Source: Methanomassiliicoccales archaeon (GTDB taxonomy: Archaea; Thermoplasmatota; Thermoplasmata; Methanomassiliicoccales; UBA472). Taken from it: 64,000 bases of DNA. Of the stretch, positions 1 to 64,000 are shown one piece after another. The stretch covers positions 907,957-971,956 of the forward strand of contig CP058896.1 of the NCBI GenBank assembly GCA_013415865.1. Reading direction: 5' to 3'. Under the pieces are notes generated by a model, which was not told the origin of the DNA, did not search any database, and worked only from the letters and a program-made list of their open reading frames with translations. Both the position numbers and the translations under genes were made by a program. Positions within the stretch are counted from its first letter, which is position 1. Every line of letters starts with the position of its first letter.

Positions 1-28
1 CAAGCCGCCCGTGCAGCCGCCTCAGTGA
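1..28 (+). CDS. possible 3' end of an upstream gene
   Basis: In the second frame the first bases read K-P-P-V-Q-P-P-Q followed by TGA at 26-28. A proline/glutamine tail like this is common at the end of archaeal membrane and zinc-ribbon proteins, but only eight codons are visible. The other two frames are also possible. This is a tentative call. Confidence 0.25.
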
Positions 29-37
29 AATGATAAG

Positions 38-75
38 GCCTTATGGGATGAGGCCGCCATATTCTTTTTTTAAAG
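38..75 (+). terminator. hairpin plus T-tract, overlapping the next promoter
   Basis: GGCCT and AGGCC arms flank a 9-base loop at about 38-56 and are followed by a T-run at 64-70. This looks like a terminator for whatever lies to the left. The end of the T-run (TTTTTAAAG, 67-75) also sits about 26 bases before the ATG at 97, so it can act as the TATA box of the next gene. Confidence 0.35.
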
Positions 76-96
76 CTCACGATCTTGGGAGGGGAC

Positions 97-420
97 ATGG
101 CAAGGAAGAAGTTTGTTGGTAGCTGGGTGATCCTGATCCTGCTGATCTTGTTCTGTTGGCCTGCAGCATTGATCTATTTCTTTGTGAAATATGAGGAGGA
201 TCCCTCCAGCGAGACCAGGACGTGTATGAACTGTGGGGCCAAGATCAGCTTGTCCTACGCATTCTGCCCGTTCTGTGGGAGATCACCGATTCAGTATCAA
301 CCATTACAGCAGACATCGGATGGTCGTTCAGATACCTCGATCAACTATTGCAGGAGCTGTGGCACCAAGGTGGAACCGGAACATGGTTTCTGCAAGATGT
401 GCGGGACTAAGTTGAAATGA
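97..420 (+). CDS. small membrane protein with two zinc ribbons
   Basis: This 107-residue protein has a hydrophobic segment at about residues 8-28 followed by two treble-clef zinc ribbons, each built from two Cys pairs: CMNCG with CPFCG, and CRSCG with CKMCG. I chose the ATG at 97 because a GGAGG sits 4 bases upstream and a TATA-like TTTTTAAAG is centred 26 bases upstream; a TTG at 85 is an alternative. Such one-helix, two-ribbon proteins are common in Thermoplasmata and have no assigned function. It converges with another zinc-ribbon membrane protein (479-1354), so the pair may be paralogous in theme. Function unknown. Confidence 0.75.
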   Translation: MARKKFVGSWVILILLILFCWPAALIYFFVKYEEDPSSETRTCMNCGAKISLSYAFCPFCGRSPIQYQPLQQTSDGRSDTSINYCRSCGTKVEPEHGFCKMCGTKLK

Positions 421-478
421 GCGCACGGACAATCTGAATGGTGTTAAAATTAATTAAAAGAAGGAAGAGAGTTCAGAT

Positions 479-1354
479 CTACCTTAGCTGCATCATCAGC
501 TGGTCCTCGAACTGCCATTGCGCATGATAGTGTTCGTTCGGATCATTTATCAGCACGTACATCCAGTAGAACATGAAAGGTGAGAACAATATCGAGACCA
601 GCAGGTAGAGGATGAACGACCTTTGCGGCAAGGTCTTCCAGGAAGGGGTCATGATGTTCATGCCCAGCTGGCTTCCTGCGTACTGCACCTGCTGCGTGAA
701 GGCATGCCACCTCTGGTCATGCTCGAACGGATGCTTGGTCAGAACATAGAGCACATAGAATTGCAATAACGGGATGAATGCCATTATCGTGAACAGGACG
801 GCGTTGTTCTCCTGCTCCTTATATGAGGCTTCCTGGTTGATGCTTTCCATGGTGGCTATCTGGCCAGAGATCATCTGTTCCTTGTACTGCTCACGGGCCT
901 TGTCCCTCAATAGGTTCATGATGGCGTTCCTGAGAACGACCTCCCTTTTGATATGCTCGTTCTGCCTGTTGATGAGCTTGTAAACCAGGACCGCGAAGAG
1001 GGCCCCGAACACCACCACCCCGATGCCCATCCCAATGAACCCTATCAAAAATGTGAGGGCGATTATGACGATTATACCAAGTATGGGCAACAGCACCCAG
1101 AAGACCGGTATGATCTCGTCTGTCTGCGTTCTCATCTGTATCGCGTTCGCGATCTGCTGTCTCGGCAATGTCGGCTGCCCTTGAGCTTGACCATAATACG
1201 ATGAGGATTGGTACTGCGGTTGGCCTGTCTGTTGCCAAGGTCCCTGCCCTTGGCTTATGGATACCATAGCGATGTTTGTGCCGCACCCCACGCACCACTG
1301 TGCCTCCGCCACGTTCTGCCTTCCACAGTTCGGGCAGACCTTTTGTCCCTCCAT
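479..1354 (-). CDS. zinc-ribbon multi-pass membrane protein (DUF4234-like)
   Basis: This 291-residue protein starts with a zinc ribbon (CPNCG at 7-11 and CVGCG at 21-25), then a Gln/Ser/Tyr-rich linker. A strong double hydrophobic stretch at about 85-130 follows. Two related modules come next, each a hydrophobic helix ending in aromatic and charged residues (YVLTKHPFEHDQRWHAF and YVLINDPNEHYHAQWQF). That pattern resembles DUF4234 membrane domains, which is an inference from sequence style. A GAGGTG sits about 7 bases before the ATG. No enzymatic residues are evident; a membrane scaffold or sensor role would be a guess. Confidence 0.75.
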   Translation of the reverse strand: MEGQKVCPNCGRQNVAEAQWCVGCGTNIAMVSISQGQGPWQQTGQPQYQSSSYYGQAQGQPTLPRQQIANAIQMRTQTDEIIPVFWVLLPILGIIVIIALTFLIGFIGMGIGVVVFGALFAVLVYKLINRQNEHIKREVVLRNAIMNLLRDKAREQYKEQMISGQIATMESINQEASYKEQENNAVLFTIMAFIPLLQFYVLYVLTKHPFEHDQRWHAFTQQVQYAGSQLGMNIMTPSWKTLPQRSFILYLLVSILFSPFMFYWMYVLINDPNEHYHAQWQFEDQLMMQLR

Positions 1355-1451
1355 ATTTCACACCTCTCAATGAGCGATATCAGGCCAGATATGGTCCGAC
1401 CATGTTTTTTTATGTTTGTACGGGGGACCGGCCCCATCGGACAGGACAAGG

Positions 1452-2270
1452 TCATCTGTATACGACGATCCCAGCGTACCCGACCACCTGCTGCATTGGC
1501 GTGACATCGCCCGACGTCGCATATTTGAGAAGCTCGGCCTTCGAACCATCCGACGCCATGAGCATCGCCATCGCTGGACCGTACCCGCACATCGATACTC
1601 CGAGCCTGTTCACGGCATCATATACGCCCTTCGCATCCAAGGCCAAGATTCGCTCTATGACCTTCGAGTCCATGCCCTTGGCAGTCGATGGAGGGACATA
1701 ATGGGACATGTCGCTGGATGCCAGAACTATGATGTCCTTGCCCTCCGCCGCCCTCCTTATGGAAGAGGCCAATTCCTTTGCGGTCTCATGGTCCTGATAT
1801 CCCATGGAGATGGCCACCAACTTGATGTCGGGCCTTATGTACTGGAGGAACGGAAGCTGGACCTCTATGGAGTGCTCGTACATGTGAGCCACGCGGTCCT
1901 GCTCCACGACACCTCTCAGCCTCGAGACGAGCTCCCTGTCGACCTTCACCTCCCCTAAAGGCGTCTCGAAGTCCTCCGTGCTTACCGCCACGCCCTTTCC
2001 GACGCCGTGATGGTTCGGCCCTATGATGACGAACGTCTCGGGGAACCCGTCGGATGCGATTGCGTTGTACACGTGCGCCGCCACAGGCCCTGAGTACATC
2101 AGGCCGGCATGCGGCACCATGGCCCCTACGATCCTCCTTGGCCCGTTCAGCGCAAGCTTCGGCAACATCCCTGGGCCTATCGGTGATAGGAAGCACCCTT
2201 CGACCTCCGCCCTCAGCGAGGCGGCGCGGGAGGAGTAGAATTGACCTGCGACGGCGGGGCGTCTTACCAT
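1452..2270 (-). CDS. MEMO family protein (AmmeMemoRadiSam system protein B)
   Basis: This 272-residue protein aligns by eye with the MEMO family across its length: R-x-P-A-V-A-G-Q-F-Y near the N-terminus, VPHAGLMYSG, GPNHHGVG, and SSDMSHYVP, which carry the conserved histidines of the family's metal-binding, dioxygenase-like pocket. Members are about 260-290 residues, so it is full length. It lies 43 bp downstream of rps2 on the same strand; rps2-memo linkage is common in archaea. The human homologue binds copper and affects cell motility. The archaeal role is unknown, though fusions with AMMECR1 and radical SAM proteins suggest modification chemistry. Confidence 0.92.
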   Translation of the reverse strand: MVRRPAVAGQFYSSRAASLRAEVEGCFLSPIGPGMLPKLALNGPRRIVGAMVPHAGLMYSGPVAAHVYNAIASDGFPETFVIIGPNHHGVGKGVAVSTEDFETPLGEVKVDRELVSRLRGVVEQDRVAHMYEHSIEVQLPFLQYIRPDIKLVAISMGYQDHETAKELASSIRRAAEGKDIIVLASSDMSHYVPPSTAKGMDSKVIERILALDAKGVYDAVNRLGVSMCGYGPAMAMLMASDGSKAELLKYATSGDVTPMQQVVGYAGIVVYR

Positions 2271-2313
2271 ACAAAATAAGGATTAGGGGAAGGGGTTTGA
2301 TATAGGTTTGCGC

Positions 2314-2940
2314 TCAGAGCGACGCCTCAAAGTCGTCGATGGTGAGCTTGAAGTCGGCGTCGTTCATCAGTTGTCCACGCGCCTTCAGGACCTCACGGGT
2401 GAGGAGCCAGTAGACACATGCCAGGGCACGGCGGCCCTTGTTGTTAGTCGGTATGACGAAATCGACATTCCTCGTTTCGTTGTTGGCATCGCAGAGGGCG
2501 ATGATGGGGATGGTGACCTGCATGGCCTCTTCCATTGCCAGCTTGTCGGCGGCCGGGTCTGTCAGAATGATTATGTCAGGCTCGGTGAAGTTCTTGAGCT
2601 GTGGGTTGGTGAGCGTTCCAGGGACATATCTCTTGTCAGGGGTGTCGCCTCCGAGCGCCTTCGCGCCGATGGTCTTGGCGAAGATCTCCGCCGGCTTCTG
2701 ACCATACTGTCTTGCTGAGACTACAAGTACCCTTTCGGGCTTGTATCGCGCGATGAACTTCGCAGCGGTCCTGATGCGCTCGTCCGTCTGCTTCACGTCA
2801 AGTACGTAAAGACCGTCAGACCTGACCTTGAAGATGAAACCCTTCATGTCAGCGCTCTTTTGCTGAGTACCAATGTGGACACCCGACGTCAGGTACACAT
2901 CCTCTGGCACCAGAAGATTCAAGTTTGCTTCTTCACTCAT
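2314..2940 (-). CDS. rps2: 30S ribosomal protein S2
   Basis: A 208-residue archaeal/eukaryal-type S2 (uS2). It shows the family signatures [21 protein letters not shown]-like start, [14 protein letters not shown], and the [22 protein letters not shown] / [30 protein letters not shown] region. It binds near the head-body junction of the small subunit. It is the middle gene of a rpoK-rps2-memo operon, 10 bp after rpoK. Length and motifs are standard. Confidence 0.97.
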
Positions 2941-2950
2941 TTCAATACCC

Positions 2951-3124
2951 TCATTCGTCTCGTTTTACCGTGATCGGGATCACTCCCTTCTCGAACTCCA
3001 TCATAGCCATCTGTATCGGGTCTATGACGCCCTCAGGAAAATCCAGCAGGACTGGCGCACCTAGAGAAATCTGCAGTGCCCTTGCACCGATAATGCGCGC
3101 CTTCTCAAATCTGGTATATTTCAT
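2951..3124 (-). CDS. rpoK: DNA-directed RNA polymerase subunit K (Rpb6/omega homologue)
   Basis: The 57-residue product starts [20 protein letters not shown] and ends with [12 protein letters not shown], the classic compact RpoK. The key block is the [12 protein letters not shown] region that clamps the largest polymerase subunit. A longer reading frame extends upstream to 3589 but runs antisense through leuD and is not RpoK-like. I chose the ATG at 3124, preceded by GGTG and by a TATA box at 3166-3173. It heads the rpoK-rps2-memo operon. Confidence 0.96.
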
Positions 3125-3163
3125 GAATTCACCAATTAGGGAGTGTCCCCATATTAACGGGGG

Positions 3164-3175
3164 GGTTATAAAGTT
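3164..3175 (-). promoter_or_regulatory. TATA box of the rpoK-rps2-memo operon
   Basis: On the minus strand the sequence reads CTTTATAAC, with an A-rich stretch just upstream (AAAAA). It is centred about 46 bases before the rpoK ATG, which predicts a leader of roughly 20 nt carrying a GGTG Shine-Dalgarno element. Confidence 0.65.
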
Positions 3176-3279
3176 TTTGACGACTTCGTATGTCATCGAA
3201 TGATGTCTGGCTGATCCCAATCTCTCCTGGCTGTACACCCGTGTCCGGATGCATGCCCGCAACTTTGGGCATTCCCATC

Positions 3280-3768
3280 TTATTTGTTGATCATTTTCTT
3301 CGTATAGCTGACGAGGCCCCCGCTTCTTATGATTTCCATCAGGAAATCGGGCGGCGGCACGAACCTCGTCCTCGCGCCGGTGGATTCGTTGACCAATATT
3401 CCCTTCTCGATGTTGATCAACGCTCTCTCGCCGGTCCTGAACATCGTGGCGGCCTGTTTGCATTCGATCACCGGGAGGCCTATGTTGATGGCGTTCCTGA
3501 AGAATATCCTTGAGAAGCTCCCAGCTATAACTGCGCCCACTCCCGCTGTCTTGATCGCTATGGGGGCCTGTTCCCTGCTGGAACCGCATCCGAAGTTCCT
3601 GCCCGCCACGATGATGTCCCCATATGCCACCTTTTTGCTGAACGACGGGTCGAGGTCCTCCAGGACATGCCTGGCAAGGCTCTTCGGGTCATAATCATCG
3701 AGATAGCGGCCCGGTATTATCAGGTCCGTGTTGATGTGGTCGCCATAGACCCAGACCTTGCCGTTCAT
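3280..3768 (-). CDS. leuD: 3-isopropylmalate (or homoaconitate) dehydratase small subunit
   Basis: The 162-residue swivel-domain subunit of the aconitase superfamily. Signatures are [15 protein letters not shown] near the start, [12 protein letters not shown] (substrate-contacting Ser-Arg), and the [24 protein letters not shown] block. It partners with leuC upstream, overlapping by 4 bp (3765-3768), to isomerise 2-isopropylmalate in leucine synthesis or homologous acids. The substrate-specificity loop after the YL reads YLDDYD, which I cannot assign confidently to either isopropylmalate or homocitrate. The other leucine-pathway genes are not nearby. Confidence 0.93.
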
Positions 3769-5027
3769 GCCAGCAGCCTCCTGGGGTCCGCTATGGCCCC
3801 CTCGACGGCGCTCGCCGCGACGGTGAGCGGGCTTGCAAGATACACTTCGGCATCAGGGCTCCCCATCCTCCCCTTGAAGTTCCTGTTCGTCGTGGATATC
3901 GCCCTCTCCCCCGGCGCCAACAGGCCTTGATGCGCTCCGAGGCACGGACCGCATCCTGGGTTGAGGACGACCGCCCCGGACCGCACAAAGCAAGATATCA
4001 ATCCCTTGTCCGCCGCCTCCAGATATATCTCCCTCGAGGCAGGTACGATGATGAGCCTTACGCCCTCGGCCACCTCCCTTCCGCTCAATATCGTCGCTGC
4101 GGCCACAAGGTCCTCCATCCTTCCATTCGTGCAAGAGCCGATCAACGCCTGGTCTATCGGGATGCCCTCGACCTCCTCGACGGGCCTGACGTTGTCAACG
4201 GAGTGAGGGCATGCGACCTGCGGTCCCAGGGCGGAAACGTCATAATCCTCCCTTCTCTCAACTGGTGCCTCTGGGTCCGAGGTCACCGCTTGATATCCGA
4301 TGTTTCCCCTTCCCTTCAGATAACGGTCGGTCGTTTCATCTGGGAAGCATACTCCTGCCTTTGCCCCCATCTCGACGGCCATGTTGCAAAGGACCATCCT
4401 AGAGGCGATGGTCATCGATGCGACCGTCGGGCCGACGTATTCGACGCAACGGTAATCCGCCCCATCGGCCCCCATCTGTCCTATGACGTTCAATATCACG
4501 TCCTTGGCCATGGTCCCGGCGGGAAGTTTTCCATCGAAATGCAATCTGATCGTCTCTGGGACCTTGAGCCATAGCTCTCCAGTGGTCCATACGGAGGCCA
4601 TCTCCGTTGCCCCGATCCCTGTCGAGAACGCTCCCAGCGCCCCATAGGTCGTCGTATGCGAATCGGTGCCCACGATCAGCATCCCTGGCCTAACATGGCC
4701 TTTCTCAGGCAGGACCTGGTGGCAGATGCCCTCCCTCATATCGTAGAATATTGGCAGCCCCTCCTGCCTCACGAAGTCCCTTACGGCCTTATGGCCCTCC
4801 GCCGCCTTAGTGGTGTTGGCCGGGACCCTGTGATCGAACAGAAGCACGATCTTGTTCCTGTCCCATACGTGGGCCGCGCCCATCTCCTTGAACGACCTCA
4901 GGACCAAGGCGGCATTCTCGTGCGACATGGCCAGGTCTATCTTGGCATTGACTATCTCTCCCGGTTCGACATGGTCCTTGCCAGCAGCTTTCGCCAGCAC
5001 CTTCTCGGCGAAGGTCATCTGAGGCAT
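3765..5027 (-). CDS. leuC: 3-isopropylmalate (or homoaconitate) dehydratase large subunit
   Basis: This 420-residue protein is the catalytic, 4Fe-4S-bearing subunit of archaeal two-part aconitase-like dehydratases. Cluster ligands are visible at Cys299 (GSCTNGR) and Cys359/Cys362 (NPGCGPCLG). Other signatures are LLFDHRVPANT, GTDSHTTTYGALGAF and CHQVLPEKG. Length and motifs are intact. It is the first gene of a two-gene operon with leuD. A TATA-like CTATTTATCC is centred about 29 bases before the ATG with no Shine-Dalgarno element, so the mRNA is probably leaderless. Confidence 0.95.
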   Translation of the reverse strand: MPQMTFAEKVLAKAAGKDHVEPGEIVNAKIDLAMSHENAALVLRSFKEMGAAHVWDRNKIVLLFDHRVPANTTKAAEGHKAVRDFVRQEGLPIFYDMREGICHQVLPEKGHVRPGMLIVGTDSHTTTYGALGAFSTGIGATEMASVWTTGELWLKVPETIRLHFDGKLPAGTMAKDVILNVIGQMGADGADYRCVEYVGPTVASMTIASRMVLCNMAVEMGAKAGVCFPDETTDRYLKGRGNIGYQAVTSDPEAPVERREDYDVSALGPQVACPHSVDNVRPVEEVEGIPIDQALIGSCTNGRMEDLVAAATILSGREVAEGVRLIIVPASREIYLEAADKGLISCFVRSGAVVLNPGCGPCLGAHQGLLAPGERAISTTNRNFKGRMGSPDAEVYLASPLTVAASAVEGAIADPRRLLA

Positions 5028-5049
5028 GAGGGGATTGTACTACGAGGTC

Positions 5050-5062
5050 GGATAAATAGATG
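5050..5062 (-). promoter_or_regulatory. TATA box of leuCD
   Basis: Minus-strand CTATTTATCC is centred about 29 bases upstream of the leuC ATG, the spacing expected for a leaderless archaeal transcript. Confidence 0.5.
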
Positions 5063-5239
5063 CTGATACCTTCCCATCTCATTCGCGCGCCGTTCCTTGC
5101 ACCGCTATTGGTCATCAGATGGTCGCCCCATCCAATATCAAAATGTGTCGATCGAGAAAGGGTGATGTCCCGGGGTCCGGCCGACCTCGATCTCGGTCGT
5201 GGCCCATGGATAGGATTATCAGGAGGTTCTTAGGTACAC

Positions 5240-6046
5240 ATGACCTGGAACGTGATGAGAAGGCCAAGATTAGGAATGCCCGCGTTGATCGAGTTCTCCA
5301 GCGTCGAGGAGAACGCCGCCCTCTGCAGCTCATTGGAGCTTTCCTTCGTCGAGCTCAACATGAACATGCCATATTGTTTCCCAGAGAATCTGGCACCGAG
5401 GATGTTGGAAAGGGTCACGGAGGAGACAGGAGTAGGGTTCACAATGCATATGCCAGATGACCTGGACCTGGCCTCGATGCATCGCTCCGTCCGGGAGGGC
5501 GCGGTAAGAAGGGCGATGGAATCGGTGGATTGGGCGGGGGAGGCGGGCGTCGAGCTCCTCAACTTCCATATCAACCCAGGCATCTATTTCACATTGCCAG
5601 GTCATAGGGTCTGGATCTACGATAAGTTCTATGACATGTTCGAGAAGAACATCCTCGATGTTTTCCAAACGATAATCGACAAGGCCAAGGAAGCTGGCGT
5701 CAAAGTGAGCGTGGAGAACGTATGCAACTTCGACCTGGATTTTGTGGCCAGGGCGCTGTGCAAACTCACAAAGATCGACGGATTCCACCTGACCTGGGAT
5801 GTCGGACATGACGCAAAGACGTCGTTCAGGGAGAGGGAGGTCCTCCTGAAGTATGAAAGGAACCTGGCCCACATGCACCTTCACGATTTTGATGGTAGGA
5901 CAGACCATCAGGTCCTTTTCAAAGGTCAGCTGGACATCATGTGGCTTTTGATGTTCGCCTCCTCGCATGGAATGAGCGTGGTGATCGAGACGAAGACCAT
6001 CGACTCGGTCGTAGATTCGGTCAATGCTCTGAACAAGCGCCTGTGA
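5240..6046 (+). CDS. sugar phosphate isomerase/epimerase-like TIM-barrel protein
   Basis: This 268-residue protein belongs to the xylose-isomerase-like/AP endonuclease 2 TIM-barrel superfamily. Visible metal-site signatures include VELN, MHMPDDLDLAS, LNFHINPG, VKVSVENVCNF (Glu ligand), HLTWDVGHD, MHLHDFDGRTDHQ and VVIETK, spaced as in that fold. The substrate is not predictable. A TATA-like GGATTATC is centred about 25 bases before the ATG at 5240, supporting a leaderless start; ATG 5255 is the alternative. It converges with the photolyase gene, 16 bp away. Confidence 0.85.
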   Translation: MTWNVMRRPRLGMPALIEFSSVEENAALCSSLELSFVELNMNMPYCFPENLAPRMLERVTEETGVGFTMHMPDDLDLASMHRSVREGAVRRAMESVDWAGEAGVELLNFHINPGIYFTLPGHRVWIYDKFYDMFEKNILDVFQTIIDKAKEAGVKVSVENVCNFDLDFVARALCKLTKIDGFHLTWDVGHDAKTSFREREVLLKYERNLAHMHLHDFDGRTDHQVLFKGQLDIMWLLMFASSHGMSVVIETKTIDSVVDSVNALNKRL

Positions 6047-6062
6047 GCTCCCACATGCACGT

Positions 6063-7430
6063 TCAGGCCTCACGGCCGTACCTGAAGATGTACGCTTCGA
6101 CGTCGAACTTCCGCCTGGCCCCGTCCAAGCTCATATACCTGACCTTTCCGAATATCGGCCTCTCTGGCCAGGGCCTGTCGTGCACGCCGCCGATGCACCA
6201 TGCGATGCCTGCGTATCCGTTGGGATCACGTCCATCGAGCTCGTACCTGTCATTTAGATGGATGGCCTTAAAGAGCGCATCCTGTGGGGTCTCCGACCAC
6301 TCCAGGATCTTCTTGCCCCAGTACATCCTCAGGTAACCGTGCATCCTTCCTGTCCTGACCATCTGCAGCTGTGCGGCGTTCCATAGGGGGTCATGGGTAT
6401 CGGCCGATTCCAGCTCATTGATGGAATAAATATATTCGCGCCGGTCGCCGAGATGCTCCTCCAACGACCTTCTGGACCAATCGGGGAATGCCTCGACCGA
6501 ATCATAATTCGAGTTGTAATGACAAAGGTTGTCGGAGAGCTCCCTTCTGACGATGAGCTCCTCGAGGAATGCCGCCTTATCGTTCTCAGGTGCCTCAGAC
6601 CTCATGACCTCGAGCGCCACCCTTTGTGCCGATATCATACCGAAATGAAGGTAGGGCGAGAGTCCGGACTGCCCTTCGATCACCGGATCGTTCCTGTCGG
6701 CCGAGTATCCTCTTAGGCCAGAGGAGATGAGGTCCCTCAGCCTTTTCAAGGCGTGGGATGCGCCGCCCTTGATCTGTATCCTCTGACCTATCGAAGAAGA
6801 CGCTTCTGGGGCCTCGACGTCGATCGGCATCGGAGAGCCGTCTTCATTTCTGACCGACCTCCCCCTGATCGGTGGGGGTGTCCTATAGAGGAACTCAGGA
6901 AGGAGCCTGCCGATCTTCGGCCTGAAGGTCGCTGCGGAATACTCTTGCTTTGGCGACGCTTCCCAACAAGGCACGATGTTGTGAGAATCCACCACCGACA
7001 GGCCCACATCCTGATCGATGGCCAACCTCTCCCTCCATTGTTTTTTTATCCTCAATGGATCGTGGTCCATAACGACCATCGATGCCCTGATCTCCTCGGC
7101 CAGGTCGCCGACCTCTTTCGGGGGGTCCCCTTGAAGGAAGTAGAAAGGTATGTTCAACGCTGAAAGCCGGCCCTCGACCTCCCTGAGGCCCTCGAACATG
7201 AACCTGTAATGCTCCTTGTTCGCCTCAAGGAACCATGGCGCGAGGCAGAACGCCACGACAAGGACTGCGGAGCGTTCTCTGGAAAGAGCGTCAGCGAAGG
7301 TCAACGACCAATTGTCGTCCACCCTCTGGTCCCTGCTCATCCAATATACGACGGGGCCCCGGCCCTCGCCCTGCCTGAGGATCACCGCCCTTCTCATTCG
7401 CAAGATGTCGGTCACGTCATGCTGCTCCAT
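6063..7430 (-). CDS. phr: class II CPD photolyase
   Basis: This 455-residue protein carries class II photolyase hallmarks: VYWMSRDQRVDDNWSL at the start, the SGLSPYLHFGMISAQRVA segment, FLEELIVRRELSDNLCHYN, and the C-terminal block HDPLWNAAQLQMVRTGRMHGYLRMYWGKKILEWS. The final DGRDPNGYAGIAWCIGGVHDRPW-like block is the FAD-proximal class II signature. The enzyme uses blue/UVA light and FADH- to split cyclobutane pyrimidine dimers in DNA. It lies 42 bp downstream of the PLC-like gene on the same strand and may be co-transcribed with it. Length is normal for class II. Confidence 0.95.
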   Translation of the reverse strand: MEQHDVTDILRMRRAVILRQGEGRGPVVYWMSRDQRVDDNWSLTFADALSRERSAVLVVAFCLAPWFLEANKEHYRFMFEGLREVEGRLSALNIPFYFLQGDPPKEVGDLAEEIRASMVVMDHDPLRIKKQWRERLAIDQDVGLSVVDSHNIVPCWEASPKQEYSAATFRPKIGRLLPEFLYRTPPPIRGRSVRNEDGSPMPIDVEAPEASSSIGQRIQIKGGASHALKRLRDLISSGLRGYSADRNDPVIEGQSGLSPYLHFGMISAQRVALEVMRSEAPENDKAAFLEELIVRRELSDNLCHYNSNYDSVEAFPDWSRRSLEEHLGDRREYIYSINELESADTHDPLWNAAQLQMVRTGRMHGYLRMYWGKKILEWSETPQDALFKAIHLNDRYELDGRDPNGYAGIAWCIGGVHDRPWPERPIFGKVRYMSLDGARRKFDVEAYIFRYGREA

Positions 7431-7472
7431 TCGGTTCCTCCTATGGCGCTCATTGATATTAAGGGAGAGACC

Positions 7473-8210
7473 TCAAAGGCACCCGTGCCATTCTGCCAGT
7501 TCTATCAGTGAACGATATCTCCTCTCAGATATGGCCATGGACACGGCCGGTATTATTAGCAAGACCAATAATAAGGGGCCGGCCGACCCTAAGGCGAGAA
7601 ATATTAGGATGGTGGCCGACACGGCCGATGTGACCAGTGTTATCGTCCGTATGATCGACGACCGTCTCAACATTTCCTCGATGGACGGGGGCGGGTCCGG
7701 TCCATCGAGGACCGAGGAGATGATCGCTGCCGAATAAAAGGTGGCCTGGGCGAGGGCAGAGAATGGTTCTGAGCTGGGCCTGATGGCCTTCACACATGAA
7801 CGGATAAAATCAGGTGAGCTCTTTGAATGCCTTATACCATTTATGACCTGGCCATGGGGGACCGCCAGTTCCATGATCCGCTCCTCGAGCAGGCAATGCC
7901 TGTGCCAACTAAGGCACCTCGAGACGCACCTGTCCTGGATGTAATGCAGGGCCCTTCCCAGATGTCGACATGCGTGTTCATCGTCGCCATCGAGATATGC
8001 AGCCCGGGCCTTCCACAGAAGGACGGTCGTGGCACGGTCCGAACGCCCGTGATGTGCCACCCTGAGCCTTTTGGTCGTACTTCTTCCTACAAGCACGGGA
8101 TTCCTATCGGGCTCGACCGCCCCGTCCACGATCATCTCCTCATAGTGCTCTGGGACGCCGAGCTCCTTGCAGACGGCCCTTGTGATTGCAGCGTGGCTCT
8201 TCCACTTCAC
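7473..8210 (-). CDS. zinc-dependent phospholipase C-like protein with C-terminal membrane segments
   Basis: The 245-residue product starts V(M)KWKSHAAITRAV; the early Trp and His, a following D-G-A-V-E-P-D block, H-H-G-R, HLGRALHYIQD and H-R-H-x3-E resemble the metal site of the zinc-dependent phospholipase C / S1-P1 nuclease fold. Two hydrophobic helices at the C-terminus (about residues 188-227) would anchor it. The GTG at 8210 fits a leaderless start because GATTTAAATC is centred 26 bases upstream; an in-frame ATG at 8228 lies too close to that TATA box. Function is inferred from fold-like motifs only. Confidence 0.65.
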   Translation of the reverse strand: MKWKSHAAITRAVCKELGVPEHYEEMIVDGAVEPDRNPVLVGRSTTKRLRVAHHGRSDRATTVLLWKARAAYLDGDDEHACRHLGRALHYIQDRCVSRCLSWHRHCLLEERIMELAVPHGQVINGIRHSKSSPDFIRSCVKAIRPSSEPFSALAQATFYSAAIISSVLDGPDPPPSIEEMLRRSSIIRTITLVTSAVSATILIFLALGSAGPLLLVLLIIPAVSMAISERRYRSLIELAEWHGCL

Positions 8211-8230
8211 TCCTCCGAAAAAATACATTG

Positions 8231-8240
8231 GATTTAAATC
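8231..8240 (-). promoter_or_regulatory. TATA box of the PLC-like/photolyase operon
   Basis: The self-complementary core GATTTAAATC is centred about 26 bases before the GTG at 8210. This spacing decides in favour of the GTG over the ATG at 8228. Confidence 0.5.
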
Positions 8241-8273
8241 ATGGATGAGGGGGGTGCGGCGAAACTAGTGATG

Positions 8274-8912
8274 TCAATCGAGAAGCTCCCGCCTGCCCTC
8301 TGAGGACCAGGATTCAGCCAGCTCAGGGTCCTTCTGCCTAGGCTTTCTATGCCTGACATAGGCCATATAGGCAAGAGCTCCCGCCGGGATGAGAAGGACC
8401 ACTGCCCATAGGAGGTATAATGCCGACGTGTCATCGGTATCATTGACCATGACAGGGTCGCCTTCGGATTGGCCCTGTTCGCCCGCCCTGTCGTTCCCAA
8501 GACCTAGGTCATAGGAGGATGAAGCCGCGAAAAGGACCAAGGACGTGGCCAACAGCAGCACGAAGACCGAGGAGATCAAGATGATTATCTTCGTGTTCTC
8601 GCCGGGGGATATCAGGTCCCGTGCCTTCCATGTAAGGGAGTAATAGATGAACCCGTGGTCCTCGGTCCTGGTGACAAGGCCGCCTTCCTCGAGCTTCTTG
8701 AGATGTCTGAGGACGCCTGCCTTATCGGCATTGAGGGCCTCTGAGAGCTGGGCGAGCGTCCTTCTTTCATTGGTCAGGGCCTTCAATATCTCAAGCCTGG
8801 AATCCGAGGCCAATGCGTACAGCGCCTTTTTGTCTAGCTCAACCCTCAACCGTCTCTCCTCGGGCATCATATCCTGTTCAGGGAGATTTATCCCTTTCAG
8901 CTGTCCGCTCAT
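8274..8912 (-). CDS. membrane-anchored ArsR-like winged-helix regulator
   Basis: This 212-residue protein has an N-terminal winged helix (about 25-100; LYALASDSRLEILKAL, TLAQLSEALNADKAGVLRHLKKLEEGGLV, wing Y-Y-S-L). Two transmembrane helices follow (about 107-130 and 164-186), separated by an acidic loop of some 33 residues predicted to face outside. A basic/acidic cytoplasmic tail ends the protein. The ATG at 8912 overlaps the stop of the upstream beta-propeller gene as ATGA, so the two are translationally coupled; a longer frame to 9014 would run through that gene. It is probably a one-component transmembrane transcription factor; the signal is unknown. Confidence 0.85.
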   Translation of the reverse strand: MSGQLKGINLPEQDMMPEERRLRVELDKKALYALASDSRLEILKALTNERRTLAQLSEALNADKAGVLRHLKKLEEGGLVTRTEDHGFIYYSLTWKARDLISPGENTKIIILISSVFVLLLATSLVLFAASSSYDLGLGNDRAGEQGQSEGDPVMVNDTDDTSALYLLWAVVLLIPAGALAYMAYVRHRKPRQKDPELAESWSSEGRRELLD

Positions 8913-10723
8913 CTCACTATGGCACCGTCCTCGACCGCCCAATGATACCATACATCGGCCGAATCCTCTGCGAAGACCAGTTTGCCGACCATCTCGAAAC
9001 CTGAGATGCTCCATGCGACCATCGATGTGGTGGTTATAGTGTAGAAAGTGTCCTCTATGACCATGCTCCGGGGCGAGCTTTCACCTTCGCCATTGCTCAA
9101 TCTGGCGACGAGGTCTAGACCCTCCGTCCCGACCGAGAAGACCAGGACCTCCTCGCTGGAGGTCATCGTCCCCTCATCGAAGGAGAACACAGGTATCGCC
9201 AACAGATGGTGCCTATCATCGAACATCACCGCCTTGTGGTCCCAGAGGGCGGATGACCAGGCATTGATGTTGGCCATCACCTTTCCCTTCTCTATCGGTG
9301 CTGTGGGGTCTGAGACGTCGAAAAGGGACACCTTCAACGTCCAATCCTCCAACCCTATACCGACCAACAAGCTGTCACCCACAGGATGCAGGTATGTTGA
9401 AAAGCCAGGCAGTACCAGCTCGCCCAAGACCTTCGGCCCCCCTGGGTCGCTCAGGTCGATGACGAACAGAGGGTCGGTCAGAAGGAAGGTCACAAGATAG
9501 AGCGTATCGCCGATGAATCTCGCGGATTGGATGGTCTCATTGATGGCTATTCCTCTCAGGCTTCCTATGACCTCCATGCCCTCATCGAGCACAAAGACCA
9601 TGTTCTCCCTATGGGCCCAACCGGAGCAGGTGGCGATCCTCAACAGCCCATCATTCTCGTCCATCGAGAACTGGTTCAATGGGTATCCGTCCACCTTTCC
9701 CATCGCTACGGGCCTGATATCTCCCCCAGAGATATCTATCTTGAATATCTTGGTAAAGACCTCGGAGCTGTCCGACGAGACCGCTGCATCCTCAGCCCCC
9801 CAGGTGCTCAGGTCCCATCGCCATTCCACGAAGGCAAGATAGATGTTCATTGCTGATACGTACAACGTGGAGGAGACGTCGGTCAATATGCTGGTGCAAT
9901 TGACCGACATGTCAGCAATGTCCATTACAAGGAAGTTCGTGAAGGTGCTGACCCTTGTACAGTCGGGGTCGAACCTTACGTCCTTTGCAGATAGCTCTCT
10001 CACATCTCCATCGACCATTATCCTCGGAAGGTCGATGCGGTCCTTGTTCCATATCGGGTCCTGGGAGATAATGTACAACCTATCCTCGATCAACCTGGAA
10101 CCGACAGAGAAGCCGCCCACCCCGGCATTTTTCATGACCTTCGGGGAATAGGGGTCCGATACGTCGACCGCCACCGCGACCGTCATGGCCTTGCTTGGCG
10201 CCCAATATTTCCCGTCCATGGGCCAATGGCCATCTTGATAAGAGAAGGTATCGCATATCAATATGAGCATGCCCCCAAATAGGTAGATCCCAAGAATGGA
10301 AGAATAGGATTCCTTGACCCCAAGGATATCATCTATGAGCACCTCTGAGACGTTCGACATCGAAGAAGATGGATATGCCAGGACGATGGACACCCTATCG
10401 CTGGATGCAATATACACGAACGCCCCATCGGTCTTTATCCTGTCGATCTCATCGACACCAGAGACCTGAACGTTCGTCCCAGTATGATAGTTGCTTCCTG
10501 AATCCTCCGCATCATAAGGACCGGACAGTTTCACCTGGTCCGACCGGCCCGGCCCTTTCGAACGGATAAAATCCATCAATTGCCCCTTGGTCTCGAAGGA
10601 TGGCAATGTCCCTGATGGCAGGCCGTCGCCCGTGTTCTTGACAGAAATGACCGCGGCCACGGCCGCAGTCACGAGGAATAGGACTATCAGAACTGCACCT
10701 ATTTTTTGGAGACCGTCCTTCAT
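8909..10723 (-). CDS. secreted beta-propeller domain protein (PF09826-like)
   Basis: This 604-residue protein has an N-terminal signal anchor (about residues 7-27). Its body starts with GTNVQVSGVDEIDRIKTDGAFVYI, the hallmark of the prokaryotic secreted beta-propeller family, and contains repeated blade-like strands such as SRLIEDRLYIISQDP, ARFIGDTLYLVTFLLTDPLFVIDLSDPGGPKVLGEL and HLLAIPVF. The family role is not established. A TATA-like GATATAGC is centred about 25 bases before the ATG, giving a leaderless mRNA. A 20-bp inverted repeat lies just upstream at 10766-10785. It is coupled to the membrane winged-helix regulator downstream, which suggests a shared sensing task. Confidence 0.88.
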   Translation of the reverse strand: MKDGLQKIGAVLIVLFLVTAAVAAVISVKNTGDGLPSGTLPSFETKGQLMDFIRSKGPGRSDQVKLSGPYDAEDSGSNYHTGTNVQVSGVDEIDRIKTDGAFVYIASSDRVSIVLAYPSSSMSNVSEVLIDDILGVKESYSSILGIYLFGGMLILICDTFSYQDGHWPMDGKYWAPSKAMTVAVAVDVSDPYSPKVMKNAGVGGFSVGSRLIEDRLYIISQDPIWNKDRIDLPRIMVDGDVRELSAKDVRFDPDCTRVSTFTNFLVMDIADMSVNCTSILTDVSSTLYVSAMNIYLAFVEWRWDLSTWGAEDAAVSSDSSEVFTKIFKIDISGGDIRPVAMGKVDGYPLNQFSMDENDGLLRIATCSGWAHRENMVFVLDEGMEVIGSLRGIAINETIQSARFIGDTLYLVTFLLTDPLFVIDLSDPGGPKVLGELVLPGFSTYLHPVGDSLLVGIGLEDWTLKVSLFDVSDPTAPIEKGKVMANINAWSSALWDHKAVMFDDRHHLLAIPVFSFDEGTMTSSEEVLVFSVGTEGLDLVARLSNGEGESSPRSMVIEDTFYTITTTSMVAWSISGFEMVGKLVFAEDSADVWYHWAVEDGAIVR

Positions 10724-10765
10724 GAGCTATTCTACCCCGGGCATGCTATATCAATGTCGTTCTAC

Positions 10766-10785
10766 CGTTGACATTTGAATCAACG
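10766..10785. promoter_or_regulatory. candidate operator, inverted repeat CGTTGA-N8-TCAACG
   Basis: Perfect 6-bp arms separated by 8 bp lie about 43-62 bases before the beta-propeller start, directly upstream of its TATA box. The dyad size suits a winged-helix dimer, and the operon encodes one. Confidence 0.4.
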
Positions 10786-10964
10786 ATATTCTGCTGGCAT
10801 CGAACCTCTCCTTCGACGAACGACGTGCCCATGCTCTTGCGCTTCAGTTATGGTCAGCGTAGCAATCCTTAAGTATTCGGCACATGGTCGAGGGATTTTA
10901 ACCTTCGTCGATTGTCTGATGAGAGCCAGTGACGAGAGAATACCAACGAACGAGGTGAACATCC

Positions 10965-11558
10965 GTGCTGCCAATATTTATCGTCGTCCCGCTCTACGCA
11001 TTCCTCGGCATATCGATCAAGTTCATCGACCAGGCCTACGATGAGGAGATGTACTCCCTCAAGGTCGCGAACCTTCTGGCAGCGATATCCGGCGTGGTGA
11101 TGGGGGGCCTTATGGTCTTCGATTCGCCATTCTCGACCGCCTTTTTCCTGGCGATGATCATAAGTCTGGTGCTGGCAAAGAAGATCGATAATTTTGCTTT
11201 CAGACTTGGGACCGCGACCTCGCTTGTGGCCCTGTGCCTCCTGATGTTGGTATATGAGGTCGTGTTCCTTTGGGGGGTCGTCGTCATCCTGCTGTTCGCA
11301 GGTTTCGTCGATGAGGTAATGGACGGGGTCGCCCACAAGCTCAAGATGCACTGGGCCATGGACTGGTTCCTGCACTACAGACCGTTCAGCGACATGGCCG
11401 TCATAATGCTGGCCTTCGTGGGTACCATCGGGTGGGCCTATCTGGTGCCCTATTTCGCCTTTACATTTGGGTACATGACGATGGAGCGCTTCACCCCGAT
11501 GGAGATCGGTTCGTCCGTCAAAGGGGTGCTCCTCCGCGCTGTACATCTGAGGCCATGA
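10965..11558 (+). CDS. hypothetical multi-pass membrane protein
   Basis: This 197-residue protein has about five or six hydrophobic segments (roughly 2-16, 33-50, 57-73, 84-107, 137-165). A conserved-looking hydrophilic stretch FVDEVMDGVAHKLKMHWAMDWFLHYRPFSD lies between the later helices. It begins with GTG, preceded by GAGGTG about 6 bases upstream; a TATA-like ATTTTAACC lies near 10897. I do not recognise the family. The Asp/Glu/His-rich loop could bind metal or a head group, but this is a guess. It is divergent from the beta-propeller operon. Confidence 0.7.
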   Translation: MLPIFIVVPLYAFLGISIKFIDQAYDEEMYSLKVANLLAAISGVVMGGLMVFDSPFSTAFFLAMIISLVLAKKIDNFAFRLGTATSLVALCLLMLVYEVVFLWGVVVILLFAGFVDEVMDGVAHKLKMHWAMDWFLHYRPFSDMAVIMLAFVGTIGWAYLVPYFAFTFGYMTMERFTPMEIGSSVKGVLLRAVHLRP

Positions 11559-11610
11559 GAACCCTGACCGGAAAATATTATGAACCCGAGGCTCCGCTGA
11601 TATCCCAAGG

Positions 11611-11853
11611 ATGCTTGCGATGGACGGTGAAGAGAAGAAGGAAGTAAAAGAGCGCTTGAGGAAGATCCCCGGCATCGGCGAGAACGCCGCGGAGGCGCTT
11701 TACCGTCTTGGGATCAGGGATGCGCGGGACCTTGTCGGAAGGTCTCCGGAGGACATGTACGAAGAACTGAGGAACATGAAGGATTTCTATGCCGAGCCGT
11801 GCATGCTGAACTCCTTGAAGGTGGCGGTCAAATATGCATCTTCGAAGAAATGA
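11611..11853 (+). CDS. small helix-hairpin-helix protein (Cdd1-like)
   Basis: This 80-residue protein contains the helix-hairpin-helix KIPGIGENAAEALYRLGIRDARDLVGRSPEDMYEEL, followed by a Cys/Ala-rich helix with EPCMLNSLKVAVKYA. This matches the short Pathogenicity-locus/Cdd1 family of HhH proteins found in bacteria and archaea, which have no defined role; nucleic-acid binding is likely. The ATG at 11611 follows CCAAGG; the ATG at 11620 is also possible. Confidence 0.75.
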   Translation: MLAMDGEEKKEVKERLRKIPGIGENAAEALYRLGIRDARDLVGRSPEDMYEELRNMKDFYAEPCMLNSLKVAVKYASSKK

Positions 11854-11918
11854 TGCTCAAAGACCATGCAAGGGCGGCGAGGCAAGATTTTTCTCATAGC
11901 ACGGATTGACCTTGGCCG

Positions 11919-13427
11919 ATGAGCCTCAGGCGATATCACTTCATTGCTAGGATGCCGGATGAGCCAGGTGCCCTGCACAGGGCCGCGGCCATCGTAAAGA
12001 GGTACAGGGGCAACATCGAAAGGATCCATTACGACAGGAGGATAGACCCCTATGTCGTGTTCTTCGAGGTCACCTGCAACGAGGATGAGTATGCTCATAT
12101 TGCAAGGGAGCTGAAGGAGATCGGTTACCTTCAGACCTCCCTTTCGAGCCTGGGCTTCCTTAAGTTCCACGTATATCTGCCGCACAGGGCCGGGGCCCTT
12201 CTCGAACTTTTGAACTTCACCACCGCCTCGGGATGCAACATAGCTTTCCTCGATTTCGATGACAAGAGCAGGACGCCGGACAGGCTGACGGTCTCGCTGA
12301 CGATAGATGATATATCGAAGGTGGACGGGCTTCTAGAGCAGCTGAGGTCCAGATACCCTCTGGAGATAATCGAGTACGATACTACGGGGAAGAACCTGGA
12401 TGATACTGTCTTCTATATCCGCTTCGCACAAGAGCTGAGGGCGATCTTAGGTGACAAAGAGGACCAGTTCCTCATGAAGCTGCTGTCCGACATAGACCAC
12501 ATCGTGCAGGAGCTGACCAACCTCAACAAGGACCCGAAGAAGGTTTTCCAGAGCGTGCTCCAGACGGGCAGAGGCCTCAAGAGCACGGTCGGACCAGGGT
12601 TCTACGCGGACGTGCAGAGGCTCAAGGTGACAGAGCAGGTCGAGCTGTTCTGCTTCCAGATGCCCTGCGGCGGGAACGTCTATGTCCTTCATTCTCAGGA
12701 TGAGATGGTCATGGTCGACTCAGGGTATGCGGCATACCACAACGATATCATGAGGCTGCTCGCCGACCATGGCCTAGGTGACCTCTCGAAGCTGACCAGG
12801 ATATTCGTCACGCATGCCGACGCCGACCATGCCGGGGGCGCCGGACATTTCGACGTTCCTGTCTGGATGCACGCTGGCGCCAAGGAAATCATAGAGGCGG
12901 CCAACCGGGCATACGGTTCCGTCTCTGAGAGCTCGGTGCTGGAAGAGGTCTACACCAAGCTCATCGGTTTGTTCTCGGGGTTCATCCCCCCTCGGAAGAT
13001 AATGACATTCGATGCTCCCATCGGACATGCATGGGGGTTCAATGTCCTCGGCAGGTTCGTAATCGCGGACCTCGAGCTGTCCGTGCTGGAGAGCCTTGGA
13101 GGGCATCAGCATGGGCAGGTATACTTCGCATCAGAGCGTCACGGCATCGTCTTCTGTGGGGACAGCGTCATCAATTTCAAGAGCCTGAGCGAGGAGAGAC
13201 AGAAGTTCAATCTGCTGGCAAAGGACCTCATGACCACGGTGAACGTCGACAGCGACAGGGCGGAGAAGGAGAGGATGATGCTCTTGGAGATGATAAGAGG
13301 ATGGAACGAGGGCCATGATCATGGGGGCAGGGGATGTCTTGTCTGCGGTGGGCATGGGGCCGTGTCCAGATTGGTCGATGATGGACTTGTCATTTATGGT
13401 GCAGTCGAAAAATATCGAGTGAAATGA
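11919..13427 (+). CDS. ACT-domain and metallo-beta-lactamase fusion protein
   Basis: The first about 150 residues of this 502-residue protein look like two ACT modules (RRYHFIARMPDEPGALHRAA and FHVYLPHRAGALLELLNF, each with the D/H-x-P/R-G-A-L turn that binds small ligands). A helical linker (about 155-205) follows. From about 212 onward there is a metallo-beta-lactamase fold with THADADHAGG (His299-x-Asp-x-Asp303-His304), HQHGQV and FCGDSV as metal ligands. The C-terminus holds a Cys/His-rich stretch (HDHGGRGCLVCGGHG). A small molecule, perhaps an amino acid, may gate a hydrolase or oxidoreductase activity. A TATA-like GATTTTTC about 27 bases upstream suggests a leaderless start. Confidence 0.85.
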   Translation: MSLRRYHFIARMPDEPGALHRAAAIVKRYRGNIERIHYDRRIDPYVVFFEVTCNEDEYAHIARELKEIGYLQTSLSSLGFLKFHVYLPHRAGALLELLNFTTASGCNIAFLDFDDKSRTPDRLTVSLTIDDISKVDGLLEQLRSRYPLEIIEYDTTGKNLDDTVFYIRFAQELRAILGDKEDQFLMKLLSDIDHIVQELTNLNKDPKKVFQSVLQTGRGLKSTVGPGFYADVQRLKVTEQVELFCFQMPCGGNVYVLHSQDEMVMVDSGYAAYHNDIMRLLADHGLGDLSKLTRIFVTHADADHAGGAGHFDVPVWMHAGAKEIIEAANRAYGSVSESSVLEEVYTKLIGLFSGFIPPRKIMTFDAPIGHAWGFNVLGRFVIADLELSVLESLGGHQHGQVYFASERHGIVFCGDSVINFKSLSEERQKFNLLAKDLMTTVNVDSDRAEKERMMLLEMIRGWNEGHDHGGRGCLVCGGHGAVSRLVDDGLVIYGAVEKYRVK

Positions 13428-13451
13428 TATGGAAAGGGTTTGATGGGTGGC

Positions 13452-14237
13452 TCATCCCTGGAGCGTTCCCGCGAACACCTGCCATGCCAGGGCGGTCTTC
13501 GCCACAAGGCTCAGGACTATGTACATGTACTCCCCGTAAAGGTAGTCCTTCCATTTCCCGACCTTTTTGTATTGGAGCACCATGTTCACCGCGAAGATGT
13601 TGAAGAAGAACGCTATCGAGATGAATATGCCGTACACGAAGTCCGGAGGGCTACCGTTCTGAACGCCGGTGAAGTACATCGCAAGCGCTATCCATGGGAT
13701 AAGGCCCGCGAAACAGCCGAAGATGAATGCCGTCCAATCGGTCCTTTTCGTCGTCTGGTTGTGAAGCTCCATCATGTAGCCGAACAGGTTCATGCATGCG
13801 TTCAGCGAGAACAATAGCATGATCGAGATGAAATCGAACATGCCGCAGAGCCATGCGATGACCACCAGCATGAACGAGCTCGAGACCGCGTACTCGAACC
13901 ATCTGGCCTTGTTAATGTTCATCTTCAGGTTCCTTACATACCAATTATACCCGAAGGTTGAGACGGAAAGATGGGCGATGGCCGACATCAGCAGGAATAT
14001 CGCGACCATCGGGCCAAGAGAGACCGTGAAAAGCTCCTGAGCTGGGCCAGGTCCTGTGGGCGGGAATCCTCCCGCCGCGTCGATGTAGGAGGTCGTAAAG
14101 ATCATCTTCACGCCATAGTCCGCTATGATAAGCATCACTATGGCCTGGAGAAGATGGAGCATCCCCATCACCAGGTTGAACTTCCTTAATTTTTTGAACT
14201 TCACCTCTTCAGGCGCGTCTTTGAACTTCTCTTTCAT
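13452..14237 (-). CDS. heliorhodopsin
   Basis: The 261-residue seven-helix protein carries heliorhodopsin landmarks. The retinal Schiff-base lysine is Lys247 in LSLVAKTALAWQVFAGTL. The counterion is Glu115 in ARWFEYAVSSSFM, followed by the serine run typical of the family. His28 (MLHLLQ) and His89 (IAHLSV) match the two conserved inner-pocket histidines. Heliorhodopsins bind all-trans retinal with inverted topology (N-terminus inside) and do not pump ions; proposed roles are light sensing or partner-protein control. No retinal or carotenoid gene is visible here. An AGGTG Shine-Dalgarno element and an upstream TATA region at 14266-14285 support this start. Confidence 0.95.
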   Translation of the reverse strand: MKEKFKDAPEEVKFKKLRKFNLVMGMLHLLQAIVMLIIADYGVKMIFTTSYIDAAGGFPPTGPGPAQELFTVSLGPMVAIFLLMSAIAHLSVSTFGYNWYVRNLKMNINKARWFEYAVSSSFMLVVIAWLCGMFDFISIMLLFSLNACMNLFGYMMELHNQTTKRTDWTAFIFGCFAGLIPWIALAMYFTGVQNGSPPDFVYGIFISIAFFFNIFAVNMVLQYKKVGKWKDYLYGEYMYIVLSLVAKTALAWQVFAGTLQG

Positions 14238-14265
14238 GAGAACACCTTATCAATAGGCTGACTGG

Positions 14266-14285
14266 CCGATATTTATTATTTATTG
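14266..14285 (-). promoter_or_regulatory. heliorhodopsin promoter (AT-rich TATA region)
   Basis: On the minus strand an AATAAATAATAAATATC stretch is centred about 38 bases before the heliorhodopsin ATG. It predicts a short leader that contains the AGGTG ribosome-binding site. Confidence 0.5.
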
Positions 14286-14317
14286 AAGTGGTCGTCCTTA
14301 AAAAAACGAGCTTATCG

Positions 14318-14340
14318 GAGGCCCTGTTGTGCGTGGCCTC
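14318..14340. repeat. inverted repeat upstream of arsA-like gene
   Basis: GAGGCC and GGCCTC arms are separated by 11 bp, some 60-85 bases before the ArsA-like start. It could be an operator or simply a GC-rich hairpin. Confidence 0.25.
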
Positions 14341-14370
14341 GAAGGGCTCCCATATGTTTTGGTGGTAATG

Positions 14371-14376
14371 TATAAG
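14371..14376 (+). promoter_or_regulatory. TATA box of the arsA/arsD-like operon
   Basis: TATAAG is centred about 28 bases before the ATG at 14402, with no Shine-Dalgarno element in between, so the transcript is likely leaderless. Confidence 0.55.
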
Positions 14377-14401
14377 CGGGGATCATGCATTCTTTAGGCG
14401 G

Positions 14402-15322
14402 ATGACGGACAACGGGCTGCGAGAGATCCTGGAGAAAAAGAAGTTCATTTTCTTCGGCGGCAAGGGCGGTGTTGGGAAGACGACGATGGCGGCCGCGGCG
14501 GCCACCTGGCTCTCGGACCATGGATACAAGACCATAGTGGTGGCTACCGACCCGACGGTGAGCCTTTCGGCCATCTACGGGCAGCATATCAGCGAGACCG
14601 AGGTGACAAAGATCGGGACCGAGAGGAACCTTTGCGGCCTTAACATCAACCCGAAGAAGGCGATGGGCATGTTCCAGACGAGATTGGAGGGCACTCTGTC
14701 GGGCATCTCTTCGCTCTTCGGGAGCGAGCTCCTCAGCACCCCGTGCACCGAGGAGATAGCGGCGTTCGACCAGTTCGTCTCCTTCTTTGAAGATGAGGAA
14801 CATGACAAGGTCGTCTTCGACACCGCCCCCACAGGTCATACGCTCAGGGAGCTGTCGATGCCATTCGATTGGTCAGGCTACATCTCCAACCAGATCAGGA
14901 ACCGAAGAGAGCTGTCCGAGGCTTTAGGATTCGTATATGATGAAAAGATGGTCGAGGACCTGGCGGCAGAGAAGGAGAGATACGACAGGTCGGTGAAGGG
15001 GCTGTCGGACGAGAACATCTCGGCCTTCAACATGGTCCTGCTGCCGGAGAAGCTCCCGATCGAGGAGACGGCCAGGGCCATCGAGGACCTAGGTAAGTTC
15101 GGGATCAAGGTCCCCGCCCTGATAGTGAACGAGGTGATCCCAAAGGATGTCCTTAAGGGAAACTGGTTCCTGGAGAGGAGGAGCGCCACGCAGGACAAGT
15201 ACCTGGAGGAGATCCATAGACGCTTCGAGGGGAAGATAATAAAAGAGGTCCCGCTCTACGAGACAGACATATTCGGCATCGAGAAGATAAGGATGGTAGG
15301 GAGGGGGCTGTATGGCGAATAA
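14402..15322 (+). CDS. ArsA/Get3-type anion-transporting ATPase
   Basis: This 306-residue, single-domain member of the ArsA/Get3 family of deviant-Walker ATPases has its P-loop at 19-28 (GGKGGVGKTT), with the signature Lys. Switch I is VATDPTVSLSAIYG and switch II is FDTAPTGHTLREL. Cys115 in STPCTEEIAAFDQF sits where bacterial ArsA has its first metalloid-binding Cys, a position Get3 proteins usually lack. The other two ArsA cysteines are not obvious. It overlaps an ArsD-like gene by 11 bp, which favours metal(loid) handling over tail-anchored protein insertion, but no ArsB or ArsR is in view. Confidence 0.85.
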   Translation: MTDNGLREILEKKKFIFFGGKGGVGKTTMAAAAATWLSDHGYKTIVVATDPTVSLSAIYGQHISETEVTKIGTERNLCGLNINPKKAMGMFQTRLEGTLSGISSLFGSELLSTPCTEEIAAFDQFVSFFEDEEHDKVVFDTAPTGHTLRELSMPFDWSGYISNQIRNRRELSEALGFVYDEKMVEDLAAEKERYDRSVKGLSDENISAFNMVLLPEKLPIEETARAIEDLGKFGIKVPALIVNEVIPKDVLKGNWFLERRSATQDKYLEEIHRRFEGKIIKEVPLYETDIFGIEKIRMVGRGLYGE

Positions 15323-15638
15323 GTTGAAGCTCACCGTCCTGTCGTTCTCCTGTTGCAACCCGCAGTTCGCGGCCCATGATGCCAGGTACATGAAGCTCAT
15401 TAAAGATGTCCTGGAGAAGACGGGGATAGAGGCCGACATAGAGCTCGTCACGGTCACCGAGGCGATGATGTCCCTTACCTATGCGTACATGGCCCCGATA
15501 CGACCATTGTTCCAGAAGTACGGATCGGCGGTGGCACCTGCGCTGTTCATCAATGAGACGTTGGCCCTTTTCGGCGGGGTCCCGACCGAGGAGAAGCTCA
15601 TTGAGGTATTGAAGAAAGCGAGCCAGACCGACATTTGA
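15312..15638 (+). CDS. ArsD-like thioredoxin-fold protein with vicinal cysteines
   Basis: This 108-residue protein begins with a strand LTVLSFSCC carrying vicinal Cys14-Cys15, like the Cys12-Cys13 pair of ArsD arsenite metallochaperones. A helix, VELVTV-like strand, PALFINETLALFGGVPTEEKL (cis-Pro region) and C-terminal helix complete a thioredoxin fold. ArsD delivers As(III) or Sb(III) to ArsA, and here the gene overlaps the ArsA-like ATPase gene by 11 bp. Sequence similarity to ArsD is only in pattern, so the metal and partner remain inferred. Confidence 0.7.
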   Translation: MANKLKLTVLSFSCCNPQFAAHDARYMKLIKDVLEKTGIEADIELVTVTEAMMSLTYAYMAPIRPLFQKYGSAVAPALFINETLALFGGVPTEEKLIEVLKKASQTDI

Positions 15639-16065
15639 GAAGGGCCATTATCAAGATAGTCCGATCCCATGCGTTCCTCTTTGTATTCAAATAGGAACGT
15701 CAAAATGAAGTTCATCTATTGCATTTTAGTTTCTGTCTTTATCCTTTAAAACGTCGATATGGATGTTTTATAGGGTGAGGGACATGAACATGTTGTGATG
15801 CGTAGGAGCTGCCCTTGGACCTTGCCCGTGACCACTGTCCCATTGGCTATCGCATTGTTTCCTTTCATATCAAGACGGCCATAAATGGGAACCGAAACTC
15901 CGATCTTATTTCGCAACGGTCGCTCCCATGTTGACGTTTCTAATTCTAAATAATCGAATTTTTCTCATCAATATCCATCTTCCCATAATTTTGAGCGCCC
16001 GCACCATCTTTCAAATCATGATGTTTAAGCTGTTTAAATTAATTATTGAGACCTTGCCATTATCT
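15639..16065. other. AT-rich intergenic region without a gene
   Basis: About 430 bp between convergent genes contains no credible coding sequence on either strand. It holds a 7-bp inverted repeat (CGTTCCT/AGGAACG, 15672-15699) that may end the arsA/arsD-like transcript, and a TATA-like TTTTATAGGG near 15766 followed only by a four-codon reading frame. AT content is clearly higher than in neighbouring genes. Confidence 0.6.
15672..15699 (+). repeat. inverted repeat CGTTCCT/AGGAACG
   Basis: Perfect 7-bp arms with a 14-base loop begin 34 bases after the ArsD-like stop codon. No T-tract follows, so a terminator role is uncertain; it could be an mRNA 3' stem. Confidence 0.35.
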
Positions 16066-16365
16066 TTACTTTCTCCCCATGTTGAATATCGCACGCCAGA
16101 ACCACATCAGACTGATGAACGAGATGATGCCCCAGAAGAATTCTGAGATGCGCTCCCGTTCCCGCTCCCGTCTTTCCTGTTCAAGTCTTGCTATGGCCCT
16201 TTGGCGCCCTCTTTCCACCACCGATGCCCAATACGCCTCTTCCGCTCGGTTGTCCTGTCTGGGGACCTTCGTCCCGCAATACGGACAAAAATAGGCATCG
16301 CCCACGGTCTTTAAGCACCGTGGATTGCCACAGATATATCTCGGCTCCTCTTCCTCTTTATCCAT
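16066..16365 (-). CDS. small zinc-ribbon protein with charged coiled coil and C-terminal membrane helix
   Basis: This 99-residue protein has a zinc ribbon (CGNPRC at about 12-17, CPYCG at about 27-31), then an Arg/Glu-rich helix (ERRERERERI), then a hydrophobic C-terminal helix (FFWGIISFISLMWFWRAIF) that would tail-anchor it. A GGGAGGGG sits just before the ATG at 16365 and decides the start over an ATG 18 bases upstream. A TATA region (GAATATAATAAAG) lies near 16402. It stands alone in an AT-rich stretch. Function unknown. Confidence 0.7.
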   Translation of the reverse strand: MDKEEEEPRYICGNPRCLKTVGDAYFCPYCGTKVPRQDNRAEEAYWASVVERGRQRAIARLEQERRERERERISEFFWGIISFISLMWFWRAIFNMGRK

Positions 16366-16642
16366 GCCCCCTCCCGTTAACAATATGAGTTCCTCTCTTT
16401 ATTATATTCCACGACGAGGTCAATCCTTGTTTTTCTGGGTTTAAAAAAATGATTGCAATGTATCTTTAATCCCGATGGTTCTCTATCAAAGTCACAGTTG
16501 TATCTGAAAAATTGAATTTATGTATACATGCTAATATTTCTACCAGACCAACTCTTCAATCTGATTTGATTCCGATTAGACCGAATATATAAAAATTATT
16601 GATGATCAACAAGAGGTCATTGAATTTGGCAATAATAACGGG

Positions 16643-16717
16643 CGGGCCCGTCGGGATTCGAACCCGAGTCTTTGGCTTCGAAGGCCAAAAGGATAATCCA
16701 GACTACCCTACGGGCCC
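16643..16717 (-). tRNA. tRNA-Arg(TCG)
   Basis: Full cloverleaf on the minus strand: acceptor GGGCCCG/CGGGCCC, anticodon stem TTGGC/GCCAA with loop CTTCGAA (anticodon TCG), and T-arm TCGGG-TTCGAAT-CCCGA. The discriminator is G. CCA is not encoded (the next bases are CCC). No intron. A TATA-like TCTTTATC lies about 30 bases upstream. Confidence 0.95.
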
Positions 16718-16791
16718 GTCAGGATGTGGTAATGACGGATTTCATTGATAAAGATGAGGTTCTAAAAAGGAAAGATTGTTTGGAAGGAGTT

Positions 16792-18648
16792 TCACCATTT
16801 GGTCATCATCGCCACTATGACCGACCCGCTGACAACAAAGGCCGCCGACAATGGTGTGAAGGATCTTTCGCCCATCGACTCTGCATCCATGCCAAGGTAC
16901 CACAATGGTATGGATGTCTGTCCCTGCTGTGAGGATGTCTTGGCCTTGCCTTGGAAGAGCAGGACCGCGTCCATCGGGACCCAAACCTTTTGGACCTTGG
17001 GCGAGGCTATGATGACGCCGTTCAGAATGATGTCCTTGCCGTCGATGGTGATGACATCCTTGTGATAATGCAACCTCATGGTCTTAAGGCCTGGTTTTTC
17101 GACGACCAGCACCGGGTTGGCCGGGTCGCTCACATCGAACCTCACGGTCGCCCCCATGGACACGAAGGTCGCGTTCGCATCGATGAACAGATTCTTCGTT
17201 GCTTTCCCAAGGTCCAGGTGCAAGGCGGCCGCCGTCAGCTTTGCTATCTCGACGTTCTCGAACAGACCTATCGGTCTTTGCGGACCGTAGGAGTAGAGCG
17301 TCACATCCTCCCCAGTGTGACCTGTCGTGGTCCATCCTATGCTGCATCTCTTGCTCATCATCGGGCCGATGACATAATCCATGTTGTTCGGTCCCGCCCT
17401 CGCCGCCTTTATGGCCTGGACCTCTTCGACCGTCAGGTCGGTGATACCGTAATAGGCCGCGACCGTGTCCCTGACCTGTTGCTCGGTAGGATCGTTGGGC
17501 AGCAGATAGTATAGACCTGACCCAGTGACCTTGGCGCTCATGAGCGCCGGGGTCAGCATCTTCGTGAGGGGGAGCTTGGAATAGGTCGAGTCCGTGTAAC
17601 CGTTCCCGATGCTCATCCCGCCATTGCCATGGTCCGTGAAGGCCAACAGCATCGTGTGCCTGTCCCTCTTTGCGAAGTCCAAGGCCACCTTCACGGCCGC
17701 ATCGAAGGCAAGGGTCTCGCTCACCACGCCCACAGGGTCATTGGCGTGCGATGACCAGTCCACCTGACTTCCCTCGACCATCAGGAAGAAACCCTTCGGG
17801 TTCCGGGAAAGTATGTCTATCGCTTTGCTGGTCATTTCGCTCAAGGAAGGTTGTCCGTTATTCATCGGCAATGACCTGTCAAAGTCCTTGGCCATCGCAT
17901 CGGGGGCAAAAAGGCCCCAGACCTTCTCCACATTCTCTGGGTCCAGTGACATCAGCTCATTTCTGTCATCGATGTAGAGATATCCCCTCGTGATCAGAAC
18001 GTTCACAAGGTTCTCACCGTCGGTCCTCTTCCCTCCCTCACTGATAGGCAAGAGATATTGAGACCCGCCCCCGAACACAACGTCCAGGTCCATGTAGACC
18101 TGCTGCTCCGCAATGACGTTGTAGTTGCCACGGTCAGGCCAGTGTGCGGAGAAGCCCGCGGGGGTCGCATGCTGGATGTTTGCGGTGGCGACAAGGCCCA
18201 CCGACATGCCCTTGGCCTTTGCCGCCTCGACCAGCGATGCCACGGGACTGTACATGAGGTCGCTGCTCGGGACCTCCACGCCCGGAACGGTGACCGTCCC
18301 TGGCAAGACCCCTACGTACTTGTCCGATGTCTTATGGCCTGTGGCGAAGGCCGTGGCAGCTGGAGCGGAATCGCTGATGATCGAATCGGCCCCATAGGTC
18401 CTTATCATACCAGATGGCATGGAGTCAAGGGCCAGAGGACCGCTGCTGTACCACCTTGCCAATGTGGTGTGGGCGTCCCCGCACCCGTCCGGTATCATCA
18501 TTATGACGTTCCTGATGTCTGCGTTGGGATCGGGAGATGTTGCCGGTGCGAACATCATCAGCAATGCGGAGCAGAAGAAGACGGCGATGATGGCCATCGT
18601 CAGTATCTTCTGCATCCTGATCTTTGATCGTTCTCTAGGTTCGGTCAT
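16792..18648 (-). CDS. phoA: exported, membrane-anchored alkaline phosphatase
   Basis: This 618-residue alkaline phosphatase has an N-terminal signal segment (about 13-34), metal ligand Asp54 in MMIPDGCG, and the phosphorylated serine in DSAPAATAFATGHKT (Asp93-Ser94-Ala95). Further ligands are in TDHGNGG and GHTGEDV. A C-terminal hydrophobic helix (AAFVVSGSVIVAMM) would tether it outside the membrane. It hydrolyses phosphomonoesters to release phosphate. The catalytic domain ends near residue 480; the remaining region before the helix looks like a beta-rich extra domain. No Pho-type regulator is nearby. Confidence 0.94.
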   Translation of the reverse strand: MTEPRERSKIRMQKILTMAIIAVFFCSALLMMFAPATSPDPNADIRNVIMMIPDGCGDAHTTLARWYSSGPLALDSMPSGMIRTYGADSIISDSAPAATAFATGHKTSDKYVGVLPGTVTVPGVEVPSSDLMYSPVASLVEAAKAKGMSVGLVATANIQHATPAGFSAHWPDRGNYNVIAEQQVYMDLDVVFGGGSQYLLPISEGGKRTDGENLVNVLITRGYLYIDDRNELMSLDPENVEKVWGLFAPDAMAKDFDRSLPMNNGQPSLSEMTSKAIDILSRNPKGFFLMVEGSQVDWSSHANDPVGVVSETLAFDAAVKVALDFAKRDRHTMLLAFTDHGNGGMSIGNGYTDSTYSKLPLTKMLTPALMSAKVTGSGLYYLLPNDPTEQQVRDTVAAYYGITDLTVEEVQAIKAARAGPNNMDYVIGPMMSKRCSIGWTTTGHTGEDVTLYSYGPQRPIGLFENVEIAKLTAAALHLDLGKATKNLFIDANATFVSMGATVRFDVSDPANPVLVVEKPGLKTMRLHYHKDVITIDGKDIILNGVIIASPKVQKVWVPMDAVLLFQGKAKTSSQQGQTSIPLWYLGMDAESMGERSFTPLSAAFVVSGSVIVAMMTKW

Positions 18649-18869
18649 ATTTTACCCGTTGAAAAATGACCAAAGATGGGCTGCATTAATCCTATCTTCA
18701 TAGAATATAGACCATATTTTTCAGAATGACCGGCATTTCCCCTATTTTCCTAACAGGATAAAACTGATATTAATCACTCCATCGCACCATGAGACCATAT
18801 ATTGACCTGGTCTGTACGGAGAGGTCTGAAGATCCATCGACCGGTCTTCCTGACGTTCTTCTCGCAAGG

Positions 18870-18878
18870 TTTTAAAAG
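18870..18878 (+). promoter_or_regulatory. TATA box deciding the hypE start
   Basis: TTTTAAAAG is centred 27 bases before the ATG at 18901. This makes that ATG a leaderless start and places an upstream ATG at 18889 before the expected transcription start. Confidence 0.55.
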
Positions 18879-18900
18879 AGAATGTCCGATGTTCGCCCTC

Positions 18901-19947
18901 ATGAAAAGGGTGACGATGGGGCATGGTGCTGGTGGGGAGCTCATGCAGGAGCTCATAACGAAGCACATCGCCCCTTTCCTTCCAAAGGTAAAGACCGAGG
19001 TCCCACTGGACTCTTTTGATGATTCGGCGGTGGTCGACGACGTCGTGTTCACGACGGACGCGCATACCGTAAAACCATTGTTCTTCCCAGGAGGGGACAT
19101 CGGGTCCATCGCTGTGTGCGGTACCGTCAATGACATATCTGTCATGGGGGGAGAACCATTGGCGATCTCTTCTGCTCTGATACTTGAGGAAGGGCTCGAG
19201 CTCGAGGTCCTTGAGAAGGTAATGCAGAGCATGGGAGCGTCCTCAAAGCTGGCAGGTGTTCCCATTGTGACAGGGGACACAAAGGTCATGGAATCTGGTA
19301 AGATCGAAAGGATGGTGGTGACGACCTCGGCAATAGGGCGCCGCCATAATTGGCTGGACCACAACCTCGAGGTCGCATCTAGGTCAAGGAAGGTGGACTC
19401 CAGGTGGCTCACCGATGATAATCTGAGAGAGGGTGATGTCATCATCATATCTGGCAATGTAGGGGACCATGGGATCGCCCTGCTTTCTTTCAGGGAAGGT
19501 TACGGTTTCGAGAGCGAGGTACAGAGCGACGTCGCTCCCCTGAACGGACTCATCTCGGATGTGCTCAGAGTGGGCGGCGTGGTATGTATGAAGGACCCGA
19601 CCAGGGGTGGCCTTGCGAACGCGATCAATGAATGGTCCTCGAAATCAAAGGTCGGCGTCGAGCTCGAGGAGACGTCCATCCCTATGAGCGAACCGGTAAG
19701 GAACGCGGCGGAGATGCTAGGACTGGACCCGCTTACCATCGGGAACGAGGGGAAAGTGCTCATCGGGGTCGTCCCTGAGATGGCAGAGGATGTGCTGAAG
19801 GTGGTCAGGTCACATCCGTATGGCAAGAACGCCGCCATGATCGGAAGGGCTGTCTCAAGCACCAAGCATGTATTGCTAAGGACCGAGGTAGGTGGGAAGA
19901 GGATATTGGAGCCGCCGGTCGGGGACCCGGTCCCAAGGATCTGCTGA
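18901..19947 (+). CDS. hypE: hydrogenase maturation protein HypE
   Basis: The 348-residue product starts MKRVTMGHGAGGELMQ and ends in PRIC. That C-terminal Pro-Arg-x-Cys is the HypE signature; the Cys is carbamoylated by HypF and dehydrated to a thiocyanate that supplies CN ligands to [NiFe] hydrogenase. ATP-grasp/PurM-like motifs include DDSAVVDD, FFPGGDIGSIAVCGTVNDISVMG and DPTRGGLANAINEW. The gene stands alone here, with HypB 28 kb away and no HypF, HypC, HypD or hydrogenase subunits in the window. Confidence 0.95.
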   Translation: MKRVTMGHGAGGELMQELITKHIAPFLPKVKTEVPLDSFDDSAVVDDVVFTTDAHTVKPLFFPGGDIGSIAVCGTVNDISVMGGEPLAISSALILEEGLELEVLEKVMQSMGASSKLAGVPIVTGDTKVMESGKIERMVVTTSAIGRRHNWLDHNLEVASRSRKVDSRWLTDDNLREGDVIIISGNVGDHGIALLSFREGYGFESEVQSDVAPLNGLISDVLRVGGVVCMKDPTRGGLANAINEWSSKSKVGVELEETSIPMSEPVRNAAEMLGLDPLTIGNEGKVLIGVVPEMAEDVLKVVRSHPYGKNAAMIGRAVSSTKHVLLRTEVGGKRILEPPVGDPVPRIC

Positions 19948-20538
19948 TCATACCGCACCGCCGATAATGTAACATATCGCGAAGGCCGCTAGCCCTATCA
20001 CGGCCATCCTCGCGCCCTTCAGCAATGGGTTGCCCTTGCTGGACCTGCCCATGAAATACCCTGTCAGGAACAGCATGGTTATCGCCAGGACGACGGACAC
20101 CTCTGCAGCCAGATCGATGTCCTTCTCAGATATCAGAAGAAAGGGTGTTATCGTTACAGCACCAGCCACGAGCGGGGCCATCGAGTTCACCATCGAGATC
20201 AGGTTTATGCTCATCTTCGAGGTCCTACCGATGGAGGTGTCCCTCACAGGTGTCAGCATCGCCCTCCCTATCTCCTCGATCCTCCTCCTCTGTTCCAATG
20301 TCTCCGCCTCATAGACGCTTGTGCCAGTGGATATCGATAGTGCGATGGCACTTGTCACCAATGTTGTTATTATGATCTCGAGCCTTGGCTCCGACGATAG
20401 GGCCGAGCCTATGATGATGCCGAGCATGACGAAGGTGGCATCGAACATGGTGTTCACGAAATATCTTCTCATGGAGGGCAACGTCTCAGGCATTTCCAGG
20501 GCCGCCCGTAACTTGCCCTTCAGACGATTCACTGGCAA
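19948..20538 (-). CDS. VIT1/CCC1-family-like membrane protein (TIGR00267-like)
   Basis: This 196-residue protein has five or so hydrophobic helices (about 30-50, 54-72, 110-128, 140-160, 174-195). The segment RRYFVNTMFDATFVMLGIIIGSAL and the charged EAETLEQRRRIEEIGRAM stretch are typical of the short archaeal VIT-like family. Relatives move Fe2+ or Mn2+ across membranes, but this subgroup lacks a tested substrate. TTG at 20538 is the likely start, with GGAG 8 bases upstream; GTG at 20532 is an alternative. The gene ends 1 bp after the hypE stop on the opposite strand. Confidence 0.75.
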   Translation of the reverse strand: MPVNRLKGKLRAALEMPETLPSMRRYFVNTMFDATFVMLGIIIGSALSSEPRLEIIITTLVTSAIALSISTGTSVYEAETLEQRRRIEEIGRAMLTPVRDTSIGRTSKMSINLISMVNSMAPLVAGAVTITPFLLISEKDIDLAAEVSVVLAITMLFLTGYFMGRSSKGNPLLKGARMAVIGLAAFAICYIIGGAV

Positions 20539-20630
20539 TTGTTCCGCTCCGGACTTTGCATGATATTACATGTTAAATAAGATTGCCCATGGCCAATGAT
20601 ATTATCCTCTGAGGAATGGCTGCGTCAAAT

Positions 20631-20640
20631 TCTTATATTC
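20631..20640 (+). promoter_or_regulatory. TATA box of the secreted protease gene
   Basis: TCTTATATTC is centred 27 bases before an ATG at 20663, predicting transcription from about there. The mRNA would then be leaderless for that ATG, or have a leader of about 57 nt for the GTG at 20720, which has a GGAGG. Confidence 0.5.
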
Positions 20641-20719
20641 CAGAATGGTGTATTGATTCTCAATGGCAGCTAGAGGAGACTATTTTCTTCAGCTGCAGGA
20701 ACATAAGGAGGAAAGCATC

Positions 20720-22810
20720 GTGTCAAAAATGACATTGAAGATGGCTAGCTTCATGGTGGTGGCCTTGATGATGTTGGCAGGGATCTTGATCTTCGTTCCC
20801 TCGGCCGACGCAAAGCCCGTCGATGACCTGGATGGTCGGAGCAGGGCGGTACTTGAGCCTAATGCCATGACGCTTGCGCAAGAGGATCTTAAAACCATGA
20901 TGACAGGCGGTCTGGACCTGGATGAGGGAGTGGATGTGGTGGCCTCGACCATCGGTGCCGATGAGACCGCGACCTCGGACCCGATCTACACCAACAAGAC
21001 CTACATCGCTGCGAACCTGTACACTGGCAACTATCATTTGGTCAGCGTGATGAAGATGGGCGAGGGCGAGCATTGCGAGGTCTGGGTCGGAAAGAACCTT
21101 TATTTCCCGACGGGGGACCCGAGGAACGTCTACACCTCAAGGTTCAACATCTCCACCGACCAGGTCAACTATATAATGAACGAGTTCGACAACAACATCT
21201 ATCCGAAGATGTCAGATTTCTTCGGTGTGCCTGGCGATAGGAACGGCTCCGCGGCGATGCTCGCGGAATACTTTGGTCCAGGTTGGGATTACTTCAACAA
21301 CACAGATGGTGGGAAGGTCATGATAGTGATCTACAACATAAGGGATGAGAACTATTATTACCCAACATATCCGTATTATGTTGTAGGATACTTCTCCAGC
21401 ACCCTTTCTGATGCATATGACAGGAACATCATCCACATAGACATGTGGGATTGGGCCAACAGGACCGGTGAGCAGCCGTCCAACCCTGCCAGGTCATATC
21501 TGTACGAGGCGACCGTGGCGCACGAGTACCAGCACCTCCTGCACAACTGGTATGACCCGCAGGAGGAGAGCTTCGTCAATGAGGGCTGCTCCGATTATGC
21601 CGAGCTCGTATGCGGATATGGGGAGATGAGCCTTGCCAGCCACATAGGCAACTTCCTGGACGAGCCCTCGAACTCCCTGACGGTATGGGGGGACGGGGAC
21701 CAGCTTGCAGATTATGGTGCGGCCGCCCTGTTCACCATATACCTGAACGATAAGTTCGGAGGTGCTGAGACGATCCAGGCGTTGGTGAAGAACACCAAGA
21801 CCGGCATCGCGGGCATTGAGGACACGCTTGCCGCCCGGGGCTATGGCGATTGGACGTTCAACAAGGTGTTCAAGGCCTGGCGTCTAACGAACCTCATCGA
21901 TGGGAACCAACCTGGAAATGGTATGTACAAGTATGACACGCTGTCCCTCGCCGACATGGGCGCGCTGTTCATGATCTCTCACGATATGAACAGTGGCACG
22001 TTCAACAGAAACGATGATATGGGAGGGGAGATCGGCGAATATGGTACCGATTACATCCAGACCCACCGCGGGTTCATGAGGACCAGGGAGAGGTTCAACA
22101 CCTATATGACTTTCTGGGGGGACCAGTACGATTACGAAGCCGGATGGCAGAATTTTGGGTCCTATTGGTGGAGCAACCAAGGAGACCAGATGGACAACAG
22201 CCTGCAGGGGACCATAGACCTGACCGGGACCATCGGAACCATACACGAGCTGACGATATTGACACGTTGGGACATGGAGGACTATTGGGACTTCGGATTT
22301 GTGCAGGTCTCGACCGATGGGGGAAAGACCTGGACCTCGTTAGAGAATGCATACACGACCTATGACCATGACCCGAATGCGATGCAGTCCATCGTCGACA
22401 ACCTACCAGGGATCACTTCCTACAGCCCGTGGCAGTATGTGACCTGGGACCTGAGCGCATATGACGAGCAGGTCATCGAGGTGAGGTTCCGTTACATGAC
22501 CGACTGGGCCACATCCTACTCAGGATGGTATATCGACGACGTCTACCTGGACGGCTATTGGATCGATAACGCTGGGTACGAGTACGTGTTCTCACCGGTC
22601 AGAGAGCAGACGGACTACCTTGTGACGATGGTTCTCTATAGGAACGACCTTGCGATAGGGATAATCGATGTACCAGTGGACTCATTGTATGATGATGGGT
22701 GGTACAAGCCCTTCAAGCTCCGCGCGGTCAACAGCATATGCACATTGATCTCGCCGACCGAAGGGTTCGTCAACTACTGGTACTATGTCGGCAATCTTGA
22801 GGTCGCATAA
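20720..22810 (+). CDS. large exported HExxH metalloprotease (M6/M30-like) with immune-inhibitor-type C-terminal domain
   Basis: This 696-residue protein has a signal segment at about residues 10-32 and a zinc site HEYQHLLH at His268-Glu-x-x-His272. FVNEGCSDYAEL follows, whose Glu is the likely third ligand. The C-terminal half (TIHELTILTRWDMEDYWDFGFVQVSTDGG, WYIDDVYLDG) resembles the beta-sandwich that follows the catalytic domain in immune-inhibitor-A-type proteases. It probably degrades proteins outside the cell. The GTG at 20720 has GGAGG 8 bases upstream; a longer form from ATG 20663 would put 19 extra residues before the signal segment. It is not in an operon. Confidence 0.85.
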   Translation: MSKMTLKMASFMVVALMMLAGILIFVPSADAKPVDDLDGRSRAVLEPNAMTLAQEDLKTMMTGGLDLDEGVDVVASTIGADETATSDPIYTNKTYIAANLYTGNYHLVSVMKMGEGEHCEVWVGKNLYFPTGDPRNVYTSRFNISTDQVNYIMNEFDNNIYPKMSDFFGVPGDRNGSAAMLAEYFGPGWDYFNNTDGGKVMIVIYNIRDENYYYPTYPYYVVGYFSSTLSDAYDRNIIHIDMWDWANRTGEQPSNPARSYLYEATVAHEYQHLLHNWYDPQEESFVNEGCSDYAELVCGYGEMSLASHIGNFLDEPSNSLTVWGDGDQLADYGAAALFTIYLNDKFGGAETIQALVKNTKTGIAGIEDTLAARGYGDWTFNKVFKAWRLTNLIDGNQPGNGMYKYDTLSLADMGALFMISHDMNSGTFNRNDDMGGEIGEYGTDYIQTHRGFMRTRERFNTYMTFWGDQYDYEAGWQNFGSYWWSNQGDQMDNSLQGTIDLTGTIGTIHELTILTRWDMEDYWDFGFVQVSTDGGKTWTSLENAYTTYDHDPNAMQSIVDNLPGITSYSPWQYVTWDLSAYDEQVIEVRFRYMTDWATSYSGWYIDDVYLDGYWIDNAGYEYVFSPVREQTDYLVTMVLYRNDLAIGIIDVPVDSLYDDGWYKPFKLRAVNSICTLISPTEGFVNYWYYVGNLEVA

Positions 22811-22825
22811 ACACCTTACCTCAAA

Positions 22826-22850
22826 CCTTTTTATCGTAACCTTTTTTTAA
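22826..22850 (+). terminator. double T-tract after the protease gene
   Basis: Two T-runs (22828-22832 and 22842-22848) follow the protease stop codon by about 15-40 bases, as in archaeal U-tract termination. The second run with following AAA (CTTTTTTTAAACG) also lies about 27 bases before tRNA-Val and can serve as its TATA box. Confidence 0.5.
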
Positions 22851-22875
22851 ACGAGCATGGTTCACAGTGCATCCT

Positions 22876-22948
22876 GGGCTCATGGTCTAGCGGTTATGAC
22901 AACGCCCTTACACGGCGTAGGCCGCCGGTTCGAATCCGGCTGAGCCCA
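22876..22948 (+). tRNA. tRNA-Val(TAC)
   Basis: Cloverleaf: acceptor GGGCTCA/TGAGCCC, anticodon stem ACGCC/GGCGT with loop CTTACAC (anticodon TAC), and T-arm GCCGG-TTCGAAT-CCGGC. Discriminator A at 22948. The following bases are CCT, so CCA is not fully encoded. No intron. Confidence 0.95.
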
Positions 22949-23014
22949 CCTTTTGTCACCGTCCATCAATCTTTGAACGATGTAAAAGGTTAAGATCAAG
23001 TATCAGACCATGGT

Positions 23015-23869
23015 TTGGATATTGTGCTTTTAAAAAGACTCGCTGCTAAAGACCATGTCGTATTTATCACAATCACATTGATCTGGAGCTGGACCTGTCT
23101 CTCGCTCGCCATAGGTGCTCAGACCGTAGGGATCGACCTGTTGGTCACGACCTTCAGGATTATGGCAGGGCTGGGGCCGCTATTGACCGCTATCGTCATG
23201 CTCCGGGCGGCAAGTTCCGATGAGCGAGCATCGTATGTAATGAGATTGAAGACCCTAAAAGGCATCGGCCCTGTCTGGCTTCTGGTCATCGTTGCGACGG
23301 CTCCAGGTCTGACGCTCTTGGCCATATCACTTGACCTGTCGATAGGCGGATGCGGTGGAATGATCGAGAAAGCAGCGTCAGAATATCTGATGTCGCCCTG
23401 GGGCTTTATCGGTTTTATCATGCTCGTTCTGCTCTTCGGACCTATGCCGGAGGAACTCGGATGGAGAGGGTACGGAGTATGGAAGGCACAAGAACACCAT
23501 CCTCCAATTTCGACGGGTGTGATCATAGGCTTCGCATGGATGCTTTGGCATGTCCCTCTTTTCTTCATCGATGGGACGTATCAGGAAGGTCTTGGGCTCG
23601 GATCCTTGCTTTTCTATGATTATTTTGTTATGATGTTTTCTCAATCGGTCATAATGGTGTGGATCTATAACAACACTGCTGGTAGCATACCGGCCGCCAT
23701 AATATTCCATTTCATGGTGAACTTCACGGGCGAGCTGCTCTTCCTCAGCATTACCGGCGATGTGCTCTTGACGTGCCTCTGGTCTGCGATGGCGCTGATC
23801 GTCGCCGTGAGATATGGATGTGGAAATATCAGGTCAAGGTCTTCTGGAATGAAAGTTAACCCTTATTGA
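23015..23869 (+). CDS. CPBP-family intramembrane metalloprotease
   Basis: This 284-residue, about eight-helix protein has the CAAX protease/bacteriocin-processing (Abi) motifs: EExxxR at Glu146-Glu147...Arg151 (PEELGWRGYG), FAWMLWHVPLFF with His179, and IIFHFMVNF. These residues form the intramembrane metal site of Rce1-like proteases; substrates in archaea are unknown. The start is uncertain: TTG at 23015 is used here, GTG at 23024 is equally plausible. A TATA-like GTAAAAGG lies about 28 bases upstream. The 3' end overlaps the flavin reductase gene by 14 bp in convergent orientation. Confidence 0.85.
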   Translation: MDIVLLKRLAAKDHVVFITITLIWSWTCLSLAIGAQTVGIDLLVTTFRIMAGLGPLLTAIVMLRAASSDERASYVMRLKTLKGIGPVWLLVIVATAPGLTLLAISLDLSIGGCGGMIEKAASEYLMSPWGFIGFIMLVLLFGPMPEELGWRGYGVWKAQEHHPPISTGVIIGFAWMLWHVPLFFIDGTYQEGLGLGSLLFYDYFVMMFSQSVIMVWIYNNTAGSIPAAIIFHFMVNFTGELLFLSITGDVLLTCLWSAMALIVAVRYGCGNIRSRSSGMKVNPY

Positions 23870-24422
23870 AATCCTTGCCGATCTTGAATGCGTCCGCAAC
23901 CTTCGCACCGAACGACATATATGGGCCGCCTGGAAATGAATATAGCAATGGATCGATCTTCCTGATGTCCACGTCATCCCCTGTGAGCGATGAGCTCTCG
24001 ACATAGACGTCCTCGATCTTCCCTACCACCAGGTCCACACCTTCGAACTCGACGATCCTCTCGAGGGTGCAATCGACCGTGACGGGACAATCGTCGATCA
24101 TAGGGCTGCCTGTCACACCATAAAATATTCTATCGAACACTTTTGACTTGTCCACATCATATCCAGAACACATCCCTACATAGTCTGTCTTGACGCAAGA
24201 TGATGTGTCTGGGAGGTTAACACTGAAAGCTTTGGACGCAATGATGCCGTCCTTCGTTCTTCTTTTCTTTCCCATGACAACGCCGATCATCGGCGGTTCA
24301 TCATCTATCATGGTGAACCATGCTATCGTGCAGAAGTTAGGTCTGCCATCGGTCATCGAGCCTACCATGCAGACGGGCATCACCATAGGAGGTAGCTTCC
24401 TTTTCACATTCCTCTTTACCAT
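23856..24422 (-). CDS. flavin reductase family protein (FMN-binding split barrel)
   Basis: This 188-residue protein shows the flavin reductase-like split-barrel pattern: PPMVMPVCMVGSMTDGRPNFCTIAWFTMIDDEPPMIGVVMGKKRRTKDGI, then AFSVNLPDTS and CTLERIVEFEGVDLVVGKI. Such proteins bind FMN and carry out electron transfer or flavin reduction; methanogens and relatives have many paralogues. The ATG at 24422 lies a few bases after the predicted transcription start driven by the palindromic TATA box at 24450-24460, which it may share with the small Cys protein on the other strand. Confidence 0.9.
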   Translation of the reverse strand: MVKRNVKRKLPPMVMPVCMVGSMTDGRPNFCTIAWFTMIDDEPPMIGVVMGKKRRTKDGIIASKAFSVNLPDTSSCVKTDYVGMCSGYDVDKSKVFDRIFYGVTGSPMIDDCPVTVDCTLERIVEFEGVDLVVGKIEDVYVESSSLTGDDVDIRKIDPLLYSFPGGPYMSFGAKVADAFKIGKDFNKG

Positions 24423-24449
24423 ATGGACCGCTCTGAGATCACAGTGATA

Positions 24450-24460
24450 GATATTATATC
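24450..24460. promoter_or_regulatory. palindromic TATA box between divergent genes
   Basis: GATATTATATC reads GATATAATATC on the other strand. It is centred about 33 bases before the flavin reductase ATG (minus) and 28 bases before the ATG at 24483 (plus), so one element could serve both directions. Confidence 0.5.
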
Positions 24461-24482
24461 ATCCGGGCCCTATGCCTTCAGG

Positions 24483-24671
24483 ATGACCGAGGCAACGAAA
24501 AGGACAAGATGCCTTTGGAGGGCCGATGATGGGAGATGTGCCAACTGCAAGGCAAAAAGGTTCAGGCACGATGTCCTTGGGATGCAGGATTATGACAATT
24601 GCATATCGGAAAGGGACTATCCATCTTGTGATTTTTTTAAGGAGAAGCCTGTCCCCCCAGGAAAGAGCTGA
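24483..24671 (+). CDS. small Cys-rich hypothetical protein
   Basis: The 62-residue product has cysteines in CLW, CANCKAKRF, NCIS and SCDFF, a pattern that could hold a zinc or iron-sulfur centre. The ATG at 24483 is preferred because the palindromic TATA box is centred 28 bases upstream; an in-frame ATG at 24423 would lie upstream of that TATA box and abut the divergent flavin reductase start. I do not recognise the family. The compact size and promoter position argue that it is real. Confidence 0.55.
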   Translation: MTEATKRTRCLWRADDGRCANCKAKRFRHDVLGMQDYDNCISERDYPSCDFFKEKPVPPGKS

Positions 24672-24755
24672 TCTTTCAAAGGGCATGCAGGTCAAAGACA
24701 GCGTCGTCAATAAAGTTTAGAACCATAAAGGGATTAGGGTCCCAGAGGCTGAGTC

Positions 24756-25943
24756 ATGGTCGAGTTCCTGCCGTTCAGAGGATTGATACCTTCATTGAAG
24801 GGAAACGAGAAGATAGATGACAGGGTCTCACCACCGTACGATGTCATAAGCCCCGAACAATTGGTCAGGTACAGGTCAAGCCCCTTTAATGTGACGAACA
24901 TCACGCTGGGCGGGAATGATGGGGACTATTCGGAGGCGGGCAGAAGATTGGAGAGCTGGTTGTCAGGTGGTCATCTGGTGCAGGAGCCGGAGCCATATTT
25001 CTATCTTTATGAGCAGGAGTTCCTTGAAGATGGAGTGCTCTTGAACAGAAAGGGGTTGGTCGGCGTTCTCAAAGCCGAAGGTTACAGCCCTGATGGCGTC
25101 ATCCCACACGAGGAGACTTTCTCGAACGTGAAGGAGGACAGATTGAACCTGCTCAAAGGAACCGAGACCCATTGCGAGTCTATCTTCGGGCTGGTCGATG
25201 AGATGAGCTTCTTGAATAGCATCTCACCTGAGAAGATGTTCGAGTTCAGGGACGAGGACGGGGTCTCCCATAGAATGTACAGGATACATTCCCAACATGA
25301 CATCGATATGGTCAGGACGGCATTATCGAAAAAAAGAATGCTGATAGCTGATGGTCACCATCGTTACGAGACGGCATGCAGATATGCTTTGGAGAATCCA
25401 AGGGACCCATTGAAGGGCTACGTCCTTGCCACAATAGTTTCCACTGACGACCCAGGGTTGGTAGTGAGGCCCACTCACAGACTGGTGGGGGGGATGAACA
25501 TCGAGGACGAGCAGCTCCTTGTCGCACTTTCATTGGACTTCGCTCTTTCAAGGGCCACCTCCCTCGATGACCTTTTGGAACGGATGAGGTCCTCTGGAGG
25601 ACGGGACCTGGGCCTTTACACCAGGTCAGGCATGTCCATCCTCCTTCGACCAAAGTCGGATGGAGAGGGTGCTTTGGGATCGCTTGACGCTTACAAGTGT
25701 GAGGAGCTGATCATCAAACCTCTTGTCCATAGAAGGAAGGGGTGGCGGGTCGCATATGACCATGATTCGAAAAGCGCGGCAGAGAGGACGAGGAGGGGGG
25801 ATTATGATTTTGCGATCCTCCTCAGCGCGCCGAGGCTGAGCACGATATGGGAGGTGGCCATGTCTAGCAAGAAGATGCCCAAGAAATCGACCTATTTCTG
25901 GCCCAAGATATGGTCTGGCCTGGTATACTACAGGATGAAATAA
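24756..25943 (+). CDS. DUF1015 family protein
   Basis: This 395-residue protein matches DUF1015 throughout: FLPFRGLIPSL at the start, DDRVSPPYDVISPEQ, PYFYLYEQEF, GVIPHEETFSNVKEDRLNLLKGTETHCESIFGLV, LIADGHHRYETACRYAL, and the FWPKIWSGLVYYRM end. The conserved H-E-E-T/F, H-H-R-Y and Asp residues look catalytic. Function is unestablished in archaea, although SerK-type kinases (ADP-dependent serine kinase) belong to a related ParB/sulfiredoxin superfamily, so a kinase-like activity is possible. CATAAAGG lies 27 bases upstream, giving a leaderless start. Confidence 0.9.
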   Translation: MVEFLPFRGLIPSLKGNEKIDDRVSPPYDVISPEQLVRYRSSPFNVTNITLGGNDGDYSEAGRRLESWLSGGHLVQEPEPYFYLYEQEFLEDGVLLNRKGLVGVLKAEGYSPDGVIPHEETFSNVKEDRLNLLKGTETHCESIFGLVDEMSFLNSISPEKMFEFRDEDGVSHRMYRIHSQHDIDMVRTALSKKRMLIADGHHRYETACRYALENPRDPLKGYVLATIVSTDDPGLVVRPTHRLVGGMNIEDEQLLVALSLDFALSRATSLDDLLERMRSSGGRDLGLYTRSGMSILLRPKSDGEGALGSLDAYKCEELIIKPLVHRRKGWRVAYDHDSKSAAERTRRGDYDFAILLSAPRLSTIWEVAMSSKKMPKKSTYFWPKIWSGLVYYRMK

Positions 25944-26041
25944 GGTCGGTCTGGAATCAACACATCAAGAGACATCCTGTCTCATCATGTAGTTACAGGA
26001 CCAAATGATTGTCCCTCAATGGCCATCAGATTATAGAAAAA

Positions 26042-26116
26042 TGGAGCCACTGGAGGGAATTGAACCCTCGACCTACGCCTTACCAAGGCGTCGCTATGCC
26101 TCTAAGCCACAGTGGC
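26042..26116 (-). tRNA. tRNA-Thr(GGT)
   Basis: Cloverleaf on the minus strand: acceptor GCCACTG/CAGTGGC, anticodon stem ACGCC/GGCGT with loop TTGGTAA (anticodon GGT), and T-arm GAGGG-TTCAATT-CCCTC. Discriminator T. The 3' CCA is encoded (26042-26044). No intron. Confidence 0.95.
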
Positions 26117-26242
26117 AACGAGCCCCTCCAATTGGATGGTGCTTCATAAACCTTTCTAATGGGGCCGCCGCAAGCATCATCTTCGCCCGTCGCCAGCTCC
26201 AAGCGCACATTTTTGAGCACGCCCGGCCTATCAGGTGTCGTC

Positions 26243-28171
26243 ATGAAGAAAGAGATGAACGCGGTCGACATCCTGGCGATGTCCAAAGAGATGCAGGCGC
26301 TTGTCGGGGGCTTCGTGGACAAGGTGTTCCATTGGGAAGGCCGGAACGTGCTCATCAGGGTCAACGCTCCAGAAGGAAGGAGGGAGCTGCTGCTCAGAGA
26401 TGGTAAATGGCTTTACATGCCCAAGGAGCGGCCAGAGACCCCTGATACACCGAGCAATTTCGCTGTCCACCTCAGGAAGATGCTCTCGAACGCCAGGGTC
26501 GTCTCCGTTGAACAGAGGGAGTTCGACCGGATCATAGTGATGAAGGTCACGACGAGGACGTCCACCTATGACATCATCTTCGAGGTGTTCGCTGACGGCA
26601 ATCTTCTCGTCGTGGAAGATAGGAAGATAGTCAATTGTCTGGAGCAGAAGACCTGGAAGCATAGGGATGTCCGCATAGGTGCTCAATATCAGTTCCCTCC
26701 GTCCAGGTTCAACCCACTGAGCTCGGACCTGGGCACATTCCTGACAGCGGTCAAAGGAAGCACGGCCGACGTTGTTAGGACGTTGGCCACCAGCGCGAAC
26801 CTGGGTGGACAATACGCAGAAGAGGTCTGTCTTCGCGCCAACATCGACAAGTCGAGAAAGGCAAGGCAATTGACCGATGATGAATGGGCCATCATCTTCA
26901 AGACGATGGCCTCGATGCTGGAAAGTGTTAAAGAGCGGCAGGAGCCTGTCATCTACTATGATGGGGATGTGCCGGTCGACGTCTCCCCTCAGCGGCTGAG
27001 CCAGCATTCATCCCTAGAGGCAGAGCCGTACCCCAGCTTATCCGAGGCCATCGACGAATATCTTTATGCCAGGCCATCTGACGAAGAGGAGCTCAGGGAT
27101 GAGGAGCTCGAGAGGTTGAAGAGACAGCTTGAGCAGCAATCCGATGCGCTCATAAGGCTCGAGGCCGAGGCCCTTGCTCTGAGCGAGGTGGCGAATCTGC
27201 TCTACCAGCACTACCCCCAGGTGACCAAGTTCCTTGCATACATGAAAGAAAAGGCCTCATCCTCCTCTTGGGAGGAGCTCAGGGACGCCGTATCGAAGCT
27301 TCCTTTCTTCATTTCCTTGGAACCTCAGAAGGACCAGGTCGTGATAAGGATAGATGGGAAGAATGTCAGGTTGAACTACAAAGCCTCGCTGGAAGAGAAT
27401 GCAGACATCCTTTTCAACGAGGGGAAGGAATTGAAGGAGAAGCTACGTGGGGCCGAGGCCGCCATGGCCGAGACCGAAAGGAGGATAGAGGAGAGGGCCA
27501 AGCAGTGCGAGGAGCAGCGCAGGGAAGCGAAGAAAAAGGTCAGGCCAACGAAGCAGTTCTGGTTCGAGACCTACCGATGGTTCGTGACCGTGGGTGGCAG
27601 ACTGGTCATCGGGGGAAGGGATGCAAGGTCGAACGAGCAGATCGTAAAGAAACACCTCGGCCAGAACGACCGCTATGCCCATGCGGACGTGCACGGGGCC
27701 GCGAGCGTGATCATCAAGGACGGTTCTTCAGCAGATGAGGAGGAGATGAGGGAGGTCTGCATATTCGCCCTTGCCAGCTCAAAGGCGTGGACAGCGGGGG
27801 TGGGGGAAGGGAGCGCCTATTGGGTCCTTCCCGACCAGGTTTCCAAGACGCCTGTCGCCGGGGAGTTTGTCCCGAAGGGGGGGTTCATCATCAGGGGCAA
27901 GCGGAACTACTTCCATCATCTGCCCATGAGATTGGCCATAGGCGAGGTCCAGTACGAGGGGAGCAGGAAGATAATGACCGCGCCGGAGGCTACCATGAAG
28001 AGCATGTCCTCGAAGTACGTGGTGATCGAACCTGGTGAGACCGACAGAGGAAGGATCTCCTCACAGCTCTCAAAGGCCTTCGAGGTGCCCGAGGAGGAGA
28101 TCTCCAGGATCCTTCCCCCTGGCAACGTGAGGACCGTCGAGGCCATAGGCATACAGCTCGAGGAAAAGTGA
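26243..28171 (+). CDS. rqcH: Rqc2/RqcH homologue (NFACT protein)
   Basis: The 642-residue product has an NFACT-N domain (about 1-215) with the Asp95-Arg96 pair in EFDRII, which in bacterial RqcH is needed for tRNA-directed tail addition. A central HhH region and long coiled coil (about 300-460) follow, then the NFACT-R domain KQFWFETYRWFVTVGGRLVIGGRDARSNEQ, HADVHGAASVIIK and a C-terminal part. RqcH binds the obstructed large ribosomal subunit and adds C-terminal alanine tails for degradation of stalled chains. The ATG at 26243 replaces an upstream in-frame start at 26159 that has no homologous sequence. Confidence 0.93.
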   Translation: MKKEMNAVDILAMSKEMQALVGGFVDKVFHWEGRNVLIRVNAPEGRRELLLRDGKWLYMPKERPETPDTPSNFAVHLRKMLSNARVVSVEQREFDRIIVMKVTTRTSTYDIIFEVFADGNLLVVEDRKIVNCLEQKTWKHRDVRIGAQYQFPPSRFNPLSSDLGTFLTAVKGSTADVVRTLATSANLGGQYAEEVCLRANIDKSRKARQLTDDEWAIIFKTMASMLESVKERQEPVIYYDGDVPVDVSPQRLSQHSSLEAEPYPSLSEAIDEYLYARPSDEEELRDEELERLKRQLEQQSDALIRLEAEALALSEVANLLYQHYPQVTKFLAYMKEKASSSSWEELRDAVSKLPFFISLEPQKDQVVIRIDGKNVRLNYKASLEENADILFNEGKELKEKLRGAEAAMAETERRIEERAKQCEEQRREAKKKVRPTKQFWFETYRWFVTVGGRLVIGGRDARSNEQIVKKHLGQNDRYAHADVHGAASVIIKDGSSADEEEMREVCIFALASSKAWTAGVGEGSAYWVLPDQVSKTPVAGEFVPKGGFIIRGKRNYFHHLPMRLAIGEVQYEGSRKIMTAPEATMKSMSSKYVVIEPGETDRGRISSQLSKAFEVPEEEISRILPPGNVRTVEAIGIQLEEK

Positions 28172-28174
28172 GGG

Positions 28175-28251
28175 TGGCGCCCGAGCTGGAATTCGAATCC
28201 AGGTCTAGAGGTCCGCAGCCTCTTAGGATATCCAAACTACCCCACTCGGGC
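28175..28251 (-). tRNA. tRNA-Arg(GCG)
   Basis: Cloverleaf on the minus strand: acceptor GCCCGAG/CTCGGGC, anticodon stem AGAGG/CCTCT with loop CTGCGGA (anticodon GCG), T-loop TTCGAAT. Discriminator G. CCA is encoded (28175-28177). It ends 4 bp after the Rqc2 stop codon on the opposite strand. No intron. Confidence 0.93.
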
Positions 28252-28341
28252 CTGTTGCGGTAGGGGGTGCAATGCACTCCATATTAATAAACATCGCATG
28301 TAAGCGACTGGCCATATGTATAAATTACCATCGCGACTCCC

Positions 28342-29208
28342 TTAATAGGTGCTGTTCATGTCCAGCTTTCCCTTCTTCCGGGCAAGGTGGTCGGCATAGC
28401 CAAATATTGCAAGCGATACGGCATAGAACATGGCCGTGGTTATGGCCAGGAACATCAATATTTCTATGTCCGTGAACTCCTCAAGTCCGCTGATGCCCTC
28501 GAAGTCCATCAAAGGGGCCAATGTCCTCCTCAGAAGCTCCAGCCAGTAGGTGATCGGCAGCGCCATCCCTATCGTCTGCCCCCAGGATGGTAGGACAGAT
28601 AGGGGATACACCACCCCGCAGAAAAGATAGAAGAGACCGGCGATCCCCTCGTTGATGCCAGAGCTGTGCCTTGCTGTGAGGAATGTGATGCCTGAGAGCG
28701 CGACGCCGATCATCGTTATGCACATCAGGCCGATGACCATGGCCGATATGAACAAAGGCCAATCGACCTTGAGCATGTCCACATCGACACCAAGCACCAC
28801 GATGCCAAAGACCAGCGTTATGACGACCGCCAGTGCCGTTATGGCCATCTTGCTCAACGCCCTTCCTACTATGTAGAGATAGAAGCTCATGGGGGCGATG
28901 TAGACCTGCTTCAGGGTCTTGAACCTCTCCCTGTCCTCCTGGACGATGTAGGCGACCCCGAACATCACCTGCGCGACGAACATGTAGAAGGCGTTCCCGA
29001 TGAACATGTAGGAGAACAACGTCGGGTCCTGCTCCACCCCTCCGGTGATGATGACGAACATGAACACCAGGATGAACGTGGCGAATATCGGTTTGATGAT
29101 GGAATAGAGCAGGAACAGGAAAGGGTTGGTCCAATTGGATTCCATCTGCCAACCGAGCCATGCCGACCATTTGATCGTCCTCAGGTCCCTCCAGAGCCTC
29201 ACTGCCAT
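28342..29208 (-). CDS. ABC-2 type transporter permease
   Basis: This 288-residue membrane protein has six hydrophobic helices and the ABC-2 permease pattern (long cytoplasmic first part, FLFLLYSIIKPIFATFILVFMFV, GVVYPLSVLPSWGQTIGMALPITYWLELLRR). It overlaps the next permease gene by 10 bp. With that permease and the ATPase upstream it forms a three-gene exporter operon; the two different permeases probably make a heterodimer. The substrate is unknown; drug or polysaccharide/lipid export are common in this class. Confidence 0.88.
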   Translation of the reverse strand: MAVRLWRDLRTIKWSAWLGWQMESNWTNPFLFLLYSIIKPIFATFILVFMFVIITGGVEQDPTLFSYMFIGNAFYMFVAQVMFGVAYIVQEDRERFKTLKQVYIAPMSFYLYIVGRALSKMAITALAVVITLVFGIVVLGVDVDMLKVDWPLFISAMVIGLMCITMIGVALSGITFLTARHSSGINEGIAGLFYLFCGVVYPLSVLPSWGQTIGMALPITYWLELLRRTLAPLMDFEGISGLEEFTDIEILMFLAITTAMFYAVSLAIFGYADHLARKKGKLDMNSTY

Positions 29209-30011
29209 CTCAGGACCAGCCTCCCTTCCCTCTTACCAAGGAACTCCATGTACCTGAGGGCATACCTTGCAGCTGTGATGAACGCAACCGCAAGCATTGT
29301 CAGCACTGCAAGCTCGGCCCATACTGGCAACAACCCATTGGCCTCATCCCCGAACAACAGCTGCCTCATCGAATCCAGTCCAAGCGTCATCGGGATTATC
29401 GAGGCCGCTATGCCCACATAAAAACCAAGCTCTCGTACAGGAAAATAGAAGCCAGAGACCAGATAGATCGGCTCCTGCATGAGGTTCGAGAGATGCCACG
29501 CCCCCCTTCCCCATAGCATATAAAGGGAGGAGAAGAGCATCCCTAGACCATACAGCGCGAGCAAGGTCAACAAGAACGCGAGGACCAGGAGCCAGGGGGA
29601 TGAGAAGGACATCCTGACATCGAATATGAATATACCAAGGACTATCGTCGATATCGCCCTTACGGATGTGAGGAACATGCCACCCAAGGCCATCCCTGCG
29701 AGCACGGACATCTTCGACATGGGGGCCATCATGTAGAGTTCGAGGTTCCCCGTCTCCTTTTCCCAATAGAACTGCGTAGCCATGCTCCAGAGGACGTTCA
29801 GCCAATAAGCTGTCATCGCACCCCCTATCACCACATAGCCCTCGTAGACCTCGGGGGCGCCAAGTGATCGATAGTAGTAGATGAACGCCGCTATCCCCAG
29901 CAAGGGCAGGAAGATGTCAAAGAACATCCACGATGGTTCTCTCAGCCCACCGACGGCCCTTGGGTACGCCCTTCCCTTGATGGCCCTGAGGTTCAAGACC
30001 AGGTCGCTCAT
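29199..30011 (-). CDS. ABC-2 type transporter permease
   Basis: This 270-residue membrane protein has about six helices, including FFDIFLPLLGIAAFIYYYRSLGAPEVYEGYVVIGGAMTAYW and the ETGNLELYMMAPMSKMSVLAGMALGGMF segment typical of ABC-2 permeases. It overlaps the ATPase gene upstream by 4 bp and the second permease downstream by 10 bp, so the three are translated together. Substrate unknown. Confidence 0.88.
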   Translation of the reverse strand: MSDLVLNLRAIKGRAYPRAVGGLREPSWMFFDIFLPLLGIAAFIYYYRSLGAPEVYEGYVVIGGAMTAYWLNVLWSMATQFYWEKETGNLELYMMAPMSKMSVLAGMALGGMFLTSVRAISTIVLGIFIFDVRMSFSSPWLLVLAFLLTLLALYGLGMLFSSLYMLWGRGAWHLSNLMQEPIYLVSGFYFPVRELGFYVGIAASIIPMTLGLDSMRQLLFGDEANGLLPVWAELAVLTMLAVAFITAARYALRYMEFLGKREGRLVLRWQ

Positions 30012-30973
30012 TCCAGACCCCTTCCGACGAGGTGTATGAACACGTCCTCGAGCGTCGGCTCGCTCTTCCCTAAGGCCATTATCCTACCTTTCTTGGACTG
30101 GATATAAGAGACCACGTCGGCTATGACCGATTCGTCCTGCACGACGAACCTGGTGACGGCCCTGTCACCAACGGTCCTTACCTGGAACCCTTCAATGCCG
30201 GGAAGGGAGCCCATCCCATCTATCCCCTCGAACACCGATGTCTCGATGTCGAAGGTCGACGACCTTCTGATCATCTTCTTCAGGTTTGCCGGCGTGTCGC
30301 AGGCGAGGATCCTCCCCTTGTCGATTATGGCCACCCGGTCGCAAAGCTCGTCCGCCTCGACCATGTAATGGGTGGTCAAGAGCATCGTCTTCCCTTCCTG
30401 TTGCTTGACCCATCTCCTCAGGAAGTTCCTTATGGCGAAGCTGGCGTTGACATCAAGGCCCAGGGTCGGTTCATCGAGGAATATCAGGTCGGGGTCGGTC
30501 ACGAACCCTCGTATGACGTTCATCTTCTGTTTCTGTCCTGTGGAGATGGTCCTCACCTTGGCATCGGCCTTGTCAGCCAACGAGAACCTTTCAAGAAGGT
30601 CGTTTATCCTCATCTTCGCGACCTTTGGCGGCACCCCATAGAACTGTGAGAACATCCATAGGTTCTCCCTCACGGTCAGGAGGCCATACCCGGACACATC
30701 TCCCCCAGATACCATGTTTATCCTCGGCCTGATACGGTCCGGGTCCTTTGCGACGTCATGACCGAGCACTTTGGCCGTCCCTGAGGACGGCAGCAGCAGT
30801 GTCGCCAATATCTTTATCAGTGTCGTCTTTCCGGCCCCGTTGGGGCCCAAAAGCCCAAAAAGCTCTCCCTCCTCAACATCAAGGGATATGTTATCCAGCG
30901 CTTTGGCCGGACCCTCCTTGCCCCTCCCCTCGAAAACACGTGTGACCGAGTCCACCTCAATGGCGTAGCGCAT
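30008..30973 (-). CDS. ABC transporter ATP-binding protein (DrrA-like)
   Basis: This 321-residue ATPase has Walker A GPNGAGKTT, the Q-loop region, signature TISTGQKQKMNVIRGF (a variant of LSGGQ), Walker B LIFLDEPTLGLD, and the H-loop LLTTHY. A C-terminal beta domain follows, as in DrrA/NatA exporters. The ATG at 30973 follows GGTGAGCGCC; an in-frame GTG at 30985 is less likely. It heads the operon with two permeases and lies 36 bp after S17e on the same strand, so it may be transcribed through from there. Confidence 0.94.
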   Translation of the reverse strand: MRYAIEVDSVTRVFEGRGKEGPAKALDNISLDVEEGELFGLLGPNGAGKTTLIKILATLLLPSSGTAKVLGHDVAKDPDRIRPRINMVSGGDVSGYGLLTVRENLWMFSQFYGVPPKVAKMRINDLLERFSLADKADAKVRTISTGQKQKMNVIRGFVTDPDLIFLDEPTLGLDVNASFAIRNFLRRWVKQQEGKTMLLTTHYMVEADELCDRVAIIDKGRILACDTPANLKKMIRRSSTFDIETSVFEGIDGMGSLPGIEGFQVRTVGDRAVTRFVVQDESVIADVVSYIQSKKGRIMALGKSEPTLEDVFIHLVGRGLE

Positions 30974-31009
30974 GGCGCTCACCACATCGCATGGGGGGCT
31001 TATGGACGT

Positions 31010-31204
31010 TCAGTTCTTCTGAACGTTCTGCCAGTATCTGGTTATGTAGCCCGCTATGCGGTTCCTCATCTTCACTGACTCGACCGTCGAGAGCTTGTTG
31101 ACCATGGCCTTGTTGTTCTCGAAGTCCGCACTGAAGACGCGTGGATACTGCTGCACCAGATCTATTGCGACGCGCTTTATGTAAGTAGGACGGATGTTTC
31201 CCAT
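31010..31204 (-). CDS. rps17e: 30S ribosomal protein S17e
   Basis: The 64-residue product begins MGNIRPTYIKRVAIDLVQQYP and has KLSTVESVKMRNRIAGYITRYWQNV, the full eS17 sequence pattern. It is found only in archaea and eukaryotes. The ATG at 31204 follows AGGGTG; a GTG two codons upstream is also possible. A strong TATA box (CTTTTATATAGG, minus strand) lies about 43 bases upstream. Confidence 0.96.
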   Translation of the reverse strand: MGNIRPTYIKRVAIDLVQQYPRVFSADFENNKAMVNKLSTVESVKMRNRIAGYITRYWQNVQKN

Positions 31205-31241
31205 TGACACACCCTAAGGTAAGGCGGCCAAAGTGTTCGGC

Positions 31242-31253
31242 CTATATAAAAGT
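31242..31253 (-). promoter_or_regulatory. TATA box of rps17e
   Basis: Minus-strand CTTTTATATAGG is one of the clearest TATA boxes in the window. The predicted leader is about 17 nt and holds the AGGGTG ribosome-binding site. Confidence 0.65.
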
Positions 31254-31256
31254 TGT

Positions 31257-32522
31257 TCAGCTTGGGATCTTATCGTTGCCAGGCCGGTCTTTTCGGACCG
31301 CTATCACCAGATATGCCAAGGAGGATATGAACAGAACTGCCCCGGCCACGGTCCATGCCGCCCCGATCGACCATTCCTTGGCCACATATCCCAGGGTGAA
31401 GGTGCCGATCAGACCTCCTATCTGAAGGATCAAGGACTGGAAGGAAAGGAGGGTCGACCTCCTCTCGCTGGGGACCTCGTTGTTATAGATCGTTGAAAAT
31501 GGCGAGGATTCCATCCCGTTCATCATGAAGGAGACCAGAAAGAGCGATGCGAAACCAACCAATGTGTCCTGGAAGGCAAGCAGGATGACCGATGAGGCCA
31601 TCAACAGCCTTACAACCAGGAGCACAGGGGCGTATCTCTGCTTCGCCCTGGAACATACCGGGATGCTGACCAGGTTGCCCGCCGCGCCTGCCACGAAATA
31701 TGCCGCGGCTAAGGCCCCAAAGATCCAGGTGTCCGACCCCTCGCCGACTATCCCCGCCAACCTAGGCTGCCAATAGGTCTCTATCGCCATCAGGGAGAAC
31801 CCGAGGGCGGCCGTTGCGATGAGAAGCATGAGCACGGTCCTGTTCCTGACGCCATATTCCAAAGACGTGGACAGGATATCCGGCAGATTCTTGGCCCCTT
31901 CGACGACCTCTCCATCGATCTTGTGCCTGTGCTCAACGACCAATATCTGAGTGACGATGATCTGGAGGGCGACCGCGATCAGCATGACGACGATGTTCAT
32001 GTCATAGATGCCAAGGCCAAGCTCATCCCTCCCATAGGCTCCGAGATACATCGGTATCAGGCCACCTACCAATGACCCGGCCGCGATGCCCATGGGCACG
32101 ATGATGTTCGCCTTGGCCAAGGCCTCCTGCAGGTCCTTTCCCCTGCCCTGGGACCTAAGCTCGTCGACGAACCAGGCGTCGATAGAGCCTGATGACAGGG
32201 CGCGGGCGGTGCCAAGCAGGAGCATCCCTATCACTATCGAATAGATATCGAGGTCGATGAGGAGAGCGACCAACGCGATGGCGTAGACGGTCTGCGAGAT
32301 CAGGTAGACCTTCTTCCTGCCTATGCTGTCAGATAGACCTCCTGTGGGCAGCTCAAGAATGATGACCGTGCCTGAGTAGAGCGCGATCATGGTGCCGGCC
32401 AAGAAGATGTCGATCCCCCTGTCCAGCAGAAATAGCATCATCAGGGGGAATATGAGGCCGACTATGAACCAGTGGAATGTCTGGTTGATGATATACGTCG
32501 TCAGCAGGCCTGGGCGTTTCAG
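31257..32522 (-). CDS. MFS transporter with probable CTG start
   Basis: From the ATG at 32441 the protein lacks its first transmembrane helix. The frame stays open upstream for 27 more codons, which encode a fitting helix (YIINQTFHWFIVGLIF). The only start-like codon there is a CTG at 32522-32520, which overlaps the stop of the upstream gene as CTGA and is preceded by GGGAG. The resulting 421 residues carry 12 helices and the MFS loop motif GGLSDSIGRKKVY. It resembles archaeal drug/sugar MFS exporters; the substrate is unknown. If CTG is not used, an upstream frameshift or truncation must be invoked. Confidence 0.8.
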   Translation of the reverse strand: MKRPGLLTTYIINQTFHWFIVGLIFPLMMLFLLDRGIDIFLAGTMIALYSGTVIILELPTGGLSDSIGRKKVYLISQTVYAIALVALLIDLDIYSIVIGMLLLGTARALSSGSIDAWFVDELRSQGRGKDLQEALAKANIIVPMGIAAGSLVGGLIPMYLGAYGRDELGLGIYDMNIVVMLIAVALQIIVTQILVVEHRHKIDGEVVEGAKNLPDILSTSLEYGVRNRTVLMLLIATAALGFSLMAIETYWQPRLAGIVGEGSDTWIFGALAAAYFVAGAAGNLVSIPVCSRAKQRYAPVLLVVRLLMASSVILLAFQDTLVGFASLFLVSFMMNGMESSPFSTIYNNEVPSERRSTLLSFQSLILQIGGLIGTFTLGYVAKEWSIGAAWTVAGAVLFISSLAYLVIAVRKDRPGNDKIPS

Positions 32523-32959
32523 TGTTCTCCCTTCCCGCTCTGCCTTGATTTGGTTGCATTGGTCCCTTCAAGCGTCTCCCTTAGCCCGCAAGGGTCAAGG
32601 AACATCCTTCTATCCTCTTCCTTGACCCTTCCAGATAACCTTTCCCGTAACATTCCGCAGTCAATGGACCGTACCTTAATGACGTCGTTTGGCAGCTCGG
32701 GACAGGTCGCGCGGCTGCCAAGACCCTTGGGGTCAGCGCAGTGCTTTATCCTGCGATCGATCTCAGGGAGGACGAACCCATCCAGCGTTGGCGAATTGCA
32801 TCCCTTGTACCTGTCCATCTCAGGTCCTGTCCCGGTCCCCCGATACTTGTCCCAGCCTTCCCCCGCTCTGTCCTGGCCCTCCCTCGTGGTGATGTTGTCA
32901 TATAACGCCTTACATTCCGAGCACACAGGCCCGTAGGGAGCGGTCGTCTTCTTGGTCAT
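32519..32959 (-). CDS. Cys-rich hypothetical protein
   Basis: The 146-residue product has cysteines at CSEC, GCNS, HCADP, TCPEL, DCGM and DPCGL, spread over a polar, charged chain without membrane segments. It starts at the ATG 1 bp after the thyX stop codon. An upstream extension to 33103 would run antisense-frame through thyX and is rejected. Its stop overlaps the CTG start of the MFS gene. I do not recognise the family; the CxxC and spaced cysteines suggest metal or disulfide binding. Confidence 0.6.
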   Translation of the reverse strand: MTKKTTAPYGPVCSECKALYDNITTREGQDRAGEGWDKYRGTGTGPEMDRYKGCNSPTLDGFVLPEIDRRIKHCADPKGLGSRATCPELPNDVIKVRSIDCGMLRERLSGRVKEEDRRMFLDPCGLRETLEGTNATKSRQSGKGEH

Positions 32960-32960
32960 C

Positions 32961-33644
32961 TCACTCTTCCTTGTTCTGTCCTTTCGCTCTTCGGGGCCTT
33001 CCGCAGGACATCTTGCCCTCTGGGCAGGGGCCTCTGACGCATGGCGCGCCCGCATCCTTGAAAATAGAGGGGGACACCTCCTTCGCCAGGCGCAGCATCT
33101 CATCAGCGACCTCGCGTATCTCGGCCTGGGCCCTGTTGCAGCAGCGCAGAGAGAAGAAGTGGATGAGCTCCCTCGCGTTCATGGTGACCACGATATTTGT
33201 CTCACATGCATTGGGAAGGACATACCTCGCATCCTCGACCGGGACCCTGGATGCCAACTTCTGGTACGCCTCCCAGGCCTTCTCCATCGCCTCCTCGAAG
33301 ACCTTCCTGCTCTCCACGTCCTGAGCTATGGAAGAGGGCATGACGTATTCGGGATCGAGCAGCGATACGTATCTTTGCGACTGCTGGCTGAAGGATGCTA
33401 TACGGTGCCTGACGAGCTGATGGGTCAAAGCCCTGCTGACGCCCTCGACCGAGAAGGTATAGTAGGCATGCTCGATCACCGAGTGGTGCCCCATGCCCAC
33501 CACGTCCTGGATGAGCTTCCCGGCCTTGTCCGGCGTGACCTTGGATTTGATCTCGCTCGGGACCCCTTTCGAGTAACATGTCTTCGCGGCCGTCGCGCAG
33601 AGCACCTCGGCGTCCTTGGTGTAAGAGAGCAGTACTACCTTCAT
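32961..33644 (-). CDS. thyX: flavin-dependent thymidylate synthase ThyX
   Basis: The 227-residue enzyme carries the ThyX motif RHR-x3-SFSQQSQRY at residues 79-92, a full MGHHSVIEHAYYTF stretch, and the C-terminal RxxxPxxxxT/N-like region with CNRAQAEIREVADEML. It converts dUMP to dTMP using methylene-tetrahydrofolate, or an archaeal C1 carrier, and FAD. It leads a three-gene cluster with the Cys-rich protein and MFS transporter. Confidence 0.96.
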   Translation of the reverse strand: MKVVLLSYTKDAEVLCATAAKTCYSKGVPSEIKSKVTPDKAGKLIQDVVGMGHHSVIEHAYYTFSVEGVSRALTHQLVRHRIASFSQQSQRYVSLLDPEYVMPSSIAQDVESRKVFEEAMEKAWEAYQKLASRVPVEDARYVLPNACETNIVVTMNARELIHFFSLRCCNRAQAEIREVADEMLRLAKEVSPSIFKDAGAPCVRGPCPEGKMSCGRPRRAKGQNKEE

Positions 33645-33690
33645 CTAAGGGTCCGTACGCTGAGTGGACATAAAATTGTTGCACACGGCC

Positions 33691-34398
33691 TCACACATAG
33701 AACGATATGTTGACCTCGCAGTTTCCCCTCTCCTCCGAGGTCTCATCCTCTACCTTCATTTCCCTCAGCTCGCGAAGGCGGATGACCGATATGTCCTCCC
33801 TTGCGAGGATCTTCTGCACCCCTTCGACATGCCCATCACCTATGACGGCCATAACGTTCCCGAATCTCTGCTCCGCGAGCGCGATCCTCTTGGCCATGAC
33901 CAAGTTCCTATCATCGATGAGGACCTTCTTCAACGTGGGAAACTCCTTGGCAAGGAGCTCAAGATAGCCCGCCTCGTTCTCCTCGAACTTCTTCAGCTCT
34001 GACTCGACCTTCTTCCTCGAGACGATGAGACCGGTCAATCCAGACATGAGCAGCAGCACCTTTTCTTTGAAGGGCATCTCCTCCCAGAGCTTCCTGAACA
34101 TCATGGCCGCGTCCACATCTATGAATATGACCTGGGCCCCGGTATAGCAGGCCTCGTTCACTGCTGCGAGCATCTCGCTGCCGACGGACCGCTCGTACTG
34201 CCTGGCTATCCTCTTCTGCGTCAGGGCGAGGAGCAGATAAGGTAACGGTGCCGACCTTCTCCCCTTGGGGTCGGTCAGCGCCTCATACCTTGCCTTGTCG
34301 AGCTCGACCCCCACGGCAGATGGCCTTTGTCTCCTGATAAGGGCCCGGACCTGTCTTTCGATATCGAAAACGTGCCCTACGCCGACCAGGGTGATCAT
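33691..34398 (-). CDS. TraB family protein (short form)
   Basis: The 235-residue product begins MITLVGVGHVF and has the TraB/GumN pattern: VGVELDKARYEAL, GAQVIFIDVDAAMMFRKLWEEM, the hydrophobic KVLLLMSGLTGL helix, and VIGDGHVEGVQKIL near the end. Full archaeal TraB proteins have several C-terminal transmembrane helices (about 390 residues); these are absent, so this is a short form. Function is unknown; homologues include conjugation inhibitors and the erythromycin esterase/EreA-like fold. The ATG at 34398 is about 28 bases from the shared palindromic TATA box at 34420-34430. Confidence 0.85.
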   Translation of the reverse strand: MITLVGVGHVFDIERQVRALIRRQRPSAVGVELDKARYEALTDPKGRRSAPLPYLLLALTQKRIARQYERSVGSEMLAAVNEACYTGAQVIFIDVDAAMMFRKLWEEMPFKEKVLLLMSGLTGLIVSRKKVESELKKFEENEAGYLELLAKEFPTLKKVLIDDRNLVMAKRIALAEQRFGNVMAVIGDGHVEGVQKILAREDISVIRLRELREMKVEDETSEERGNCEVNISFYV

Positions 34399-34419
34399 GC
34401 CCAAGCCATTGACCGAACG

Positions 34420-34430
34420 TTATTATATTC
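34420..34430. promoter_or_regulatory. shared TATA box of divergent TraB and HAD genes
   Basis: TTATTATATTC on the plus strand reads GAATATAATAA on the minus strand. It is centred about 24 bases before the HAD phosphatase ATG (34450) and 28 before the TraB ATG (34398). Both genes would be leaderless from one core element. Confidence 0.6.
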
Positions 34431-34449
34431 TTTGCCCGCTCGCCTTATC

Positions 34450-35115
34450 ATGAACGGTCGTAGGTACGACCTCGTAGCCTTCGACATGGACGGGGTGCTC
34501 ATCGACTATCCCTCTACCTGGACCTGGGTCCATGACCATTTCGGTGTCAGGAACAGGGAGTCGGTGGATGCTTTCCTCCGAGGGGAGATCGACGATCTGG
34601 AGTTCATGCGGAAAGACATCTCCCTCTGGATAGATAAGAGGCCAGGCATCTGTCGAGGTGACCTGGAGAAGATCCTTTGGCCGGTCCCATTGATGAAGGG
34701 GCTAGAGGAGACCGTATCGGCCATCAAGGCCAGCGGTGCTAAGTGCGTGATCGTGAGCGGGGGCCTCGACACGGCCGCGGAGCGCATCGCCGACCGATTC
34801 GGCTTCGATGGTTTTCTTGCCAATGGGTTCGAGTGCTCTGAAGATGGTCGTCTGACGGGTCAGGGCGTTCTCAGGGTCATGTTGAAGAGCAAGATGAGCT
34901 CGTTGATGGAGTTCCAAAGGAGGTTCGGTATCCGACCAGAGCGTACGGCCAGCATCGGCGACAGCTTCATCGACGTGTCGATGTTCGAGCTTTCCGCATT
35001 AAAAATAGCATTCAACCCCATCGACGAGCTTGTGGTCGGCAGGGCCGACCATGTCATAAGAGAGAAGGACCTGAGGTTGGTCCTGCCCTACATACTCGGG
35101 CCTTCACTTTCATAA
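34450..35115 (+). CDS. HAD-family phosphatase (SerB-like)
   Basis: The 221-residue product starts MNGRRYDLVAFDMDGVLIDYP; DMDGVL is HAD motif I. Motif II is VSGG around residue 100 (CVIVSGGLDTAAERIADRFGFD), and motifs III/IV are MLKSKMSSLMEFQRRFGI with GDSFIDVSMFELSALKIAF. This layout resembles phosphoserine phosphatase-like HADs. Substrate unknown; small phosphorylated metabolites are typical. The ATG at 34450 replaces a longer frame from 34327 that would overlap the TraB promoter. The 3' end overlaps pcm by 28 bp in convergent orientation. Confidence 0.9.
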   Translation: MNGRRYDLVAFDMDGVLIDYPSTWTWVHDHFGVRNRESVDAFLRGEIDDLEFMRKDISLWIDKRPGICRGDLEKILWPVPLMKGLEETVSAIKASGAKCVIVSGGLDTAAERIADRFGFDGFLANGFECSEDGRLTGQGVLRVMLKSKMSSLMEFQRRFGIRPERTASIGDSFIDVSMFELSALKIAFNPIDELVVGRADHVIREKDLRLVLPYILGPSLS

Positions 35116-35756
35116 CCGTGTTCGCCCACCAAGGGAACGAAGATCACAGGCCCCAGGCTCTTTCTGTGGAGCCTACCGTCCTTCTTGGTCATCAGGACAA
35201 GGTCCTGCCCCAACGCACCGCCCACCGGGATGATCAAAAAGCCCCCCTCTGCGAGCTCGTCCACGAGCGGCATCGGGATGTTAGGGCTCGCCGCGGCCAC
35301 CGATATCCTGTCGAAGGGCGCCCTGTCCGGAAGTCCTTTGGACCCGTCACCGATGACCACCTCCACCACGTCATCATGGCCAGACCTCCTCAGGTTCTCC
35401 CTCGCCGCCATTGCGAGCTCCGCGATCCTTTCCACGGAGAACACCTTCCCTCCGGGCCTCACCATCTCGGCGATGACGGCAGCGTGGTAGCCTGACCCCC
35501 CGCCGACCTCCAGGACCTTCATGCCCGGCCTTAGTTCCAACGCCTGGACCATGATCGCCACCATATGGGGTGCGGATATCGTCTGATCATGACCGATGCC
35601 TAAAGGGCGGTCGATATACGCGATATGCTCGAGGCCTTTCGGAACGAAGAGGTGACGTTCGACGGCCTGCATCGCCCTTCGGACGCCGGCATCCCTGATG
35701 ATGCCGGCCTTCACCAGGCGGTCCACCATTTCCTTTCTTTCCTTCTCCATGGTCAT
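35088..35756 (-). CDS. pcm: protein-L-isoaspartate O-methyltransferase
   Basis: The 222-residue product has the PCMT signatures: MTMEKERKEMVDRLVKAGIIRD, VERHLFVP, DRPLGIGHDQTISAPHMVAIMVQAL, LEVGGGSGYHAAVIAEMV (SAM site), VVIGDGSKGLP and FDRISVAAASPNIPMPLVDELAEGG. It repairs isoaspartyl residues in damaged proteins. The ATG at 35756 overlaps the region just after the upstream zinc-finger gene stop (35758), so the two are co-transcribed. Confidence 0.96.
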   Translation of the reverse strand: MTMEKERKEMVDRLVKAGIIRDAGVRRAMQAVERHLFVPKGLEHIAYIDRPLGIGHDQTISAPHMVAIMVQALELRPGMKVLEVGGGSGYHAAVIAEMVRPGGKVFSVERIAELAMAARENLRRSGHDDVVEVVIGDGSKGLPDRAPFDRISVAAASPNIPMPLVDELAEGGFLIIPVGGALGQDLVLMTKKDGRLHRKSLGPVIFVPLVGEHGYESEGPSM

Positions 35757-35757
35757 A

Positions 35758-36357
35758 TCAATAGTTCGTCTTCCTCGCCTTTTTGGCATATATCCTGACG
35801 ATGTCACGGGCCAGGACGGACCCCCTCCGGACCATGCCCGCATGGGTCTTGATGTAGTGTATGGCGACCTCCTCCCGACCGATGGTCATGAGGTCCCCTA
35901 TGAAGAACTCCTCGTCCGGGGCTGCATCGATGTCGACAGAGACCGTCTTGTGCACATGGTTGATGGCGACCTTCACCCTGACCTTATCGAAACGCTTCGC
36001 CCATAGGGTCGTCACCTGAGGCGCCTTGGCCCTTTTCACCCTCTTACCATCGCATTCGATCGAGCTGATGATCACCGGCAGCTCGCCGACGAACATCTCT
36101 TCCTCCACCTCGACCTCCTCGTCCTCGGATAGTTCCACCTCGTCCCTCGTGGACGTGCCCATGTCCGACACGATGATAGGGACCTTGATCGTCCTGGGCT
36201 CCCTGACAACGACGTTGGATATCTTCCCGCACCCCTGGCATCTGACGGTCGCCTCGATCACGTCCTTGTCCTTCCCGATCTTCCCTTTAAGGACCTCGTG
36301 GACCGTCCTTTCATCGCATTCCGTGCATTCCAGCTGGAGCGCGTTCGGTACCGTCAT
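35758..36357 (-). CDS. HVO_0476-type archaeal zinc-finger protein
   Basis: This 199-residue protein begins with a zinc ribbon (LECTECDERT, RCQGCGK), continues with a beta-rich domain containing an acidic stretch (ELSEDEEVEVEEEMFVGELP), and ends with conserved REEVAIHYIKTHAGMVRRGSVLARDIVRIYAKKARK. This matches the HVO_0476 family of archaeal zinc-finger proteins, whose function is unknown; the ribbon plus basic tail fits nucleic-acid or ribosome binding. It precedes pcm on the same strand. Confidence 0.85.
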   Translation of the reverse strand: MTVPNALQLECTECDERTVHEVLKGKIGKDKDVIEATVRCQGCGKISNVVVREPRTIKVPIIVSDMGTSTRDEVELSEDEEVEVEEEMFVGELPVIISSIECDGKRVKRAKAPQVTTLWAKRFDKVRVKVAINHVHKTVSVDIDAAPDEEFFIGDLMTIGREEVAIHYIKTHAGMVRRGSVLARDIVRIYAKKARKTNY

Positions 36358-36404
36358 GTTCTCATTCCTTGTTCATCATAATCGTTCTTCGGATTAAAGC
36401 GTTG

Positions 36405-36980
36405 TCAATGGCGGACCATGAAGGGCGGTCCGTGCCCTGGCACCACCACATCGGCCCATCCTACTATCTTCCTGATGCTCTCCATAGCCAGCTCTGGGTC
36501 ATAGTTAAGGCCCGGGGGCACCATCTTGACATAGTTGTCCTTCGTCGGAAGGGCGTCCCCCGCGATGACGATGCGCTTATCGGCCTCCACGAAAACGCTC
36601 ACCGCCCCTCTTGTGTGGCCGGGTGTATGCACGATCCTTATCCCTGCCCCCAGCTGTAGCTCGTCCTCCTTCATCATCTCACGGCCCGATGCAGGGCCCT
36701 CACCTTCATGGGCTATCTTCCGTGCGCGAGGGAAAAGGTCGTCGTTCGAGACGTGGTCGTGATGAAGGTGGGTGCTGACCACTACCGAGATGTCTTCAGG
36801 AACAAGGCCGAGCCTTTCAAGGTTATGCTCGATCTCCCTCCTCATCACACCATCGCTGGTGTCCACCACGATCACATCCTTACCTCCGAGCACGACCGAT
36901 GACGTCGAGTGGGCCTCGACCACCATACCATGTTCTTTGATGATCCAACCCGTGCAGAGGACCTCTACCCTGAGGCTCAT
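36405..36980 (-). CDS. MBL-fold metallo-hydrolase
   Basis: The 191-residue protein is a full metallo-beta-lactamase fold with the HxHxDH motif at His71-x-His73-His74-Asp75-His76 (STHLHHDHVS), HTPGHTRGAV, AGDALPT and VVPGHGPP. The likely activity is hydrolysis of a thioester, lactone or phosphodiester; the substrate is unknown. It starts with the ATG overlapping the rhomboid stop by 4 bp (ATGA), so it is translationally coupled to the protease upstream. Confidence 0.92.
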   Translation of the reverse strand: MSLRVEVLCTGWIIKEHGMVVEAHSTSSVVLGGKDVIVVDTSDGVMRREIEHNLERLGLVPEDISVVVSTHLHHDHVSNDDLFPRARKIAHEGEGPASGREMMKEDELQLGAGIRIVHTPGHTRGAVSVFVEADKRIVIAGDALPTKDNYVKMVPPGLNYDPELAMESIRKIVGWADVVVPGHGPPFMVRH

Positions 36981-37870
36981 CTCAACCTCACCTCATGACC
37001 ATTCCTGCAGACCGCCTTGACGCCTTTGAGCTTCATGCCCTCACCGCATTGAGGGCATTTTGCTCTATTGATGAAATGCTCCAACCAGACATCCCTGACG
37101 GCAGGTTCGGTCTCGTTCTTGATCCTCTCCAGCTCCGCCCTGAGGTCGTCCGTCGTGGCAAGCTCTTCCAGCGTAGAGAGGTCGGCCTTCTCCCTCGCTC
37201 TTGTGACCGGACGGGGAAGAGCAACTGCAAGTATCATCCCCGCCACAAAACCTGCCAGATGCGCACCATATGCCACTCCCCCAGCTGGGCCGCTGCTTAT
37301 CGATGCCAGGTCAAGCACCAACTGTGTGGCCAGGAATCCACCTGCTGCCAGATAGACCGGTACGTTCAGTAGGAATATAGGGCCCAGTAGCATCGGGATC
37401 CTGTCCCGAGGATAAAGCATGAATATCGCGCCAATGAGGCCGGATACCGCCCCCGAGGCCCCTACCATGAGGACCTTGGAGCCAAGGCCCAATATGAAGG
37501 ACTCCGCAAACAATGCCACCAACCCTGATAAGAAGTAGATAACGAAGGCCCTTGATCTCCCGACCCGATACTCCAGTTGGACCCCTATCAGGAACATGAA
37601 CAGCACGTTGCCGATGACGTGCACAAAGCTGGCATGCGAGAACATATGGGTCAGGATGGTCCAGGGCCTCTCCCCTGTCGTAAGGTATACTGGACGCGCA
37701 CCGAGCTCCGGAAGGACGACATCGTCGGTGATGGCCTCACCGACGACCATCACGAAGAAGACCAGGAGGTTGGTGAACACCAACATCTGCACGTATCCGA
37801 ACCGCTTGTTCCATCCCAATATGATGCCCGCCATGATGATGACGATGCAGGCCAAAGCGACAATGCCCAT
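36977..37870 (-). CDS. rhomboid-family intramembrane serine protease with zinc-ribbon tail
   Basis: The 297-residue protein has about seven helices, GASG (Ser139 in MVGASGAVSGLIGA) and the partner His204 in VAYGAHLAGF, which form the rhomboid catalytic dyad. HxxN-type residues are in ASFVHVIGNVLFMF. A soluble C-terminal part ends with CPQCGEGMKLKGVKAVCRNGHEVRL, a zinc-ribbon-like tail. It cleaves membrane proteins within the bilayer. The ATG at 37870 is about 27 bases from TATA (37891-37902), so it is leaderless. The perfect palindrome 37873-37889 lies in its promoter. Confidence 0.94.
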   Translation of the reverse strand: MGIVALACIVIIMAGIILGWNKRFGYVQMLVFTNLLVFFVMVVGEAITDDVVLPELGARPVYLTTGERPWTILTHMFSHASFVHVIGNVLFMFLIGVQLEYRVGRSRAFVIYFLSGLVALFAESFILGLGSKVLMVGASGAVSGLIGAIFMLYPRDRIPMLLGPIFLLNVPVYLAAGGFLATQLVLDLASISSGPAGGVAYGAHLAGFVAGMILAVALPRPVTRAREKADLSTLEELATTDDLRAELERIKNETEPAVRDVWLEHFINRAKCPQCGEGMKLKGVKAVCRNGHEVRLR

Positions 37871-37872
37871 AC

Positions 37873-37889
37873 CTCACAACGATTGTGAG
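37873..37889. promoter_or_regulatory. perfect 17-bp palindrome, candidate operator
   Basis: CTCACAA-cga-TTGTGAG has perfect 7-bp arms around a 3-bp centre. It lies between the TATA box and the predicted transcription start of the rhomboid-MBL operon, where a bound dimer would block initiation. Confidence 0.5.
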
Positions 37890-37890
37890 C

Positions 37891-37902
37891 GCGTATATTT
37901 TA
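37891..37902. promoter_or_regulatory. TATA region between rhomboid operon and HemK2-like gene
   Basis: The stretch reads GCGTATATTTTA on the plus strand and TAAAATATACGC on the minus strand. It is about 27 bases from the rhomboid ATG. For the plus-strand gene it predicts transcription from about 37922, leaving a leader of some 35 nt before the ATG at 37958. Confidence 0.5.
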
Positions 37903-37957
37903 TCTTTTTATGGCGCAAATATCAAACTTGAGGAACCGGATATCCTCTGGGAATGGG

Positions 37958-38557
37958 ATGCTGAAGGACGAGAGGCTCAGGTTCAGATACTGCGATGGCG
38001 TGTATGTCCCGGCCGAAGACACCTATCTTATGCTGAGCGCTGTCCAGGTAAATAGGGACGATAGGGTGCTTGAGATGGGTACAGGCTCCGGACTGATAGC
38101 TGTCCATTGTGCCAGTGCTGGAGCTATTGTGACCGCGGCCGACGTGGACCCTTTGGCCGTTGACTGTGCGAAGGCCAACGCGGCAACGAACGACGTGATA
38201 GTGAACGTCGTGGAAAGCGACCTTTTCTCTAACATATCAGGTAAGTTCGACCTCATCATATTCAACCCCCCTTATCTAAGGGGGGAGGCCAAGACCGATG
38301 AGGACAGGGCGTGGGCGGGCGGGGCCGAGGGCACCGATGTGCTGCATAGGTTCCTCGTCGAGGCCGTCGAGCATTTGACGGAAGGGGGAAGGATCTTGAT
38401 TATCACCTCCTCCGACATGGACCAGGGAAGCTTGGACAAGGTCCTGAGGGACTTCTCTGTCAAGGAGCTCTCGTCGATGCGGCTCTTTTTCGAAGAGCTT
38501 AAGGTGCTGGAGCTCAGGCCTTCTCCTTCGAAAGGAAAAGTTCGATCCTTCTTCTGA
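37958..38557 (+). CDS. HemK2/PrmC-like protein glutamine N5-methyltransferase
   Basis: The 199-residue product has a class I SAM methyltransferase fold with VYVPAEDTYLM, LEMGTGSGLIAVHCA, TAADVDPLAV and the amino-group methylation motif NPPYL, followed by the W-A-G-G segment typical of archaeal HemK2. It most likely methylates the GGQ glutamine of release factor aRF1. The ATG at 37958 follows a purine run and gives the usual length; starts at 37910 or TTG 37928 are possible. The last 44 bp overlap the 3' end of gatE. Confidence 0.9.
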   Translation: MLKDERLRFRYCDGVYVPAEDTYLMLSAVQVNRDDRVLEMGTGSGLIAVHCASAGAIVTAADVDPLAVDCAKANAATNDVIVNVVESDLFSNISGKFDLIIFNPPYLRGEAKTDEDRAWAGGAEGTDVLHRFLVEAVEHLTEGGRILIITSSDMDQGSLDKVLRDFSVKELSSMRLFFEELKVLELRPSPSKGKVRSFF

Positions 38558-40385
38558 GCAGTTCGTTGGCCTGTCTGCCGTCCACCTTGCCCCTGAGCTC
38601 GGCCATGACGAAGGACATCAGCGGGCCCACGGCGCCCATGCCTTTCTCGTTCACAAAGGCGGCCCTCTCGAGTATTATCCTATCTATGGCGGCCTCGATG
38701 TCAGATATGCTGAGCGCCTTGGAGCTCAACTCCTTCACGGCCTCCTCGGCCTTTATACCGCCCGCCACCTTCTTTAGCATATCTGGCAATGCCTCCTTGG
38801 TGAACCTTCCTTCGTACAATGCCTTGAAGAGAATGTCGATGTCGCCCTCCGAGACCTTCGAGGGGTCGAGACCTTCCTTCTCCATCTCAGGGAAGATGTT
38901 CAGCAGCATCCTGGCCGCAACAGAGGCCATTCCATATCTTGAGGCCAGGTCCTCGAACAGTTCTTCATTGCCCTCCCTGACGATCTGTCTTGACTGCTGT
39001 TCATGGATGCCGTATCTTTCGACGAAACGTCTGATCTTTGCCTCTGGCAGTTCGGGCAGGGAGGCGCGTATGGAATCGAGCATCTCCCTAGGGACAGGGA
39101 TCGGTCTTACGTCCGTCTCTGGGTACATCCTTCCGGCCCCTGGAAGGGGCCTGCTGTACGCCGAGGTACCGTCCGGCAAGGGGTCCCTGGTCTCCTCTGG
39201 CACACCATCCAAGGCCATATATGCCCTCTCTGCGGCGAGCTTCAACGCTGACGACGCCTTCGCCTCTTCGTCGGCGCAGATGGCGAACGCACATCCCTTG
39301 GGCAATCCCAGATGAGACCTCAGGGCGTCCACCTCCTCTTGAAGGATACCGTAGCCAGGCAGCTCATCGGTGTGGAATATCCCTGCCACCCCTTTGGTCT
39401 TGGCATACTGTGCCATCTCGGAGCCTAGGCGCAACTTTCCATCAGAGCTCTTCAATAGGCCCTCGAAGCCTGGCAGAGCGACGCCATAGACCTTTCCTCC
39501 TTTGGCCAAGGCCGAAGATATCACCTTGGAGCGGCATCCCTTCAAGACCTCCGTGCAATCGACCAACTCGATTGCTACCTTTCTCACACCTCTTGCCTTG
39601 AGCTCGTCCCTTATCTTGAGGAGCGATGACTGTCTTTCGATCTCTTTCTCGACATATATCGGGAGCAGCTTCAGCTCCTGCGCCCCCTTGATCTCGACCC
39701 TGGCCCCGCCGGGGATCGAGATGTTCAGGTCCTCCCTTATCGTCCCAAGGCCCCTTTTGACCATTTTGGTCGCCCTGAGTATGGATCCGATGCGTACCGC
39801 GACGTCCTTGACCTCTTCGGGGTCGTGCATGTCCGGCCCTGTGGCGATCTCAATGAGCGGGATACCGAGCCTGTCGAGCCTGTACGTCACCTCCGACCCT
39901 TTAGTCTCCACTTTCCTCGCCGCGTCCTCCTCCAGGCAGATCGACTGTATCCTTACTTTTTTTCCTCCGACCTCGATATGACCGTCAATGGCCACCAAGG
40001 CCGTCCTCTGGAAACCGCTGGTGTTGGAACCGTCGATGACTATCTTCCTCATGAAATGGACCTCGTCGATGACCTTGCACCCTGTCATCTCCGCGACCGT
40101 CAGCGTGGTGCGCAATGCATCGCCGTCCGCATCATGTGGCGGCTCCTCGTCCGCCTCCACGAGACAACATCTCGAGCTGGGGCATTGATATCTGAAGCTC
40201 ATCCTTCGGGCTGCCTGGGCCAGTGCAGCCCTGTCAACCTCCCCCATCTCGCTCTGTGAAGGTCTAAGGCGCCTGTATATCGTGGCGCCCTCCTCCTCCA
40301 CCAGTTCCGATGGGCAGGAGCAGAACAGCTTGTTTGTATCGAGCTGCTGATGTATCTCGATGCCTACGGTGACCCTCTCAGCCAT
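38514..40385 (-). CDS. gatE: Glu-tRNA(Gln) amidotransferase subunit E
   Basis: The 623-residue archaea-specific GatE begins [27 protein letters not shown], the GatB/E signature, with [33 protein letters not shown]-type catalytic core and a C-terminal YqeY-like helical tail. It acts as a kinase that phosphorylates the glutamate on mischarged Glu-tRNA(Gln), which GatD-supplied ammonia then amidates. The 5' end overlaps gatD by 8 bp. Complete. Confidence 0.97.
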   Translation of the reverse strand: [623 protein letters not shown]

Positions 40386-41673
40386 CTATCCCCCTCCTCT
40401 GGGACATCTCGCCCCTCAGGTCGGTGGTCATCAGTTCCCTCACAGCCTCAGGTGAGCTGGTCTGGCCCAGCGCCCACATCAGCTTCACGGTGGCCGTCTC
40501 CGGCAGCATATCCCCCAGCGGGACAACGCCTGCGTTGATGAGGTCCCGGCCCGTCGCATAGACATTCAGATTGACGCTTCCTCCGAGGCACTGCGTCGTC
40601 ATGAAAACAGGAACGCCCTTGGAGACCACCTCCCCCAGGACGTTCACCATTGCAGAGGACACGTGGCCCAACCCCGAGCCTGCGATGACGACCCCTTTGT
40701 GCGACAGCATCAGCTGCTTGAAAGCAGCGGGGTCCATCCCTGGATAGAACTGCAACAGCACGACGCTCCTCTCGATGCTGTCCTTAAGGACGAGCCCTCC
40801 CCCCTTCACTGAGGGGGCGTGCCTTACCTCTATCTTCCCATCGAAAAAGACTGTTGCGACCGGGGAGTCGTTGATGCTCTTGAAGGCATCCCTTCGGCTG
40901 GAGTGCATCTTCCTCACCCTTGTCCCCTTATGCACGAAGGCGGTGGTGTCCGAAATCGACCCGTGCATCAGCACATAGACCCCGGGCATGGCCGTCTCGA
41001 TACAGAACCTGGCCGCCGAGATCAGGTTGGTGTAGGAATCCGACGAAGGCCGGTCTGAGGACCTTTGTGCGCCTACCAGCACGACCGGGCGGTCGAGCCC
41101 CTCCAACATGAACGAAAGGGCGGCGGATGTGTATGCCAACGTGTCGGTCCCGTGTGGTATGATCACCGCGTCCGAACCGTCCTTTAGCTCATTGAAGACG
41201 GCACGGGCAATGGCCCTCCACGCCTCAGGGTCCATGTTCTCGCTGAAAATGGAGAACAGGACCTTGGCCTTCACATTGCATATCTCCGATATCTCGGGTA
41301 CGGCGCTGATGAGGTCGTCAGCAGACAGGGCGGGATGTACCGCCCCCGTCCTATAATCCACAAAGGACGCTATCGTACCGCCAGTACCAAGGACCGACAC
41401 TGTCCTGAGCGCCGGGTCCATTACAAAATGCCTGGAGGGTTTGACCTTCTCCTCCTTTTTTGCCAACACCTTAATGGTCGCTCCCATCTTCAGTCTGACC
41501 CCTATGTTGTAACCGCTTTTTTGCTTGATGACGATGACATCTTCGCCGCTGAACTCATGATGGGGCATGAGTATGCCCTGGTACGTTCGCCCATCCGATG
41601 TGACCTCAATCAGGTCCCCCTCTTCGGCCTTTGCGGCCTGTAAAAGAACTATGGCCATTTTTGAATAGCTCAT
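40378..41673 (-). CDS. gatD: Glu-tRNA(Gln) amidotransferase subunit D
   Basis: The 431-residue product has an N-terminal tudor-like domain (GDLIEVTSDGRTYQGILMPHHEFSGEDVIVIKQKSGYNIGV) and an asparaginase-type domain with GTGGTIASFVDYRTGAVHP and HGTDTLAYTSAALSF. It makes ammonia from glutamine or asparagine for GatE. The ATG at 41673 follows GGAG 9 bases upstream; the frame continues to 41742, but that region contains the TATA box. Two-gene operon with gatE. Confidence 0.95.
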   Translation of the reverse strand: MSYSKMAIVLLQAAKAEEGDLIEVTSDGRTYQGILMPHHEFSGEDVIVIKQKSGYNIGVRLKMGATIKVLAKKEEKVKPSRHFVMDPALRTVSVLGTGGTIASFVDYRTGAVHPALSADDLISAVPEISEICNVKAKVLFSIFSENMDPEAWRAIARAVFNELKDGSDAVIIPHGTDTLAYTSAALSFMLEGLDRPVVLVGAQRSSDRPSSDSYTNLISAARFCIETAMPGVYVLMHGSISDTTAFVHKGTRVRKMHSSRRDAFKSINDSPVATVFFDGKIEVRHAPSVKGGGLVLKDSIERSVVLLQFYPGMDPAAFKQLMLSHKGVVIAGSGLGHVSSAMVNVLGEVVSKGVPVFMTTQCLGGSVNLNVYATGRDLINAGVVPLGDMLPETATVKLMWALGQTSSPEAVRELMTTDLRGEMSQRRGIDG

Positions 41674-41740
41674 TGATTTCGGCTCCGTCCGGACATCGTG
41701 TTCGACCCTTAACTCTTTTTTCCAGGGGTCTGGTCGGATC

Positions 41741-41751
41741 AATATAAAATT
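41741..41751 (-). promoter_or_regulatory. TATA box of gatDE
   Basis: Minus-strand ATTTTATATTG lies about 70 bases before the gatD ATG. This predicts a leader of about 45 nt and shows that the in-frame start at 41742 is not used. Confidence 0.55.
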
Positions 41752-41769
41752 GCATCTGCCCTTTCATTG

Positions 41770-41807
41770 AAAAATGAAAAACCATCCCGAGGGCGACGGC
41801 CCTCAGG
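41770..41807 (-). terminator. hairpin and T-tract after the beta-helix giant gene
   Basis: CCCGAGGGC and GCCCTCAGG arms form an about 9-bp stem with one mismatch (41786-41807), 25 bases beyond the giant gene stop. On the minus strand it is followed by GGTTTTTCATTTTTC, two T-runs. The arrangement looks like an intrinsic-type terminator. Confidence 0.6.
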
Positions 41808-41831
41808 ATAAGGGGGAATAAGGGAATAGGT

Positions 41832-44800
41832 TTACTTCTTCCTGGCACGCATCAGCAGCGCGACCGCGATCAGCAGGACCGCAACCGCAACGACTGCGAG
41901 ACCGACATACATGGCGGTGTTGTCCTTCTCGGCTGCCACCTCCACCATTGTCACTGGCTCAGTCACGGCGGCAGTGGTGCTGACCTCACCGTTCTTGAAG
42001 TCTACCTTGACCTTGTATGTCTCGGCAGCGCTCTTTCCTGCGTCGGTGACCTTATAGGCCACTACCTCGGTGGTGAACTTGCCGTTCGCATCCGTCTTGC
42101 CCTCGGCGATCAGATCACCGGCCGCGTTGTAGACCTTGACGGTCCTTCCCTCGACAGGTGCTCCCTCATCATCGACGGCCGTCACCTCAAGGAAGTACCA
42201 GACCGTGATGGTGTTGCTGTCCTCGGACTTGACCTTCTCCATGACCGTGCTCCTCACTTCAACCTCAGAGCCTGCCATGGCGTATATGTCAAAGTCACCA
42301 GCATCCAACGTCGAGTTCAACACCTTGGCGTCGCAGTTCTCCAGGACGATGGCGTCGTCAACAACCGAGATCGTTGCTCCGTCCACGACCACATCTGCGT
42401 TCACAGCATAGAGGCCGTTGACGTTCTGCACCATTATCTGCATGCTGCTGGTGTTGAGCCCGATGAAGTATGGAACCTCCAGCATTCTCATCTCGATCTT
42501 GTCGGAGAAGCTCAAGGTGCCGCCGTTCAGGTATACACACTGGTACAACATGCCGTAGGTGTTGCCGCTCATCTCAATATCGCTGTCCTCAGCGTAGACA
42601 CCTACCTGCATGAGCGTGCCAATGAGGTCCACCATCGGGTCGTCCATCGGAGGGCTGCTCAAGATAAACGGCAACAGGTCCTCAAGATAAGGCAACATCT
42701 CGAAGAAGTGATGGCCGACCAGCTCCAATACAGGTGCATACTTCGCTAGGGCGTCCATATACATGGTCCAGCCTATCTCATTGTCCTCTATCGAGACGTC
42801 GCTGTCCTTGAGCATGATGGCCACTCCGTTCAGCATGAACACGTTGTCGTGTATCTTGCCGGTGACGCCCTCTCCGTAGATGCCCGCCATGTAGTTCATC
42901 GCGAAGATGGTGTCGTAGACGTTGCCGATGCTAGCGTCCTTGGCATAGATGCCTTGCATCCCTCCCAGGATTATACCGCCTGTTATCGTCGGGTTAGCGT
43001 TCGGACCCTGGATCCACACAACTGCCCTGTCGGAGGCGCCGACCATCGTGCACATCGAGAACATTGGAGAGGCGTTGTCTATGAAGATCGTCTCGAGCCA
43101 AGCTCCTTTGAACTCGCATTTGCGGAACACTGCCGTCGATCCCTCGGCGATGTACACCTGCTTCATGGCCTCGAAGACCGAGAGCTCGGCGCTGACCGTG
43201 CCGTAGATCTCGAACTCAAAGACCTCCTCATAGGCATACATGTAGGTGTTCAGTATGTCCATGGTGCCCTCAACGATCAGCGATGGTGTTCCATCGACGG
43301 AGGATTCTCCGAAGCAGAAGGCCTCAGCGCTCTCGACCTTGAGGTGGCCGCCTTCCAAAACCTTCAGCTCACCATAGAACTCCACGCTGTTCATCAGGAC
43401 AATGGCCTGCTCGTCGACTATCCAGATCAAACCGTGCCACTCGTCGGAGTGGTCAATTTCGCCTGACGACGCGCCTAGCCAAATGCCACCATATGAGTAT
43501 GCGTACAGTCCATATTCTCCATTGTACGAGAATTCGTTGTTGTACAGGTACCCACGGCCCGAACCGATGTCCATGTACAGACCGAAGCCAAGGTTCTTCT
43601 CGAAGGTGTTGTTCCCTATGACGAAGTCGTAACCGTAGTAGAACACGGCACCGTCTCCGCCGTTCTCGCTGAAGGAGTTGCTCTCGATCACGGTCTCGAA
43701 GATCTCATAGAAGTAGGCACCACCGTAGGTGTTCTTCTCGATCACGTTACTGATGATCGCGGACGCCTCCGCATTGTATACATACAGACCCCACTGGTTG
43801 TTTGTTATCACATTGTTCGAGAAGGTCACGTTGTATATGTACTCGAGCAGCACACCGTACTCATCGTCCAGCCCACAGTACGTGACCGAGTTGTCCGATA
43901 TGACCATGTCCCAACCGTCATAGACATAGATGCCACAATCGTCAAACCAGGAGACCTGATTATCGGAGATGACACCTGATGAGTACCCGACATAGATGCC
44001 GTAGTTCCAGCCCTCATTGACGATGTTGCCTGTGATCGTCAGGTGGTCGGCATAGGCCTCGATGCCATAGTAGTATACGGACCAGATCGTGTTGTCCAGC
44101 ACATATACCTCAGTGGTCAGGAGTGACTCGTCGTAGACATCGACGTAAATACCGCAATAGGCGTTTGACACGTCGTTGTCCTCGATGACAAATGACATCG
44201 TCCCCGTCATTGCGGCATATTGGTCATAGTAGTACCACCAATAATAATACGTCTCGACATAGATACCATATGTTTCATCCAGTTCGTTGTCGACCGTGTT
44301 CTGGGCCACTGTGATGGATACTGTGTCGTTCGTCTGGCTCATGCATTCATAGTAGTTGATCATGTATACGTCAACATATGCCGCGATGCCAGCGTAGGTG
44401 GAGTTATAGACCATGTTGTTCACGATCATTCCATTAAACGTCGTGTACTCCATTGCGGCGCCGAGATACGCTTCGGTCCACAGGTACATCTCTATACCAT
44501 ACTGGGCACAGTCGACCATGTTGTCCGATATCTCCACTGTAGCATAGAGAATAGATACGGGCGAGTCTAAGAGGTTGTTCCTTTCATATTCAGTATAAGC
44601 ATCATTCCCAACCTCAACATATATCCCATGATCGAAGTAATTTCCCGCTATGACGTTCTCAACTACCACAATGTCGCTCGTGATGTTGGAGACCGAATCT
44701 CTTCCACCCGCGTAGGCACTCTGGTATATCTCGATGGCGTCAATGTCGACATTGCTCATCTGGACTTGGTTACCAGAGACCGCGATCGAGGTTGTCCCAA

Positions 44801-47582
44801 TGACGGATGGATCGGTCAACAGCGTGTTTCCTGGGTTCCAGATGTCAGTATAGAGGTCGATATAGATCGCGCCGTACCAATCGTAGCTGTAGACGCATTC
44901 GATGCTGTTGTCCATCACCTCTACGTCGACATTATACTCCACGTTCTGGACTATTTCTCCGCCCTCATATAGGGATGCATACGGGAAGTAGTCATAGAAC
45001 CCAAAGTCATTGTCCATCTCAATATACAGCGCCGGGCCAGAGTTGACGACGGTGTTCCTGTTCAACCTTACGGCGTCACTTATGGTGATGTCTCCGGCAA
45101 CGTTCTCTACCTCCCTCCCCAGTGCGATCCTCGCACCGAAGATCATGCCTTCGAGATAGTTGTCCTCCACCACATAAACGCCTTCGATGCTGGACTCCTT
45201 GGTTGCCACGTTGTTCAATCCAAAGTATGCCTCGGAATCGATCAGCACCCCGAACGACTCTATCGTTTCATCCACGAGCGTGTTATCGGATACGATGACT
45301 GATTCGCTTATCCCGACGTCCCCCTCATAGGTGTTCAGGTAGGACGCAACATTGACCAGCGGACCGCTCGAACTGGATTCCTCGATCGCCACAATGTTGT
45401 CCATGATGGTGGTCGATATGTCCGCTGTCAACTGCTCCCCGCTGAACCATAATGAGGTGGACACATCGAACGCGTTCGGATAGTGGAACAAAATCCCACC
45501 GTCATCCCAGAACGGCAATCCAGGCAGCTCAGAGAACTCGTTCCCGGTCACCGTGACTTGTTTTGTCAGGGAGTCCTCGAACACGCTATCGTAACTATAA
45601 TAGTTCGTTTCAGACTTGAACATGGATGCGTCCCAATATGACCAATCCAACAACGGGAGGTCCCCGATGAACAGAACGGTCTCGAAGGTGTTGTTCATGT
45701 ATTCTTCTTCGATCGTCACATCGGAACCGCCCTCATCGAACAGATTGATGCTAGTATAGAAGTATACAGCACCAGAGTCCAGGAGCATGTTGTCATTGAA
45801 CGAGGTTCTTATCAGCATCTCCGAGGTGTTCTCCATGGAGTCGGCTATGTTCACCCATGTCCCTACGTAGGCGACCATGAAACATTTTACGAACTCGTTG
45901 TCGAGAATGTCGACGAACACATCATCGGGCTCCTCCATGTAGGACTCGATGTAGAACACCATGTCGTAGACCTGATAGAAATAGTTGTTCTGTACCAGGA
46001 CATCGACGGCCCCGTAGTACGCCAGCAGATTGACCGCGCCCTCATAATCATAGTTGTTGATCCAGGAGATCTCGCTGTCGGACATCTCGAACATCACATA
46101 GCCTTCCTCTGAGAGGGCATATATGGCGCCCTGGTCGAAGCTGCTTATTGTGCTGTCTGTCATGGTGATTGTAACCTCACCGAGCAAGGTCACAGCGGTC
46201 ACACCGGTGCCTGGCGATAGGCTCTGACCAGAGAGCAGATAGCTCCTATAGTCTTGGTCTGAGGCGGAACCGATCAGGTCACTGATCACATAGTTATAGT
46301 ATCCTGTCACCAAATTAATGGCCGACCATGATGTCGATTCCATGACATTGTAGTTCAATTGTATATCGCCGTTCGCCCACAGGATGACCTCGTACAGGTT
46401 CAATCTGCTGTTCTCATACATCAGACTCTGAGACCATTGGAAGACGGCCCTGTCATCATAGACCTTGAACCCATAGAAGGTAGAGCCCCCATTGACCTCC
46501 ACATTCGAGTTATAGGCTGGATATACATACCCTCCTTGGAGATAGAGATAATCGTTTGTCATGAAGACCTGGTCTATAGATACGCCGGAGAACACGAAGT
46601 CAAATGGCAGTTCGGCCACCAGCATCTCATTGGATGTTGTCTGGTTCTCATCCTCAGAATCGTATGGAATGACCTCGAACTCATACTCTATCTCGGTCAT
46701 TGTGTAGATCCAGGAATCATCATTTGAGTTCGAGCCGTCGATGATGCTCCCATCAATGACCAGCTCCACCGACCCGAACAATGAGTCGGCCGCTACCGAT
46801 ACGTCCTCTTGAGCGGTGAATGTGCAATCAACAACCAACAACTGGATGTCAAGGGTGGCAAGCACGTTCACGGCAGAGAGGCCGCCGTCGATCTTGACGT
46901 TGCTGATCGCTGCATAGACGGTACCATTCAGGTCGTCGCCCGCCTCTATCATTACACCGTCCGCACTATTCCCATTCTCCATCTCGCTGTCGGAAAGACT
47001 GAATCTGATCGCCTGGTCCAGGTTCCTTACATGGATACCATAGGTCCAATAGTTATCTATGGTAATGTCAGAAAGGGTCAGATTGGTCTCAGCCTCGGAC
47101 TCGATTATACGGACACCAATGTAGGTATCGGCAATGTAGACATCCTGCACCGCGATGGTCCCATCTTTGACAAACAGAGAGATGTACGCATAGGTGATGT
47201 TGACGTTCTTCAGCGTCGCTACACCGGTCGAGTTGACAACGATGCCATCCCAATAACCGACCCAGGGGGTTGAGCTGTTAGCACCGAATATTATCGTGCC
47301 ATTGCCTGCCCCGTCAGCGACGAGCGTCCCATCGACTGCAAGGATGGCACCGTTGTCGAATAGTATCGTGGTGCCCTCCTCGATCGTAAGGGTCTCACCC
47401 TCCGCGACCTGGATGTCTCCTGTCACATAATACACATTATCATTTGTCCAAGTACCACTGACCTGACCTGGTTGCACATAGACAGGTGTCGGGGAGTCCG
47501 CTGCCGCCGCATTGGAGTTGAACGCGAACAGCATGGCGAACACGACCGCCAATATGCCCAGGAGGAGAATGGTACGTTTCAT
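41832..47582 (-). CDS. giant surface protein with right-handed beta-helix repeats
   Basis: A 1,916-residue exported protein with a signal peptide (MKRTILLLGILAVVFAMLFAF...) and a very long body of short, Tyr/Asn/Ile-rich repeat strands (INNYDYEGAV, VISDNSVTYCG, GIYVDVYD, ISDNQVSWF) typical of right-handed parallel beta-helices. A C-terminal carboxypeptidase-regulatory-like domain follows (AVDDEGAPVEGRTVKVYNAAGDLIAEGKTDANGKF), then a membrane helix and a basic stop (LLMRARKK). Many N-x-S/T sequons fit the AglB encoded nearby. It is probably an adhesin or cell-surface layer component. The ATG at 47582 follows GGGAAGGG. No PGF-CTERM sorting motif is seen. Confidence 0.9.
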   Translation of the reverse strand: MKRTILLLGILAVVFAMLFAFNSNAAAADSPTPVYVQPGQVSGTWTNDNVYYVTGDIQVAEGETLTIEEGTTILFDNGAILAVDGTLVADGAGNGTIIFGANSSTPWVGYWDGIVVNSTGVATLKNVNITYAYISLFVKDGTIAVQDVYIADTYIGVRIIESEAETNLTLSDITIDNYWTYGIHVRNLDQAIRFSLSDSEMENGNSADGVMIEAGDDLNGTVYAAISNVKIDGGLSAVNVLATLDIQLLVVDCTFTAQEDVSVAADSLFGSVELVIDGSIIDGSNSNDDSWIYTMTEIEYEFEVIPYDSEDENQTTSNEMLVAELPFDFVFSGVSIDQVFMTNDYLYLQGGYVYPAYNSNVEVNGGSTFYGFKVYDDRAVFQWSQSLMYENSRLNLYEVILWANGDIQLNYNVMESTSWSAINLVTGYYNYVISDLIGSASDQDYRSYLLSGQSLSPGTGVTAVTLLGEVTITMTDSTISSFDQGAIYALSEEGYVMFEMSDSEISWINNYDYEGAVNLLAYYGAVDVLVQNNYFYQVYDMVFYIESYMEEPDDVFVDILDNEFVKCFMVAYVGTWVNIADSMENTSEMLIRTSFNDNMLLDSGAVYFYTSINLFDEGGSDVTIEEEYMNNTFETVLFIGDLPLLDWSYWDASMFKSETNYYSYDSVFEDSLTKQVTVTGNEFSELPGLPFWDDGGILFHYPNAFDVSTSLWFSGEQLTADISTTIMDNIVAIEESSSSGPLVNVASYLNTYEGDVGISESVIVSDNTLVDETIESFGVLIDSEAYFGLNNVATKESSIEGVYVVEDNYLEGMIFGARIALGREVENVAGDITISDAVRLNRNTVVNSGPALYIEMDNDFGFYDYFPYASLYEGGEIVQNVEYNVDVEVMDNSIECVYSYDWYGAIYIDLYTDIWNPGNTLLTDPSVIGTTSIAVSGNQVQMSNVDIDAIEIYQSAYAGGRDSVSNITSDIVVVENVIAGNYFDHGIYVEVGNDAYTEYERNNLLDSPVSILYATVEISDNMVDCAQYGIEMYLWTEAYLGAAMEYTTFNGMIVNNMVYNSTYAGIAAYVDVYMINYYECMSQTNDTVSITVAQNTVDNELDETYGIYVETYYYWWYYYDQYAAMTGTMSFVIEDNDVSNAYCGIYVDVYDESLLTTEVYVLDNTIWSVYYYGIEAYADHLTITGNIVNEGWNYGIYVGYSSGVISDNQVSWFDDCGIYVYDGWDMVISDNSVTYCGLDDEYGVLLEYIYNVTFSNNVITNNQWGLYVYNAEASAIISNVIEKNTYGGAYFYEIFETVIESNSFSENGGDGAVFYYGYDFVIGNNTFEKNLGFGLYMDIGSGRGYLYNNEFSYNGEYGLYAYSYGGIWLGASSGEIDHSDEWHGLIWIVDEQAIVLMNSVEFYGELKVLEGGHLKVESAEAFCFGESSVDGTPSLIVEGTMDILNTYMYAYEEVFEFEIYGTVSAELSVFEAMKQVYIAEGSTAVFRKCEFKGAWLETIFIDNASPMFSMCTMVGASDRAVVWIQGPNANPTITGGIILGGMQGIYAKDASIGNVYDTIFAMNYMAGIYGEGVTGKIHDNVFMLNGVAIMLKDSDVSIEDNEIGWTMYMDALAKYAPVLELVGHHFFEMLPYLEDLLPFILSSPPMDDPMVDLIGTLMQVGVYAEDSDIEMSGNTYGMLYQCVYLNGGTLSFSDKIEMRMLEVPYFIGLNTSSMQIMVQNVNGLYAVNADVVVDGATISVVDDAIVLENCDAKVLNSTLDAGDFDIYAMAGSEVEVRSTVMEKVKSEDSNTITVWYFLEVTAVDDEGAPVEGRTVKVYNAAGDLIAEGKTDANGKFTTEVVAYKVTDAGKSAAETYKVKVDFKNGEVSTTAAVTEPVTMVEVAAEKDNTAMYVGLAVVAVAVLLIAVALLMRARKK

Positions 47583-47905
47583 AATAGCCCTTCCCATCAA
47601 TGGATAGGCCTGATCAATTGCTTGTTCCATTTTTTAATCCCCCTTATGAAGGTCTTTTCCTCCTAAATGGACCTTCAGGTAGTGCAAATGAATCATCCTC
47701 TTCATTACTTATAATTAATCGTGCCATTGTATGAACTGTAATTTTGATAATTGACTGTTCGATAGATGCTCTAATCATAAATGGCGTGTAATGAACAAAT
47801 TAATTCATAATTCACAAACGACCGTTTCTGATCTGTACATCGGTCGAGGATGCTCAGCAAAGATATTTTCGAAGGGTTAAAGTAAGGCGGTCGGGTTTCC
47901 TGATC
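47583..47905. other. AT-rich divergent intergenic region
   Basis: About 320 bp between the giant surface gene and hypB holds no gene. It contains the TATA box (CTTATAATT, 47705-47713) and 8-bp inverted repeat for the giant gene, and a weak TATA-like GGGTTAAAG near 47880 for hypB. The middle (47700-47860) is strongly AT-rich. Confidence 0.6.
47647..47677 (-). promoter_or_regulatory. inverted repeat in the 5' region of the giant surface gene
   Basis: TGAAGGTC and GACCTTCA are perfect 8-bp arms with a 15-base loop, some 65-95 bases before the start. With TATA at 47705-47713, the hairpin would sit at the extreme 5' end of an about 100-nt leader. Confidence 0.45.
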
Positions 47906-48562
47906 GTGCACAAGGTCACCGATATCTCGATGGAAATGGACGTTTTAGAAGAGAACAAGCACCTGGCCGAACATAATCATGAGAACTTGAGGGCGAGGGG
48001 CATTAGGTCAGTGGACGTAATGGGTTCCATCGGCTCAGGTAAGACCGCAATGATAATCGCCTTGGCCAAAGAGCTTAGGAAAAGAGGTGTTGATGTTGCG
48101 GTCATAGCTGGGGATGTGACCGGCCAAGATGATTTCGATCGTTTTCAAGATGCCGGGATTAGAGCATATAATATCAACACCGGCAAAGAGTGTCATCTTG
48201 ACTCCCGCATGATCGACCATGCCCTGGACCACATGGACCTTGAGGGTGTCAAATTCCTTTTCATAGAGAACGTTGGGAACCTTGTCTGTCCAGCGGATTT
48301 TCCGTTGGGTACCGACCATCGGATGGTGGTCATATCGGTGACCGAGGGCGATGACATGGTGAGGAAACATCCGATGATCTTCAACGACTCTGATATCGCG
48401 GTTCTGAACAAGATCGACCTCGCCGAGTATATGCAGGTCGATGTCGAGAGGATCAAAAGAGATTATCGCTCCCTCCGACCAGGTAAGGAACTGTATCTGA
48501 CAAGCGTGAGGACAGGAGCGGGACTGGACCGCCTCCTGAAGGCATTAGGTTTCGATAAGTGA
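47906..48562 (+). CDS. hypB: hydrogenase/urease nickel incorporation GTPase HypB
   Basis: The 218-residue GTPase has its P-loop at 40-47 (GSIGSGKT), GDVTGQDDFDR, CHLDSRMIDHAL (Cys-His metal site of the G-domain), IENVGNLVCPADFPLG and NKIDLAEYM. It lacks the N-terminal His-rich nickel store of some bacterial HypB. It delivers Ni to [NiFe] hydrogenase. GTG at 47906 is 26 bases from a weak TATA box and appears leaderless. HypE is 28 kb away; other hyp and hydrogenase genes are not in the window. Confidence 0.95.
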   Translation: MHKVTDISMEMDVLEENKHLAEHNHENLRARGIRSVDVMGSIGSGKTAMIIALAKELRKRGVDVAVIAGDVTGQDDFDRFQDAGIRAYNINTGKECHLDSRMIDHALDHMDLEGVKFLFIENVGNLVCPADFPLGTDHRMVVISVTEGDDMVRKHPMIFNDSDIAVLNKIDLAEYMQVDVERIKRDYRSLRPGKELYLTSVRTGAGLDRLLKALGFDK

Positions 48563-48597
48563 GGACCAGGCGGGATTGGACCAGACCAACATGTGTC

Positions 48598-48611
48598 AAT
48601 TTTAATATGGA
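48598..48611 (+). promoter_or_regulatory. TATA box of purD
   Basis: CAATTTTAATATGG is centred about 26 bases before the purD ATG with no Shine-Dalgarno element between, indicating a leaderless purD transcript. Confidence 0.55.
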
Positions 48612-48630
48612 ATAAGCGGTTGACCTTTCA

Positions 48631-49968
48631 ATGAAAGAAAAGGTCTTGGTGGTCGGTGGCGGTGGGCGTGAGCACGCCATCGTGACCGCATTGGTCCGTT
48701 CGGACGCCGAGGTCTATGCGGTCATGAAGAATAAGAACCCGGGGATCGTCCGGGCCGCAAAGGACCATGCTCTGATCAAGGAGACCGATGTCGAGAAGGT
48801 CGTATCGTACGCGAGGTCGAAGGGCATAGAGCTTGCGATCATCGGTCCAGAGGCGCCTTTAGAAGCGGGATTGACCGATGCCCTCAGGAAGGATGGGGTG
48901 GGCTGCGTGGGACCGTCGAGGTCAGCCGCCCGCCTTGAGACCTCTAAAAGTTATGCCAGGGAGCTGATGGAAAGGAACAATATACCTGGAAATCTCAGGT
49001 TCAGAACATTCGTGGAGGCCGCTCCTGCGAAGAAATATATCGATGAGATCGACCACGAGGTGGCGGTCAAACCGGTCGGCCTGACCGGAGGTAAAGGTGT
49101 AAAGGTCCAAGGGGAGCATCTCCTTACGAAATCAGATGTGAAGGCTTACATCGACGAGGTCTTCGAGAAGAGGATCGGAGGGGCCGGGGTGGTATTAGAA
49201 GAGAAGGCCATAGGCGAGGAGTTCACAATGCAGGCCTTCTGTGATGGAAAAACATTGGTCCCAATGCCGTTGGTCCAGGACCATAAACGTGCTTATGAGG
49301 GGGATGTAGGACCGAACACGGGAGGCATGGGGTCATATACGGATGCGGACCATCTGCTGCCATTCGTGAAGAGGTATGAAAGGGATGAGGCGGAGAGCAT
49401 ATTGCAAAAGGTCGTCTCTGCGATGTCCAAGGAAGGGTCACCATATCAGGGTATCATCTACGGTCAGTTCATGCTGACAAAGGATGGACCTAAGGTCATC
49501 GAGTTTAACGCAAGGTTCGGGGACCCGGAGGCGATGAACGTACTTACCATATTGAGCTCCAATTTCACAGATGTGGCCTGGAGCATCGCCGATGGTTATC
49601 TCAATGCCAACAAAGTGAGCTTTTTGAACAAGGCCACGGTTTGCAAGTATGTCGTGCCTCAGGGATATGGCACGACGCCAAGGTCGGGTCTGCCCATCAA
49701 GGTCAATGAGAGCGCGATCCATGAACTGGGGGCAGAAGCGTACTTCGCCGCGGTAGACGAGATCGACGGAAAGATATTGACCGGCACGTCCAGGTCAGTG
49801 GGGGTCGTTGGCGTTGCCGACACCATAGACGGGGCTGAAAGGATCTGTGAATCGGCCTTGAGATATGTCGAGGGCGAAGCCCTTTATGTGAGACATGACA
49901 TCGGTACCAAGGAGCTTGTTGAGAAAAGGGTCTCTCACATGAACCTCATCAGAGGTGGTGCGAGATGA
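48631..49968 (+). CDS. purD: phosphoribosylamine-glycine ligase
   Basis: A 445-residue GARS of the ATP-grasp family: VLVVGGGGREHAI at the start, IIGPEAPLEAGLTDALR, GPSRSAARLETSKSYARELM, VAVKPVGLTGGKGVKV, DHKRAYEGDVGPNTGGMGSY and EFNARFGDPEAM. It joins glycine to phosphoribosylamine in purine synthesis. Its stop codon overlaps the translin-like start as ATGA. No other purine gene is near. Confidence 0.97.
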   Translation: MKEKVLVVGGGGREHAIVTALVRSDAEVYAVMKNKNPGIVRAAKDHALIKETDVEKVVSYARSKGIELAIIGPEAPLEAGLTDALRKDGVGCVGPSRSAARLETSKSYARELMERNNIPGNLRFRTFVEAAPAKKYIDEIDHEVAVKPVGLTGGKGVKVQGEHLLTKSDVKAYIDEVFEKRIGGAGVVLEEKAIGEEFTMQAFCDGKTLVPMPLVQDHKRAYEGDVGPNTGGMGSYTDADHLLPFVKRYERDEAESILQKVVSAMSKEGSPYQGIIYGQFMLTKDGPKVIEFNARFGDPEAMNVLTILSSNFTDVAWSIADGYLNANKVSFLNKATVCKYVVPQGYGTTPRSGLPIKVNESAIHELGAEAYFAAVDEIDGKILTGTSRSVGVVGVADTIDGAERICESALRYVEGEALYVRHDIGTKELVEKRVSHMNLIRGGAR

Positions 49969-50600
49969 GGAACATCGAGCAGATCGCCAATAATATCCAG
50001 GCAAAGCTTGACGACAAGGACACCGTCAGAGAGATCGCGATCAAGTCGTCGAGGGCGATCATAAGGATCGCAGGCAGCGTGAACCATGGTGTTCACAAGC
50101 ACGAGAACATGGAGAAGGAGATGCATGAGGCCCTGGACGAGGCAGAGAGGTTGCAGAGCCTGTTGGAGGACCACCAGGAGATATGGAGCTCAGGGATAGT
50201 GCAGGACGCCCTCCAGGAGATGGTTGAGGCCGCGATCGTATTAGCGCTTCTCGGAGGCCATGACCTGCCTGAGCCAGAGGATCTGAAGGTGCCACCTACG
50301 ACCTATCTTCTGGGATTCGCTGACGCCATCGGGGAACTAAGAAGGTTCGCCTTGGAGTCCCTGAGGCAGGGGAAGGTCGAGGAGGCCGAGCGCTACCTCG
50401 ACACCATGGAAGAGATGTTCCTAGTGCTGATGAGGTTCGATTATCCAGATGCGATCGTTTCGATCAGGCGGAAACAGGACATCGCCCGCTCGATATTGGA
50501 GAAGACGAGGGGCGAGGTGGCCGTGGCCGTGAGCTCCATGAGGTTGGAAGAGAAGATATCCCAGCTGAAGGATGTCCTTGACAGACAGGGAGGGGCCTGA
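49965..50600 (+). CDS. translin-family protein
   Basis: The 211-residue, all-helical protein has the translin pattern (long amphipathic helices, LLGFADAIGELRRFALESLRQGKVEEAERYL, VSIRRKQDIARSILEKTRGEV). Translin binds single-stranded DNA or RNA as octamers, and with a TRAX partner cleaves RNA; archaeal members are single-type and may have RNase activity. The acidic triad is not obvious by eye. The ATGA overlap couples it to purD. Confidence 0.85.
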   Translation: MRNIEQIANNIQAKLDDKDTVREIAIKSSRAIIRIAGSVNHGVHKHENMEKEMHEALDEAERLQSLLEDHQEIWSSGIVQDALQEMVEAAIVLALLGGHDLPEPEDLKVPPTTYLLGFADAIGELRRFALESLRQGKVEEAERYLDTMEEMFLVLMRFDYPDAIVSIRRKQDIARSILEKTRGEVAVAVSSMRLEEKISQLKDVLDRQGGA

Positions 50601-50637
50601 CCGATATGAATAATTAGACCGAAGAGGGCGCGGTCCT

Positions 50638-51429
50638 TCACTTCTTCTTTCTCTTCTTTCTCTTCGGCGGTCTCCTGTAGATGACGTAGACCAATATTGC
50701 CAGCAGTACGACGAATGCCCATAGCCACGCATTTATCGGACCAAACCCGCTGACATTGTAATAGATGGTCGTCGTGGATTCCTTCCCTTCATCATTGACC
50801 GTGATGAGCTCTGAATCGGGGTCTATGACCACCTTTATCTCATGCTTCCCTCTGGACAGGTCATACGAGGTCCAATTGTACCAGACGGTCCGTTGGCCTA
50901 AGGCCGGGACGGAGACGGTCGTGTTGTATATCTCTTCAGGCGAGTCCTTGTCGTCATTGAGATAGAAGAAGACCGGCACGTTGTTGATGGTCACATTCCC
51001 AGCATTCTTCAGTACGGCCTTGATGACGATGGGGTCGACCGCCTTGAGGTCGACCTTCAATGTCTTAGAGACGTTGGTCGAGACGTTGAACGACTTCGCC
51101 GTTATCTCTACATTGAACTTACCGGCGCTCTTAGGTGCGGTGAGGTTGAAGAAGAACACCCCTGTTCTAGACGGTCCTCCCATCGATGGTGTCAACCTCG
51201 CCTCGGTCCCCAGATCGCCGCCCAGCTTTGCCGACCAGGTATAGTTGCCCCCAGTGGTGTTACCAGGTCCGCCGCTGACGACGACCTTGTATTGTTGCTT
51301 GACGCCCACCCCGAGGGTCCTCGGCCCGATGAGCTCGATCTTGACGCTGTTGTCCTCCTCCTCGGCCTGCGCGCTGAGCGGCATGAGCGCCAGACCTATG
51401 AACGCAAGGAGCAGGATGGCCGTTATCAC
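50638..51429 (-). CDS. secreted CARDB-domain membrane protein, coupled to AglB
   Basis: The 263-residue product starts with a signal peptide (ILLLAFIGLALMPLSAQA), has two Ig-like regions, the second a CARDB-type domain (VDPIVIKAVLKNAGNVTINNVPVFFYLNDDKD, VIDPDSELITVNDEG), and ends in a transmembrane helix and basic tail (RRPPKRKKRKKK). The GTG start overlaps the aglB stop as GTGA. Its layout copies the C-terminal end of the neighbouring AglB (NEW3/CARDB-like domains and a helix). I infer an accessory role to the oligosaccharyltransferase. Confidence 0.8.
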   Translation of the reverse strand: MITAILLLAFIGLALMPLSAQAEEEDNSVKIELIGPRTLGVGVKQQYKVVVSGGPGNTTGGNYTWSAKLGGDLGTEARLTPSMGGPSRTGVFFFNLTAPKSAGKFNVEITAKSFNVSTNVSKTLKVDLKAVDPIVIKAVLKNAGNVTINNVPVFFYLNDDKDSPEEIYNTTVSVPALGQRTVWYNWTSYDLSRGKHEIKVVIDPDSELITVNDEGKESTTTIYYNVSGFGPINAWLWAFVVLLAILVYVIYRRPPKRKKRKKK

Positions 51430-54400
51430 TTTCTTCGTCCGAACACCCCCCTCTGGTAGCTATAGTAGACAGCCAGCGCGGCCAACAACACCAACACGGT
51501 GAACGCCACATACGTCTCGAGCGGGATCTCGGGCAGCTTGTCCTTCACCCCGACGCCTTCGACCGTCAGACCTCCATCCTCAGGTATCGTGAGGTCTGGG
51601 AATACGGCTGTCATGGTAAGTTCCTTCATCCTTGCTGAGTCGTCCCTGGACTTGACCATCAACGTTATGTTGACGTTCGGGTCTTGGCTCTCCCCTACCC
51701 GTGTGAGCGATACCTCGACGTTCCTTGACCTTCCAGCGTCAAGGCTCATGTTCACATATCTGCTGAACCCTCCGGTCTCCCCGACCCTTATGGTCGCGTT
51801 CCAGCCCTTCGCCAACAGCTCGGCGGCGTTCGCGACCTCGACGTGGTAATTGTCATCGGCATTGCCTGTGTTCTTCACAAGGTACTTGTAGACATGGCTG
51901 GATGCGTTCTGGGCGTTGGCCTGCACATATGTTATGTTGATATCATACCTCGGCTCTATGTTAACGTCGAGCCCGAGCTGTGCGCTCGCACCTGACCCTG
52001 TGATGGACTTCGCCTTGAGGACCACCATTGCGTGCTTGACATAGACGGTGCTTCCAGGCGTGAGAGTGACGGTCACGTTGACGTACCCGTCGGTCCCATA
52101 GGGGACGTTCTCGATGACCCTCTGCGATATCGAGATGTTCCAACCGCTCGCTGTCGCATTGAGCTCGTATGAGTCGATCGCATTGCCTGTGTTCCTGACC
52201 CTCACGTTGTAGGCCGCAGACCCGCCCGCACTGACGGTCTGCTTGATGCCGTCCCATGATAGGCTGACCGAGTATTCGACCACCTTGGTCACGTCTATGT
52301 TGACGACCGATGCCGAGCTTAGGTCGACGTCCTTCGTCCCTTTGTACTTGACCAATATGCCCTGGTCCGTCTTGTTCGCCGTCGCGGTCACCGTATAGGT
52401 GCCCGCAGGCAGCCATACCTGATAGCTTCCATCCGCCTCGGACTCGAACTCGTGGTATGCCTCGCCTGATGATACCTTGACCTTTGCTGGAACGGCCACA
52501 CCGTCAAGCCTCACGACCCCGCTCAGGGAGGTCCCTGGGCCAAGTGCGACCCCAAGCTCATTGTCAACATAGGGCATGATCTCGATCTTACCAAGGAATG
52601 TCTCGTTCATCGGCGATCTCGCGTATAGGCTATAATTGCCAGGCGCCAGGTCGATAGAGCCTGAGCTCGCGGTGAACATCTTATCGATGGCCGTGCCGGA
52701 CAATGCGATGAACCGGTATTCGACATCGGCCAGGAGACCATTGACGGTCGAATTGTCATAGCTCCTCGTCAATGGTATATCGACCGATTTGGCGACCATG
52801 TCAAAGGCGAGGTTGATATCGGCCGTGTAACGCATGTACTTATAATCTGTCTGGCCTGGCAGCCTGGTCAGCATCCTGTGGTCCACGGTCACGTTGTATA
52901 TGCCCTCTGCCATGTAGAGCGTCAATGTACCTGTCAAGGACGTGAACGCCGTGTACTCCGCTCCTGTTGATGGGTCCCTGAGAGCGACTTTCACCCTGGC
53001 CATCAAGGCACCGTTGTTGTGCTCCACGGTGGCATCTATGCGCTTGGCCAGGACCGCGGTGAGGTCGAGGCCCAGAGGCGCGCTGACATTGACCTTTTGG
53101 AACACCACGTAGCGGGTGGTGTTTGACACCATCAGCGCATAGAGGCTATAATTCCCCTGCCTGAGATAGACGGTGTATTGTCCAGTTGTGTTGAGGCTCA
53201 CGCTGTCGCCCTCATTGGCTATGAAGGTCATGCTTCCGCTTCCAGGCGTGATCACCCCTGTGACCTTGTACCGCACGACCGCCTCCAGGTCCATAACGAC
53301 CGGGTCCTGCCCGACGGTGATGTTCAACAGATAGTTCCTGATGAACTGGTACTGGGACCCGTCATCTCCAGCCGTCACGTCCTGGGCGAGTACCAGCCTG
53401 TAATTGCCCGGCCTGAGCTGGACCGAGTAGCGCCCTTCGGCGTCCGTCGTCACGTTGACGCTGACGGCGGCCCCGCCGTTCTTCTTGAACTCGAAGGTCA
53501 TGTCCCCAAGCCCGCTCCCGCCAAGGTCGATCTTTCCAGACACGTCCCTTACCGAGCCGACCAGGTTGATGTTGTTGGACAATGTCCCGCTGACATTCGT
53601 CATCGGGATGACCACATCGTCGTAATACTTCAATGAGACCTTCAGCTCGAGGTCGGTGCCGTTCGGGACGGCCACGCTGTAAATACCGGTCTTGCCGCTG
53701 ACCGTTCTTATGTACCAGCCATTGCTGTTCGTCACGGTCAAAGTGATGTTGCCCCTCAGCTCCGAGGTCTGTATCTGTCCATCGCCGCTCACGTCCGACC
53801 AGACCTTGCCCGTCAGGATTGCCCCTTTTGTGAGGGATATGTTGACATTGGCCGCCGCGACCTTTTCGCCCCAGAAGACCTTGTCGCTCTTATATGCATA
53901 GACCACATAGGTGCCCGCCGGGACCGCCAGGCGGTATTTTCCTGCGGCGTTCGTCTGGCCATATATCACCGCCCCAGCGGGGGCCCTCAGCGCGATCGAG
54001 GCCGATGGGACGGAGTTGTTCCCATCTTTGACCGTGCCCTCCATTATGACGGCCTTCGACAAGGCCAGATTGACACTGGCCACATCGGTCGCCGCCAACA
54101 TCTTAAGGGCGACGTTCTCTTGGCCGTCCTGCACGCTCAGAGCATACACTGTGTAATCGAGCTTAGGGACCACTGCACTGTAATGCCCATTGGCATCTGC
54201 GACGGTCCATATCGAGACCTGCTCTGTCATGAACGCGACCCGGGCATAAGGCACAGGCAGGGATGCAAAGGTGACCTGCCCGCTGACGGCCATGGCATTG
54301 TAGAGCGTGACCGTCTCGACCACCGTCTCACCTGCAGATATCTGGTATCGCTTCTCGCCCAACGTATAGGCGGAATCGTTCGCCCTCAGGGTGTAGTTGC

Positions 54401-57400
54401 CCTCCAAAAGGTTCTCGAACAGGACGTAACCATTGCTATCGGTCGTCTTTGTGATGACATCACCATTGGTCTCGTCGACAAGGTCGATCGAGACGTTGGG
54501 GGCGGCCGAGCCCCATGGTAGTATGACAGTGTTGGATACCTTGGCCGGTCTGGGCGCGATCTGGACGGTCCTGTTCCCACCAGATTCGATAAGGGCGGTG
54601 GTCCTTCCCACCACATGTCCATTGAACTCCGCCCAGAGGGTCCCGCTCATCGGAGGTAGCGCGGAGAACGAATAGGACCCTCCATATGCGACCGTGCTCC
54701 TGGTGTATCCTGAGACCGGGTCCCTGATGGTCACTGTGGCGTTCTCGAGCAAGATATCCGTGGGATCGTAGATCTTATTGTTGTTGAGGTCGATGAAGAC
54801 CTTCCCCTGGAGCTTCCCACCCATGATGACCGTGGTCTGATTTATGACCCAGCCCTCCTCAGCGTTCGCCGATGGCGACTGAGATGGCCCGACCGGGACT
54901 GGTTCTTTCCGCATCGCCTGTTCATATGTGATGTTGTAGGTGTCGCTCCTGATCACCGTCGCGGTCAAGGACCTCAGGTTCAGCTTTCCATACGAGTAGG
55001 TGACGGTGATGTTGTTACCGAATGGTAATATCACGCTATAGTATCCGTTCTCGTCGGTCTTCACCAGATTGTGCGGGATGCCATATTCATCTGATGCGGT
55101 CACCCATATGCCTGACATCGGCTCATCTGCCTCGGAGACCACCCTTCCCTCCAGGATCACTCCGTCGTAATACTGGATGAAGACGACCCCTCCGGCAAGG
55201 ACGCTGGTGGTCATGTCCACGGTGGCATTCAGGAGGCCGTCATCGATGAGCTTCTGCTTAACTAGTGCCTCATCATAGCTTATCGCGGTCCAAGCATCAC
55301 TGTGGTTCCTGACATCCCATTCTGGATATGGGTTGTAGTAGGCGGTCCTGTAGACCATCCTGAAGTGGGACATGTTCCATGCCTGCATCGAGTTGTAGCT
55401 GGCCAAGGAACCGGATATCCCTGGGACCCCTTGCTCTTTCAGCCCGACATCCGAAGGGCCGAAGCCCATGAACGCACGGTACAGCATGGTGTCGTAGAAT
55501 AGCTCGGTGTACTGTATCCTATAGTCAACAATGGTCGTTCCTTCGGGCACATCATCAAGGTCATACTCATTACCATACAGGTCCACCGCCTTGATCGAGT
55601 AGTAGTCCACCGGGTCCCCTGTCTTCGGGTCTACGACCCTGTCCGAAAGCTTGGCAGGCGCATAGAATATGTTCTGCGTATAGGCATTGAACGGGAACAG
55701 ACGAGAATCTATCGCAAAATAGCCGATGTCCAGGTCCGTGATCTCCCTTACATCATGGTATGCATTGACGACCGTCTCCATACCGTACTTGGAAAGCTCA
55801 TGGCTCGCCGCGACGTAGAGCGCGTTGGCCGCGCTCAGGTCCGTGTCAAAGTTGCCATATATCTCAGGATGATCGAGTATCTCCTTGATATAGTTCGATG
55901 GGTTCCTTATAATGTCCAGATAGGCATCGACATCGATCCCGTAGGATGCCAAGGCCTCATAAATGTGTGACTGGTCGGTGCCAGCGGTCACCTCTTTCCA
56001 TACCAGCTTCTCGACGATCCTGGTCAACATCAATGCGACCGCCTGCGTCTCGTTCTGGGCCAGGATGAACGTCCCAGCGAACGGATAACCGTTCTGGAAG
56101 TTGTCGGCCACCGTGGGGTGTTTCCCCTTCTGCACAGCCTCGAAACCATAGTCCCACCATGACACAAAGGCAGGTCTGTCGCCGATCTCCTTTCCCGTAT
56201 CACGCCCAGCGTACCAATCCCACGCCGCGGGCCAGTAAGTGGACGGCAACGGCATGCTGTAACTGAAGGCCCCGAGGTACCATGAGGATCCGTTCTTTTC
56301 ATCATAACCATCCGGCCTCAGGAAATCTGGCATGAAATTGTAGATCTGGAGGTCATACTTCTTCTTCTCCTCGGAAGGTATCGATGCGTCCATGGCCGTC
56401 CATACGTTCGGGACCACGAGCAACAGGGCGAGAAGGACCGTGACGACCACCACCCTGGCCTTGAGCATCTTCCTGAAGAGGAGCTTCGGGCTCCTTAATA
56501 CTGGCCACAGGGACCTGAAGTACTCATCGAACTTGACCCAATCGATTATCATCATCAGGGCCCAGCCACCTAACAACGCGAAGGCCGGGGCCGCGTTGAA
56601 GAGGAACCTGCCGGCCGATGCGGCCATGTATATCGAGACGGCCCCATAGATGACCATGAAGACGAAGTGCGGGCTTGACGACCTCGGTATCTTGACCGCC
56701 GCATAGCCCACCCCGAACAGCGCGAGCCAGAAGGTCAATGCCCCGAAGGACATGACAAGGTTGGAGAACGAGGGGGCCTGTGCCTCAGAGATCGTGGAGT
56801 AAAGCTTGCTCTTCACGAGGTAGCCCTGACCAGATATCACCGCGTTGAAGATCTCTGGGGCGAGAAGCCACATGACAACGAGCGATACCGCCGCTATTCC
56901 AAGTATGACCGGGACCATCAGGACCCACGGGTAGTCCCTGGTGGTTATGAACAGAATTCCCACGACAAGACCTATCATCAGCAGGATGAAGGGCATGTCG
57001 AACCAGACATACCAATAGTCCATCTGGTAATAGAGCGGCGCCATGACGGCGAAGGCCACCAACCACATCGTCATGACGCTGATCATGACGCCCATCGAAT
57101 CTGAGCTCTTGAAGCGGTCGATGAACAGCTGCGCGATGTAGTAGACGAGGATGATGATCAATATGTACGTATAGCCTGTCCAGATCATGCCTACTGCAGA
57201 AACGCAGACGCCGCCCAATGCCGCATAGAGCATCGATATCTGGTTCTGCCTGATGTAGGACCTTAGCCCGGGCAGGACCGTCCTCCGGTCCTTCCAATCG
57301 GCAACCCATTTCGTCCCTTCTATTGTCTGGAGGGACCTCATGAAGAAATAGAACGCGAAGACGACGAAGAACAGCACCATCGCATCGTGGTCAGCGTTTG

Positions 57401-57953
57401 AGAAGATGCTCCTCTCTATGTGACCAGGCATCAGCGCGAAGAGGAATGCGGACAGTAGGCCTGCTCTCCTGCCGAACAGCGTGTTCGTCATCATGAAGAT
57501 CGGTATCACCGTCAATGCGCCCCAGACGGCGGTCGAGAACACGAGGGAATAGCCCACGCCGTCCTCAAGGGACATGCCCAGGGCTTTCAATGCCAATCCG
57601 CTCACCGCGACCGACCAGTCATATAAGGGAGGTCTGGCGTTCCTCATGCCGAACGGATAGTTCAGCTCAAAATCATACACAAGGTGCTGGCCGGTGCCGG
57701 TTACGTGGTCGATGACCCTCTGATGATAATACGAGTCGGAACCTCCTGAGACGAGGAATCCATTGTCGACCGATAGGGGATACGCGAAGTACGCCCTGAC
57801 GAAGAAAGCCAATAGGATCACCATCACCAGGACCAAGGCCGTCTGCCAATTCCTCATGACCCAGGAATCCTTTATCCTGACCATCATGGGCTTGGCGGTC
57901 GTCCCGCCTATGGTCTCAGGCGTGGTAACCATCCCTCCCTTTTTCGATGCCAT
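51426..57953 (-). CDS. aglB: AglB oligosaccharyltransferase with a giant extracellular C-terminal extension
   Basis: This 2,175-residue STT3/AglB protein has about a dozen transmembrane helices (about 37-520), the catalytic-loop GSDSYYH (Asp73) and FSNADHDAM, and the WWDYG motif at 599-603. From about 930 the protein continues with many carboxypeptidase-regulatory-like and SdrD-B-like Ig domains (for example LEGRVVSEADEPMSGIWVTA, GKVFIDLNNNKIYDPTDI), NEW3-like domains at about 1850-2110, and a final helix (VAFTVLVLLAALAVYYSY). AglB transfers lipid-linked glycan to Asn-x-Ser/Thr. Known archaeal AglBs are about 600-1,000 residues. AAGGAG precedes the ATG. Confidence 0.93.
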   Translation of the reverse strand: MASKKGGMVTTPETIGGTTAKPMMVRIKDSWVMRNWQTALVLVMVILLAFFVRAYFAYPLSVDNGFLVSGGSDSYYHQRVIDHVTGTGQHLVYDFELNYPFGMRNARPPLYDWSVAVSGLALKALGMSLEDGVGYSLVFSTAVWGALTVIPIFMMTNTLFGRRAGLLSAFLFALMPGHIERSIFSNADHDAMVLFFVVFAFYFFMRSLQTIEGTKWVADWKDRRTVLPGLRSYIRQNQISMLYAALGGVCVSAVGMIWTGYTYILIIILVYYIAQLFIDRFKSSDSMGVMISVMTMWLVAFAVMAPLYYQMDYWYVWFDMPFILLMIGLVVGILFITTRDYPWVLMVPVILGIAAVSLVVMWLLAPEIFNAVISGQGYLVKSKLYSTISEAQAPSFSNLVMSFGALTFWLALFGVGYAAVKIPRSSSPHFVFMVIYGAVSIYMAASAGRFLFNAAPAFALLGGWALMMIIDWVKFDEYFRSLWPVLRSPKLLFRKMLKARVVVVTVLLALLLVVPNVWTAMDASIPSEEKKKYDLQIYNFMPDFLRPDGYDEKNGSSWYLGAFSYSMPLPSTYWPAAWDWYAGRDTGKEIGDRPAFVSWWDYGFEAVQKGKHPTVADNFQNGYPFAGTFILAQNETQAVALMLTRIVEKLVWKEVTAGTDQSHIYEALASYGIDVDAYLDIIRNPSNYIKEILDHPEIYGNFDTDLSAANALYVAASHELSKYGMETVVNAYHDVREITDLDIGYFAIDSRLFPFNAYTQNIFYAPAKLSDRVVDPKTGDPVDYYSIKAVDLYGNEYDLDDVPEGTTIVDYRIQYTELFYDTMLYRAFMGFGPSDVGLKEQGVPGISGSLASYNSMQAWNMSHFRMVYRTAYYNPYPEWDVRNHSDAWTAISYDEALVKQKLIDDGLLNATVDMTTSVLAGGVVFIQYYDGVILEGRVVSEADEPMSGIWVTASDEYGIPHNLVKTDENGYYSVILPFGNNITVTYSYGKLNLRSLTATVIRSDTYNITYEQAMRKEPVPVGPSQSPSANAEEGWVINQTTVIMGGKLQGKVFIDLNNNKIYDPTDILLENATVTIRDPVSGYTRSTVAYGGSYSFSALPPMSGTLWAEFNGHVVGRTTALIESGGNRTVQIAPRPAKVSNTVILPWGSAAPNVSIDLVDETNGDVITKTTDSNGYVLFENLLEGNYTLRANDSAYTLGEKRYQISAGETVVETVTLYNAMAVSGQVTFASLPVPYARVAFMTEQVSIWTVADANGHYSAVVPKLDYTVYALSVQDGQENVALKMLAATDVASVNLALSKAVIMEGTVKDGNNSVPSASIALRAPAGAVIYGQTNAAGKYRLAVPAGTYVVYAYKSDKVFWGEKVAAANVNISLTKGAILTGKVWSDVSGDGQIQTSELRGNITLTVTNSNGWYIRTVSGKTGIYSVAVPNGTDLELKVSLKYYDDVVIPMTNVSGTLSNNINLVGSVRDVSGKIDLGGSGLGDMTFEFKKNGGAAVSVNVTTDAEGRYSVQLRPGNYRLVLAQDVTAGDDGSQYQFIRNYLLNITVGQDPVVMDLEAVVRYKVTGVITPGSGSMTFIANEGDSVSLNTTGQYTVYLRQGNYSLYALMVSNTTRYVVFQKVNVSAPLGLDLTAVLAKRIDATVEHNNGALMARVKVALRDPSTGAEYTAFTSLTGTLTLYMAEGIYNVTVDHRMLTRLPGQTDYKYMRYTADINLAFDMVAKSVDIPLTRSYDNSTVNGLLADVEYRFIALSGTAIDKMFTASSGSIDLAPGNYSLYARSPMNETFLGKIEIMPYVDNELGVALGPGTSLSGVVRLDGVAVPAKVKVSSGEAYHEFESEADGSYQVWLPAGTYTVTATANKTDQGILVKYKGTKDVDLSSASVVNIDVTKVVEYSVSLSWDGIKQTVSAGGSAAYNVRVRNTGNAIDSYELNATASGWNISISQRVIENVPYGTDGYVNVTVTLTPGSTVYVKHAMVVLKAKSITGSGASAQLGLDVNIEPRYDINITYVQANAQNASSHVYKYLVKNTGNADDNYHVEVANAAELLAKGWNATIRVGETGGFSRYVNMSLDAGRSRNVEVSLTRVGESQDPNVNITLMVKSRDDSARMKELTMTAVFPDLTIPEDGGLTVEGVGVKDKLPEIPLETYVAFTVLVLLAALAVYYSYQRGVFGRRK

Positions 57954-57999
57954 CTAGATTCTCCTTGTGTGATGTTGAAAATCTGCTTCACATAATGCA

Positions 58000-58012
58000 C
58001 CGCCTATATTAA
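58000..58012 (-). promoter_or_regulatory. TATA box of aglB
   Basis: Minus-strand GTTAATATAGG lies about 55 bases before the ATG. It implies a leader of some 30 nt that holds the AAGGAG ribosome-binding site. AT-rich arms ATAATG/CATTAT flank it. Confidence 0.5.
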
Positions 58013-58075
58013 CATTATCTGCCCGATGACCTTTTTTTTGAATGTCTGGACAGGCCTCATGGTCGATATTTTTGC

Positions 58076-58729
58076 CTACTTGTGCAAGGAAGCGTACCTG
58101 GCCTCGTCAACGATCGCCTTGGCCGCCCTCCTTGGGTCATTTGAGCCGTAAATCGACCTTCCAACGATTATGTAATCAGCGCCGTTCCTCAACGCGTCCG
58201 AGGCGTTTCCGCCCTGGGCCCCTACGCCAGGTGACAGGATGAGGAGGTCCCCGATGATATCGCGTATATGCTTGATCCTGTCCGGCCTTGTCGCTGGGGC
58301 GATCACCCCCCTTGCCCCGCTCTCGACCGCTATCCTTGCCAACCTTTCAGCGTTCGGTGCAGTGAGCTCTGTCCCGCCGGGGTGGCTCATCTCCGTGACG
58401 ACGAATATGTCCGCGTGCTTTGCTGCGGCCACCGCCGCTTTGACGCTGTCGCTGCCTGCGAACCCATGGACGATCACGCCTGACGCCCCGAGCGAGACCG
58501 CCTGCTCGACTATGAGCCTGTTGGTGTTCGGGATGTCCGCGACCTTGAAGTCACATATGACCGGTGCGAGCCTGGAGAGCTCGGTGATCGTCCTGGGAGA
58601 AGTTGAGAGGATGAGGGGCCAATTGATCTTGATCGCATCGACGAGGTCGGTGACCTGCTCAACCACGGCCATGGCCCTCTCCCCATCGGTCTCGTCCAAT
58701 GCAAGGATCAAACGCGTGCTGCACCTCAT
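58076..58729 (-). CDS. pyrF: orotidine 5'-phosphate decarboxylase
   Basis: The 217-residue product has the OMP decarboxylase core: RLILALDETDGERAM, AIKINWPLIL (catalytic Lys), CDFKVADIPNTNRLI (Asp-x-Lys-x-x-Asp), VHGFAGSDSV, and ILSPGVGAQGGN with VGRSIYGSNDP (phosphate gripper). It makes UMP. The ATG at 58729 is preferred over an in-frame start at 58780, which lies in the divergent promoter region. Stand-alone. Confidence 0.96.
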   Translation of the reverse strand: MRCSTRLILALDETDGERAMAVVEQVTDLVDAIKINWPLILSTSPRTITELSRLAPVICDFKVADIPNTNRLIVEQAVSLGASGVIVHGFAGSDSVKAAVAAAKHADIFVVTEMSHPGGTELTAPNAERLARIAVESGARGVIAPATRPDRIKHIRDIIGDLLILSPGVGAQGGNASDALRNGADYIIVGRSIYGSNDPRRAAKAIVDEARYASLHK

Positions 58730-58813
58730 ATCGCTCAAAGGGCCATGACCTAAGGGGTTAGTATCCCTTTCGGACCGCATGAATTATTAGGACGTTCGTT
58801 GCTAGGTTGGTCC

Positions 58814-59899
58814 ATGCACGTGCATCCATTTGGGGCCGGATCTCTATATACCCGCCTGCTTCCCATGGGCTGCAGACATTGCCGTCGCGGCTCCAAGATG
58901 GTCCTTTTCATCACTGGGAGATGCGATAAGGGTTGTTTCTATTGCCCTTTGTCCTCAGCGAAGAAGGGGAGGGACGTGATCTACGCGAATGAGCTTAGGA
59001 CAGATGACGAGAAAGAGGTCCTGAGGGAGGCCGAGCTCATAAGGGCTACGGGCACTGGGATAACCGGCGGGGACCCTCTCCTGGTACCGGACCGCACCAT
59101 CAGGTTCATCAGGCTCCTTAAGGAGAGGTTCGGAGGTGGCCATCATGTCCACCTTTACACATCGACGGTGGACCCGTCGATATTCAAGGAGCTGGAGAGG
59201 GCAGGGCTGGACGAGCTGAGGCTGCATCCGATGGTCAAGGAATGGAAAGACCTGGGGAGGTTGAAGGTCGCGGAGGCGTTACAAGAGCTCGATATACCGG
59301 TGGGGTTCGAGGTTCCTGCGATACCTGGTATGATGAGCGAGACAAGGATGCTCCTCAAGTATGCTAGCGAGAATGTCCTCGATTTCGTCAATCTGAACGA
59401 GCTTGAGTTCTCTGAGACGAATGCTTCCAAGATGAGGGAGAGGGAGTTCGAGGTGAAGGACGAGCTTTCCTCCGCCGTCAAAGGGAGCGCGGAGATGGCG
59501 GTGGCATTGGCCCTCGACCGTTCATTCAAGGTGCCGGTCCATTTCTGCTCATCGAGCTTCAAGGACCGGGTCCAGCTCAGGAACAGGATCCTGAGGAGGG
59601 CGAGGAACGTTGCGAGGGCGTTCGACGTGGTGACCTCCGAGGGCATGCTGGTGAAGGGCGTTATCGAATCGGATGACGTTCGGGCGGTTACGGGAATGCT
59701 GGAGACATTGGATGTGCCGTCGGACATGTTCATGTACGACAAGGAGAAAGGGCGCATGGAGATAGCCCCGTGGATACTAGCAGAGATTGCTGAGGAGCTG
59801 CCCTGGAACGCGTACCAGGTGGAAGAATATCCCACGGCCGACCGTCTCGAGGTGGAAAGAGAGCCCTTGAACAAAATGAGAAGGAAAATTAAGAAATGA
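58814..59899 (+). CDS. radical SAM protein
   Basis: The 361-residue product has CRHC near the N-terminus and the radical SAM cluster motif CDKGCFYCP (Cys-x3-Cys-x2-Cys), then GTGITGGDPLL, HLYTSTVDPS and LRLHPMVKEW. The early CRHC could bind a second metal or cluster. It is an archaeal radical SAM family whose product is not known to me. The ATG at 58814 is about 28 bases from TATA-like GAATTATTAGG (58782-58792), so it is leaderless; a TTG at 58799 would precede the transcription start. Confidence 0.85.
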   Translation: MHVHPFGAGSLYTRLLPMGCRHCRRGSKMVLFITGRCDKGCFYCPLSSAKKGRDVIYANELRTDDEKEVLREAELIRATGTGITGGDPLLVPDRTIRFIRLLKERFGGGHHVHLYTSTVDPSIFKELERAGLDELRLHPMVKEWKDLGRLKVAEALQELDIPVGFEVPAIPGMMSETRMLLKYASENVLDFVNLNELEFSETNASKMREREFEVKDELSSAVKGSAEMAVALALDRSFKVPVHFCSSSFKDRVQLRNRILRRARNVARAFDVVTSEGMLVKGVIESDDVRAVTGMLETLDVPSDMFMYDKEKGRMEIAPWILAEIAEELPWNAYQVEEYPTADRLEVEREPLNKMRRKIKK

Positions 59900-59919
59900 T
59901 ATGTGAGGGGAAGAGGTTT

Positions 59920-60345
59920 TCAGGCGACGTTGATGCTCTGGACATTGTGATGCCTGTTGACAATGTCCCTGGCGATCTTCAGGTTGCGACCGTTCTTCCC
60001 GATGGCCCTTCCCTTGACCTTAGGGTCGACGGTCACGGTCGCATGTACGATATTGCCCCGGTTCTCGAGCACGACGCTCTGGACATTATAGTTGTAAAAG
60101 ACGTTCTTTATGAAGGTCTCAGCATCGTCCGAGTACTCGATGACCTGGATGTTCTTGCCCGTCCTGTTCTTCAGGTTGATGACGTTCTCCCCTCCCTTGC
60201 CAACGGCACGGTTGGCCTGGCCCGGGTCGACGACGAAGACGAGCTTGTCCTCGGTCTCCATACAATCGCGCACCCTCGTCCTGGTCATATCCTCGAACAG
60301 GCGGATGTACCGCAACGTGTCCTCAGTGAAAGTTATGTCTACCAT
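59920..60345 (-). CDS. nusA: NusA-like transcription termination/antitermination factor (archaeal)
   Basis: The 141-residue protein is the short archaeal NusA, made of two KH domains (LVFVVDPGQANRAVGKGGENVINLKNRTGKNIQVIEY and ATVTVDPKVKGRAIGKNGRNLKIARDIVNRHHNVQSINV). It lacks the bacterial N- and S1 domains. It follows L30e on the minus strand by 5 bp. In most euryarchaea rps12 and rps7 follow; here a plus-strand radical SAM gene converges instead, so the cluster is broken. Confidence 0.95.
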   Translation of the reverse strand: MVDITFTEDTLRYIRLFEDMTRTRVRDCMETEDKLVFVVDPGQANRAVGKGGENVINLKNRTGKNIQVIEYSDDAETFIKNVFYNYNVQSVVLENRGNIVHATVTVDPKVKGRAIGKNGRNLKIARDIVNRHHNVQSINVA

Positions 60346-60350
60346 GGCGA

Positions 60351-64000
<3,650 letters not shown>

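What the first reader, a model, noticed from the sequence alone, without database searches (positions are those of the whole stretch)
13452..14237. Heliorhodopsin in an archaeal context with full retinal pocket
Lys247, Glu115, His28 and His89 occupy the positions of the Schiff-base lysine, counterion and pocket histidines of heliorhodopsins. Seen directly: the motifs LSLVAKTALAWQVFAG and ARWFEYAVSSSFM. Known: heliorhodopsins bind retinal in an inverted orientation and do not pump. Inferred: this lineage senses or uses light. No retinal-forming gene (blh/brp) or carotenoid gene lies in the window, so the chromophore may come from elsewhere in the genome or the environment.
Basis: partly seen in the sequence, partly recalled or inferred. 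Interest (0 to 1): 0.8.

Follow-up and report, generated by a model that had tools for sequence, protein, structure and literature searches.

The report
Heliorhodopsin gene in a methane-producing archaeon
This is a genuine, apparently working gene for a heliorhodopsin (a light-absorbing membrane protein), in a methane-making archaeon that lacks the known genes for making the retinal pigment; a light-driven DNA-repair gene lies nearby, so this supposedly dark-living microbe probably meets and senses light.

Summary
Confirmed. The ORF at 13452-14237 lies on the minus strand and encodes a 261-aa heliorhodopsin (Pfam PF18761, E=1.8e-96; NCBIfam HeR equivalog). The nearest solved protein is TaHeR, about 51% identical. 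K247, E115, H28 and H89 align with K238, E108, H23 and H82 of TaHeR. AlphaFold2 (pLDDT 91) puts K247 in helix 7. Ortholog pairs show dN/dS of about 0.04-0.15.

New context:
- The genome is a near-complete Methanomassiliicoccales methanogen (mcrA present).
- It carries a second, divergent heliorhodopsin 226 kb away with the same four residues.
- No phytoene synthase, Blh/Brp-type or RPE65-type gene was found in it, so any retinal must be scavenged or made by an unknown route.
One published heliorhodopsin binds and boosts that photolyase class.

Most likely role: a slow light sensor using scavenged retinal and acting through cytoplasmic protein contacts. The partner is unproven; the photolyase is the best candidate. 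It is a new member of a known family. What is unusual is the host: I found no open-access paper discussing heliorhodopsin in this methanogen order.

The parts
13452..14237 (-). heliorhodopsin gene, 261 aa
   Evidence: PF18761 E=1.8e-96; TaHeR E=1.5e-79; model matches TaHeR and 48C12
13497..13499 (-). codon of K247, Schiff-base lysine in helix 7
   Evidence: aligned with K238 of TaHeR and K241 of 48C12; invariant in 111 sequences; in helix 232-259 of the model
13893..13895 (-). codon of E115, counterion
   Evidence: aligned with E108 of TaHeR and E107 of 48C12; invariant in 111 sequences
14243..14248 (-). putative ribosome-binding site AAGGTG
   Evidence: read from the sequence; not tested
14270..14284 (-). 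AT-rich box, possible TATA element of a promoter of its own
   Evidence: read from the sequence; position fits an archaeal promoter (own knowledge); not tested
14402..15322 (+). ArsA-type ATPase, divergent neighbour
   Evidence: PF02374 E=1.3e-73; conserved neighbour in the family; probably a bystander
15312..15638 (+). thioredoxin-fold protein, follows the ArsA-type gene
   Evidence: PF13192 E=6.8e-8; conserved neighbour
11919..13427 (+). ACT domain plus metallo-beta-lactamase fold protein, convergent neighbour ending 24 bases away
   Evidence: PF00753 and PF01842; conserved neighbour
6063..7430 (-). class II CPD DNA photolyase, candidate partner and sign of exposure to light
   Evidence: PF00875 E=2.8e-32; archaeal class II photolyase 2xry E=7.9e-145; linked to the heliorhodopsin block in five other genomes

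Best explanation
The gene makes a standard, functional heliorhodopsin: seven helices, N-terminus inside, retinal held as a protonated Schiff base on K247 with E115 as counterion and H28/H89 in the Schiff-base cavity (inferred from homology). The cell has none of the known retinal-forming enzymes tested, so the opsin probably takes up retinal from outside, through the membrane opening seen in other heliorhodopsins (inferred). Light drives a slow photocycle without pumping, and the shape change on the positively charged cytoplasmic face alters a partner protein (inferred). The partner is most plausibly a protein for coping with light; the linked class II photolyase is the leading candidate (about 1 in 4). 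The methanogen thus uses it as a light or photodamage sensor, not as an energy source.
For: Family, fold and residues. Strong constraint, dN/dS 0.04-0.15. N-inside loop charges, 18 Lys/Arg inside against 1 outside. No retinal-forming or phytoene synthase gene found in the genome. Class II photolyase in the same window and near the heliorhodopsin in five relatives; both genes decayed in G021. Carotenoid synthesis tracks heliorhodopsin in the order, 10 of 11 (p=6e-6, relatedness not corrected). Precedents: heliorhodopsins that regulate a class II photolyase (PMC9769723), glutamine synthetase (PMC9529153) and an ABC transporter (PMC11109279); uptake of outside retinal proposed for TaHeR (PMC9385722).
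Against: No measurement of retinal binding, expression or signalling. The photolyase is 6 kb away and not in the same operon. G017 and G018 keep the heliorhodopsin without a photolyase at that site, and no photolyase lies within the about 7 kb read around the f6 heliorhodopsins. Cow-rumen strain RumEn M2 has a close ortholog, and the rumen is dark.
Confidence: 0.6

Rival explanations
1. A light sensor whose partner is not the photolyase: a neighbour (ArsA-type ATPase with its thioredoxin-fold protein, or the ACT/metallo-beta-lactamase protein) or an unlinked protein.
For: The gene order ArsA-type / heliorhodopsin / ACT-metallo-beta-lactamase is kept in several genera of the family. The few partners known from other heliorhodopsins are very diverse (PMC11109279).
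Against: G001 has the same neighbours with no heliorhodopsin between them; several genomes of family f5 have the ArsA-type gene and no heliorhodopsin, and f6 has the reverse. The genes are divergent or convergent, not one operon. So linkage to these neighbours looks accidental.
Confidence: 0.45
2. The protein works without retinal, or binds another molecule, as a structural or small-molecule-sensing membrane protein; the cells rarely see light.
For: No retinal-forming enzyme was found in the genome; a close ortholog occurs in a cow-rumen strain (PMC10658910).
Against: The lysine, counterion and TM7 serine are invariant in all 111 sequences and the pocket histidines are kept in all 39 from this order, which is hard to explain without a Schiff-base chromophore. 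Photolyase in the window implies light.
Confidence: 0.12
3. A light-driven ion transporter.
For: One heliorhodopsin, from a giant virus, transports protons (PMC9448325).
Against: The window protein is closest to TaHeR among solved proteins; the prokaryotic heliorhodopsins studied so far are reported not to pump ions (PMC9529153). Residues specific to V2HeR3 were not mapped here.
Confidence: 0.03

Closest known systems
TaHeR, heliorhodopsin of Thermoplasmatales archaeon SG8-52-1 (PDB 6is6, 7u55)
   Same: Same family and fold, about 51% identity; same lysine, counterion and pocket histidines; host also said to lack a means of making retinal (PMC9385722).
   Different: TaHeR falls in another branch of the tree; here the host is a methanogen with two paralogs and a linked photolyase.
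HeR 48C12 (PDB 6su3, 6uh3)
   Same: Same family, about 44% identity, same key residues.
   Different: Distant branch; some cavity residues differ, such as M219 here against Q213.
TfHeR with class II CPD photolyase, Trichococcus flocculiformis (PMC9769723)
   Same: A heliorhodopsin and a class II CPD photolyase encoded close together.
   Different: One operon in Trichococcus; about 6 kb and several genes apart here, and binding is untested.
Heliorhodopsins of Bathyarchaeota (PMC7110647) and Lokiarchaeota (PMC7997004)
   Same: Heliorhodopsins in archaea from sediments; retinal route incomplete in the Bathyarchaeota genomes.
   Different: The host here carries mcrA, has two paralogs and a linked photolyase.

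Membership tests
Heliorhodopsin | Match to the curated family models above cut-off | tested here: met
   PF18761 322.6 bits against 26.7; NF038020 321.9 against 100
Heliorhodopsin | Seven helices with the Schiff-base lysine in helix 7 (SxxxK) | tested here: met
   S243 and K247, helix 232-259
Heliorhodopsin | Glutamate counterion in helix 3 | tested here: met
   E115 aligns with E108 of TaHeR and lies in helix 110-130
Heliorhodopsin | Best structural neighbours are heliorhodopsins, not type-1 rhodopsins | tested here: met
   top 10 matches are all heliorhodopsins; type-1 rhodopsins follow at E of 0.003 or worse and 9-15% identity
Heliorhodopsin | Inverted topology, N-terminus inside | tested here: met
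   by prediction only: 18 Lys/Arg in inside segments against 1 outside
Heliorhodopsin | Binds retinal | not testable with these tools
   pocket residues kept; needs expression
Heliorhodopsin | Long photocycle without ion pumping | not testable with these tools
   needs spectroscopy and electrophysiology
TfHeR-like photolyase helper | Class II CPD photolyase encoded in the same operon | tested here: not met
   class II photolyase is present, but about 6 kb away with oppositely directed genes between
TfHeR-like photolyase helper | Positive loop residues equivalent to R162 and K227 of TfHeR | not tested
   the TfHeR sequence was not aligned here; the DE and FG loops do carry lysines and arginines

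The most novel reading that the evidence does not exclude
An anaerobic methane-maker runs two heliorhodopsins entirely on scavenged retinal, and one of them works with a class II photolyase as a light-gated DNA-damage response, so that light directly regulates a methanogen.
Probability: 0.2. Interest if true: 0.7.

Novelty: new member of a known kind. Interest (0 to 1): 0.45.

Why it matters
Methanogens are usually treated as organisms of the dark. Here, in one methanogen order, heliorhodopsins match in 39 of 147 genomes (a few only as fragments or remnants), sometimes two per genome. The host lacks the known retinal-forming genes tested, and in this family the gene lies near a light-powered DNA-repair gene. 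If the protein binds retinal in the cell, it is a clear case of an anaerobe depending on foreign retinal, and a simple setting to test what heliorhodopsins do, which is still largely open.

Tried and rejected
- Photolyase survey with PF03441 missed the window's own photolyase; class II enzymes evidently score poorly on that model. Its near-empty result is not evidence of absence.
- Functional link to the ArsA-type ATPase: weakened by G001, where the same neighbours lie together without the heliorhodopsin, and by genomes with one gene but not the other.
- Co-loss test in G014, a genome without a heliorhodopsin match: about 1.38 Mb of it was read. Its photolyase is intact, but a contig ends next to the expected heliorhodopsin site, so it is uninformative. 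Its last contigs could not be fetched.
- The short-chain dehydrogenase beside the f6 heliorhodopsins as a retinol dehydrogenase: best PDB matches are an uncharacterised protein and protochlorophyllide reductases, so no support.
- Another seven-helix family: excluded.
- Weak BCD hits in G001 and G040: below cut-off with stops inside; treated as chance.
- The first dN/dS run mishandled minus-strand genes; redone.

Full report
OBSERVATION. The open reading frame 13452-14237 is on the minus strand and encodes 261 residues. Pfam and NCBIfam identify it as heliorhodopsin far above their cut-offs. The best solved relatives are TaHeR (E=1.5e-79) and 48C12. In an alignment of 111 heliorhodopsins, E115, S243 and K247 are invariant; K247 matches K238 of TaHeR and K241 of 48C12, E115 matches E108 and E107, H28 matches H23 in both, and H89 matches H82 and H80. 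AlphaFold2 on a 30-sequence alignment gives pLDDT 91 and puts K247 in the last helix. Every PDB match with E<=0.001 is a heliorhodopsin, with TM-scores of about 0.9 to TaHeR. Loop charges fit an N-terminus inside the cell: 18 Lys/Arg inside against 1 outside. Ortholog pairs show dN/dS of 0.04-0.15 (synonymous sites are near saturation for the more distant pairs), so the gene is under constraint.

HOST. The window lies in a single-contig genome of 1.818 Mb, 99.8% complete. The genome carries a match to the methyl-coenzyme M reductase alpha subunit in a 558-aa open frame, so it is a methanogen. Members of this order are methanogens mainly known from animal guts, with poorly known environmental members (PMC7824343). 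One open-access paper names both heliorhodopsin and this order, and only in a reference title. Subscription papers and preprints were not covered.

HOW COMMON, AND HISTORY. Heliorhodopsins match in 39 of 147 genomes of the order and 18 of 22 in the window's family; a few are fragments or remnants. The host has a second one at G000:C1:1147148-1147900 (51% by tblastn, 49% in the alignment), downstream of iscS/iscU-like genes, with the same four residues. The tree splits the order's genes into four groups. The window gene and the paralog fall in different groups, and the window gene's group has genes of family f6 nested among those of f1. That nesting suggests transfer into f6, which includes a cow-rumen strain (PMC10658910). 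At the window's site, between the ArsA-type gene and the ACT/metallo-beta-lactamase gene, G000, G005, G010, G017 and G018 hold this group, G012 and G020 hold a tandem pair of two groups, and G013 holds only the other group. G021 keeps only about the first 12 and last 20 residues. G001 has the same neighbours with a short gap and no heliorhodopsin between them. So this is a site of gain, exchange and loss.

CHROMOPHORE. The genome has no match to phytoene synthase (seven control genomes ring), to the Blh/Brp-type dioxygenase (the model rings elsewhere in the phylum) or to the RPE65-type oxygenase (controls ring). Both retinal-forming families use O2 (own knowledge), which a methanogen would lack. 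Retinal must then come from outside or by an unknown route. For TaHeR, whose host is also said to lack retinal synthesis, uptake through a side opening has been proposed (PMC9385722). Eleven genomes in the order do have phytoene synthase, and ten of these also carry a heliorhodopsin (p=6e-6, relatedness not corrected). In three loci examined the cluster is a CrtI-like oxidase, phytoene synthase and a UbiA-type prenyltransferase, which looks like a C50 carotenoid pathway (inference) serving protection rather than retinal.

LIGHT CONTEXT. The same window encodes a class II CPD photolyase at 6063-7430. It lies near the heliorhodopsin in G005, G010, G012, G013 and G020 as well. In G021 both genes are decayed. 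In G017 and G018 the heliorhodopsin is intact but the photolyase is missing from that site. A photolyase works only in light, so its presence argues that these cells meet light. A heliorhodopsin from Trichococcus binds its class II photolyase and raises repair about 3-fold (PMC9769723). This makes the photolyase the best candidate partner, but the genes here are not in one operon and the linkage is not universal.

MECHANISM. Shown by computation: identity, pocket, fold, constraint, host, absence of the tested retinal genes, linked photolyase. Inferred: retinal binding, uptake from outside, slow photocycle, signalling through the cytoplasmic face, photolyase as partner. The neighbouring ArsA-type and ACT/metallo-beta-lactamase genes look like bystanders.

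VERDICT. It is an ordinary member of a known family in an unusual host.

Noticed in passing
   Followed up: yes
L144:7643-8419 (G000:C1, about 226 kb from the window gene): Second heliorhodopsin in the same genome, about 50% identical, in another branch of the tree, downstream of iscS/iscU-like genes.
   Followed up: partly
L123, L125, L126: Carotenoid-type cluster (CrtI-like oxidase, phytoene synthase, UbiA-type prenyltransferase) in some methanogens of this order; 10 of the 11 genomes with phytoene synthase also carry a heliorhodopsin.
   Followed up: partly
L168 about 3209-3966 and 7770-7870 (G021): Heliorhodopsin reduced to its two ends, and the linked photolyase also decayed, in one relative.
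   Followed up: partly
L063, L070, L083, L045: Heliorhodopsins in which both pocket histidines are leucine while the lysine and glutamate are kept: three from Actinomycetota (Solincola-like) and one unnamed.
   Followed up: no
L161, L163: In family f6 genomes the heliorhodopsin lies near a short-chain dehydrogenase gene; in L163 also near a HamA-domain gene.
   Followed up: partly
window 41832-47630 (-) and 51426-57953 (-): Two very large ORFs (1932 and 2175 aa). The first carries right-handed beta-helix/NosD repeats, likely a surface protein; the second was not identified.
   Followed up: no
G014 contig 17 end, G015 contig 113 start, G016 contig 73 start: Assembly breaks fall right at the heliorhodopsin block in several relatives, so some 'absences' may be gaps and the prevalence is a lower bound.
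   Followed up: partly
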